A DNA stretch of 33,520 nt, taken from a virus. The translations under genes and the position numbers were made by a program. The notes beneath the pieces are model-generated. The model made no database searches, had not been told where the DNA came from, and saw only the letters and a program-made list of their open reading frames with translations. The DNA is taken from the IMG/VR virus record IMGVR_UViG_3300042332_001711, positions 1 through 33,520 of that record; one strand, written 5' to 3'. Positions 1-33,520 of the stretch are shown one piece after another (position 1 is the first letter of the stretch; the number at the start of each line of letters is the position of its first letter).

Positions 1-281
1 GTGAACTACCGAACGACTAAAGATCGTTCGGCTTCAGAACATAAATGTTCTTTCTTTTTAGACACTTCATCGCCGCTGCTTTTAAATTGCTTTAATAGTC
101 TTATATCAGCTCCATGCCTGTAATCGACAGTTCCTGCCGATCTAGTTCCATAGTAACTAGTTTTTGCCTTTGATATACTTGGTATCAGCATCCTATAGAA
201 ATTAATCTAGCTACGCCACTGAAAGGTCTTTTTATTATTTGTTTTAGATCTATTTCCATTAAAGGGGTTATTTTTATTTAT
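1..281 (-). ncRNA. candidate structured RNA in copy A (omega-RNA/HEARO-like)
   Basis: Helices seen here are 9-16/24-31 (loop CTAAAGA), 37-42/45-50, 142-147/155-160 (loop CCATAGT), and a bulged stem at about 193-210. Compared with copy B, several stems have different bases on both sides but still pair, and the loops are unchanged. Two GATAAATA sequences on the minus strand (282 to 275 and 295 to 288) resemble the late promoter motif and would start transcription just before the structured part. Strand is inferred from these and from the right-end layout of TnpB-type elements. The opposite strand is possible, since hairpins fold on both. The 61-residue reading frame inside is probably not a gene. 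Confidence 0.5.
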
Positions 282-359
282 CTTTTTTATTTATCTTTTG
301 CAAGGCTGAGTTTCATCTGAGTGACTAAAGATCACTCAGCTTTCACTCAGTCCTGAAAT
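1..359 (-). mobile_element. IS200/IS605-like structured element, copy A (no protein gene)
   Basis: This is copy A of a repeat found again at 4965 and 33395, all in one orientation. The left end begins GTGAACTACC and carries a hairpin at 9-31 (8-bp stem, loop CTAAAGA). The right end carries a second hairpin at about 317-340 (stem CTGAGTGA/TCACTCAG) with the same CTAAAGA loop in the same orientation, nested in an outer CTGAG/CTCAG pairing. Two similar terminal hairpins in direct orientation are typical of IS200/IS605 transposons, not of inverted-repeat IS. No TnpA, TnpB or IscB gene is present, so this would be a non-autonomous derivative. The element lies just 3' of the DUF5672/methyltransferase gene. 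The true outer end at position 1 cannot be checked because the window starts there. Confidence 0.65.
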
Positions 360-407
360 ATAAATAGTTAAGAAAATCTATTCTTGTATACGTAGTATGT
401 GACATAT

Positions 408-1730
408 TTACTGAATCTCGAGAATACCTATTCCGCAATTATAGAAATTTACATGATCTGCTTTATGTTTAAATTCTATGTAGTTATAATTATGTTTAAT
501 TTCTTCCCAAAACTTACCAACACCAACTCCATCTCCCATATTACCTATATCATGAAATATTAAAAACCCGTTCTTATTAACACATTTTAACGCATTTTCA
601 TAATCAGCTTTAACACCTTCGTAAGTATGATCTGCGTCAATAAAAATACAATCATAATTCTTAGTGTTGTTTGCAAAAAAATTATCCGTTGAACTATTAA
701 AAAAACACACTTCCTTTGAAGGAAACATTTTTTTAAGGATGTCTACTTTGGCCTGTATTTTTTCCGGTGTCTGTTGTACGTGAGTGTCTCTATAAGCAAT
801 ATTATCAACGCAGTGCAAAATTTCAGCTGTGCTTTGCAAAAATAAAGAATTAACAAAAAAACTACCACCATTACCTACTCCAAGCTCTAGATATGTTTTT
901 ATATTCCGGTGTTTAATATAAGATAAGAATTTTGAGTATTCTTCAGGTATTTGTTGTAACTGTAAATTACCCGGCGTGTTACAATAGAAATAATGTGGTA
1001 GTTGACTACCTGCCTCGTCTCTTACCCACACTTCAAGCTGCTCAGTGCTCATATTAATTATATCGTCTCTATAAAAATTCATTTGTAAATTTTTGATATG
1101 TTGTATATGCTCACTAGTGTGAGTGCCGTGAAAGGCTAGTGTTTTTTGTATATTATGATCAAGATCCTCACAAACCATTTCGATAGAAAAAGCAGACGCG
1201 AGCTCCAAAGGCGCAAACGTAATACCGTTCTTTTCAAGAAACGCTCTATGACCGACACATATATCTGTATCTTCATGCCCACCACAAGGTAGTTTTTGAA
1301 CTATATCCATTAATCTCTTACTACGAATAGATACGCCGCCGTTACCTACTCTGTGATTTTTATCTGTATAATGTGCTGTTGCTTTCCACGGAGCACCGAT
1401 ATAATCGTATTTTAAAAACTCATCCGTCCAACGATCCGGAGAAATAACAAAACCATCTCTATGAACACTAAAAGCGAATTCAGTTACTATATAATTAGGT
1501 AACTGGTAAATCATAAACTTACAGTAATCTGCAAGATTATTGAGTTTTTCTATCTGTATAAACTTTATGTTACTTTTTATATTGAACGGTTTTTGATGTG
1601 CGAATAAAATAACCTCTTTAAAATTTAAATGTTCACATGTTTTTTCTAATGCTTTAATAGCTAACCTAGGGTCTACGCAATCTGCTACAAATAACGTACA
1701 ATTGTCTATATTTTTTTTGTGTTTTATCAT
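408..1730 (-). CDS. DUF5672-like glycosyltransferase fused to a SAM methyltransferase
   Basis: This 440-residue protein has two parts. Residues about 10-215 look like the DUF5672 family, a glycosyltransferase-related domain usually found in glycan clusters, including YDYIGAPW at about 109-116, the VGNGGVSIRS block at 128-137 and GHEDTDIC at 151-158. Residues about 275-440 form a class I SAM methyltransferase of the Methyltransf_24 kind: LELGVGNGG (281-289) is the SAM-binding glycine motif and IFIDADHTYEG (about 362-372) is the acidic post-motif. A sugar-transfer plus sugar-methylation role is inferred. It is the last gene of the minus-strand GT run, with copy A of the repeated element 48 bp beyond its stop. 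The substrate cannot be read from the sequence. Confidence 0.75.
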   Translation of the reverse strand: MIKHKKNIDNCTLFVADCVDPRLAIKALEKTCEHLNFKEVILFAHQKPFNIKSNIKFIQIEKLNNLADYCKFMIYQLPNYIVTEFAFSVHRDGFVISPDRWTDEFLKYDYIGAPWKATAHYTDKNHRVGNGGVSIRSKRLMDIVQKLPCGGHEDTDICVGHRAFLEKNGITFAPLELASAFSIEMVCEDLDHNIQKTLAFHGTHTSEHIQHIKNLQMNFYRDDIINMSTEQLEVWVRDEAGSQLPHYFYCNTPGNLQLQQIPEEYSKFLSYIKHRNIKTYLELGVGNGGSFFVNSLFLQSTAEILHCVDNIAYRDTHVQQTPEKIQAKVDILKKMFPSKEVCFFNSSTDNFFANNTKNYDCIFIDADHTYEGVKADYENALKCVNKNGFLIFHDIGNMGDGVGVGKFWEEIKHNYNYIEFKHKADHVNFYNCGIGILEIQ

Positions 1731-1742
1731 ATTTTTTAAATA

Positions 1743-2534
1743 TTAGTATTTAATGTGCTCATCTATTGAGATATACTCGAGATCAAGCGCCAAAAATAAA
1801 CTAGAATTAGATACATTAGAAACAGTTTTTATAAGCATGTTACTTTGAGACATCAGATATGTCTCAATCACTACATCTTCACCCATCCTGTACGGATCTC
1901 TCGTACCTACTGAGTGATGTACACCTATATTTGTAGGTGTTTCAGCACGTATACTATTGTACGCGATAACCTTTGAGTTACCATATCTTTTTTTAAAATC
2001 GTTAATAGAATACTCTTCATCTGAGCATATAAGCAGTTTATCATACCTGTCTATATATCTATCTACCGCTTCGTAATATTCTGAAATACTGAGTAGCGGT
2101 GCATCGGTAACATGATCTGTACCTCTCTTATGTACAGCAAGTACAGTTTCATTTTTATTTTTATGCTCTAACCAAAAATTATTTATTTTTTTTACGACAT
2201 GTTGCTTTAGACGGATATACTCTGTACACATTAAATTTGCTATACGTCTAGTCTCAATACTCGGCCTACATTCAATAGACAAGTGTCCGTTTAGCCACAC
2301 GTCCTTTGTATATATATTTTCTCGTTCCGCGAGAGTGATGTTATATGGTTGCTCAAAATAATACTCCCAAACGTTTTCTCCGTACGAGGCATCTTTATAT
2401 CTCATATTGTTATCAAAAAGAACGTATAGCTTATTACCGCTACAGTGTGTAACGTACAAGTTACTTATAACTTGTACGAAATACGACATTAAACCAGCGT
2501 GCCTGGCTCCTGGTATAGTTGCTAAAATATGCAT
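1743..2534 (-). CDS. fucosyltransferase-like protein (GT23/GT11/NodZ-like)
   Basis: This is a 263-residue protein. The recognisable motif is HKRGTD at residues 135-140, which matches the H-x-R-x-T-D nucleotide-sugar-binding motif of the alpha-1,6/alpha-1,2/protein O-fucosyltransferase superfamily, where the arginine contacts GDP-fucose. The N-terminus (ILATIPGARHAGL) fits the first Rossmann strand and loop. Late blocks such as MGEDVVIETYLMSQS and SNVSNSSLFLAL resemble the C-terminal region of that superfamily, where a serine/threonine after the ETYLMSQ-type helix is common. It directly follows the GT10 gene with no gap. The acceptor is unknown. Fold-level assignment is fairly good, exact family less so. 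Confidence 0.65.
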   Translation of the reverse strand: MHILATIPGARHAGLMSYFVQVISNLYVTHCSGNKLYVLFDNNMRYKDASYGENVWEYYFEQPYNITLAERENIYTKDVWLNGHLSIECRPSIETRRIANLMCTEYIRLKQHVVKKINNFWLEHKNKNETVLAVHKRGTDHVTDAPLLSISEYYEAVDRYIDRYDKLLICSDEEYSINDFKKRYGNSKVIAYNSIRAETPTNIGVHHSVGTRDPYRMGEDVVIETYLMSQSNMLIKTVSNVSNSSLFLALDLEYISIDEHIKY

Positions 2535-3350
2535 TTAATTAAATAAAAAATTATATGTTTTATAAAGCCAATCTTCAGTTGTTTTAAACTCTTTTGCTTT
2601 TAAAAAATTTTCTTCTATTGCAGAGCTCTTACTGGCGTATATAAAATCACTGTTATGGTTTAACTCTAACAAAATATTTTGTAATTCTTGTATAGTGTTA
2701 AAAAATATTATGCCGTCTTTATTAAAATAATCCACAACACTTTCAGTGCCCCAGTATATAGGGATTGTTTTTGTGTTAAAGCAATCTACAATCTTCTCCG
2801 TCCAATAACCTCTCTGTACACTATTTTCAATTACAATTGAAAATTTATAAGTAGAAAGTGCTTCTTCCTTATAAGCAACTGGTCTATAACCTCTTCCGTA
2901 AACATCTATATCTCGTATTGCGCTAATAACGCTATGTCTCAAATGATGACCGTATGTATGATTCTTACTAGACGCAATAATAGAAATATTTTTGTTTTTT
3001 TTCTGCTCAACATAATTAGTAATCCATGTTCCTCCCCATACCCCGTAGAGGTAATTTTCCCCTCTATCTGTTATATCTAAATCATGTGTTATTACAAAAT
3101 CGAACTCTTTATTGTTGTGTATAATCCAGTCGTATATTTCTGGTATTAATGATTTAGGCTCTAAAATCCATGCAATCTTTCTCTGCGCACCGCGTAAACG
3201 TTTCGCATCAACAAGACAAAAGTCTGTTATAAAACACGATTTACTCACTCTAACATTACCTCTTTCCCATCTTACTAAATCGCTAATTTGCATATGACAC
3301 GATGAAGAGTCGCCTATGAAGTTTTTATCCTGTAAATTTATTGTGACCAT
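2535..3350 (-). CDS. GT10 alpha-1,3-fucosyltransferase-like protein
   Basis: This 271-residue protein shows the GT10 signature in its C-terminal half: FSIVIENS (170-177), YWTEKIVDCF (182-191) and IPIYWG (196-201), followed by the acidic VVDYFN region. These are the GDP-fucose-binding motifs of Helicobacter-type alpha-1,3/1,4-fucosyltransferases. It is shorter than many bacterial GT10 enzymes (about 350 or more residues) but has the complete donor domain. The start overlaps the 3' end of the preceding GT gene by 13 bp, so the two are translationally linked. A TATAAATA lies one base before the start codon on the coding strand. Transfer of fucose to a virion or host-surface glycan is inferred. 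Confidence 0.85.
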   Translation of the reverse strand: MVTINLQDKNFIGDSSSCHMQISDLVRWERGNVRVSKSCFITDFCLVDAKRLRGAQRKIAWILEPKSLIPEIYDWIIHNNKEFDFVITHDLDITDRGENYLYGVWGGTWITNYVEQKKNKNISIIASSKNHTYGHHLRHSVISAIRDIDVYGRGYRPVAYKEEALSTYKFSIVIENSVQRGYWTEKIVDCFNTKTIPIYWGTESVVDYFNKDGIIFFNTIQELQNILLELNHNSDFIYASKSSAIEENFLKAKEFKTTEDWLYKTYNFLFN

Positions 3351-4141
3351 GTATTTATATACTCCTCAATTTGTCCTTTCGACATATTGTTAATTTTTTT
3401 ATTTTCATTATGATTTTGTTGAAAAAAACTATGATCTTCTTTTTTACTAAATCTCTCTTTATCATGAGGTAAGTGGAAAAAATAAGGACTCTCTGTGTTG
3501 ATAGCGAAAATTTTAATGTTTAATTTTTTTGCTCTATCTATTATCTCAGTATCCTCAAACCCCCAGCCTTTTATATATGGGTTAAAACCACCTAAGCGTT
3601 TAAAGGTTTGCTTAGTGCCAAACAAACATCCACCCATAGCTTTAAGATTAGGTATGCTATAATTCTCCCCTATATAAAACGGGTAAATCGTTTGCTTATC
3701 GACAAAACTATCTAAAAATTCGTACAAATTGTCTACATTAACAGGTATTTGATCTTTTACCGTGTACGTAAAATACATACATGTGCCATTATAACCTATA
3801 CAAATACATTCCGGGACACAGCTAATAGTCTCTATAGCTTTTAACAGATTGGAACAACTAATAACACCATCAACATCTAAAAAACATATATTATCATGAG
3901 TTGCATGAGATAGACCGATATTATAACTCTTACTTTTATTGTATATAGCGTCATTATAAACAAACACGTACTTAACATCTTTTTCTTCTTGTAACATTTT
4001 AAAATGCTGCTCCGCATCATCTTCTACAAAAACAAACTCTGTCCCCGAGGGAGATATACGCCTATAATAATCAAATGTCATTAACAAATTTTTAACACGT
4101 TCCTCCGTGTCTTTTCGTATATGTATAATATATGTTAACAT
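3338..4141 (-). CDS. GT-A glycosyltransferase, galactosyltransferase-like (tandem paralogue 1)
   Basis: This 267-residue protein shows a DxD metal/nucleotide-sugar motif at 89-91 (FLDVDG) and the Glyco_transf_7C-type motif GWGFEDTEI at 192-200, which belongs to the acceptor/catalytic region of GT7/GT27-like beta-galactosyl or GalNAc transferases. It has the same length as its upstream neighbour and similar sequence throughout (both begin with an HIRKDT-xERV block and share IGYNGTC and LGGFNP/IGGFNP blocks), so the two arose by tandem duplication. It ends inside the start of the GT10 gene and begins 4 bp after the paralogue stops. Donor and acceptor sugars are unknown. Confidence 0.8.
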   Translation of the reverse strand: MLTYIIHIRKDTEERVKNLLMTFDYYRRISPSGTEFVFVEDDAEQHFKMLQEEKDVKYVFVYNDAIYNKSKSYNIGLSHATHDNICFLDVDGVISCSNLLKAIETISCVPECICIGYNGTCMYFTYTVKDQIPVNVDNLYEFLDSFVDKQTIYPFYIGENYSIPNLKAMGGCLFGTKQTFKRLGGFNPYIKGWGFEDTEIIDRAKKLNIKIFAINTESPYFFHLPHDKERFSKKEDHSFFQQNHNENKKINNMSKGQIEEYINTWSQ

Positions 4142-4145
4142 AATT

Positions 4146-4949
4146 TTAACTCCACGTATTAATATAATCTTTTAAATCATTTTTTGTCATATTAAGTATT
4201 TTTAAATATTCATTTTCATTATTCTGATACGCCGAGTGCATATGTTCTTTATTTTTGGTTGTTACACTTACATGGGGCAAATGAAACAAATACGGTTTAT
4301 CTGTATTAATATAATAAATTGCGACACCTAGTTTATTAGCTCTTCTTATAATCTCGTTATCTTCGTACCCCCAGCCGTTGAAATTAGGATTAAATCCACC
4401 GATGCTTTGAAACACTTCTTTATTCCCGAACAAAGAACCTCCAACTGCCTTAAGATTAGCAACATGATAATGTTCATTAGTGTAAAGGGGTGTTATTTTA
4501 TTCTTATCAATAAAACTGTCTAACCAATCGTAAAGCTCAATATTTAAATTATTCCGAGTTATCTGTCTTTTTACGCTATAATCAAAGTAAAAACATGTAC
4601 CATTATAACCTATACATATCCCACCCGTTTCATTTACAGTTTTTAAAGACTGTTTTAAATTTACATCACTAATAATACAGTCGATATCTATAAAACAAAT
4701 CATACTTTCTTTACATTTTGAAAGACCGTAATTATAACCCGCACATTTGTTGTATGAGCCAGTATTATGTATATAATAATATTCCACATCTCTTTCAATT
4801 GAAAGATATTCAAAATTCTTTACGCTATCATCTTCAACAACTACAAACTTGCAACCAGGAGCAATTTTACGATAATATGATAAAACCAAAGAAAGATTAG
4901 CAACTCTTTCATCCGTGTCTTTGCGTATATGAGCAATAAACGTAACCAT
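4146..4949 (-). CDS. GT-A glycosyltransferase, galactosyltransferase-like (tandem paralogue 2)
   Basis: This 267-residue protein has DxD at 88-90 (FIDIDC) and GWGYEDNEI at 192-200, the same two key motifs at nearly the same residues as the next gene. The start codon lies only 15 bp from the edge of structured element copy B, so any transcript reading through the element would enter this gene almost at once. The divergence of the pair is large enough (different acceptor-side residues around 140-165) that they may use different acceptors in one glycan. A role in virion or host-surface glycosylation is inferred from the cluster. Confidence 0.8.
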   Translation of the reverse strand: MVTFIAHIRKDTDERVANLSLVLSYYRKIAPGCKFVVVEDDSVKNFEYLSIERDVEYYYIHNTGSYNKCAGYNYGLSKCKESMICFIDIDCIISDVNLKQSLKTVNETGGICIGYNGTCFYFDYSVKRQITRNNLNIELYDWLDSFIDKNKITPLYTNEHYHVANLKAVGGSLFGNKEVFQSIGGFNPNFNGWGYEDNEIIRRANKLGVAIYYINTDKPYLFHLPHVSVTTKNKEHMHSAYQNNENEYLKILNMTKNDLKDYINTWS

Positions 4950-4964
4950 ATATTAGTTAAACAT

Positions 4965-5260
4965 GTGAACTACCAGTAGGCTAAAGACCTACTGGCTTCA
5001 GGGTATATATTCTACCTGTCTTTTTAGACATCTCAACGCTTGTGCCCTTTAAAGATTTCTCCTTAACAGGTCTTATTTTTGCTCCATGCCTGTAATCGAC
5101 AGTTCCTGCCGATGAACATCCATAGTATGTTCTTTTTGCCTTTGATATACTTGGTATCAGCATCCAAAAAGAAGACAATGTCTTTTTTGCTACGCCACTG
5201 AAAGGTCTTTTTATATAATTTAAAATATCTATTTCCATTGAAGGGGTTATTTTAAATTAT
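4965..5260 (-). ncRNA. candidate structured RNA in copy B (omega-RNA/HEARO-like)
   Basis: Helices are 4973-4980/4988-4995, CAG-G-GTA/TACCTG at 4999-5018 (one bulged G), GAACAT/ATGTTC at 5114-5119/5127-5132 (loop CCATAGT) and a long bulged stem at about 5165-5189 (CAAAAA-GA-AGAC/GTCTTTTTTG). Against copy A these stems change on both sides while keeping pairing, which is the usual sign of a selected RNA. One GATAAATA on the minus strand (5274 to 5267) is kept at the same place as in copy A and would initiate near 5261. Strand assignment is inferred. Confidence 0.5.
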
Positions 5261-5338
5261 CTTTTTTATTTATCTTTTGCAAGGCTGAGTTTCATCCGAG
5301 TGACTAAAGATCACTCAGCTTTCACTCAGTCCTGAAAT
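4965..5338 (-). mobile_element. IS200/IS605-like structured element, copy B
   Basis: This is the only copy with both ends and both flanks in the window (374 bp). The left end GTGAACTACC has hairpin 4973-4980/4988-4995 (CCAGTAGG/CCTACTGG, loop CTAAAGA). The right end has a CGAGTGA/TCACTCA hairpin with the same loop, then TCCTGAAAT, after which it no longer matches copy A. There is no clear target-site duplication at the two ends, as expected for IS200/IS605 single-strand transposition. It separates two glycosyltransferase genes. An 85-residue reading frame crosses it but is broken in copy A. Confidence 0.7.
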
Positions 5339-5413
5339 GTAAAAATTTAAATTCTTCTATTATTTGACTTCCCCGTCATTCTCTCTTAATATTTTAGTTG
5401 CTGTGTTATTCAT

Positions 5414-6160
5414 TTATTTAGTGAATTTGTTTGTTATATTAATATTCCCATACATTAATAACACCTCTTTAAAATGTTTATATTTTTGCTCATAAGCGTG
5501 AACATAGCTTATATTATTATGTGTACCTCCAAAATCAATACCCGTATCTTCTTTTGACGGATCAAATTTATTACTATACCAACTCATCCCTTCTAGATGA
5601 AGATAATATTCTCCCTGTAAATCTACATTACCGATTTTTAATTCTGCATTTTTAACGTCTTCAAAAAATGTTGATCCGATATCATAAATTTTATCTGTCT
5701 TAAAACTTTCTTTCATTTTTGTCTCGTTAAAAAAACGAATATCGTTTAACTTAATTTGCTCAACATCAATAAAACAATGCCACGGATTTACACGTTTATA
5801 TATCCTCTTACCACCTCTATCGCCTTCGATTTTACCCATTAGCGCAAGATTCAAGTCCTTAAACTGTTTAAAGATGTTGTTATGATCTTTTAAAAAAATA
5901 ACATCTGTATCAACGAGAAGAGCGTATTTAGTCTCACAGAGCTCTAAAGCTTTATTAACACCGTCTCCGTGCGTACCACCTTTTATACGCGTAAACGGTA
6001 TTTTATTTTCAGTTAAGAGTAAGCTAGTCTTCTCGTCAGTAGAGTTATCGATTAGGACGATTCTCTGTGCTCTCTTATGAGTAGACATAAAAGAGCGTAA
6101 CATAGTCAATGTGATATCAGGCGTATTATACGAGCACGTAATAAGTGTTAAGTCGTGCAT
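5414..6160 (-). CDS. GT2-family glycosyltransferase
   Basis: This 248-residue protein starts with the GT2 nucleotide-binding strand and turn (LTLITCSYNTPD), continues with VLIDNSTDE (35-43), and has the metal-binding DTD at 84-86 (LLVDTDVIFL). This is the usual order for inverting GT2 enzymes. The C-terminal half is less typical and may bind the acceptor. It lies 2 bp after the next GT2 gene and is followed by structured element copy B. Its substrate is not evident. Confidence 0.8.
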   Translation of the reverse strand: MHDLTLITCSYNTPDITLTMLRSFMSTHKRAQRIVLIDNSTDEKTSLLLTENKIPFTRIKGGTHGDGVNKALELCETKYALLVDTDVIFLKDHNNIFKQFKDLNLALMGKIEGDRGGKRIYKRVNPWHCFIDVEQIKLNDIRFFNETKMKESFKTDKIYDIGSTFFEDVKNAELKIGNVDLQGEYYLHLEGMSWYSNKFDPSKEDTGIDFGGTHNNISYVHAYEQKYKHFKEVLLMYGNINITNKFTK

Positions 6161-6161
6161 G

Positions 6162-6995
6162 CTATTTTTTAAGTTTTTTAAGATAGCTAATTACATCTTG
6201 TTGAGAGGTGTGACGTGCTTCAGCTGGGTAGTGACCGTTCTTTTGCTTGTACCGTTCAGCGTTCTCTCGAACGTTATTAAGCCATGATTCTGTATTCTTT
6301 GATGTTGAACTATTCTTAATAGCGCTTTGCTGTGGCTCGATAAATTTATGACTATCGTGTATATCTGCAAACCACCAAAAAGGTGGGTGATACCCAGCTT
6401 TAATGATACTATATGTATGATCTACATGATCCCATGCATTAAAAAATTGCTCATCTATAACCCCGACGAGATCGAGAATTTTTTTAGTGTAAAAGGAAAA
6501 CGTACCAGTGACGTGTTCGTATAAAGCAAGTTTACAGCTTTTATAATCTACAATTAATTTTGGGCTCGGTTCGGTCTTCTCCTCGAGTAAGTGTCTATTA
6601 TGCAGATCAAAATTTTGAATTGACTGTTTTCTATTGAACGGTGAGCCCGGACCGTAGTTAAAATGCTGTATACCGCTTATATTACATAAATCTATATACG
6701 TTTGAAAAACTAACGGGTCTATTATTTTCATATCATCCTCAATAAGGAAGATATAATCACAATTGTTGCTCAGTAAATATTTTAAAGCTTTATTTTTTGA
6801 TTTTGCGACACCAAGATTTCTTTCATTCTCTATCAACTCACCTTTGAGCAAATCAAAATCAGTCAGAGACTTACCGTCATTTATAATTACAAGTTCATCG
6901 ATGTCACTACAAACAGACAAAGACTCAATTAAGTTTTTAAGGTATTCAAGCCTGTCACACGTGATAACTCCGACTCCTATTTTTTCACTACTCAT
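6162..6995 (-). CDS. GT2-family glycosyltransferase
   Basis: The start is placed at the ATG that overlaps the stop of the upstream gene (ATGAGTAG). An earlier in-frame start at 7028 would add a positively charged stretch not typical of the family. From this start the protein is 277 residues with IGVGVITCDRLEYL (GT2 strand 1), VIINDGKS, and EDD at 86-88 (FLIEDDMKI) as the metal-binding motif. Later blocks (FNAWDHVDHTYSIIKAGY) resemble the acceptor-side ED/H-containing loop of GT2 enzymes. Overlapping and near-zero spacing to both neighbours suggests one operon. Confidence 0.8.
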   Translation of the reverse strand: MSSEKIGVGVITCDRLEYLKNLIESLSVCSDIDELVIINDGKSLTDFDLLKGELIENERNLGVAKSKNKALKYLLSNNCDYIFLIEDDMKIIDPLVFQTYIDLCNISGIQHFNYGPGSPFNRKQSIQNFDLHNRHLLEEKTEPSPKLIVDYKSCKLALYEHVTGTFSFYTKKILDLVGVIDEQFFNAWDHVDHTYSIIKAGYHPPFWWFADIHDSHKFIEPQQSAIKNSSTSKNTESWLNNVRENAERYKQKNGHYPAEARHTSQQDVISYLKKLKK

Positions 6996-7605
6996 CTTTA
7001 TTAGCTTTCTTATGAGCTTTAAGTGCATCTTTTAAATTTTCAAAACTATCTTGTGCTTTGATATGTGGTACTGTCTGGTATTTATACTGAAACCAACCTG
7101 CTGATATTTCATCGTAAACATGCTTAGTAACCCCTGCTACATTATCAACAGCCGCCCCAAACACCCATGGTGCTTTATCAACACTGAGATCAGGGTACAA
7201 AGAAGTTTTTGAGAGCCTATACGCATAATCCCCTACACTGCAATTATCCGTAAATCTGACATCAAAATAACCAATCTCAGCAATCGCTTTTCTTGAAATA
7301 CACTCTAAAATTATTTTTTGCTCGTTTATTGTACTTACATCTATTTTCGCTGTACCGTAATCTATACTTGTAACTGGCTGTAGTTTACCAGTCAAATACT
7401 GTATACCTGTAGCTTTTAAAGTGCTAATACAGCTTTGTGCGTACTCTTCTATCTCTTGTTCAGATAAAATACGTAATTCTGTTTTATTATTGTAGAGTAC
7501 AGCGTAATCAAAATCAGTATCATACATAAAGCTTCTCAAAAAAGAATTTTTTTGAGAAGTCTGTTTTTTATTGTTTTCGTATTGAAATATACTAAAATTT
7601 TTCAT
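6988..7605 (-). CDS. hypothetical protein with a glycosyltransferase-like C-terminal block
   Basis: This 205-residue protein is not recognised overall. Residues about 103-135 (ISRKAIAEIGYFDVRF, then VGDYAYRLSK) look like the block of GT2 enzymes where an R-K-x-[AV]-x-x-[IV]-G-x-F-D motif precedes the catalytic acidic residues. No DxD motif or N-terminal nucleotide-binding strand is clear, so it could be a shortened or diverged glycosyltransferase or a different phage protein. Its start overlaps the gp47 stop by 4 bp (ATGA) and its end overlaps the next GT2 gene, placing it at the junction of the replication and glycan blocks. Confidence 0.6.
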   Translation of the reverse strand: MKNFSIFQYENNKKQTSQKNSFLRSFMYDTDFDYAVLYNNKTELRILSEQEIEEYAQSCISTLKATGIQYLTGKLQPVTSIDYGTAKIDVSTINEQKIILECISRKAIAEIGYFDVRFTDNCSVGDYAYRLSKTSLYPDLSVDKAPWVFGAAVDNVAGVTKHVYDEISAGWFQYKYQTVPHIKAQDSFENLKDALKAHKKANKDE

Positions 7606-8645
7606 ATTGAGTTGTTGTGAATTTCTATTGTTTTTGTATACACTTTATCTTTTATACCGCTAATATCCATCAACTGTATAAATTCATTTATTGCACTCGG
7701 TATATCTACTCCAACCGCATTAAAGGTACTAAGATCTTGATGTATAACTTCTTGGCTGTTAAAATCTACTCGCATATCTCGTGGCGATTTTTGCGTTATT
7801 TTTGTCTTAATAACATCTAAAATCTTTTCATCTATTTGTGTATTTACTACGAGATTAATAAAATTACCATTTAAATCTTTAAAAAAGTCTTCTAAATTTT
7901 CTTTATGTTCAATAATATCAGACAATAATATTTTCTTATGTACAGGCGCCGTGTCGTACGAAACGAATTCCGTATTCATACTGTCTGTGTCTAGTATTGT
8001 AATACCTCTTTCTTGCTCTCTATCTCCAAAATCCATCTGAAACGGCGAACCGAGATATAAAATGCTCGAATCATTTTCATAAATTTTATGTTGTCTTGTA
8101 TGAAAATGACCCGTAATAACCTGTTTATATTTTTGTATTAGTTTTTCTGAATCTTCTCCGTGATCACAAACTTTAAAAGAATTCATTTTGAAATTCACTA
8201 TATCAAAATGACCAAATAAAATATCTCCTCCAGGTAGGGTATCTATATCGATACCCCAAGGGCAAAATGTGTAAGTTTTATTCTTAGAGGTTACCGTAGT
8301 CGGTTTATCGAAAATTTTTACATTACTCCACTCTTTAAATGGTTCTAGAGAGTGCACGTTGCTGTTGTCTCTGAAATAACAGCAATGATTACCTGGTAAC
8401 ATATATACATTAAAATTTTTAAATTTCTTTAAAAATTCTACCCCACAGCTTAATGAAGTTTGTTCGATTTGATGTCTTGTATGAAAAAAATCACCACAAA
8501 ATACTACATCCTTGATATTGTTTTTATTAAGCTCTTCAATAAACCAATCTCCGAAATCTAAAGCAATTTTATGCCACGTAGAAGAATCTTTATGAACACC
8601 TATATGTAGATCAGAAAATAAAGCTATCTTGTCAGAAACAAACAT
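7602..8645 (-). CDS. 47: gp47-like recombination endonuclease subunit (Mre11/SbcD family)
   Basis: This 347-residue calcineurin-like phosphoesterase carries the Mre11/SbcD motifs in order: SDLHIG (D12, H14), FCGDFFH (D52), LPGNH (N86, H87), FGHFD and TGHFHTR. In T4, gp47 and the ATPase gp46 form an Mre11-Rad50-like complex that resects DNA ends for recombination-dependent replication. The length matches T4 gp47. Upstream lies gp55, as in T4-like gene order, but the gene that follows is not gp46. The partner ATPase must be elsewhere, absent, or replaced. Confidence 0.92.
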   Translation of the reverse strand: MFVSDKIALFSDLHIGVHKDSSTWHKIALDFGDWFIEELNKNNIKDVVFCGDFFHTRHQIEQTSLSCGVEFLKKFKNFNVYMLPGNHCCYFRDNSNVHSLEPFKEWSNVKIFDKPTTVTSKNKTYTFCPWGIDIDTLPGGDILFGHFDIVNFKMNSFKVCDHGEDSEKLIQKYKQVITGHFHTRQHKIYENDSSILYLGSPFQMDFGDREQERGITILDTDSMNTEFVSYDTAPVHKKILLSDIIEHKENLEDFFKDLNGNFINLVVNTQIDEKILDVIKTKITQKSPRDMRVDFNSQEVIHQDLSTFNAVGVDIPSAINEFIQLMDISGIKDKVYTKTIEIHNNSI

Positions 8646-8647
8646 AT

Positions 8648-9244
8648 TTACTCTTCATCTACTGTATAATCTTGCTCGTTATTTGAATCGTACGAATCAT
8701 CATCTCCACCTGAATTTCTAGTATTTTTTCTTGTAGGTATTTGATTGTTTTCAGTTAGAAGATTAAACACCTCTTCTTGATACCTATGAAGCGTTTCATA
8801 TTCTTTCTTTTCTTTCTTAATACGGTTTTGAAAAGCTCTGTATGCAACTTTTGTAAAATATGAAAACGGGTTATACCCACTGTTACATTTAAACCTCTTT
8901 CGAGTTAATGCCGTTATCATTTTTATAACTGCATCTCCTATCATCTCTGTTTTAAAAGAGTAATTAATAAAATTTTGAGCGTATCCTAACCTTGTAGCTA
9001 TCTTTTGTACCATATCAGCAAGATCAGAACTCAATTTACCAGAAACATAATATTCTTCAATTAGTTTTTCCATTTGTAACGGATCAACATAATTTTCTTT
9101 CAATTCTTCTTTAGTTCTTCGAACTCTTTTCTTTGGCTTATCAATTACATCGTTAAAACTATCATCTAAACCATCTAGATTGTCATCAACATCTTTAGCG
9201 CTTTTTTTAGTGATCATAAAAATACAATTGGAGTGTACTGACAT
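8648..9244 (-). CDS. 55: late-transcription sigma factor, gp55-like
   Basis: This 198-residue protein resembles T4 gp55, the highly diverged sigma-70 relative that directs host RNA polymerase to TATAAATA promoters. Evidence is the block at about 122-146 (NPFSYFTKVAYRAFQNRIKKE), which matches the conserved sigma region 2-like helix of gp55, preceded by an acidic and then basic low-complexity N-terminus (about 18-45). It sits between gp47 and uvsW. An alternative start is the ATG at 9217. The TATAAATA-like motifs in this window are its expected targets. Confidence 0.85.
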   Translation of the reverse strand: MSVHSNCIFMITKKSAKDVDDNLDGLDDSFNDVIDKPKKRVRRTKEELKENYVDPLQMEKLIEEYYVSGKLSSDLADMVQKIATRLGYAQNFINYSFKTEMIGDAVIKMITALTRKRFKCNSGYNPFSYFTKVAYRAFQNRIKKEKKEYETLHRYQEEVFNLLTENNQIPTRKNTRNSGGDDDSYDSNNEQDYTVDEE

Positions 9245-9255
9245 TTATTAATAAA

Positions 9256-10716
9256 TCAAGCTTCATAAATATCTTTTACAGTATATTTTATAGACTCACT
9301 ACTATAAAGCTCTAAACGTTCTCGCATATGAGATAACGCGTACTTTAAATTATCTGCTATATCTATAATGTAAGCTGTTTTTTTACTTGCGTGTAAACGA
9401 AGACTTCTACCTATAGACTGTATAATTTTAATTTTAGCTTTACCAATAGATGCGAAAACTACATAATGTAAATTACGTATATTAACACCGGTACTAAAAA
9501 TACGGGATATAGCTACACATACTACGTTATCGCTGGTCTCCATTATTTGTCGTATTTTTTCTCTCTCTTCTATCTCTACTGAACCCTGTACAAAAAATAC
9601 CTGACGGTCTTTTAATTCTGATAAAACTTTTAAAAGCACTTCTCCGTGATTGATTCTATCTACCATTATCAGTATGTTTTTCTCAACCTTCGATACTAAT
9701 TTAAGTATTGTTTCGTTTCTAAATTTATTTTCTTGTAAAAATGTAATCTCTTCCTCGTATTCAGCTGTGGGACTTGCAGCTGTTGCCGGTGTAAATTTCG
9801 GTAATACTCTATGATTTACGCATATCACACCAACATTTACCTGTGTAATATATTTTTGATTTCTTAAATCTACAGATTTTTTAGCGTATACAACCTTACC
9901 TAAATTACCTATAATGCTCCATTTATCTATTTGATCAACAGGCATTGTACCTGTAAAACCATAACGAAATATTGCTGGTATTGATTTTACTATTTTATTA
10001 ATAGTATTTGAAGCCTTACATTTATGTACTTCATCAATGATCAAAATATCAATATCTTTAAGTACAGAGATATCCTGTTTTTTTGAAAGCAAAATTTGAC
10101 TGTTAGCTATTATAATGCTTTTTGAAAAGTCTGGCGTATGAGAACCAGTCCATCTAGTAATTTCGTCTTCGGGTATTCCGTACTCTATAAAATCTCCATA
10201 CGTTTGCTGCACGAGCTGTATATCTGGTACAAGTATTAGGGCTTTTTGTTTAACACTGAATTGTGCTTGTATAGATCTACAGAGTGTAGAAATAACAATT
10301 GTCTTACCTGCAGATGTAGGTAAGAGTACAATACCTGAACCATAATTTAAACATTCTCTAATCGATTCTTCTTGATAATCCCTAAGAGGTATATTTAATT
10401 GCTGTATTACGTCTTGTAACTGCGGTATCGTTGTTTTCTGTCTGAAGAGATCGGTGTACGTTATCTGTACACTCGTACCAGATAGTTGTAAATTGTGTAA
10501 ATAAGTCTCAATTTCGCAAAGTAAACGCGGCTCAAATCTACCTTGTGGTGTTATAGCGTACTTTCTTGTAGCGGGTCTATAACCCACAGAAAACCTACGC
10601 TTAAAAACTTGTTGCTTATCTTCTACAGAAAAATACTCTCTTATATTAGGTAAATAGTCTGATACTATCAAACCTTTACTTCTCGAAACATCGTAATCTA
10701 TAAGTATTTTCACCAT
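9256..10716 (-). CDS. uvsW: UvsW-like superfamily 2 helicase
   Basis: This 486-residue SF2 helicase has Q-motif-like LRDYQEESI (111-119), Walker A PTSAGKT (133-139), Walker B DEVH (228-231), motif III TGTMP and motif VI QSIGRSLR, in the expected order. The N-terminal 100 residues before the helicase core fit the small DNA-binding domain of T4 UvsW. T4 UvsW unwinds branched DNA and R-loops and shifts replication from origin to recombination mode. It is followed by gp55 and preceded by a UvsY-like gene, matching T4's uvsW-uvsY pairing. Confidence 0.92.
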   Translation of the reverse strand: MVKILIDYDVSRSKGLIVSDYLPNIREYFSVEDKQQVFKRRFSVGYRPATRKYAITPQGRFEPRLLCEIETYLHNLQLSGTSVQITYTDLFRQKTTIPQLQDVIQQLNIPLRDYQEESIRECLNYGSGIVLLPTSAGKTIVISTLCRSIQAQFSVKQKALILVPDIQLVQQTYGDFIEYGIPEDEITRWTGSHTPDFSKSIIIANSQILLSKKQDISVLKDIDILIIDEVHKCKASNTINKIVKSIPAIFRYGFTGTMPVDQIDKWSIIGNLGKVVYAKKSVDLRNQKYITQVNVGVICVNHRVLPKFTPATAASPTAEYEEEITFLQENKFRNETILKLVSKVEKNILIMVDRINHGEVLLKVLSELKDRQVFFVQGSVEIEEREKIRQIMETSDNVVCVAISRIFSTGVNIRNLHYVVFASIGKAKIKIIQSIGRSLRLHASKKTAYIIDIADNLKYALSHMRERLELYSSESIKYTVKDIYEA

Positions 10717-10718
10717 AC

Positions 10719-11153
10719 TTAGGTGGTTTCCAGTTGTATTATCTTTATAATGTTCGAAATATCATACGATATACTTCGAAAATTTGCTTCAATTTTTAGT
10801 AAATATTCTACAAGCAGTTCATTTTCTGTTACCTGTTCATCTATTTTCTGTATTACAGGGTGCTCATCAACTGCACTATCCATAGTTTTAACTGTTAATC
10901 CTACAGGCGAATCTTGCTGTATTTTGTCAATAATTTTCTGTCTCGCCTGCTTTCTAAGTTTTTTAAGTTTTAAAATTTCTTGCTTATGAAACATTAATCT
11001 CGAGACCCAATAATGTCTTGCAACAGGTAATCCCATCTGTACCTCCTTCATGTTAAATTCATCAACATTAACCTGTTTAGCTATATCTTCATGATACTTT
11101 TCAAACAAAGATTTAGTTTTTACTTCGATATTATTCAGCTCACTCTCTATCAC
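10719..11153 (-). CDS. uvsY: probable UvsY-like recombination mediator
   Basis: From the GTG chosen here the protein is 144 residues (T4 UvsY is 137). A TTG at 11183 would add a hydrophobic stretch that does not fit. Identification rests on size, position next to uvsW, and a similar pattern: an N-terminal helix, an ARHYWVSRLMFHKQEILKLK block like the T4 YSKWLNKHSSIKKEML region, then a charged segment and a C-terminal helical part. In T4, UvsY loads UvsX recombinase onto Gp32-coated single-stranded DNA. The similarity is weak and could not be confirmed without a profile search. Confidence 0.65.
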   Translation of the reverse strand: MIESELNNIEVKTKSLFEKYHEDIAKQVNVDEFNMKEVQMGLPVARHYWVSRLMFHKQEILKLKKLRKQARQKIIDKIQQDSPVGLTVKTMDSAVDEHPVIQKIDEQVTENELLVEYLLKIEANFRSISYDISNIIKIIQLETT

Positions 11154-11197
11154 AATAACAATAATAAAACAATCTCTATACAAATCAACGTATTTCG

Positions 11198-11205
11198 TAT
11201 AAATA
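11198..11205 (+). promoter_or_regulatory. late promoter, exact TATAAATA
   Basis: This is an exact match to the T4 late promoter -10 motif, 11 bases before the ATG at 11217. With the usual spacing, transcription would begin about six bases downstream, leaving a leader of only a few bases. Confidence 0.75.
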
Positions 11206-11216
11206 AAGATATTATA

Positions 11217-11435
11217 ATGAATTTTAATGAACTAGTAATTCAAGTTATTGAGTCTGGAAACGTCGCAGGCGGGTCAGATAGTGTGTACGGTTCTGGTGCA
11301 GGTAGTAACAGTTCTGCGTTTTCAAGTGACTTGATATACAACCCTAACGACGCTCGTATACCTAAGGGTAGTTACCCTATTACAAGACGTGAGCTTATTA
11401 CTAGTAATAAGCTCAATAAGAGAAAGAAAAAGTAG
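11217..11435 (+). CDS. small late protein with a possible capsid-targeting N-terminus
   Basis: The start is the ATG at 11217, just after a perfect TATAAATA. The longer upstream frame would run through the promoter. The product is 72 residues: an amphipathic N-terminal stretch (MNFNELVIQVIE, then SG), a Gly/Ser-rich linker (about 17-35), and a basic C-terminus ending KRKKK. The N-terminus resembles those of the proteins starting at 13143, 20818 and 23785 and ends with an E followed by a small residue, like prohead-protease sites in T4 internal proteins. Function is unknown. Confidence 0.6.
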   Translation: MNFNELVIQVIESGNVAGGSDSVYGSGAGSNSSAFSSDLIYNPNDARIPKGSYPITRRELITSNKLNKRKKK

Positions 11436-11437
11436 AG

Positions 11438-11872
11438 ATGGATACAGGTCACTGGTTGCTTGATCCTGGAGTCGTATTTAGCGAAGATACTTTTGGATTC
11501 ATATACATAATAACCAACAGGGTTAATAGTAAGAAATACATCGGTAAAAAGCAATGTGGTCGTAAAGTTAAACGCAAGCCGCTTAAAGGTAAAACTCGTA
11601 ATAGAATTGATCATAAAGAATCAGACTGGAAGACGTATACTTCCTCTTCTAATGAAATAAATAAAGATATCGAAAAAGACGGTAAGAATAATTTCGAGTT
11701 TCGCATTCTTAAAACGTGCGGTTCCAAGTGGGAGCTTGCTTATTATGAAGCCAAGCTTCAATTTGACAATGAGGTCTTATTAAATGAGAATTTTTATAAC
11801 GGTATAATAAATTTACGAATAGGCACTCCACCGAAGTACATATTGGACGCTAGTGCCCAGAGGCATAAATAA
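11438..11872 (+). CDS. GIY-YIG nuclease domain protein
   Basis: This 144-residue protein has FIYIITN (22-28) and KKYIGKKQ (33-40) as the GIY and YIG elements, then ESDWKTYTSSSNEI, which fits the conserved W-x-x-Y-x-S-S block of phage GIY-YIG proteins, and YYEAKLQ (about 102-108) with the expected catalytic glutamate. Lysine-rich segments surround the core. It could be a homing endonuclease-like or repair nuclease. No DNA-binding domain beyond the core is evident. It lies 3 bp after the small late gene and shares its late promoter. Confidence 0.8.
   Translation: MDTGHWLLDPGVVFSEDTFGFIYIITNRVNSKKYIGKKQCGRKVKRKPLKGKTRNRIDHKESDWKTYTSSSNEINKDIEKDGKNNFEFRILKTCGSKWELAYYEAKLQFDNEVLLNENFYNGIINLRIGTPPKYILDASAQRHK
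11864..11871 (+). promoter_or_regulatory. late promoter-like CATAAATA
   Basis: This is a one-base variant of TATAAATA (first base C), 10 bases before the ATG at 11882. The context GGCATAAATA also occurs at 13128. It overlaps the end of the GIY-YIG gene. Confidence 0.55.
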
Positions 11873-11881
11873 CATAAAGAT

Positions 11882-12502
11882 ATGGCTAACTCGAAAAAAA
11901 TGACCGTAACCCCTGTTAGTCGATGTCTTTATTGTAATTCCGTAAGCTTTGGTAAAGGTTGCAGATTTGCTCCTAAGGGGGTTCACTTTCACGCCGGGGA
12001 TACAAAAAAATGTTCATACTGCGGGTCTACAAGCTTCGGTAAAGGGTGTAAACTTAATCCGTTTGGAGATTTACATATACACGGTATACCATATAATAAT
12101 ATGATATCTGAAACAATAAATGATAATATGCGTAACAAAATTTTACTTAACGAACTAGTCAAAGATATACAGAACTATAAAGCTTATGATCTGGGCATAA
12201 TTGACATAAGCGGCAATAAGGTGAGAGAGCCTGTAACCGAGGAAGAGAAAGCTTCATATACCCAATTAACAAAAACTCTCTTACGCATAAAGCGTCATCT
12301 AGGAAGTAAAGCTGAATTAATCTTTAATACTTCTTTGCTTGAAGGTGCCGTGTGCGAGGAGTATAATCCAAATACGCACAAAAAGCTTCTTGAGTTTAAA
12401 AGTAACGTTAAACATAAATTTAATGATATTTTTGAACTTATTGATAAAGCTCTAAGTGACGGTATTACACTCGAACAAATAGATGCTACCTTTCAAGAAT
12501 AA
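11882..12502 (+). CDS. protein with two tandem zinc-binding motifs
   Basis: This 206-residue protein has two similar zinc-binding units near its N-terminus: C15-x2-C18-x8-C27 with H35 and H37, and C44-x2-C47-x8-C56 with H65 and H67, each with the core SFGKGC. This is an internal duplication of about 29 residues. The remaining about 135 residues are charged and probably helical. The late promoter-like motif upstream suggests late expression. No function is recognised. A structural role, such as assembly or tail completion, is possible but unsupported. Confidence 0.75.
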   Translation: MANSKKMTVTPVSRCLYCNSVSFGKGCRFAPKGVHFHAGDTKKCSYCGSTSFGKGCKLNPFGDLHIHGIPYNNMISETINDNMRNKILLNELVKDIQNYKAYDLGIIDISGNKVREPVTEEEKASYTQLTKTLLRIKRHLGSKAELIFNTSLLEGAVCEEYNPNTHKKLLEFKSNVKHKFNDIFELIDKALSDGITLEQIDATFQE

Positions 12503-13007
12503 TATTTACAAAGAATATCCTGCTACAAGAATATGTACTATAGATTACTACCCTGTAATCTTAGAGTCCATTAAAGAATCGTACGAGACGTGTCGTCAAC
12601 TCGGCTTGACAGGTAGTCACTGGACTAAACACACATCTGACATAACTAAGCTATTCTTACATCATACACTTAATAGCTTGTGTGACAAGTATACGGAATG
12701 TAATTCTGTCTTTCGCAAAGTATACATAGTGTATCCTGTAAATACAGATACTAATACTACTAGATTTATTAATAATTACTTACAGAAGATATTAAGAATA
12801 TGCCCGTTTCCGTGGTGTAAGGTACCGTCTTTATCTAGCCCGGAAATAGAATCTGCAGCTGTAAGAGCAGCTGATAAACATAAGAGCAATTACTCAAGAA
12901 CATTTAATTTTACAAAAAACAATAGCTTACATGCGTTTACAAAAAAAATGCAAAAAAAACGCATATTTTCAAACTCTATAGTTGATTTTTCACGGGCGCA
13001 CGATTAA
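12483..13007 (+). CDS. hypothetical protein
   Basis: This 174-residue protein starts at an ATG inside the preceding gene (20-bp overlap, different frame), which suggests translational coupling. It is Tyr-, Lys- and Arg-rich. Scattered cysteines (five in the first 110 residues, including CPFPWC) do not form a clear zinc site. No domain is recognised. After it comes a 135-bp non-coding stretch with the late promoter of the next gene. Confidence 0.65.
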   Translation: MLPFKNNIYKEYPATRICTIDYYPVILESIKESYETCRQLGLTGSHWTKHTSDITKLFLHHTLNSLCDKYTECNSVFRKVYIVYPVNTDTNTTRFINNYLQKILRICPFPWCKVPSLSSPEIESAAVRAADKHKSNYSRTFNFTKNNSLHAFTKKMQKKRIFSNSIVDFSRAHD

Positions 13008-13129
13008 GTCTTTTAAAGCTTTTAGAGCCCCAGAACAAGTGTTTTTTTTTCGTTTACGAAAAGATACACAATCTCTAAATTCTCTAAAGATTCTTTTTGC
13101 ACTTTTCGTGCTCCAAATACCCTCAAAGG

Positions 13130-13137
13130 CATAAATA
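13130..13137 (+). promoter_or_regulatory. late promoter-like CATAAATA
   Basis: A one-base variant of TATAAATA ending 5 bases before the ATG at 13143. Standard late promoter spacing would place the start of transcription at or next to the start codon, giving a leaderless message. Confidence 0.55.
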
Positions 13138-13142
13138 AATAC

Positions 13143-13463
13143 ATGAACAAATTTGATTCTATCATAAGTGATCTGTGTGAAGCTAATGGTTTCCCTAATC
13201 AGCAACAAAGCACTACTACAAATACTACTACAAATACTAATCAACAGCAGCAAAGCACAGGTACTAATAACACTAATACCAATCAACCGCAAAATACTGG
13301 TACAAATCAACAGCAACAGAACACTAATACAAATCAGCAACAACAAAATACTAATCAACAGCAAAAAATTGATTTACAGAAGCTAATGACCGATTTTAAC
13401 AATAATACTCTCAGTATTAAGAACGTAAAAGATTTTGAAAAATACGGTCTTAAGGCAAGTTGA
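13143..13463 (+). CDS. N/Q/T-rich low-complexity late protein
   Basis: This 106-residue protein has three parts: an amphipathic N-terminus (MNKFDSIISDLCE, then AN), a middle (about residues 19-75) made almost only of Asn, Gln and Thr with a little Ser, Gly and Pro, and a short C-terminal part that looks like an ordered helix (LQKLMTDF, then VKDFEKYG). The N-terminus ends in L-C-E|A, which fits the [LI]-x-E cleavage rule of T4 prohead protease. The disordered middle is prion-like in composition. An internal-head or virion role is inferred. Its antisense strand gives a false hydrophobic frame. Confidence 0.7.
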   Translation: MNKFDSIISDLCEANGFPNQQQSTTTNTTTNTNQQQQSTGTNNTNTNQPQNTGTNQQQQNTNTNQQQQNTNQQQKIDLQKLMTDFNNNTLSIKNVKDFEKYGLKAS

Positions 13464-13470
13464 TTACGTT

Positions 13471-13478
13471 AATAAATA
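13471..13478 (+). promoter_or_regulatory. late promoter-like AATAAATA
   Basis: A variant of the late motif 18 bases before the ATG at 13497, which leaves room for a short leader. It is weaker evidence than the exact match at 11198. Confidence 0.4.
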
Positions 13479-13496
13479 ATCTATAATCGCTGTTAC

Positions 13497-13805
13497 ATGA
13501 AAGCAGCAAAAAAAATAGACAACAAAGCATACTCTGTAAAATTAACAGAAAAGCAAGCTAACCTCTTGATTGAAACATTATTGTTTGCAAGCTCTGTAAA
13601 TATAGGCTCTGAATGGTCTGATGACGATAAGACAGAGCTTGTTGATCTAGCAGTTATAGTAAAAAATACTATAGGTGAAGGTGATCTATCTCTTAAAAAT
13701 TTGACTTTTTATGATGATGAAGAGCTGTGTGAACCATGGACTTCTAAAATACAGCAAAATTTTGAAATAGAGCATTTCGAAATTAAAACATTAGAGAGTA
13801 TTTGA
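13497..13805 (+). CDS. hypothetical acidic protein
   Basis: This is a 102-residue protein with a Lys-rich N-terminus (KAAKKIDNKAY), a probable helix around 20-45, and a strongly acidic stretch (WSDDDKTE and later FYDDEEL). No family is recognised. It lies between the N/Q/T-rich protein and queD with a 4-bp gap to queD, so it may be co-transcribed with the deazaguanine genes. Confidence 0.65.
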   Translation: MKAAKKIDNKAYSVKLTEKQANLLIETLLFASSVNIGSEWSDDDKTELVDLAVIVKNTIGEGDLSLKNLTFYDDEELCEPWTSKIQQNFEIEHFEIKTLESI

Positions 13806-13809
13806 TACT

Positions 13810-14250
13810 ATGTACCAATCAACAAAGATAATTGAGTTAGGTTCATGTGCTTTTCGTCAATGGAGAGCAGAAGGAACTCGTTGCAAATACCTTCACGGGT
13901 ATAGATTGATGGCTAAATTTTGGTTTGAATGCTCAGAACTAGATCACCGCAATTGGTGTGTTAATTTTGGAGGTCTTAAGGAGCTTAAACAAATTCTTCA
14001 AACCCAATTTGATCATACCCTCGTTCTTGCGGTAGATGATCCTCTTCTTACGCACTTTCGAGAAATACATGAGCGGGGTGGTTGCGATCTTCGTGTAATG
14101 GATGGAGTAGGTATAGAGAAGACAGCAGAGTGGTGCTTTAAGACTGCTCGTTTGTTTTTAGAATCAAACGAAGAAACCTATAAAAGATGCTGGGTTTCTA
14201 GAGTAGAAGTTTGGGAACACGAGCAAAACAGTGCAATTTATACAGAATAA
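13810..14250 (+). CDS. queD: QueD-like 6-carboxy-tetrahydropterin synthase, diverged zinc site
   Basis: This 146-residue protein fits the PTPS/QueD family in length and order: a CKYLHGY block (C25, H29) where typical enzymes have C-x-x-x-H-G-H, FWFE, DHRNWCVNFGGLKELK (the typical D-x-x-x-W-x-x-D/N-F-G-x-L-K), FDHTLVL (67-73) and an E/H pair near the C-terminus (WEHE). The usual first zinc histidine (around residue 15-18, here AFRQW) and the second histidine of HGH are replaced (HGY). Zinc binding and activity may therefore differ. With queE downstream it would make 6-carboxytetrahydropterin on the way to 7-deazaguanines. Confidence 0.85.
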   Translation: MYQSTKIIELGSCAFRQWRAEGTRCKYLHGYRLMAKFWFECSELDHRNWCVNFGGLKELKQILQTQFDHTLVLAVDDPLLTHFREIHERGGCDLRVMDGVGIEKTAEWCFKTARLFLESNEETYKRCWVSRVEVWEHEQNSAIYTE

Positions 14251-14489
14251 AAATTATGAATATTTTTAATTTTCTTATATTCCTCAACAGAGATATATTC
14301 AAAGCTTAGTTTATCGCCTTTTTTAAAATGATGTTTAACGCGATTCTTAGCTATTTTTTTAATAATAATAAAACCATTTAATTTCATTTCGTATAATGAG
14401 GGTGACGGGTACAGACCTATTTGACGTATATCACCCTCCGATAGAAAAAGTATTGTCTTGAATAATGAGAATAGTATATTAAAATACAC
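14238..14489 (-). CDS. possible small minus-strand gene between queD and queE
   Basis: This 83-residue frame on the minus strand fills the gap between the plus-strand queD and queE genes. It overlaps queD by 13 bp and starts 3 bp from the queE start. The C-terminal half (KKGDKLSFEYISVEEYKKI) looks like a normal small beta-rich protein, perhaps a barrel. No family is recognised and no ribosome site is clear. If it is not a gene, this gap holds no visible feature on the plus strand. Lone opposite-strand genes in an operon are unusual. Confidence 0.45.
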   Translation of the reverse strand: MYFNILFSLFKTILFLSEGDIRQIGLYPSPSLYEMKLNGFIIIKKIAKNRVKHHFKKGDKLSFEYISVEEYKKIKNIHNFYSV

Positions 14490-14491
14490 TG

Positions 14492-15316
14492 ATGGAAATT
14501 AAAAATACCCTATCAATTTCAGAGCACTTTTACTCTATTCAATGCGAAGGAGCATCCACAGGTTACCCTGCGTATTTTATACGGCTTAAAGGTTGTAATC
14601 TTAGCTGCGGTCTCACGACGCAGCACTTGCTAAGTGTAAAAAATGCAGGGAGAAATAATACGGACTCTGGTTCATTTGTCGGAGATTTACACGAACAAGG
14701 ATCTGCAACATGGACTTGTGATACTGCTCCAATTTGGCTGTTTGGAGACAGACTTAATCATGATGACTTGATTAATAGTTGGAAGAAAAACGGCTTGCTC
14801 GATTGGATTAGGCAAGGGAGAATTCATCTGATCTGGTCGGGCGGGGAACCAACTATACCTAAGCATCAAAAGGCAATCATTGATTTTTTAGATTATCTTC
14901 ATGCTGACGACAAACTACCACAAACATACAACGAAATTGAAACAAACGGTACCTTTTATTTAGAAGAACGTCTGTTCAATTGGTTACAACAAATTAACTG
15001 CTCGGTTAAACTTGCTAATTCAGGAATGGAACAAAACAAAAGAATAGTTCCAGAAGCTCTCAAAAGGATTATGGAACATCCTAATTTTTGGTTTAAGTTT
15101 GTTATTTCAAGCGAAGATGATCTTAGAGAGATTATTAAGGACTTTATCGAACCTTTTAATATACCGTGGAATAGAATCTTGATGATGCCTGGTTTGGATA
15201 GTCAAGTAAACTTTCACGAAAGAACACGCTTTGTCTTAGAAATGGCTAAAAAATACGGTTATATTGGTCTTACAAGACTCCATGTATCAGCTTGGGATAA
15301 AACAACCGGAGTTTAG
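14492..15316 (+). CDS. queE: QueE-like 7-carboxy-7-deazaguanine synthase (radical SAM)
   Basis: This 274-residue protein has the QueE start (EHFYSIQCEGASTGYPAYFIRLKGCN) with C35 and C39, then a 36-residue insertion before C76 (ATWTCDT) in place of the usual nearby cysteine of the iron-sulphur cluster motif. WSGGEPTIPK follows as the SAM-binding GGE motif, and NEIETNGT and FVIS are typical later strands. Several QueE subgroups, including phage ones, have such an insertion. It would convert 6-carboxytetrahydropterin to 7-carboxy-7-deazaguanine. No queC, folE, DpdA or other deazaguanine transferase is in the window. The product may be used for DNA or tRNA modification. Confidence 0.9.
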   Translation: MEIKNTLSISEHFYSIQCEGASTGYPAYFIRLKGCNLSCGLTTQHLLSVKNAGRNNTDSGSFVGDLHEQGSATWTCDTAPIWLFGDRLNHDDLINSWKKNGLLDWIRQGRIHLIWSGGEPTIPKHQKAIIDFLDYLHADDKLPQTYNEIETNGTFYLEERLFNWLQQINCSVKLANSGMEQNKRIVPEALKRIMEHPNFWFKFVISSEDDLREIIKDFIEPFNIPWNRILMMPGLDSQVNFHERTRFVLEMAKKYGYIGLTRLHVSAWDKTTGV

Positions 15317-15360
15317 AGAATATCGGATTGTATGGATAAACACTCTCTTGCTTTACGTGT

Positions 15361-15642
15361 ATGAAAAAACTAGAAAAAACGTTTACAAAAAAAGGCTTTA
15401 TATACAAGCAAATAAGCCGTGTAGGTAACAAGGCAATATATACTCAAAAAAGAGATGATTCCCAGAGTGTTGTAACACGTTACGAGGTCATTGTTATCAA
15501 GTCTCATGATGGTTACGAGATCGCAGGTAATAAGATACCTGCTGGAGAAGTATACCCGAGCTCCACTCAGTGGGGTACACAAGGATGGACATATGTGGAT
15601 TTACAGGGTGCGGAGAATAAGTTTAAAAAGCTTAAAGAATAG
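15361..15642 (+). CDS. hypothetical protein
   Basis: This is a 93-residue basic protein, predicted mostly beta with a few aromatic residues (KKGFIYKQISRVGNKAIYTQ, then WGTQGWTYV). It resembles small phage proteins of unknown role with a KxGxxYxxxxRxGxxAxY pattern, but I can name no family. It lies 3 bp before the next gene, so the two are probably co-expressed. Confidence 0.65.
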   Translation: MKKLEKTFTKKGFIYKQISRVGNKAIYTQKRDDSQSVVTRYEVIVIKSHDGYEIAGNKIPAGEVYPSSTQWGTQGWTYVDLQGAENKFKKLKE

Positions 15643-15644
15643 TC

Positions 15645-16235
15645 ATGCCTGTAAAGAAAAAACAAACTAAAACAAAAAAACAAGTACAACCAAAAAACCC
15701 ATTTGTAGATGTTACGTGTATTTTATCTGGAACAAATGATAAGATAAAGTATCTGCAACTAGCTAAGCAAGCTAGTAAATTAAAATTTGACTCAGTTGAA
15801 AGTTATGTGAAATATTACGTAACTAGAGAGTGTATCTTATTATTAAGACAAGGTTATACTGAAAAACAAATAAGAGATAAGTATGAGTGTGCAGATAAGA
15901 CGCAAGTACCACTCAGTGTGCTTAAGTTATATGTTAAGAAGTTTAAAAATAGAGCTAAGATAGAAAAGCTTGAAAAGAGAAAAGAAGTACAAGAGTATAT
16001 TAAGCAACAGGTAGGAGCTTATATAGTTAAACCTCATATTCGTAATTATATTGACCTAACTAGCCCCGGTCAAGTAGCAGAATTAACTAAGAGTTCATGT
16101 CTTCGACCAGATATATATCTTAATAACGGTAAAGCATGTAATGGTTGTCATATTTATAAATTGTGCAAGTGTGCAGCTCGTAAGTGGAATGATAAGCTAG
16201 ATGAACCCGTACCAGTAAAAAAGAAGAAAAAATGA
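15645..16235 (+). CDS. lysine-rich hypothetical protein with a cysteine cluster
   Basis: This 196-residue protein has Lys-rich tails (MPVKKKQTKTKK; ending KKKKK) and a helical middle (about 40-125, ESVESYVKYYV-like and EYIKQQVG segments). A CNGCHIYKLCKC cluster (about 165-176) has four cysteines that could bind zinc or an iron-sulphur cluster. The strong positive charge suggests DNA or RNA binding. The start overlaps no gene, and the stop overlaps the next start by 4 bp (ATGA). No family is recognised. Confidence 0.65.
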   Translation: MPVKKKQTKTKKQVQPKNPFVDVTCILSGTNDKIKYLQLAKQASKLKFDSVESYVKYYVTRECILLLRQGYTEKQIRDKYECADKTQVPLSVLKLYVKKFKNRAKIEKLEKRKEVQEYIKQQVGAYIVKPHIRNYIDLTSPGQVAELTKSSCLRPDIYLNNGKACNGCHIYKLCKCAARKWNDKLDEPVPVKKKKK

Positions 16236-17041
16236 TAGAGTCTGCTCTGAAAGAGCTTGAAATTTTCAATCAAATTACGTTTGTAGAGAGTGTTCATAAA
16301 TATTACATTAATAATGAACCGTCTGCACCAGTGTCTGTAACGGGGTTTATCAGTAAGTTTAAGCCTAAGTTCGATGAGGATAAATGGGCAAGAATAAAGG
16401 CAAAGAAGCTTGGGATCTCTATAGATGAGATGAAATTTATATGGAGTGAAAAAAATCTATTCTCTACAACTCTCGGTACATGTTTTCATAAGATGGTAGA
16501 AAGCATCTACACAGGGGTGAAATGGGATGTTAATAGACAGGAGCTTCAAACGTCTCTTGGAGATAGTTTATATGAGGATCTAAAGACATTGTTACCGGTT
16601 TTTATAGAGCAGTTTAAAGTGTTTTATAGAGACACAAAAAAGACATTTACAGTTGTTAAAAACGAGTTAGTTATTGGAGATTTAAACAACACAAGGATAT
16701 GTGGTACTATGGATATGTTAGTGTATAATAACCATAGTAAGCAGTACGAGATATATGATTTTAAAACAAATAAGGATATCACGTATAACAGTGTATATAA
16801 AGAAAGATACAATACACCTTTAGATACTTTGGAGGTATGTGAGTTTAATACATACTCATTGCAGCTTTCATTCTACAGGTATATTATTGAAAAATATACC
16901 AGTTTAAAAATAGGTGCACTATATATAGTGTGGTTTGATAGAGCTAAAAATATACCAGAGGTAATTAAAGTTAAAGATTATACTGGCTATATAAAAATGT
17001 TGCTTGAAAGATATAAGTCTACGGAGCTACTGGTCAGATAA
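16232..17041 (+). CDS. PD-(D/E)XK family nuclease
   Basis: This 269-residue protein shows the RecB/Cas4-type nuclease order: GTCFHKMVE (82-90, with H86), an E at about 145, GTMDMLV (159-165, with D161), YDFKTNK (175-181, D-x-K) and a Q motif YSLQLSFYRY (about 204-213). These are the metal-binding and catalytic residues of the superfamily as found in phage exonucleases. It overlaps the preceding gene by 4 bp and is the last gene of the plus-strand run. A role in DNA end processing is inferred. It may be single-strand or 5' exonuclease. Confidence 0.8.
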   Translation: MIESALKELEIFNQITFVESVHKYYINNEPSAPVSVTGFISKFKPKFDEDKWARIKAKKLGISIDEMKFIWSEKNLFSTTLGTCFHKMVESIYTGVKWDVNRQELQTSLGDSLYEDLKTLLPVFIEQFKVFYRDTKKTFTVVKNELVIGDLNNTRICGTMDMLVYNNHSKQYEIYDFKTNKDITYNSVYKERYNTPLDTLEVCEFNTYSLQLSFYRYIIEKYTSLKIGALYIVWFDRAKNIPEVIKVKDYTGYIKMLLERYKSTELLVR

Positions 17042-17089
17042 TCGTAGTAGAGTCTTAATACACTCGTGGCGTATCTCTTGATTTGTTAT

Positions 17090-17104
17090 ACTTGAAATTG
17101 TAGC
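17090..17104. repeat. 15-bp direct repeat of the fibre gene start, downstream copy
   Basis: ACTTGAAATTGTAGC here is identical to 20407-20421, where it encodes the ATISS residues of the fibre start, with a further TTTATAT match two bases on. In the fibre reading direction, this copy reads ATISSITNQE but without an ATG and stops after about 25 codons. This looks like the remnant of the start of a second fibre gene. Confidence 0.55.
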
Positions 17105-17112
17105 TGTTTATA

Positions 17113-20100
17113 TCAGGTGTGAGAATTTTTAATCTTAGATTTAAGTTCTTCTAATTCGGTTTTTAATTCTTTTACCGCCTCGATAAGTAGAGCTGTTATT
17201 TGGTTGTAGTGTACACCTTTTACAGGCTCTCCGTTACTCGTATCAGTAAATACAAGCTCAGGTACAATTTTTTCTACATCTTGAGCTATAACACCAATAT
17301 TTTTTTGTGCAAAAGGTTCATTTTTATAGTTGTAGAAAACACCATTTAGGTTCAATGTTTTTTCAAGTGCATTTGTAATAGGAGCTATATTAGTCTTGTA
17401 ATTTTTATCAGATATAATAACCGCTAAAGTACCGTTACTATCTACCCCGATAGATCTCGTTCCTGTACCTGCAAGTTGAGGTATTGTAACTGTGTTTGTA
17501 TTATTGTTAATATATATAGATGTTCCTATTACAGTTGCTCCGCTTATATTTGATGATGCTATACCGCTAATATTAGTTGTTATTTCTCCTAAATAAACAC
17601 TTCCGTAAGATGTAAATACTCTCAATTGAGAAAACATAATTTTAGCTTGATTATTAGATATAATAACGTAAACATAGACAGTTCGATTCTGTAAACTGCT
17701 CGGCTTTGAATCAACCCAAAGGCTAGAGTTGTTCATATCACTTGAGCTTGTAGACATTATATATTCCCTACCTTTTATAAATACAGACGTATCTGAGTTA
17801 TATACAATAAAACCGGTTGCAGATTGAAGACTCAGAGCCTCGAGGCCAGTGGCTCCTGAGCCACCATCCCAATACGCTAGCCCATCGTACACTGTGGTTG
17901 ATCCTATCAGTCTGCCGGCGAGTATTTGATCATAGCAACCGGTTATTCTTGTGTTTATATCAGCTATAGTGGTTCTATTTCTATACGACATGGTGATCGT
18001 AGCGTAGTTGTTTGAGTGACCAAACATTACGTGCGGTCCAAATGTCGGATGTATACCAGTCTGCACCTGATGCCACCAACCGTGCCGTACCCCGGTATTG
18101 GCCCAGTTAGTTATATTGTTTTGCGCGGTGTTTGTTTTTATAGCATATACTCTATGTATATATCCTTCAGTTAGGGGTAACTCAAAAATTACATAAATAG
18201 AACCATCAGTTGCAAAATAAATACCGGCAGATTGATAAGCATTGTCGGTAATAATAGAGTCATTAATACCAGCTCCCGTTGATGTTTCAAGCTGTCTTTT
18301 TGTACCTACCCAGGTCATAGCGCCTGTACCAGGAGTTAATTGTAATAAGGAACAATATGATCTATTTTCACCTGTCTTTGCGTACGTAAACGTGTGTAAG
18401 AAAATATTACCTGTTAAATGATATAGATAAGAACCTCTATTAGTAAAAGCCGGACCAGTGTAATCTACATCAGCGGTAAGAAGATTATCGAGTTTCGTTG
18501 CCCAGTCAGATGGCAGTGTTGCCATATTATCTGTGGTAATTATCATCGTATCACCGTTCCATTCAGAAAATACTCTAGTCGAAGAATTATACCTTTTAAT
18601 TCTCATTGTACCGTCACTCCGAACAACGCTTACGGCTGGTCTTAGATAGTCGGTTATTGTCGTGTCTTGAGTTATTGTAGACGGTACTTCTAGGGCGTTA
18701 TTAATTCCGCCAAGTATATTTCTTCTACTAGCTATATTACCTATATTACTAATTGTCCATTTTTGACTACCTGTAGTTTCGTTCGGCTGCTTAGAGTATG
18801 CAAGAGATCTAATTTTATTTGGAGATATAAAGTAACCGTTTATGAGCTGTTTGCCTAGCAAAGAAGCGTCTGTTGGTACACTCCAGATCATATTGTTTTG
18901 AGTGTGTGGGCTATTCGTTGCATGAAACGGTCTTCTTAAGACATCTTCCCAGGTGCTTCCGTTGTTTATGGAATCCGTTCGGACGCCGTACTGTACTACA
19001 GATGCACCCCACTCCTTATACGTCGTAACTACTACATCGCTATTAGGAGACTTGCGTTGAAAGAATTTCCAACCTGCCCACCAATTTGCGCCAGCTGTAC
19101 CCGGTACATGGGAATGCAGTGAAAAGAACGGAGAGACCCAGCTACCAGTATCTTGCATATTAAACCTGTGAGGGAATGCATATTCTTCGGTGAATGTACT
19201 TGTACTTGTATTGTACGTAAAGACAGAATTATAGTTACAGGATGTATCCCAGGTAACCCCATCTATATAAAATGAGCATAAATCTGATATTAATAAGCTG
19301 TTACCATTTAAGCTGTATCTTAAATTTGCGCGTTGTACTTCAGTGAAGTTTACTGTAAAACCGTAAATTGTAAAACCGGGATCAGTATGTGTTAACTCTA
19401 CATTAAAATCAGTAGTAGCTGCACCACCGGGTAAGACTGTCTGACCAACAACACCAACTCGCTTAGTGTATGTAGCCATTAAGGCAGAGTCAGATTTTCT
19501 ATAAAACCTATAGATAAGCTCTTTACGCTCTCTACCCTTGTTAGGTTCCGCAGTAGTATTATAAAACGCGGCAGATTTAAACACTGTTAACCACCAGTCA
19601 AGCTCTTTACAGTAAACAATAGACCCTAAGGATATGTTTATATTTGTCGTAGCTGCTAGAGTTGTTACATTATCAAACGTATGGAAGAACGGGTTCATTG
19701 TACCGTTTATATGAACCCAGTAATATTTATCTGCTGCACCTGCTGTGCTCTTTATTAAGCAATAAAATCCGTGTTCATTACCGTCAATAATAGTACTAAC
19801 AAATTCAGTGCTCAGTAAAAACGACGGACGGTATTCGTTATCTGTGTTTTTTAAGCCTGTTAAATTCTTATCTGATGCTGTTGCAAAATATTGTTTCTCC
19901 GTCAAACCGTCAGAAGACCCGCCTCTGAGACCTACCACAGAACCGTCTCGTTCGAGTATAAAATACGGAGAAGAGTAATAACTTGATTGAGGTCCTTCAA
20001 AGCTGCCTTTTATGTCTACATCTATGTATGTTTGTTCCCCTACCCTCGAAACATCTATATTAGAACCTTTTGCTAATTTTGAATTAACTTCATTCCATGT

Positions 20101-20424
20101 TGAAGATAACCCGTTTACTGTTGTGTAGGTATTTTGCCAATTCGAAGATAACCCGTTTACTGTTGTGCAGGTATTTTGCCAGTTACTAGATAGATTTTTA
20201 AAGTTCGTGTATGTATTTTGCCAATTCGAAGATAACCCGTTTACTGTTGTGTAGGTATTTTGCCAGTTACTTGACAAATCTTTATAATTTGTATACGGGT
20301 TCAATAGTGCAGTACCAAAAATTTTTACGTTAGTAAGAGTTCCTGCACTAGATATTCTAGAAACTGGTAAAGTATCATTGTCTTGCAATGTTCCGCCGTC
20401 TATTAAACTTGAAATTGTAGCCAT
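17113..20424 (-). CDS. large tail fibre with C-terminal self-cleaving chaperone (peptidase S74)
   Basis: This 1103-residue protein has a short N-terminus (MATISSLIDG), a coiled repeat region at residues 51-106 (four 14-residue units with the core SSNWQNTY), a long beta-rich shaft, and a C-terminal intramolecular chaperone domain (about 1004-1103) with SDKNYK as the likely Ser-Lys dyad, FYNY, GVIAQDVE and a HYNQITALLIEAVKEL coiled coil. S74 domains trimerise fibres and then cut themselves off. This domain indicates a receptor-binding or side-tail fibre. The start is 8 bases after a TATAAATA on the coding strand, consistent with late expression. Confidence 0.9.
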   Translation of the reverse strand: MATISSLIDGGTLQDNDTLPVSRISSAGTLTNVKIFGTALLNPYTNYKDLSSNWQNTYTTVNGLSSNWQNTYTNFKNLSSNWQNTCTTVNGLSSNWQNTYTTVNGLSSTWNEVNSKLAKGSNIDVSRVGEQTYIDVDIKGSFEGPQSSYYSSPYFILERDGSVVGLRGGSSDGLTEKQYFATASDKNLTGLKNTDNEYRPSFLLSTEFVSTIIDGNEHGFYCLIKSTAGAADKYYWVHINGTMNPFFHTFDNVTTLAATTNINISLGSIVYCKELDWWLTVFKSAAFYNTTAEPNKGRERKELIYRFYRKSDSALMATYTKRVGVVGQTVLPGGAATTDFNVELTHTDPGFTIYGFTVNFTEVQRANLRYSLNGNSLLISDLCSFYIDGVTWDTSCNYNSVFTYNTSTSTFTEEYAFPHRFNMQDTGSWVSPFFSLHSHVPGTAGANWWAGWKFFQRKSPNSDVVVTTYKEWGASVVQYGVRTDSINNGSTWEDVLRRPFHATNSPHTQNNMIWSVPTDASLLGKQLINGYFISPNKIRSLAYSKQPNETTGSQKWTISNIGNIASRRNILGGINNALEVPSTITQDTTITDYLRPAVSVVRSDGTMRIKRYNSSTRVFSEWNGDTMIITTDNMATLPSDWATKLDNLLTADVDYTGPAFTNRGSYLYHLTGNIFLHTFTYAKTGENRSYCSLLQLTPGTGAMTWVGTKRQLETSTGAGINDSIITDNAYQSAGIYFATDGSIYVIFELPLTEGYIHRVYAIKTNTAQNNITNWANTGVRHGWWHQVQTGIHPTFGPHVMFGHSNNYATITMSYRNRTTIADINTRITGCYDQILAGRLIGSTTVYDGLAYWDGGSGATGLEALSLQSATGFIVYNSDTSVFIKGREYIMSTSSSDMNNSSLWVDSKPSSLQNRTVYVYVIISNNQAKIMFSQLRVFTSYGSVYLGEITTNISGIASSNISGATVIGTSIYINNNTNTVTIPQLAGTGTRSIGVDSNGTLAVIISDKNYKTNIAPITNALEKTLNLNGVFYNYKNEPFAQKNIGVIAQDVEKIVPELVFTDTSNGEPVKGVHYNQITALLIEAVKELKTELEELKSKIKNSHT
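20107..20274 (-). repeat. four 42-bp units encoding a 14-residue fibre repeat
   Basis: Units at residues 51-64, 65-78, 79-92 and 93-106 of the fibre each begin SSNWQNT. Three have the TVNGL ending and one has the NFKNL ending. One unit has Cys for Tyr. The units are close to each other at the DNA level and are a likely site of copy-number change by slippage. Confidence 0.85.
20407..20421. repeat. 15-bp direct repeat at the fibre gene start
   Basis: This is the partner of 17090-17104. It covers codons 2-6 of the fibre gene. The two copies bracket the whole gene. Confidence 0.55.
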
Positions 20425-20431
20425 TTATATG

Positions 20432-20797
20432 TTATTTATACACTATATTGGCTAGTACCCCATATACAAAAATGCTTGTTATATATACAGGTAAAATTAA
20501 TAAACTCGGAACAGTTAAACAGATACAGATAGTTACAGTAACCCAAAAACTTAAACACAACGGACAAGATATAAGTTTAATAAGAAACAACACTATACGG
20601 TTATTTTTTGATATTTCATTTCTCTCTATAAACAAATACTGAGGAAACGTTATCTCGGGTGGTAATTCTTCAAATTTTTTAAAATATCTACCAAAACCTA
20701 AAAGCTTACAGTACTCATAGAATGCGTGAGTGTTAAACCATAAAAAATTTAAAGCTGTTACTGTAGTTGTAGCAATAAAAAAATCAATAAACGACAT
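20432..20797 (-). CDS. small membrane protein with a CPLC motif
   Basis: This 121-residue protein has an N-terminal hydrophobic stretch (about 2-22), a charged middle (FKKFEELPPE, then ERNEISKNNR), and two strongly hydrophobic segments near the C-terminus (about 72-92 and 94-118) around SCPLCLSFW. The C-x-x-C at the start of a membrane segment resembles DUF1360-like phage membrane proteins. The start codon overlaps the late promoter-like CATAAATA of the divergent gene. Function is unknown. Confidence 0.7.
   Translation of the reverse strand: MSFIDFFIATTTVTALNFLWFNTHAFYEYCKLLGFGRYFKKFEELPPEITFPQYLFIERNEISKNNRIVLFLIKLISCPLCLSFWVTVTICICLTVPSLLILPVYITSIFVYGVLANIVYK
20433..20440 (-). promoter_or_regulatory. 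late promoter, exact TATAAATA, for the fibre gene
   Basis: An exact late motif on the minus strand, 8 bases before the fibre start at 20424, within the 3' end of the membrane protein gene. Confidence 0.75.
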
Positions 20798-20802
20798 AAA
20801 TA
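20795..20802 (+). promoter_or_regulatory. late promoter-like CATAAATA
   Basis: A one-base variant of TATAAATA, 15 bases before the ATG at 20818. It overlaps the start codon of the divergent membrane protein gene. Confidence 0.55.
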
Positions 20803-20817
20803 TAAGTATAATTAATT

Positions 20818-21276
20818 ATGAATTTTGAAGATCTCTACTCTCGTTTGTTTGTAAAAGAAGCTCAACAACCTGAAGAACAAGGTGATGTTGCTCCTGAAAT
20901 GAATTATGATGATCTATCTGATGAAACAGATTTTGATGAAATAGAGGATAATACCCCTACTCCAGACAAATACGATGTTGAACCAATGCCTATTCCAAAA
21001 AATACGAGTAACAGCGTTAACGATTTACAGGGATATGTTGATAAGCTTCAAGAATTTTTAAAGGTGTTAAATGGCACTAGTGGAGATTCTTTGCAAAAAT
21101 TTGTTATTAGCGCTGAAAGACAAAATAGCTTGCTTCAGGGTATAGCTGATGACACAGCTGACGATATTACTAAACTTGCTGGTCAATTAGCGACTCTTGT
21201 ACAAACTCTTAACGGGTTTGTTAACATGGCTGAGAGACGCAAGAGAGAGTTAGCAGTAGCTGCTAGCCAAGTTTAA
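20818..21276 (+). CDS. acidic late protein with a possible capsid-targeting N-terminus
   Basis: This is a 152-residue protein. The N-terminus (MNFEDLYSRLFVKE, then AQ) resembles those of the genes at 11217 and 13143. Next is an acidic, disordered stretch (about 15-58, rich in Asp, Glu and Pro), then helices at about 65-150, probably a coiled coil (LQGYVDKLQEFLKVL and later LAGQLATLVQTLNGF). A head or scaffold-associated role is possible by analogy with T4 small core proteins but is not shown. Confidence 0.7.
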   Translation: MNFEDLYSRLFVKEAQQPEEQGDVAPEMNYDDLSDETDFDEIEDNTPTPDKYDVEPMPIPKNTSNSVNDLQGYVDKLQEFLKVLNGTSGDSLQKFVISAERQNSLLQGIADDTADDITKLAGQLATLVQTLNGFVNMAERRKRELAVAASQV

Positions 21277-21297
21277 GATTTAGTATAAACTATACGA

Positions 21298-22323
21298 GTG
21301 GAATTACCGCTCGATTTTGTAATACAGCATCTTTATACGTACTGCAAGAGACCTACGTATAAGAAGAATGATGGGTCGTATAATGCAGAGTGTTGTGTGT
21401 GTAATGAAGGTGCTTCGAGTGGGTCAAAAAGACGTTTATTTTATTTTCCGTCTGAAAGATATTTTTATTGTTTTAACTGCACTCGTTCGTGGAATGAAAT
21501 TACCTGGTTACAGGAAGTAACTAAAAAATCTGCATCTGAATTACTAAGAGAAGCAAAAGATTTTATACCAGATATACATGTATCAAAGCAAAAGGATGAA
21601 CAACCTTTTGTCTCGCCGTCTTGTACACAGATACCAGTTATACCAGAAGATTCAATAGATATATTAGATGATAAGCAGTGTTCATTTTACAATGATGTAC
21701 CTGTTATTAGAGATCTTATAATAAAGGCAGATAGTTATTGCTGTAAGAGGAGACTGAAATCTGCTATTAATAAACCTAAATCCTTGTTTGTGTCACCTAA
21801 AGATTATGTACACGCAAATAGGTTAGTTATACCGTTTTACGGGGAATCTAATAAGATAGAGTCGTATCAGAGTAGAGCGTTACTCGAGAATACACACCCT
21901 AAGTATTTAACAAAGTACGGCGAAAAATGTTTTTACGGTGAAAATAGTATACAGATAGATATACCTTATCTTTTTATATTAGAAGGACCGATAGATACGA
22001 TGTTCGTACAAAACGGGTTAGCTATTGGTGGAGCGAAGGTGACTTTAAGACAGAGCTCGTTTTTAGTAAAGCATTTCGATAAAGAGATTATTTATATTTT
22101 CGATAACGATAAGGATAACCCTGATATGCAAAAGAATATTTTAAATCACATCGATCAAGGCAAAAGAGTCTTTATATGGCCTAAGGAGTTAAAACAATAT
22201 AAAGATATTAATGAAGTATGCTGTGCATACGAGCTAGATCATATATCTACAAAGTTCTTGTTAGAGAATTCGTTTAAAGGAATTGAAGCTAGCGTTAAAT
22301 ACAGAACGTCTCTAAAAACGTGA
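21298..22323 (+). CDS. DNA primase (zinc finger plus TOPRIM)
   Basis: This 341-residue protein starts with GTG. A zinc-binding unit of CHC2 type uses C32/C35 and C58/C61 (CCVC and CFNC), and a TOPRIM domain follows with LFILEGPIDTMFV (the glutamate motif) and IYIFDNDKDNPD (the DxD motif). This is the layout of T4 gp61-like primases, which work with the gp41 helicase. The 3' end overlaps the end of the convergent 76-residue gene by 12 bp. Confidence 0.85.
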   Translation: MELPLDFVIQHLYTYCKRPTYKKNDGSYNAECCVCNEGASSGSKRRLFYFPSERYFYCFNCTRSWNEITWLQEVTKKSASELLREAKDFIPDIHVSKQKDEQPFVSPSCTQIPVIPEDSIDILDDKQCSFYNDVPVIRDLIIKADSYCCKRRLKSAINKPKSLFVSPKDYVHANRLVIPFYGESNKIESYQSRALLENTHPKYLTKYGEKCFYGENSIQIDIPYLFILEGPIDTMFVQNGLAIGGAKVTLRQSSFLVKHFDKEIIYIFDNDKDNPDMQKNILNHIDQGKRVFIWPKELKQYKDINEVCCAYELDHISTKFLLENSFKGIEASVKYRTSLKT

Positions 22324-22542
22324 AAGATGAAAATTTATTGCTTTTATAAATTTATCTTTATAATTTGGTATCTTGTTAGGTATCTCTGTAATTTGCTCGT
22401 TATTACTTTTTAACCTTTCGTACTCGCTTTTTAACTGCTGAATGAATTTACCAGAAAATGCAATTTGCTTAGGATACCGCAAGCGTGTTACAACCTTCAT
22501 TGAAGAAGGTTGCTCATGAGTATTTTGTTCAGTGTAGAGCAT
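22312..22542 (-). CDS. small hypothetical protein
   Basis: This 76-residue basic protein starts 2 bp after the stop of the 413-residue gene and overlaps the 3' end of primase on the opposite strand. Sequence such as FIQQLKSEYERLKSNNEQI suggests a helix, with a basic C-terminus. No family is recognised. Confidence 0.6.
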   Translation of the reverse strand: MLYTEQNTHEQPSSMKVVTRLRYPKQIAFSGKFIQQLKSEYERLKSNNEQITEIPNKIPNYKDKFIKAINFHLSRF

Positions 22543-22543
22543 A

Positions 22544-23785
22544 TTACAACTTTACTCCAGCTGCTTGATTTAGTCCGCCTAGCATATTTGAAAGCTGTTC
22601 TTTACCTTGTCCTTCCTTTTTATTAATATGGAGACATAGAGCTTTAAACGCTTCAATAAACTGTTTAGATGTGCTTGTATTCAATCTTTCAATATTCTCT
22701 ATTGTTAACAGAGGTATACTACCAGTCAAATTTCGTGTACTGGTAATCTGAGCGTTACTTTTATCCTGCACAGTAACTTCATATTCCGTACCCTGTAGAT
22801 CACCTGTCTCTATGAAAGATATGTATGGATCTTGTGTGTTCGAGTCACTCGGTTTTGCAGATTTTAAAGTAAGAGGAGCTTCAATTTTAGTAAGAGTATT
22901 AAAAATAAATTCATCAAATACTTGCTTACTTAGTACCGCTAATGTTAAAAGTTCTTTAACGTAAATACCGTCTACTTCTTCCTCAAGATTTTTTATGTAA
23001 TTAGTTGACTGAAAACGCACTAAAAGGTATTTAATTGCACTAAAAGGGTTGTAACTCTTTTTGAATACATTTATACCGTCATTTACTCCCGTAGCGTATT
23101 TATCAGTTTCAATAAATAAACTTTTTACAAGCCCGTTATAGCTCCCACTATATATTTTTTTGATATTGATTCCGCTCTTTATTTTTCTCGTAACAGAAAC
23201 ACGCTTATTAATAATCTCATATAAAGCAGGTAAAATAAATTTACTTTTATAAGCTTCGTATGCAGCTTGCTGTAAGACATCGCGCTCTCTCTTAGAATCT
23301 TTATACGCTTTTCCGACAGGCGGATTAAAAAATGCATAGTCATCAGCAGGGGTTAGTTTCTTTGCATCACTTGTCCAAGTGGTAATTATACTATACGCTG
23401 CTGAGTTCGGTGTTATATATTGTGCTTGGGTGTTGTTAAGAAAATCATCTTTTTTAATAACACCTGGCGGCGTAATTAACGGAAACTTATCATTGCTCTT
23501 TGTATTGATATCATCATTCCAGTAAAGAGAATATATAAGGTCTTGTAAAGTTATAAAATCTTCATCGACACTATTTTTACTAAAACGTCTTGCTTGAACT
23601 GTATATGTAAATGCTTGCTCAAAATCTTTTGCAAAAGTATTTGTATCTCCGATATCAGAATTTTTAAGCTTTTCTTTTACCGCATATAACCAGCTTGTTG
23701 TATCCGCTAGAGCTGCAGCTATATCTGCATAATTTGATTCAAGCAATAATACACTCTCAACCAGATCTACAAAAGATATACTCAT
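22544..23785 (-). CDS. hypothetical protein, probably virion-associated
   Basis: This 413-residue protein has no recognised domain. The N-terminus (MSISFVDLVESVLLLE, then SN) has the same pattern as the three small late proteins: a phenylalanine, an acidic-leucine pair, hydrophobics, and E before a small residue, with LLE fitting [LI]-x-E cleavage. The rest is a mix of helices and beta regions (for example GYDLQGTEYEVTVQD-like segments near 330-345), and the C-terminus is Gly/Asn-rich. A head or internal-protein role is suggested by this N-terminus alone. Confidence 0.65.
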   Translation of the reverse strand: MSISFVDLVESVLLLESNYADIAAALADTTSWLYAVKEKLKNSDIGDTNTFAKDFEQAFTYTVQARRFSKNSVDEDFITLQDLIYSLYWNDDINTKSNDKFPLITPPGVIKKDDFLNNTQAQYITPNSAAYSIITTWTSDAKKLTPADDYAFFNPPVGKAYKDSKRERDVLQQAAYEAYKSKFILPALYEIINKRVSVTRKIKSGINIKKIYSGSYNGLVKSLFIETDKYATGVNDGINVFKKSYNPFSAIKYLLVRFQSTNYIKNLEEEVDGIYVKELLTLAVLSKQVFDEFIFNTLTKIEAPLTLKSAKPSDSNTQDPYISFIETGDLQGTEYEVTVQDKSNAQITSTRNLTGSIPLLTIENIERLNTSTSKQFIEAFKALCLHINKKEGQGKEQLSNMLGGLNQAAGVKL

Positions 23786-23808
23786 ATATCTTATTATTTA
23801 GTCATGTT

Positions 23809-24447
23809 TTACGAATAAAACGGAGTAATTAAGCTCGGAGTATCCTCTCCGTACATATTACCGTGCTCGTTTATGTAAAGTTTAATTTGATCGAGTCTTG
23901 CAAGAGGGTGTTTATCAAGAGTTATTACAGCCGGACAATCACTTAATGGAAAGAATCTACCTGTGCTTTTTTCGTAAGATGTAACGAGAGCTTGAAATAT
24001 ATTATCAATTTCTTGTCTATATTGTAAATCAGTCTCTCTGTTTTTCTTTTCTTCGACCTTTATATCTTTGTGTATAGGTAAATAAAATATAATATCGTAA
24101 AGCTTTAAAGACTCTGCTGCAATTGTTTTGCACTCAACAATAAAATTGTCTGATACTTTTTTATTAGCATTGAGCCATAGGGAGTATGCAATATTATCTA
24201 CAACACAGCGATCATAAACGTTATATTTATTACCGGTTTTTGAAGATTGCTGTACCTCATCGATTAGAGCGTCAAGTATAATTTTTTGACTTTTCTCCGT
24301 GCCTTTTTTATTTATTTTAAGCTTTTTTTCTTCGATAATATCTCTATAAGAAGTCTCAGGTTTCTTATACATAGGCCACTGATCAAGAAATCCTTCAATT
24401 AAAGTCGACTTACCCACAGACTGGGCACCCATAAACGCAATTCTCAT
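23809..24447 (-). CDS. P-loop nucleotide kinase-like protein
   Basis: This 212-residue protein has Walker A at residues 7-15 (GAQSVGKST) directly after the first strand, and a YDRCVVDNIAYSLW block (about 78-91) that fits the DRx acidic motif of the NadR/thymidylate-kinase-like family. Later strands (YDIIFYLPI) and the charged lid-like helix KVEEKKNRETDLQYR match the same fold. It would transfer phosphate to a nucleoside, ribosylnicotinamide or similar substrate. The exact substrate cannot be told. An IR copy (24490-24510) lies in its 5' leader. Confidence 0.75.
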   Translation of the reverse strand: MRIAFMGAQSVGKSTLIEGFLDQWPMYKKPETSYRDIIEEKKLKINKKGTEKSQKIILDALIDEVQQSSKTGNKYNVYDRCVVDNIAYSLWLNANKKVSDNFIVECKTIAAESLKLYDIIFYLPIHKDIKVEEKKNRETDLQYRQEIDNIFQALVTSYEKSTGRFFPLSDCPAVITLDKHPLARLDQIKLYINEHGNMYGEDTPSLITPFYS

Positions 24448-24489
24448 AGTAATAAATTAAGCCGGTAATACGTATTAATCAAATAATCT

Positions 24490-24510
24490 CTAGTGCTCAA
24501 CAAAGACTAA
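24490..24510. repeat. inverted repeat flanking hsp20, 3' copy
   Basis: The 20-bp stretch CTAGTGCTCAACA..GACTAA is the reverse complement of 25028-25047 with one extra A. It starts 5 bp past the hsp20 stop. Confidence 0.75.
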
Positions 24511-24515
24511 TTTAA

Positions 24516-24983
24516 TCAGTCGACCTGGATATCAATATCCATGACCTCCGGTTGAATTACAGGAACGGTTACTCGCAAAAGACCGTCCACGTAACTTGAA
24601 TTTATTTTTTTGATGTTTGTATTTTCGTTGAGTCTAAAAGACATCTGACCACTTCTTTGACTAATGCCTTTCTTGACATACGACGTATCGTCGACCTTTT
24701 CGTCCTTTTTAATATTAATATGAAGACGGCCGTCTCTCACTTTTACATCGATATTCTCTTTACCGATGCCTGCGAGAGCTACCTCGATAATATACTCTTT
24801 TGGCTCACTGCTATCGTTAAACGTTGTTATCACGTTATACGGATAGACTGCTCCAGGTACGTCGAACGCTCGATCGATTGATTCGAACGCATTTTCAAGC
24901 CAACTATCGTTAAACAGAGCTGGAAGTTGGCGTAGAACCCTCTCTGTGGACGAAAAATGTCCAGGTATTAATGTTGTTGTCAT
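24516..24983 (-). CDS. hsp20: Hsp20/alpha-crystallin small heat-shock protein
   Basis: This 155-residue protein has an alpha-crystallin domain (about 50-145). YIIEVALAGIGKENIDVKV is the first strand pair, YVKKGISQRSGQMSFRL matches the usual Y-x-x-R-G-x-x-R-x-F block, and GLLRVTVPV is the conserved end strand. Small heat-shock proteins of this kind are common in T4-like cyanophages and pelagiphages. It has a strong ribosome site (AAGGAG about 13 bases before the ATG) and visibly higher G+C than its neighbours. It lies between 20-bp inverted repeats and may be a recently acquired cassette. Confidence 0.92.
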   Translation of the reverse strand: MTTTLIPGHFSSTERVLRQLPALFNDSWLENAFESIDRAFDVPGAVYPYNVITTFNDSSEPKEYIIEVALAGIGKENIDVKVRDGRLHINIKKDEKVDDTSYVKKGISQRSGQMSFRLNENTNIKKINSSYVDGLLRVTVPVIQPEVMDIDIQVD

Positions 24984-25027
24984 AATGTTTATATTTCTCC
25001 TTGTTAAAGCGAGTTATAGTTTTATTC

Positions 25028-25047
25028 TTAGTCTTGTTGAGCACTAG
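25028..25047. repeat. inverted repeat flanking hsp20, 5' copy
   Basis: Partner of 24490-24510. On the coding strand it falls in the probable 5' leader of hsp20, downstream of an AATAAATA at 25063 to 25056. Confidence 0.75.
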
Positions 25048-25055
25048 AACAATTT

Positions 25056-25063
25056 TATTTATT
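25056..25063 (-). promoter_or_regulatory. late promoter-like AATAAATA before hsp20
   Basis: One-base variant of TATAAATA about 72 bases before the hsp20 start, within a short CTAGAA/TTCTAG palindrome. It would place the IR copy in the 5' leader. Confidence 0.35.
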
Positions 25064-25082
25064 CTAGAAGACATAAAAATAC

Positions 25083-25120
25083 AAAAAAAAATTCCTTTAG
25101 GTTGGTAGCCTAAAGGAATT
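25083..25120 (-). terminator. Rho-independent terminator after the 70-residue gene
   Basis: On the coding strand an AATTCCTTTAGG/CCTAAAGGAATT stem with a 7-base loop is followed by eight T. It lies 19 bp past the stop of the 70-residue gene. It is the only clear terminator in the window. Confidence 0.9.
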
Positions 25121-25138
25121 TAGGGTTCGACTCAATTA

Positions 25139-25351
25139 TTAAAGACCTTTGTCTTCAACAAATTTGTATAGTTCTTCAGCTCTTTTAAGAATATCAGCTG
25201 TCTTTGGTGTCAATGCTTCGATAGCATCGGCATTATCCAATAACCCTTGTTCGTTACGAACGGTATCTAGCTTGTGATGATATTTATTATATTCATCACT
25301 ATGAGCCATTTGAAGAACTTCCAAACGAATTTCGTATGCGTTTTTTGCCAT
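25139..25351 (-). CDS. small hypothetical protein with its own strong ribosome site
   Basis: This 70-residue protein is predicted to be all helical: NAYEIRLEVLQMAHSDEY at the start, then ILKRAEELYKFVEDKGL at the end. It is preceded by AAGGAG (on the coding strand) and followed by a strong terminator, so it is a separate, probably highly expressed unit within the nucleotide-metabolism region. Similar short helical proteins starting with NAYEIRLEVL are known in T4-like cyanophages as hypotheticals. No function is known. Confidence 0.75.
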   Translation of the reverse strand: MAKNAYEIRLEVLQMAHSDEYNKYHHKLDTVRNEQGLLDNADAIEALTPKTADILKRAEELYKFVEDKGL

Positions 25352-25402
25352 AATGTGTGTGTCTCCTTTCTAGGCAACGTGTGTGTTTGCTGAATATAAT
25401 TA

Positions 25403-26422
25403 TTACGATTCGCACGACTTGCAACTCATTATTGATCTTGCAAGCTCTTGTGCTGGGTTAGCACTACGTTGATAGTATAGACTTTTAATACCTTGCTCCC
25501 AGGCAAAAATCATAAGCTCGTTAACTTCTTTTGGCTTAGTACTAGGTGGTATCATAAGATTGAGAGACTGGCCTTGATCAATATACTTCTGTCGAGCTGC
25601 AGCTTGAATAATAATTTCTTTTTGAGAAATTTCACCAAATGTTTTAAACACATCTTTTTCTTCTTGGGTAAGAAAATCTAAATGTTGTACTGAACCACCA
25701 TGAATTAGTATAGACTTCCATACATCATCATTATCTTTGTCTTTTTCTTTTAAAAGATCTTTAAGAAAAGGGTTTCTATATGTAAACTTACCCTTTGCAA
25801 GATCTTTAACATAGTAATTACTATTGAGAGGTTCGATACTAGGAGATACTTGACCTAGTATAAAGCTTGAAGATGTGGTAGGTGCAACTGCAAGTGTAGT
25901 CGTGTTTCTACGAGTATAATTTGCTGTTTCAGGCATACCATCAAAGATTGGAGCCCGACCGTACATATTTGCTAATTCTTGGGAAGCACTATCCGCTCTT
26001 TCTCTAATGTTTTTCCAGATTAAATTATTAAGCATTTTAGCTTCCATAGACTCAAAGCTTATCATTTTTAATTGAAGAAGAGAATGCCAACCGAGAACAC
26101 CAATTCCAAGAGCGCGTTGATTAATAGCAAATTTACGAGATGCTTCCATGAATCTTACTCCTTCTGTTTTCTCAATAAACTCAGACATGACTGCATCTAA
26201 AAAATAAACCATCATTTCTACAGCGTCTGTGTTCTTCCATTCTTCCCATCTCTCGAGATTCATAGACGATAGATCACATACAAATGACTCATCTTTTGAA
26301 TTACTAAGAAAAATCTCCGAACAATTATGAACAAGTATTTTATTGGCAAAAAAATTCGCCACTCTCTTTACAGTAATGTCATATACTGGCTCTGCGTGTC
26401 TATAACGTTTAATTTTTAACAT
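25403..26422 (-). CDS. nrdA: split intein C-part plus C-terminal half of NrdA
   Basis: Residues 1-33 are the intein C-part (VYDITVKRVANFFANKILVHN), with the F and G blocks ending in the splice Asn. C34 is the first residue of the C-extein and corresponds to the catalytic radical cysteine (E. coli NrdA C439), followed by SE, where E441 is expected. C49 (FVCDLSS) fits C462, LYYQRS carries the Tyr pair of the radical chain (Y730/Y731), and the C-terminal CKSC fits C754/C759. After trans-splicing this would restore class I NrdA. Confidence 0.92.
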   Translation of the reverse strand: MLKIKRYRHAEPVYDITVKRVANFFANKILVHNCSEIFLSNSKDESFVCDLSSMNLERWEEWKNTDAVEMMVYFLDAVMSEFIEKTEGVRFMEASRKFAINQRALGIGVLGWHSLLQLKMISFESMEAKMLNNLIWKNIRERADSASQELANMYGRAPIFDGMPETANYTRRNTTTLAVAPTTSSSFILGQVSPSIEPLNSNYYVKDLAKGKFTYRNPFLKDLLKEKDKDNDDVWKSILIHGGSVQHLDFLTQEEKDVFKTFGEISQKEIIIQAAARQKYIDQGQSLNLMIPPSTKPKEVNELMIFAWEQGIKSLYYQRSANPAQELARSIMSCKSCES

Positions 26423-26427
26423 AAAAT

Positions 26428-27288
26428 TTATTTTTTAATAGGAATACAAATGTTGGAAAATCCGGTTAAATGATACTTATCATCCACTATTTGGCTTAGC
26501 ATATTATAGTATCCTTTTTTACCTAATCCACCGAATCTAAATTTTGCTACACCCTTTAACCATTTAAAATTACGAATTTCCGATAATCTTATCATCTCCG
26601 GCCATGATAAGATTCTGCCAAATTCCTTATATGTCTCCACGCCTTTTTCTAGAAAATAGTTATCCTCTAGACCACAATATCTATTATTATTTTTACCAGC
26701 TCCTATTTGTTTTCGTGTGATTCTTTCCTCCTCAGAAATTTTTCTACCTTTCGTATGATGTACCCATGTGCCAGACAGGACGTTAGGATGATTAACTGGC
26801 ACAGAACCTATAATTTTATTCGTATTTCTGTCTTTTACAACAATTGTTCCTTTTCTTGCTTTAGAAATTCTCGTTCTACCCTCTTCTGTTTGCCATCCTT
26901 CCGTCTTACGCAAGAATACTGAATGATGCTTTAACCAAGCGTACCCCATACGAATTTTTTTATTTAAAATGTTACTAAATTTACCTTTAAATATATTATT
27001 ACTGTTGTATCCGTTTAATGTAAGCCTTACAGCTAACATATCTTCTCGCTTTCTATAAATTTTATATCTCAACATATGCAAGAAAATATGCTCTTCAGGT
27101 AAAACTTCTACAAGATTGTTAAGTTCATCACTACCCCCAAGGGACCTAGGAATAATGTGATGAACTTCTTGATAAATTGTTTTATTCATTAGTCTTGAAT
27201 CATTTGAATTTCTTTTTTTTAATCTCGCTCTAGGATTTGTTGTCTTAAAATAAGCTATAAATTGATCATGTATTTTTTTATAATTCAT
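26428..27288 (-). CDS. HNH homing endonuclease between the intein halves
   Basis: The start is set at the ATG at 27288, just after a hairpin. A TTG 12 bases earlier is possible. The 286-residue protein has an HNH domain at about 38-75: EVHHIIPRSLGG (H43, H44), NNLVEVLPEEH (N57/N58, H67) and H71. KGRKISEEE and CGLEDNYF blocks are typical of DNA-binding NUMOD-like regions of phage HNH enzymes. Its position exactly between the N- and C-intein genes fits the fractured-gene arrangement, in which a free-standing endonuclease takes the place of the intein's own homing domain. Confidence 0.88.
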   Translation of the reverse strand: MNYKKIHDQFIAYFKTTNPRARLKKRNSNDSRLMNKTIYQEVHHIIPRSLGGSDELNNLVEVLPEEHIFLHMLRYKIYRKREDMLAVRLTLNGYNSNNIFKGKFSNILNKKIRMGYAWLKHHSVFLRKTEGWQTEEGRTRISKARKGTIVVKDRNTNKIIGSVPVNHPNVLSGTWVHHTKGRKISEEERITRKQIGAGKNNNRYCGLEDNYFLEKGVETYKEFGRILSWPEMIRLSEIRNFKWLKGVAKFRFGGLGKKGYYNMLSQIVDDKYHLTGFSNICIPIKK

Positions 27289-27289
27289 A

Positions 27290-27318
27290 TTTCTGTGCAA
27301 TGCTTTTATGCACAGAAA
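27290..27318 (-). promoter_or_regulatory. hairpin directly before the HNH gene start
   Basis: On the coding strand TTTCTGTGCA/TGCACAGAAA forms a perfect 10-bp stem with a 9-base loop, ending 2 bases before the ATG at 27288. It follows AATAAATA at 27326 to 27319. In T4, homing endonuclease genes such as I-TevI have hairpins that hide the ribosome site in read-through transcripts and allow translation only from a late promoter. Confidence 0.7.
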
Positions 27319-27326
27319 TATTTATT

Positions 27327-28406
27327 CTATTCGTCGTTATTTTTTAGGGTTTCGAGTACATCATCTTCTCTCAAATCTTGAGCTTGTACGTATCCTCTGT
27401 TTTTAGTGTAAATTTGATGCTCAGGTGTGCATTTAATAACGTTACCGTCTTCGTCTTCAATTTCTATTAAATCGATCGATTCTCCTGTTTGAGCAAACGC
27501 TTCAATAGTCGAATATACTTCTTGATTTGTTTCTATATCAAATGATCTCACTTTAACATTAATATACCTCTTCATATAATAACCAAGATCTACAATTGGT
27601 ATTTCGAGACATTCATCGCCGTTAATAAGAATTTCTATCCTCGTATCACCAGTTACACATAAATTGCTATTATTAATCGTTAAACCTTTATCTTTATAAA
27701 TTTGAGGTGCTTGGTTATTTGCGTTATCAGTAAAGAAAATATATGGGTAACCTGATTCAAATCGTTTTTTTATTACCTGACCCCAAATTTTACGTGCTTC
27801 TTTATCACCGTCTAGCATTTTTTTCATCCAAGAGTCAGATACACATACCCCTATAGACATATCTTGAATCTCATTACCTTCAGAGCGAATCTTTAAGAAC
27901 TCTTCAATGTCTGGATGATCAATAGGGAGATAGGCAGCGAAAGAACCTCTACGAACATTGCCTTGAGATACTACGTTCATAAGTTTGTTATAAAGCTCCA
28001 TAAAATGTACAGAACCTGTAGACTCTCCGCCAGAAGAAATAGGTGTACCCCTACCCCTTATATCACCAAAATACGCAGACGTACCGCCGCCGCCAGCAGT
28101 CATAGTACCGACTTCAGCAACTTTTTCAAATATACATTCCAAAGTGTCGCAAATATAAGAACCAAAACACGAAATAGGCAACCCGCGCTCTCTACCAAAA
28201 TTAGACCACACCGGGCTAGATAAAGAATAAAAACCTCTAGACATATACCCTTCAAACTTATCAGCAAACCCTACTATATTGAGGTATTTTTCTGCTGCTT
28301 TTGCAATGTCTTTAATTCTTTGTTCCGCTGTCTCTCCTTCTAACAAGTAACCTCGTTCAAGAAATTTACGGGAATCTTTGTTTAGCCAGTATATATCATT
28401 ATTCAT
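27327..28406 (-). CDS. nrdA: N-terminal half of NrdA plus split intein N-part
   Basis: Residues 1-249 are class I NrdA without an ATP cone: SCFGSY (C80, E. coli C225) and the TMTAGGGGTS and VRRGSFAAYLP blocks. The NrdA sequence stops at NNSNL (245-249) and the intein starts at C250 (CVTGDTRI). The intein N-part is 110 residues, with a B block CTPEH and an A block at C250, and ends at 359. The intein junction codon is at 27657-27659. Splicing with the C-part gene would rejoin SNL to CSE at the radical cysteine. Confidence 0.93.
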   Translation of the reverse strand: MNNDIYWLNKDSRKFLERGYLLEGETAEQRIKDIAKAAEKYLNIVGFADKFEGYMSRGFYSLSSPVWSNFGRERGLPISCFGSYICDTLECIFEKVAEVGTMTAGGGGTSAYFGDIRGRGTPISSGGESTGSVHFMELYNKLMNVVSQGNVRRGSFAAYLPIDHPDIEEFLKIRSEGNEIQDMSIGVCVSDSWMKKMLDGDKEARKIWGQVIKKRFESGYPYIFFTDNANNQAPQIYKDKGLTINNSNLCVTGDTRIEILINGDECLEIPIVDLGYYMKRYINVKVRSFDIETNQEVYSTIEAFAQTGESIDLIEIEDEDGNVIKCTPEHQIYTKNRGYVQAQDLREDDVLETLKNNDE

Positions 28407-28411
28407 TATGT

Positions 28412-30130
28412 TTATTTTATATTATTTATCGAGGTTAGCAAGCGCTTCTTTTTTTTCTCACCTAACCACTCAAACTTTATAGAACCACAGTCGTAGATCC
28501 TACTATAACCTAACTCTCTCATGATCGTTTTTTCAGTTTTTAATTTATTGTGTCCGTGTGCTACAAGAACATCCTTCCTAAAAACGAACCTGTTGTATCG
28601 CCTATTACCACGAACATAAAAATAATTCGGCTTTGTATGGTATAGTTCAGTAAAACCTAATTTACGGTACATAATACCGGTTCCGTACCTCCTATCGCAA
28701 TAGCTTATAATCTTAACAGGGGCATGCTCGTTGATAAAATATTTAAACAACCTCGACGCACCACCTACAATATTTGTATTTAATACACCACACATTCTCA
28801 ATAATTCATACTCTCCTTCACTGGCATCGCTACCTAAGTTTATCCTTTGCTTACCAAAAGTAGCAAGCATAACTAAACAGTCTTCATAATAGAGCCCATA
28901 TCTATATTTTGAAATACAATTTCCCTGTATATGGTTATGCATGAGAAATGTCTTTGCGTCGATTGAATTAACACTTCTAATAGTACAGTTTCTTGCATAA
29001 ATTTTATTTTCAGTTTTTTTAAACGCATTAAGAATAATACTCTCGCAAATTGAACGTTTCTCCAACCATTCATCTTCAAAAATATGAATTAACCTATAAC
29101 CCAAGCTATTCATTGCCTCTGTTTTCTTTAAGTGATAATCTTTTTCCTTATAAGACTCACTATGCCAATACAGCCCGTTAAATTCGATACCCGTTTTTAT
29201 TTCGTGATTGATTATATCAATCTCTTTTACATCTTTAAAACCTCTAAAAGCGCTTTCATATATTATATTTTTTTTATCTAGTAAATCTCTAATTTGTTTC
29301 TCGTATGAACTGACCGCAGGTGTACATACAGGGCAAAATCCACCCCCTAACACATGTATGAGTGGCTTTGTAGTGTAATCTCCATGCTCTGGGCACGTAA
29401 CAGTTATAGGATGATGTGCATGCACGTATACACTATTATTATATGAATATCTCTTGTTGTGAGCCTTATTTGACCGTTGCACGAATTCTTCTGTTGTATA
29501 AGTTGCAGATTCTCGTACACAGCGCGAACAGCCAAAATTTTCTCTATTTTCTATATACGATATTTTGGTTATATATTCTCCATGTAATGCACATCTCACG
29601 GTAACAAGATCTAGTTTTGTTTTAAATTGTTTTAAATTAGAAAAATCGTAACGTTCAAAATTTTTCTTTTTAGATAACTGTTCTAGAAAGACATCTATAC
29701 TCTGTCTGTTGGCGTTAGTTGTTTTTAGAGCTCCGCATTTCTGGCACCCGCATGCAGTATTTTTGTGTCTGTTGGCTTGAATAAGAAAATCTCCATGAAC
29801 AGGGCATGTAACAGTTACAATTTGAAAGCTACCAGTAAATATTGTTTTACTGTAATCATAAAAATTATCATGTACTATACGACACGCTTCAATATATTCT
29901 TCACTCGTCAATCTATGACTAGCTCCGTTTAATTTTCGAGAGCAGCTCGGGCAACCTGTACCCGTTAAATGATTGGCAGGTAGTATTGTGAAATCTCCAT
30001 GCTCTCTACACGTTAAGCCTACTTTTGTTAGTTGATTGATGTAGTTTGTATTTGTATAAAGAAACTTATCTCCGAATTTTGTTTTTGATCGATCAATAAA
30101 TTCTTTTGTTGTGAGACCTTTTCTGGACAT
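28412..30130 (-). CDS. EDxHD/Vsr-like homing endonuclease with four zinc repeats
   Basis: This 572-residue protein has four copies of a C-x2-HG[DE][FY]...C-x2-C unit (residues about 41-63, 109-132, 180-204, 246-269), then a Vsr-like endonuclease core (about 281-360) with EIDI, GIEFNGLYWHSE and RLIHIFEDEW, and a C-terminal domain (about 380-545) that resembles a Mom/GNAT-like acetyltransferase fold (FLMHNHIQGNC; ISYCDRRYGTGIMYRKLGF). EDxHD/Vsr-type endonucleases were first noted with split inteins in fractured genes. It sits between nrdB and nrdA-N, 6 bp before nrdA-N, and has a TATAAATA 5 bases before its start. Confidence 0.88.
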   Translation of the reverse strand: MSRKGLTTKEFIDRSKTKFGDKFLYTNTNYINQLTKVGLTCREHGDFTILPANHLTGTGCPSCSRKLNGASHRLTSEEYIEACRIVHDNFYDYSKTIFTGSFQIVTVTCPVHGDFLIQANRHKNTACGCQKCGALKTTNANRQSIDVFLEQLSKKKNFERYDFSNLKQFKTKLDLVTVRCALHGEYITKISYIENRENFGCSRCVRESATYTTEEFVQRSNKAHNKRYSYNNSVYVHAHHPITVTCPEHGDYTTKPLIHVLGGGFCPVCTPAVSSYEKQIRDLLDKKNIIYESAFRGFKDVKEIDIINHEIKTGIEFNGLYWHSESYKEKDYHLKKTEAMNSLGYRLIHIFEDEWLEKRSICESIILNAFKKTENKIYARNCTIRSVNSIDAKTFLMHNHIQGNCISKYRYGLYYEDCLVMLATFGKQRINLGSDASEGEYELLRMCGVLNTNIVGGASRLFKYFINEHAPVKIISYCDRRYGTGIMYRKLGFTELYHTKPNYFYVRGNRRYNRFVFRKDVLVAHGHNKLKTEKTIMRELGYSRIYDCGSIKFEWLGEKKKKRLLTSINNIK

Positions 30131-30135
30131 ACAAT

Positions 30136-30143
30136 TATTTATA
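30136..30143 (-). promoter_or_regulatory. late promoter, exact TATAAATA, for the homing endonuclease
   Basis: Exact late motif on the minus strand ending 5 bases before the start at 30130. It implies late expression of the endonuclease, separate from the early/middle nrd genes. Confidence 0.7.
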
Positions 30144-30184
30144 CCTGGAGCTGATCTTTTGTGAAAGAAGTCAGTTATTTTTTT

Positions 30185-31156
30185 TTAAAATAGTTCGTCT
30201 TCAGAAAAACTTTGAGATTTTTTCGAATATTCTACAGGTCTGCTATGAAAAAAATCGGTCATATTATTTCCTAATAATTCTTCTTGAAACCACATTGTTG
30301 ATGAAATAAGATCTTTATCAATCTCAAAAGCAGAGGGAAACCCGATCATTTTTAGTGATTCATTGATTCTATTCTTAACAAATTCTTTAAGTATAACAGC
30401 ACTAAGACCTTCTTCTTTAATCCCGTTTATCATCCAATCGATAATTTTTGCTTCTGCTTCGTATGCTTCTTTAGCTTCAGTAATAATCTTATCTACGAAT
30501 TCCTCATCAAAAAGATCCGGGTATTCTTCTCTAATTGTATTAATGATTTTAGCTCCTACCATACCGTGAATGTTTTCTTCATTACGTGTATATTTTACTT
30601 GTTGATCGGTATCTTTAAGTACGTTTTTAAAGCGAGCAAACCAATTAATAACGTAAAACTGAGAAAATAATGAAACATTTTCAACAAACAAAGTAAAAAG
30701 AGTTAATGCATAAACATATTGTTTCTTAGAGTCTTTGTAATAACGATGCGTGTATTTTTTAAGATATTTTACTCTACCTTGAATCCAATCTAATTTTAAA
30801 TTTTCTTCAAAAATATCTTCTAAACCAAGCGTCGAAATAAGACGCTCATAAGCATTATTATGAATGACTTCTGTATTAGCCATTACATACCCTAAATCTT
30901 GTAACGACGGATGTGGTAAATTTTCACCGAGTTTTGCCCAAAATGTCTTTACGGCTATTTCAATCTGTCCAATAGCTGACAAAGTTCTAATAACAATCTC
31001 TCTTTCTTGATCAGTTAAATTTACTTTAAATTGCTGAACATCAGATTTAAAAGAGAATTCTTTATCTGTCCAAAAGCCATTATGCATGCTTTCTATAAAC
31101 TGTTCTGTCCAAGGATATCTGTTTGGTTTGCGCGAAATTTGTTCTTCGAAAATCAT
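30185..31156 (-). CDS. nrdB: class I ribonucleotide reductase small subunit NrdB
   Basis: The start is set at the ATG at 31156 (MIFEEQI, 323 residues). An upstream in-frame ATG at 31204 adds 16 residues of doubtful use. The metal ligands are present: E66 (where E. coli has D84), E96-V-I-H99 with the radical tyrosine Y103 (EVIHNNAY), E159 (FVENVSLF), E194 and H197 (NEENIHG). It supplies the tyrosyl radical to NrdA, whose fractured gene is downstream beyond a homing endonuclease. Confidence 0.93.
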   Translation of the reverse strand: MIFEEQISRKPNRYPWTEQFIESMHNGFWTDKEFSFKSDVQQFKVNLTDQEREIVIRTLSAIGQIEIAVKTFWAKLGENLPHPSLQDLGYVMANTEVIHNNAYERLISTLGLEDIFEENLKLDWIQGRVKYLKKYTHRYYKDSKKQYVYALTLFTLFVENVSLFSQFYVINWFARFKNVLKDTDQQVKYTRNEENIHGMVGAKIINTIREEYPDLFDEEFVDKIITEAKEAYEAEAKIIDWMINGIKEEGLSAVILKEFVKNRINESLKMIGFPSAFEIDKDLISSTMWFQEELLGNNMTDFFHSRPVEYSKKSQSFSEDELF

Positions 31157-31241
31157 AATGTCAATATACTTATGGTAGTATACAAGGAACTTTAAATATA
31201 TCAAATATATTTAAATTGTTACAATACACTATGTTACAAAG

Positions 31242-31466
31242 CTATAATTTTTTAGCGTCAGATATAATGAATATACCGTTATTTGAGTTACCGTAATTTC
31301 TTAATGTACCGTAATATCTACTACTTTCCCACGACCACTTTACTACATCTCCATCTTCATAGCCTTGAAGATGTTGACCGTTTTCTGTGTAATCTTCTGT
31401 ATCCACAAAGAAAACGCTGTTATTTTCATTTTCTTTGTAGACGTATTTTGTTATATCACTGCTCAT
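31242..31466 (-). CDS. hypothetical protein
   Basis: This 74-residue protein is acidic and aromatic-rich (VVKWSWESSRYYGTLRNYGN), with an all-beta look that might be a small barrel domain. It starts 6 bp after the deaminase-like gene stops. No family is recognised. TATAAACA, a two-base variant of the late motif, lies just before its start. Confidence 0.6.
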   Translation of the reverse strand: MSSDITKYVYKENENNSVFFVDTEDYTENGQHLQGYEDGDVVKWSWESSRYYGTLRNYGNSNNGIFIISDAKKL

Positions 31467-31471
31467 GTTGT

Positions 31472-31909
31472 TTATAAGTATTCGTACGTGTTTTCATTTG
31501 TTGACCAAAATATTTTTTTAAAAGAAAAATATTTTAAAAGATTTTCACAGCTCATACAGGGCTTTGCAACAGCAACCTTATAATTTCTATCGTATCGTAA
31601 ATTGATAAGTACACACTTTTCTGTCTGTATATTTGTTAGTTTTTTAAGTTTTTTAAGTTTTTGTATAGCGCTAAATTCACTACAAGTATGTTTTTGTTCA
31701 GAAATATCTTCTCCGGTACGTTTAGATATTTTACGATTCTTAAGATTAGTGGGATGAGTTTTAGATTTATTCATCCCTATAGAAACAATCTTTTTTTTAT
31801 GTAAAATAAAAGAAAAATGATGACATCTTTTATATTTATCATTATCTATTAATGACATCGCTATTTCTTCTAGCCTTTTAAATTTTAATTTGTCTGCAAT
31901 CAATTCCAT
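31472..31909 (-). CDS. cytidine deaminase-fold protein
   Basis: This 145-residue protein has a zinc-deaminase site: H74-T-C76-S-E78 in place of the H-A-E of dCMP deaminases (cytidine deaminases use C-x-E) and P117-C118-x2-C121. The order and spacing (about 40 residues) fit the cytidine/dCMP deaminase superfamily. It overlaps the following upstream dCMP deaminase gene by 32 bp. A later ATG at 31858 has a better purine-rich leader and would avoid this. The substrate is unknown. Confidence 0.75.
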   Translation of the reverse strand: MELIADKLKFKRLEEIAMSLIDNDKYKRCHHFSFILHKKKIVSIGMNKSKTHPTNLKNRKISKRTGEDISEQKHTCSEFSAIQKLKKLKKLTNIQTEKCVLINLRYDRNYKVAVAKPCMSCENLLKYFSFKKIFWSTNENTYEYL

Positions 31910-32294
31910 TGAACTTAAATATATCTAAAGCCTTTTCATCTCTAGTGTATATATCCCTGTATACAACTGTTTTAATTCCATGAGCTACAATTGCTGAGGC
32001 ACAGCTTGAACACGGTAATAAAGTACAAGCTAATAGTCTACATTCATTTCTTTTAAAAAGTGAAAGTAAGTTTACTTCAGCATGTATAACATACGGTCTA
32101 CGAGCATCTCGATTTAACCAGAAAGAAGATGTTATGTTAATACCAGCACCAAGACCGTTGTACGCAACTCCTATAACCCTATTTGAATGATCTAATCCAC
32201 AACAACCTACCTGTACATGTATATCTTCAGATCTTAAAGCTGCAACTTCCGCAATCTTAAGTGCGTACTCTTCCCAGGAGATTCTTGAACTCAT
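31878..32294 (-). CDS. cd: dCMP deaminase
   Basis: The start is set at the ATG at 32294 (a GTG at 32303 is possible), giving 138 residues. H-A-E (at 71-73) and P-C-x-x-C (at 94-98) form the zinc site, and LGAGINITSSFWLNRDARRP matches the conserved helix before it. The enzyme turns dCMP to dUMP for thymidylate synthesis, in line with reductase genes nearby. No dCTP-regulating insertion is clear. Confidence 0.88.
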   Translation of the reverse strand: MSSRISWEEYALKIAEVAALRSEDIHVQVGCCGLDHSNRVIGVAYNGLGAGINITSSFWLNRDARRPYVIHAEVNLLSLFKRNECRLLACTLLPCSSCASAIVAHGIKTVVYRDIYTRDEKALDIFKFNGIDCRQIKI

Positions 32295-32306
32295 TTCACC
32301 CACTTG

Positions 32307-32516
32307 CTACTTCTCAACGATCCCTATACCTTCCCCTTGATGTAGCCTGTATCCACACCCAAGTAAGAAATTCTCAAACACGTTACATACTTCAGATATG
32401 TTACACTCTCCATCTATTTCACATTCTAAATTTGTTTTCGGTAAAGAATAGTGCTCATTTGTATAACCTTCGTGGTTATAAGAAAATTTTATACTTGTTT
32501 TAGATTTTTGATACAT
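32307..32516 (-). CDS. small hypothetical protein
   Basis: This is a 69-residue protein with a Lys-rich start, three cysteines and a C-terminal IGIVEK. It lies just upstream of the dCMP deaminase. No family is recognised. Its reading frame and codon use look genuine. Confidence 0.55.
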   Translation of the reverse strand: MYQKSKTSIKFSYNHEGYTNEHYSLPKTNLECEIDGECNISEVCNVFENFLLGCGYRLHQGEGIGIVEK

Positions 32517-32560
32517 TGTTGCCAGAGTTTATAGTAATTATATCGTATTTCAACTATTAT

Positions 32561-32962
32561 TTAAACAAAATTTTCTGTCCAGCAAAATACAACATTTTTA
32601 TAGTTATCTAAAACTTTAACTAGATTGTGTCTAATTAGCTTTTGCCATATAAAATATTTGTTCGCAAGACCACCACCGAGTTGAGATACATAAAAAGTTT
32701 TACCTGGTCTCGCTTCTATAATCCTCTTAAGTTTCTCTAATTCTTCAAAAAATACTGAAGAGTATTCTTCCGGTTTATAAAAAGAATTATCTTTGTTATC
32801 TGGAAACTTCTTTGTAATAAACCCAATAGCATGCGGATGATCTCTTAATCTTGCAGCACCGCCACGACCCCATCTTTCTAAATTATCTCCAAATATAAAA
32901 TACGCGTTTGGATTAGTGTCTAAAAATTCTTGTGTTATTTTAATATTTTTGTAAGTAGCCAT
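32561..32962 (-). CDS. conserved phage protein, possibly macro-domain-related
   Basis: This 133-residue protein has NAYFIFGDNLERWGRGGAA (about 18-36) and a later VSQLGGGLAN block. Two glycine-rich loops at these positions recall the ADP-ribose-binding loops of macro domains, as in some phage/DUF7831-like proteins. Nothing else is certain. It is followed within 2 bp by the hypothetical gene below, so the pair is probably one unit. Confidence 0.6.
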   Translation of the reverse strand: MATYKNIKITQEFLDTNPNAYFIFGDNLERWGRGGAARLRDHPHAIGFITKKFPDNKDNSFYKPEEYSSVFFEELEKLKRIIEARPGKTFYVSQLGGGLANKYFIWQKLIRHNLVKVLDNYKNVVFCWTENFV

Positions 32963-32964
32963 GG

Positions 32965-33333
32965 TTATTTGGTTGTTTCATACTCTGCTTTGAGAGCTGT
33001 AAGTATCGAAAGAAAATTGTTAAACCCGTTCTTTGATGTTATTTTTTTATTGTTATATGAATCTAATAACGCGTCGATTGCGAGATCTGTATATTTAATT
33101 ATAAATTTTTGTGTATCTTTATCTATATTATGTGTTATTTTTTCAGCTGCTCTTGTGTATAAATCATTTTCAGGCGTTATATACTGTAGCTCACATTGCT
33201 CTTTAAATTCTTGTATATAAAAATTTTCTCTCTTATTTTGATACTCCATTACATCACTTGTTATAAAAATACACACTTTTTCTATTGTTGTATTTTTATC
33301 ATTAATAAGAGAAATAGCTTTTTTAATATTCAT
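32965..33333 (-). CDS. hypothetical protein
   Basis: This 122-residue protein is charged and probably helical (KFIIKYTDLAIDALLDSYNNKK). No family is recognised. It starts 61 bp after the edge of structured element copy C, in the same orientation as that element. Confidence 0.6.
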   Translation of the reverse strand: MNIKKAISLINDKNTTIEKVCIFITSDVMEYQNKRENFYIQEFKEQCELQYITPENDLYTRAAEKITHNIDKDTQKFIIKYTDLAIDALLDSYNNKKITSKNGFNNFLSILTALKAEYETTK

Positions 33334-33394
33334 CTATATTATATTTAACGTTTTATGAGCAGCTATCTCTTTATATGTTTCACCAACCACCTGT

Positions 33395-33520
33395 GTGAAC
33401 TACCGAACGACTAAAGATCGTTCGGCTTCAGAACATAAATGTTCTTTCTTTTTAGACACTTCATCGCTTGTGCTTTTAAATGAATTTAAAAGTCTTATTT
33501 TAGCTCCATGTCTGTAATCG
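33395..33520 (-). mobile_element. IS200/IS605-like structured element, copy C (truncated by window end)
   Basis: The first about 75 bases are identical to copy A (including the CCGAACGA/TCGTTCGG hairpin with loop CTAAAGA). Beyond this, the copy differs where a stem lies: CTTTTAAAT/ATTTAAAAG at 33473-33481/33484-33492, a perfect 9-bp stem that is imperfect or different in A and B. The right half is outside the window. As in copy B, its left edge lies just upstream of the start of a minus-strand gene (33333). Confidence 0.65.

Follow-up and report, generated by a model that had tools for sequence, protein, structure and literature searches.

The DNA analysed here, called the window throughout, is a viral contig of 33,520 nucleotides (IMG/VR record IMGVR_UViG_3300042332_001711, taken over its full length). 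It carries a repeated element in two complete copies, c1 (1-359) and c2 (4965-5338), and in a third, c3 (33395-33520), which is cut by the contig end. The complete copies are 81% identical over their full length, for which chance is ruled out (BLAST E=9e-95), and c3 is 92% identical to c1. Alignment and BLAST bear out the original prediction, made from the letters alone, that the three copies lie in one orientation. The hairpins with a CTAAAGA loop that it placed at both ends are found on the plus strand at 4973-4995 and inside 5285-5329, and the limits it gave are right at the base level, one end lying at 4965 (...GGTAGTTCAC) and the other at 5338, beside TTTAC.

Because the element still encodes the C-terminus of TnpB on its minus strand, the minus strand is the working strand. 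The left end on the plus strand is therefore the right end (RE) of the insertion sequence, downstream of tnpB, and the plus-strand right end is its left end (LE). On the working strand the loop reads TCTTTAG. IS605-type transposase and nuclease genes are missing from the window, as had been noted. The earlier description of the element as lacking any protein gene holds for transposase and TnpB genes, but it overlooked a TnpB C-terminal remnant in a minus-strand ORF, of which the part 4990-5115 is 81% identical to TnpB residues 369-411. At 85 amino acids this ORF is the longest relic in the element and is too short for a transposase. The features of the window are collected in Table 1.

Table 1. 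Features of the element and its flanks in the window
Feature	Position	Strand	Remarks
Complete PATE/MITE copy c2, 374 bp	4965..5338	-	LE at 5338, RE at 4965
Complete PATE/MITE copy c1, 359 bp	1..359	-	RE end is the contig start, overlapping the G001 end by an identical 127-mer
RE-proximal part of copy c3	33395..33520	-	Cut by contig end
Relic ORF, 85 aa	4981..5238	-	Part 4990-5115 encodes the TnpB C-terminal end
Omega-RNA-scaffold-like module of c2, 149 nt	4965..5113	-	Common to tnpB elements; alignment, pair counts, ISDra2 comparison
RE terminal hairpin CCAGTAGG-TCTTTAG-CCTACTGG	4973..4995	-	UUUA at -21 to -18
LE subterminal nested hairpin of c2	5285..5329	-	Outer CTGAGT/ACTCAG, inner with the same TCTTTAG loop
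MITE-specific structured domain of c2: CCTTTCAGTGGCGTAGC - hairpin - GGATGCTGATACCAAG - AAAGG - hairpin 5114-5132	5114..5250	-	Model match 5099-5250, pair counts
MITE-specific structured domain of c1	127..271	-	Covariance model match; overlaps scaffold by one hairpin
LE flank TTTAC of c2, predicted TAM / target motif	5339..5343	-	Flank motif, 10/10 copies
LE flank TTTAT of c1, predicted TAM / target motif	360..364	-	Flank motif
Predicted guide of c2, ATGTTTAACTAATATATGGT	4945..4964	-	Position only, directly 3' of RE
Predicted guide of c3, ACAGGTGGTTGGTGAAACAT	33375..33394	-	Position only

A search for further copies and for TnpB genes, which the original prediction had proposed, yielded six more full or nearly full copies and three TnpB genes. 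They lie in two sister contigs retrieved by element patterns, G001 (IMGVR_UViG_3300042332_001447, 95.8 kb) and G003 (IMGVR_UViG_3300042332_001032, 57.7 kb). G001 bears two complete copies, one tnpB-carrying copy and one copy at each contig end; in G003 there are two tnpB copies, four others that are full or nearly so, one solo hairpin and, again, copies at both ends. G001 closes with the same 127 bases with which the window opens and, this being the length of an assembly k-mer, c1 very probably joins the two contigs. Core genes of T4-like phages are distributed over all three: SbcD-like gp47, a UvsW-like helicase and ribonucleotide reductase in the window; terminase, tail sheath, tail tube, helicase, DNA polymerase and SbcC-like gp46 in G001; portal, major head protein and ligase in G003. 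From the single 127-mer junction, the common sample of G001 and G003 and the complementarity of these core genes, we infer that the three contigs (187 kb) are one T4-like phage broken at element copies. A second phage, L103 (contig 3300032331_003909), from an independent sample, carries the element at 74% identity. In this contig two tandem left ends precede the element (L103:2063-2175), with differing stems and the same TCTTTAG loop. BLASTN of the element against named phages gave no match, and three further contigs with the pattern TGAGTGACTAAAGATCACTC (G002, G004 and G005) proved to be chance matches.

Copies c1 and c2 are carried by an island of six genes (408-6160), several of them glycosyltransferases and one with a methyltransferase-like domain, which appears to split gp47 in the window from gp46 at the end of G001. 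The ribonucleotide reductase large subunit is in two pieces (25403-28406). The N-part closes with an intein N-half, the C-part opens with an intein C-half, and a free-standing HNH gene (26428-27300) separates them; the arrangement has the appearance of a natural split intein in a fractured gene. A 572-amino-acid protein (28412-30130) with DUF723 and a weak REase_MTES_1575 match, likely a homing-type endonuclease, is encoded between the two reductase genes. The window also encodes a SegE-type GIY-YIG endonuclease (11438-11872; Pfam E=3e-31), and large proteins in G001 and G003 match the PHROG families homing endonuclease and HNH endonuclease. An 1103-amino-acid gene that looks like a tail fibre (17113-20424) contains 42-bp direct repeats (20081-20290). 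In the related contig G001 a PhoH-like gene (L013:89-2011) seems, from a reading of the translation alone, to have an intein within it.

Flanks, insertion sites and exchange among copies

The RE termini end in GGTAGTTCAC and run into unrelated flanks, and most LE termini have the sequence ATTTCAGGACTGAG. LE is preceded by the five-base motif T(T/C)TA(C/T), hereafter TTTAY, in all ten scorable copies, against a background frequency of 0.94%. To judge from the sequence, this motif stands where the cleavage motif and the TAM of an IS200/IS605 element would be. The suggestion that guides are taken from the flanks agrees with this arrangement as far as position goes: the RE flank has the place expected for a TnpB guide, and the opposite flank is the conserved TTTAY. 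The predicted guides match no other TTTAY-flanked site in the window, G001 and G003.

Most copies occupy intergenic positions or the ends of genes, and most share the orientation of the genes next to them; at least one copy, g3c, clearly points against its neighbours. Enrichment of late promoters (TATAAATA-type) does not go beyond expectation. One copy, G001:66314-66680, lies inside a gene in the sense direction. Its removal in silico at the called ends joins 262 and 99 codons in frame, giving an open frame of 361 codons; the first 24 codons past the junction score 0.35 bits per codon (coding 0.46 +/- 0.21, off-frame -0.66 +/- 0.37). The restored frame supports the called ends and shows that this copy lies within a gene. 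The original prediction proposed to fix the ends by empty sites in related phages; these were sought and none was found: relatives of the interrupted gene did not turn up, the exact empty-site 20-mer gave one chance match and a second empty-site pattern gave none.

Several partial or rearranged forms accompany the full copies. A 51-bp solo hairpin (G003:22350-22400) is a relic in which LE and RE are fused via their shared loop, one LE hairpin is inverted in place (G001:14787), and a lone right-end-like sequence (ATCTTTAGTTAATCGGTAGTTCAC) occurs at G001:55300-55350 without the remainder of the element. Among eight copies, 314 of the 630 informative column pairs show all four allele combinations. 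The copies recombine or convert, their variants being reshuffled as expected with mutual repair.

TnpB genes and the structure of the predicted element RNA

Genes for the protein that the element lacks, three intact tnpB genes, lie on G001 and G003, apparently within the same phage, as the original prediction had envisaged. The composite copy of G001 (20906-22288) encodes a TnpB of 413 amino acids (L013:2532-3773) with the Pfam domains HTH_OrfB_IS605, OrfB_IS605 and Cas12f1-like_TNB. Its best natural relative of solved structure is ISDra2 TnpB (PDB 8H1J/8BF8, E~7e-79), with which the RuvC motifs align. Both G003 proteins are 61% identical to the G001 TnpB. The RuvC residues D188, E272 and D354 and the zinc cysteines C325, C328, C344 and C347 are invariant in four aligned phage TnpBs.

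The tnpB-carrying copies have the same LE and RE as the protein-free copies. What the element shares with its tnpB parent is LE (about 56 nt) and the last 150 nt or so before RE; it amounts to the parent minus most of tnpB. The subterminal hairpins of LE and RE are alike in plan to those of the full-size tnpB elements of the same genome, TTTAY is present at the LE flank only, the RE flanks are unrelated, and there are neither terminal inverted repeats nor target duplications. The identification of the element as a PATE-type (ORF-less IS200/IS605) derivative is a strong one. Of the initial IS200/IS605-type reading, the phage-borne, non-autonomous and TnpB-derived character stands, but an IscB/HEARO affiliation does not, since the partner is a TnpB and Rfam gives no match. 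No Y1_Tnp (TnpA) gene was found in the window or in records G000-G011, which may be fragments.

The RE half of the element aligns with the 3' ends of tnpB and finishes at RE, beside the predicted guide, as expected of a TnpB omega-RNA. In the ISDra2 omega-RNA, -6G, -5U to -3C and -2A pair with GAA near -104, and a UUUA tetraloop occupies -20 to -17 (PMC10097598). The predicted element RNA has GUUCA at -6 to -2, within the GUUCAC that forms the 3' end of the c2 module, and UUUA at -21 to -18; the loop of a hairpin contains an invariant GGAAC (-142 to -138 in c2). The 3' letters and their positions agree with ISDra2 within one base, while the GGAA corresponds by letters only and lies further upstream. 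Because the GGAAC and GTTCAC columns are invariant, the GAA/UUC pseudoknot pairing gives no covariation signal either way.

Conservation of the structure was assessed for nine helices in nine complete or nearly complete copies, one of them from another phage. Of all cells, 97.1% are paired, and 18 of the 60 pairs have changed on both sides. None of 500 shuffles reaches the observed values, and slid controls show 0-3 two-sided pairs with 31-41% pairing. When the tnpB elements are included (TnpB identity down to 52%), the RE module has 15 of 28 pairs with two-sided change, versus 1-6 in controls. The covariation of the RE scaffold could be inherited in part from selection in tnpB copies. A long AT-rich helix predicted for c2 alone was left out, as the other copies do not have it. 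The Rfam check proposed at the outset (HEARO and omega-RNA models) came back empty: gathering and lenient scans gave nothing at E<=10 on 521 bases and nothing at E<=0.5 in the other copies. Scans of the window and the copies thus lend no support to HEARO, haloarchaeal sot RNAs or group I/II introns.

The protein-free copies possess, in addition, a domain of about 100 nt just 5' of the scaffold that is missing from tnpB copies. It consists of CCTTTCAGTGGCGTAGC, a hairpin, GGATGCTGATACCAAG...AAAGGC and a second hairpin, whose stem occurs in three covarying types. A covariance model built from this MITE-specific domain and the adjoining scaffold hairpin matches the MITE copies and L103 but none of 30 TnpB loci of viral contigs; weak matches of 16.8 bits (E=0.47) correspond to one place and were taken to be chance. 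The domain core of L103 is about 90% identical to that of the window phage, as against about 75% for LE and the RE scaffold. This conservation is the best indication that the RNA, beyond the DNA ends, is under selection in protein-free copies. The domain has no Rfam match, and a search with its motif of 85k cellular genomes gave four matches, all chance on inspection.

Possible roles of the element RNA

It seems probable that the copies are PATE-type derivatives of an ISDra2-like TnpB insertion sequence in a T4-like phage of about 187 kb, and that they home by means of guide RNAs used by TnpB in trans. Each copy keeps LE, RE and the tnpB 3' end, which on the minus strand would provide the TnpB omega-RNA scaffold. 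Read-through from the surrounding phage operons would yield an RNA made of this scaffold and some 16-20 nt of RE flank, and TnpB from the other elements of the phage would process and load it in trans. The resulting RNP would cut DNA that carries TTTAY and the guide, that is, the same site devoid of the element in an empty sister or rival allele. Repair by recombination would then copy the element into the cut allele, leading to homing and retention as with TnpB-encoding insertion sequences, the nuclease being supplied in trans. TnpB is known to cut the element-free site and thereby to drive insertion sequences in plasmids (PMC11870625; see also PMC10278001). Since the contigs contain no TnpA, trans-TnpB homing leaves primary transposition without an explanation.

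A plainer account, which we regard as rather unlikely, makes the element a passenger that consists only of ends and owes its movement to a Y1 transposase (TnpA) acting in trans from the host or from an unassembled phage region, the tnpB sequence being a leftover and no guide being made. ORF-less IS605 derivatives are indeed common and believed to be trans-mobilised (Haloquadratum; Halanaerobium), the hairpins at LE and RE, together with the TTTAY flank, would meet the needs of TnpA, and the 51-bp solo hairpin resembles the 52-bp terminal-only PATE of Haloquadratum. However, mobility of the ends does not account for conserved inner hairpins with compensatory changes, nor for a MITE-only domain that is better conserved between phages than the remainder, and no TnpA is encoded by three contigs that sum to a genome of T4 size. 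That the contigs break at copies, as is typical of repeats, might also suggest a single repeat spread by misassembly; this is exceedingly improbable, as inner copies differ in flanks and alleles and have whole genes on both sides, and as a diverged copy occurs in an independent sample.

Two other functions for the RNA may be weighed. Were the MITE-specific domain a self-splicing intron able to excise the element from mRNA, insertion into genes would be harmless, in keeping with the sense insertion at G001:66314-66680 and the open frame created by its exact removal; IStrons do combine IS605 ORF B with a group I intron, and ORF-less forms are known. This is hardly likely, in view of the null result with group I/II intron models at the thresholds given above, the position of most copies between genes or at gene ends, and the size of the domain, which at about 100 nt is small compared with a group I core. 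There are precedents for exapted TnpBs acting as transcriptional repressors, and dispersed copies with differing flanks could yield many guides, so that a stand-alone, TldR-type guide RNA, whose RNP binds without cutting and controls phage or host genes, comes to mind. It is highly unlikely here: the four aligned phage TnpBs keep their RuvC residues, in contrast to exapted dead TnpBs, and a guide from the element's own flank points at its own empty site, with no second TAM-flanked target in the three contigs.

Guide-directed homing with TnpB in trans, the reading that we favour, may be taken a step further. The ten or so elements, with their own sites as guides and three TnpBs in trans, might form an arsenal that destroys the element-free alleles of co-infecting relatives, the MITE-specific domain promoting trans-loading. 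This extension is tentative and somewhat doubtful. If true, many loci of co-infecting relatives would be hit at once, and the elements would make up a homing and exclusion system based on guide RNAs only. The predicted TAM (TTTAC) and guide can be read directly from the sequence.

Comparison with known systems

The kind of element described here is already known: PATEs have been described, one of them in an archaeal virus. A multi-copy family in a T4-like phage that combines TnpBs in trans with a new RNA domain and a structurally maintained scaffold has, as far as we could find in papers accessible without subscription, not been described. Like the PATEs of Haloquadratum and Halanaerobium, the element is ORF-less, has near-terminal palindromes of IS605 type, causes no target duplication and has terminal-only forms of about 50 bp; a Halanaerobium PATE retains 28 nt of LE, 58 nt of tnpB and a 160-nt RE. 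It differs from them in residing in a T4-like bacteriophage alongside intact TnpB elements, in the compensatory changes of its scaffold and in its extra RNA domain. The PATE of the archaeal virus HRTV-DL1 (489 bp) is of similar size and also belongs to a tailed virus, and one of its ends is strongly expressed as RNA. However, this virus is reported to have one PATE, shared with its host, whereas here about ten diverged copies coexist with tnpB copies in one phage. IStrons, including the ORF-less BcISt1, are likewise non-autonomous relatives of IS605/IS607 with a large structured RNA, but no group I intron is detected here.

As in ISDra2 TnpB/reRNA, the guide is predicted to come from the RE flank and the TAM to be the LE flank. 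In contrast to ISDra2, the TAM-like motif is TTTAY instead of TTGAT, the scaffold is about 28-40 nt longer, the nuclease would act in trans and TnpA was not found. The proposed logic is that of the IS200/605 TnpB gene drive in plasmids, in which the guide matches the empty site and element-free copies are cut (PMC11870625); there the element encodes TnpB, whereas here it carries the guide RNA alone. TnpB guide RNAs normally come from the element that encodes the nuclease. If those of the phage copies are indeed used in trans, a single nuclease would act with many guides that the copies themselves had recorded, an arrangement that resembles the split between guide and effector thought to precede CRISPR-Cas12, and phages would gain an RNA-guided counterpart of homing endonucleases.

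What the first reader, a model, noticed from the sequence alone, without database searches (positions are those of the whole stretch)
25403..28406. Fractured nrdA with a split intein placed at the radical cysteine
NrdA is encoded as two genes. The first ends NNSNL and then has a 110-residue intein N-part starting at C250. The second begins with a 33-residue intein C-part ending HN and then C-S-E. Trans-splicing would rejoin SNL-CSE at the E. coli C439 position, so the enzyme is inactive until the intein works. Fractured genes with split inteins were described from marine metagenomes for NrdA, NrdJ, gp41 and IMPDH. This locus has the same plan with an HNH gene between the halves.
Basis: partly seen in the sequence, partly recalled or inferred. 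Interest (0 to 1): 0.8.

Follow-up and report, generated by a model that had tools for sequence, protein, structure and literature searches.

The report
Split-intein nrdA carrying a homing endonuclease
In this phage a DNA-building enzyme is encoded in two pieces that a self-splicing protein tag should weld together at the enzyme's catalytic cysteine; a selfish endonuclease gene sits between the pieces, and relatives show the package moving between unrelated phages and the gene staying broken after the endonuclease decays.

Summary
On the minus strand nrdA is two ORFs: NrdA-N ends NNSNL|CVTGDT plus a 110-aa intein N-part; NrdA-C begins with a 33-aa intein C-part ending HN|CSEI; an HNH gene lies between. 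Both intein halves pass NCBIfam cut-offs and all key splicing residues are present. The split-intein 'fractured gene' reading is supported; that kind is known, so this is a new member. Added here: (1) 37 of 38 related IMG/VR nrdA loci have an exactly empty site. (2) The IntN-HNH-IntC cassette sits at the same site in nrdA genes with only about 20-30% extein identity, including cultured Yersinia phage TG1; trees and synonymous divergence show horizontal movement. (3) The HNH start codon lies in a hairpin beside a late-promoter-like box, the layout described for Aeh1 mobE. (4) Seven relatives keep HNH fossils between split halves, so the split state outlives the endonuclease. Splicing and DNA cleavage are inferred, not shown. 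'Inactive until spliced' is plausible but untested: Aeh1's nrdA, broken nearby without an intein, works as two chains.

The parts
27660..28406 (-). nrdA-N extein (249 aa, ends NNSNL)
   Evidence: Pfam RNR barrel and N-terminal domain; TIGR02510 positions 13-261
27330..27659 (-). intein N-part, 110 aa, C1 = NrdA-N residue 250; stop codon 27329-27327
   Evidence: TIGR01445 above cut-off; C1, T78xxH81 invariant in 39 relatives
27319..27326 (-). AATAAATA, one base off the T4 late-promoter box TATAAATA, overlapping the hairpin 5' arm
   Evidence: function inferred
27287..27321 (-). perfect 13-bp hairpin that includes the first two bases of the HNH start codon
   Evidence: 0 of 1000 dinucleotide shuffles reach it; analogous stems of different sequence in relatives
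26428..27288 (-). HNH homing endonuclease gene, 286 aa from ATG
   Evidence: Pfam HNH above cut-off, PHROG 655 homing endonuclease, H43/H44, N58, H67 invariant in 16 homologues
26324..26422 (-). intein C-part, 33 aa, ends FFANKILVHN
   Evidence: TIGR01443 above cut-off; D15, H32, N33 invariant in 39
25406..26323 (-). nrdA-C extein (306 aa), starts C-S-E-I; +1 Cys is the C439-equivalent radical cysteine
   Evidence: TIGR02510 positions 259-560
28412..30130 (-). Vsr-like (EDxHD-type) endonuclease gene between nrdB and nrdA-N, with exact TATAAATA at 30143-30136; neighbouring element, not part of the intein cassette
   Evidence: PHROG 559/3339; best solved relative 3r3p 'Mobile intron protein', E 0.0014; independent of the intein in L004 and L008
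30185..31204 (-). nrdB (context); true start probably an internal ATG
   Evidence: PF00268

Best explanation
A functional split intein with its own mobility gene. NrdA-N-IntN and IntC-NrdA-C are translated separately, acidic IntN and basic IntC associate, and a class 1 splicing reaction (C1 thioester, transfer to the +1 Cys, Asn cyclisation) joins SNL to CSE, restoring the radical-cysteine loop of a class I RNR alpha chain (inferred from sequence). The HNH gene between the halves is a homing endonuclease that cuts intein-free nrdA in mixed infections, so that repair copies IntN-HNH-IntC as one unit (cutting inferred; past movement of the cassette shown by relatives). A hairpin over the HNH start codon keeps it untranslated on long nrdA transcripts until a late transcript starts inside the hairpin (inferred from T4 I-TevI and Aeh1 mobE). 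When the endonuclease decays the gene stays split and lives on by trans-splicing (shown by fossils in relatives).
For: Both intein ends above curated cut-offs and all key residues invariant in 39 relatives. Cis homologue L048 folds as HINT with pLDDT 94.6, best match NrdJ-1 split intein 8ubs, Z 22.2; window intein's best solved relative by sequence is NrdJ-1, E 1e-15. Net charge IntN -15, IntC +5; dN/dS 0.03-0.18 for IntN and 0.05-0.22 for HNH in unsaturated pairs of relatives. Exact empty site in 37 of 38 nrdA loci. Same cassette at the same site in TG1 with 22-27% extein identity. Intein clade of the window includes L048 and L057, whose exteins are about 6 changes per column away. Intein synonymous divergence below extein in 133 of 136 pairs, e.g. 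0.13 against 0.64. Hairpin 0 of 1000 shuffles; mobE precedent.
Against: No splicing, cleavage or expression data. Window pairs are saturated at synonymous sites, so recent movement is shown for relatives, not for the window itself. IntC of many second-register relatives is not basic, so charge pairing is not general. Hairpin does not stand out in L096, L052, L081. The window's late box is one base off consensus.
Confidence: 0.83

Rival explanations
1. Genes in pieces without splicing: the two chains assemble non-covalently, as in Aeromonas phage Aeh1, and the intein parts are dead passengers.
For: Aeh1 nrdA split by the HNH gene mobE makes an active two-chain enzyme (PMC2988022), and MobE is a distant relative of this HNH (35% over 89 aa).
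Against: Aeh1's break lies downstream of NLCIEIALPT and has no intein sequence. Here intein residues are invariant and under purifying selection, also in relatives that lost the endonuclease. The break lies exactly at the radical cysteine.
Confidence: 0.07
2. The HNH gene is not the mobility agent: the intein spreads by ordinary recombination or with help from the neighbouring Vsr-like endonuclease, and HNH is a later passenger.
For: Vsr-like genes lie next to nrdA/nrdB in the window, TG1 and L008; L058 carries an HNH from another intein lineage.
Against: The Vsr-like gene occurs without the intein (L008) and the cassette without the Vsr-like gene (L004). HNH is under purifying selection with invariant catalytic residues, all 20 nrdA-intein HNHs form one clade, and window and L093 pair in both trees.
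Confidence: 0.12
3. Decaying pseudogene or assembly artefact.
For: Such loci have been annotated as pseudogenes, e.g. Campylobacter phage CPt10.
Against: The same arrangement recurs in many independent contigs and in sequenced cultured phages; all frames are open and RNR parts complete.
Confidence: 0.02

Closest known systems
Fractured genes with split inteins from marine metagenomes (Dassa 2009; NrdA-2, NrdJ-1, gp41-1, IMPDH-1)
   Same: Conserved enzyme gene broken by a split intein with a free-standing endonuclease gene between; nrdA among the hosts (details of the paper from memory, not held).
   Different: Here in a 33-kb viral contig with empty-site relatives. Sequence identity to the published NrdA inteins could not be measured.
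Yersinia phage vB_YenM_TG1 nrdA (KP202158)
   Same: SNL|C IntN, HNH (38% identical), IntC HN|CAEI, hairpin before HNH, plus a Vsr-like gene beside nrdB.
   Different: T4-like NrdA only 22-27% identical to the window's; annotated as two RNR genes and an HNH, no intein noted.
Aeromonas phage Aeh1 nrdA-A / mobE / nrdA-B
   Same: nrdA broken by an HNH gene of the same broad family with a start-codon hairpin.
   Different: Break further downstream, no intein, chains assemble without splicing.
NrdJ-1 split intein (8ubs)
   Same: Closest solved intein by sequence and fold (on cis homologue); break at the same place within a few residues.
   Different: From class II RNR; by my reading of L042, a probable NrdJ-1-type case, inserted after rather than before the radical Cys.
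Cis LAGLIDADG inteins in phage NrdA (Salicola SCTP-2, Staphylococcus V1SA22)
   Same: Interrupt NrdA at the same SNL/C position.
   Different: One chain, endonuclease domain inside the intein.

Membership tests
Fractured gene with split intein | One enzyme encoded as two ORFs broken at a conserved site | tested here: met
   TIGR02510 halves abut at 261/259; intact homologues contiguous at the site
Fractured gene with split intein | IntN at the end of the first ORF and IntC at the start of the second | tested here: met
   TIGR01445 and TIGR01443 above cut-offs
Fractured gene with split intein | Free-standing endonuclease gene between the halves | tested here: met
   HNH ORF 27288-26428, PF01844 above cut-off, PHROG homing endonuclease
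Fractured gene with split intein | Trans-splicing activity | not testable with these tools
   Needs expression; residues and selection are consistent
Class 1 split intein | C1, TxxH, penultimate His, terminal Asn, +1 Cys/Ser/Thr | tested here: met
   C1, T78PEH81, H32(C), N33(C), +1 Cys
Class 1 split intein | HINT fold | tested here: inconclusive
   Split halves could not be joined for prediction; cis homologue L048 folds as HINT, Z 22.2 to 8ubs
HNH homing endonuclease | HNH motif | tested here: met
   H43/H44, N58, H67 invariant in 16 homologues
HNH homing endonuclease | Mobility with homologous empty alleles | tested here: met
   Empty sites; cassette transfer across distant nrdA
HNH homing endonuclease | Cleaves intein-free nrdA | not testable with these tools
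   Needs a biochemical assay
Aeh1-type gene in pieces | Break without intein sequence | tested here: not met
   Intein parts present here, absent in Aeh1
Group I/II intron (alternative cause of the break) | Intron RNA structure in the break | tested here: inconclusive
   No Rfam match at gathering score, which does not exclude an undescribed intron; the intein halves account for the break
Vsr-like (EDxHD) endonuclease, ORF 28412-30130 | Relation to the solved EDxHD domain | tested here: met
   3r3p, E 0.0014 over residues 275-356; that 3r3p is the EDxHD enzyme I-Bth0305I is from memory

The most novel reading that the evidence does not exclude
One gene site shows the whole life cycle of split-intein birth: an HNH gene with its own start-codon hairpin and late promoter enters a contiguous intein and splits it; the three-part cassette homes between unrelated nrdA genes; the HNH then decays by deletion, leaving its 3' end as a fossil, while the intein stays split. 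Natural split inteins would then be scars of endonuclease invasion held by a one-way ratchet.
Probability: 0.45. Interest if true: 0.65.

Novelty: new member of a known kind. Interest (0 to 1): 0.48.

Why it matters
How contiguous inteins become split is an open question. This site offers empty, cis, split-with-endonuclease and split-with-fossil alleles side by side, and a cultured T4-like phage (TG1) in which splicing, endonuclease timing and homing could be measured. It also suggests that 'pseudogene' nrdA calls in Campylobacter phages are wrong, and it supplies many natural split inteins for protein-ligation work.

Tried and rejected
Intron as cause of the break: no Rfam match at gathering score. 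Co-conversion tract around the site: exteins about 75% identical at DNA level, saturated, no signal. HNH traces in L050 (closest split relative by extein, no HNH): alignment to the HNH 5' end not better than chance, p about 0.06, so not claimed. HNH profile against PDB sequences: nothing at E 1. HNH fold comparison: model only partly confident (pLDDT 69), best rows Z 3.3, HNH-domain chains Z 2-2.9 over residues 9-81, uninformative. My first intein/extein comparison chose pairs by low intein divergence and was biased; I repeated it on all pairs of one group. Dassa 2009 and Friedrich 2007 are not held.

Full report
OBSERVATION. The window is a 33,520-bp IMG/VR viral fragment. On the minus strand, downstream of nrdB (31204-30185), lie nrdA-N (28406-27327), an HNH gene (ATG 27288 to 26428) and nrdA-C (26422-25403). 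NrdA-N ends INNSNL and continues as CVTGDTRI..., a 110-aa intein N-part. NrdA-C begins with 33 aa ending FFANKILVHN and continues CSEIFL. NCBIfam recognises both intein ends above their cut-offs and matches the two RNR parts to abutting positions of TIGR02510 (261/259). The cysteine at +1 sits in the SNLC[x]E motif, the E. coli C439 position by established RNR knowledge. 39 homologous inteins at this or the equivalent RNR site share invariant C1, G4, T78, H81 in IntN and D15, H32, N33 in IntC.

EMPTY SITES. Of 38 nrdA loci found in IMG/VR with the window's NrdA-N, 37 have SNL and C[S/T/N]EI contiguous, with no base added or missing (21 of them aligned); some are near-duplicates. The nearest, L005, is 89% and 83% identical in the two exteins. 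Only L004 in that set carries the intein. Such patchiness is what a mobile element gives.

RELATIVES WITH THE INTEIN. Searches with the intein N-part and with the HNH protein plus cultured-phage hits gave 39 inteins after removing obvious duplicates, classed by script: 22 split with a full-size insert between the halves (20 of them with this HNH family, including the window), 12 split without an intact endonuclease gene, 5 contiguous (cis). Two insertion registers exist: SNL|C...HN|CxE (window, TG1 and others) and SNLC|C...HN|CEI, one residue later (L059-L087 mostly, and L101).

CULTURED RELATIVE. The best HNH match among about 50,000 phage records is Yersinia phage vB_YenM_TG1 (T4-like). There the order is nrdA-N (IKQSNL|CLSGES...), HNH (38% identical), nrdA-C (...CFFADDILVHN|CAEI), a Vsr-like endonuclease, nrdB. 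Its exteins are 22-27% identical to the window's over the aligned parts. The record annotates the RNR pieces and the HNH but no intein.

MOBILITY. In the intein tree the window groups with L093, L050, L047, L004, L048 and L057 (92/80; inner order unresolved), but the exteins of L048 and L057 lie across a branch of about 6 changes per column. Among 17 loci of the second register, synonymous divergence is lower in the intein than in the extein in 133 of 136 pairs (means 0.67 and 0.86); 17 intein pairs and no extein pair fall below 0.55. The pairs are not independent, but single cases are plain: L078/L080 0.13 (intein) against 0.64 (extein); L083/L085 0.20 (intein) and 0.33 (HNH) against 0.75. 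The 20 HNH proteins from nrdA inteins form one clade (97/94), apart from Aeh1 MobE and other HNH genes, and window and L093 pair in both trees. L058 is an exception: its HNH belongs with the second-register set while its intein does not, so endonuclease genes can also be swapped.

SELECTION AND FOLD. dN/dS is about 0.03-0.18 for IntN and 0.05-0.22 for HNH in pairs where dS is not saturated. For the window pairs dS is saturated, but the non-synonymous difference (0.13-0.30) is far below the synonymous one (0.67-0.80). Window IntN has net charge -15 and IntC +5. A joined split intein could not be submitted for prediction; the cis homologue L048 was, and folds as HINT with pLDDT 94.6, best match NrdJ-1 8ubs, Z 22.2, rmsd 1.4 over 136 residues. 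By sequence the window intein's best solved relative is also NrdJ-1 (E 1e-15).

CONTROL ELEMENT. A perfect 13-bp stem runs into the HNH start codon (27321-27287); none of 1000 dinucleotide shuffles reached it. L004, L093, L094, L098, TG1 and L051 have 12-15 bp stems of different sequence, also 0 of 1000; second-register loci have 9-10 bp stems (p 0.001-0.007); L096, L052 and L081 do not stand out. TG1 carries an exact TATAAATA in the hairpin followed by AAGGAG and ATG; the window has AATAAATA overlapping the 5' arm. In T4 I-TevI and Aeh1 mobE such a hairpin hides the ribosome-binding site on early transcripts and a late promoter bypasses it (PMC2988022). The window has T4-like boxes in front of other genes too, for example exact TATAAATA before the tail-fibre gene and before the Vsr-like gene. 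That the element works this way here is inference.

DECAY. Gaps between split halves in L061, L063, L068, L071, L077, L084 and L086 hold recognisable C-terminal fragments of the HNH gene (blastx 2e-76 to 0.004; for L071 and L077 supported by blastn 2e-4 and 7e-8); L056 is borderline. In L078 the halves overlap by one base while L080, its nearest intein relative, has the full HNH. Loss of the endonuclease thus leaves the intein split. On the intein tree the endonuclease state of split inteins changes at least 10 times, cis/split at least 4 times. Whether cis L048 is ancestral or re-fused is not resolved.

COMPARISON WITH AEH1. Aeh1 nrdA-A reads through NLCIEIALPT and ends later with an unrelated tail; nrdA-B resumes at SEISLCTLAAYN; no intein sequence is present. 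So the window is not an Aeh1-type gene in pieces, although the HNH genes and their hairpins are alike. Because Aeh1's two-chain enzyme is active, 'inactive until spliced' is plausible only.

KNOWN OR NEW. PMC3653736 cites seven nrdA and two nrdJ interrupted by inteins in GOS data, and PMC7090010 lists NrdA-2 from the same source. I recall from Dassa 2009 that endonuclease genes lie between the halves, about half of them Vsr-like, some with control elements; the paper is not held. The window is therefore a new member of a known kind. What seems added is the empty-site comparison, the cultured TG1 case, the evidence of cassette transfer and the endonuclease fossils; no paper describing these turned up in seven searches of the held library, which does not prove that none exists.

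Noticed in passing
L136 (Klebsiella jumbo phage KP13-7, OP617745), 1529-7059: nrdA lies in four pieces: a break with a 128-aa HNH-like ORF, a split intein at SNLC|C with a GIY-YIG-like gene between its halves, and a second split intein at MPGE|C...HN|T with a 323-aa HNH-like ORF between its halves. The first break is unexplained; no Rfam match.
   Followed up: partly
L137 and L135 (Campylobacter phages F379 and CPt10), 3187-6817: nrdA is broken by a split intein (TNLC|CLAGDT ... CVHN|CEIS) with two hypothetical ORFs between in F379. CPt10 is annotated as a pseudogene and called degenerate in PMC3653736; trans-splicing is a better reading for F379, and CPt10's N-half is the same.
   Followed up: partly
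L042 4028-7624; L044 5038-7828: Class II RNR (NrdJ) genes with inteins at the homologous radical cysteine: L042 split with a nuclease-like ORF between; L044 cis there plus a second intein, split, with no endonuclease gene.
   Followed up: partly
L037-L040, e.g. L037 4606-7422: nrdA with a large cis intein, apparently of LAGLIDADG type, at PISC|C, the E. coli C225-like cysteine, while the C439 site is empty.
   Followed up: no
L001 (Salicola phage SCTP-2) and L002 (Staphylococcus phage V1SA22): Cis inteins of LAGLIDADG size at the same SNL/C site of NrdA.
   Followed up: no
window 28412-30130; L045 5535-7094; L008 3261-4925: Vsr-like endonuclease genes beside nrdA/nrdB, with and without the split intein; the window copy has an exact late-promoter box just upstream.
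   Followed up: partly
window 20440(-), 30143(-), 3359(-), 11864(+), 13130(+): T4-like late-promoter boxes (TATAAATA/CATAAATA) just upstream of several ORFs, suggesting T4-type late transcription.
   Followed up: no
L058 5360-6295: HNH and intein belong to different lineages, so an endonuclease gene seems to have been swapped into another split intein.
   Followed up: partly
L062, L065-L067 at the intein: Contiguous (cis) intein whose frame ends about 62 residues after the splice site; the downstream break was not explained.
   Followed up: no
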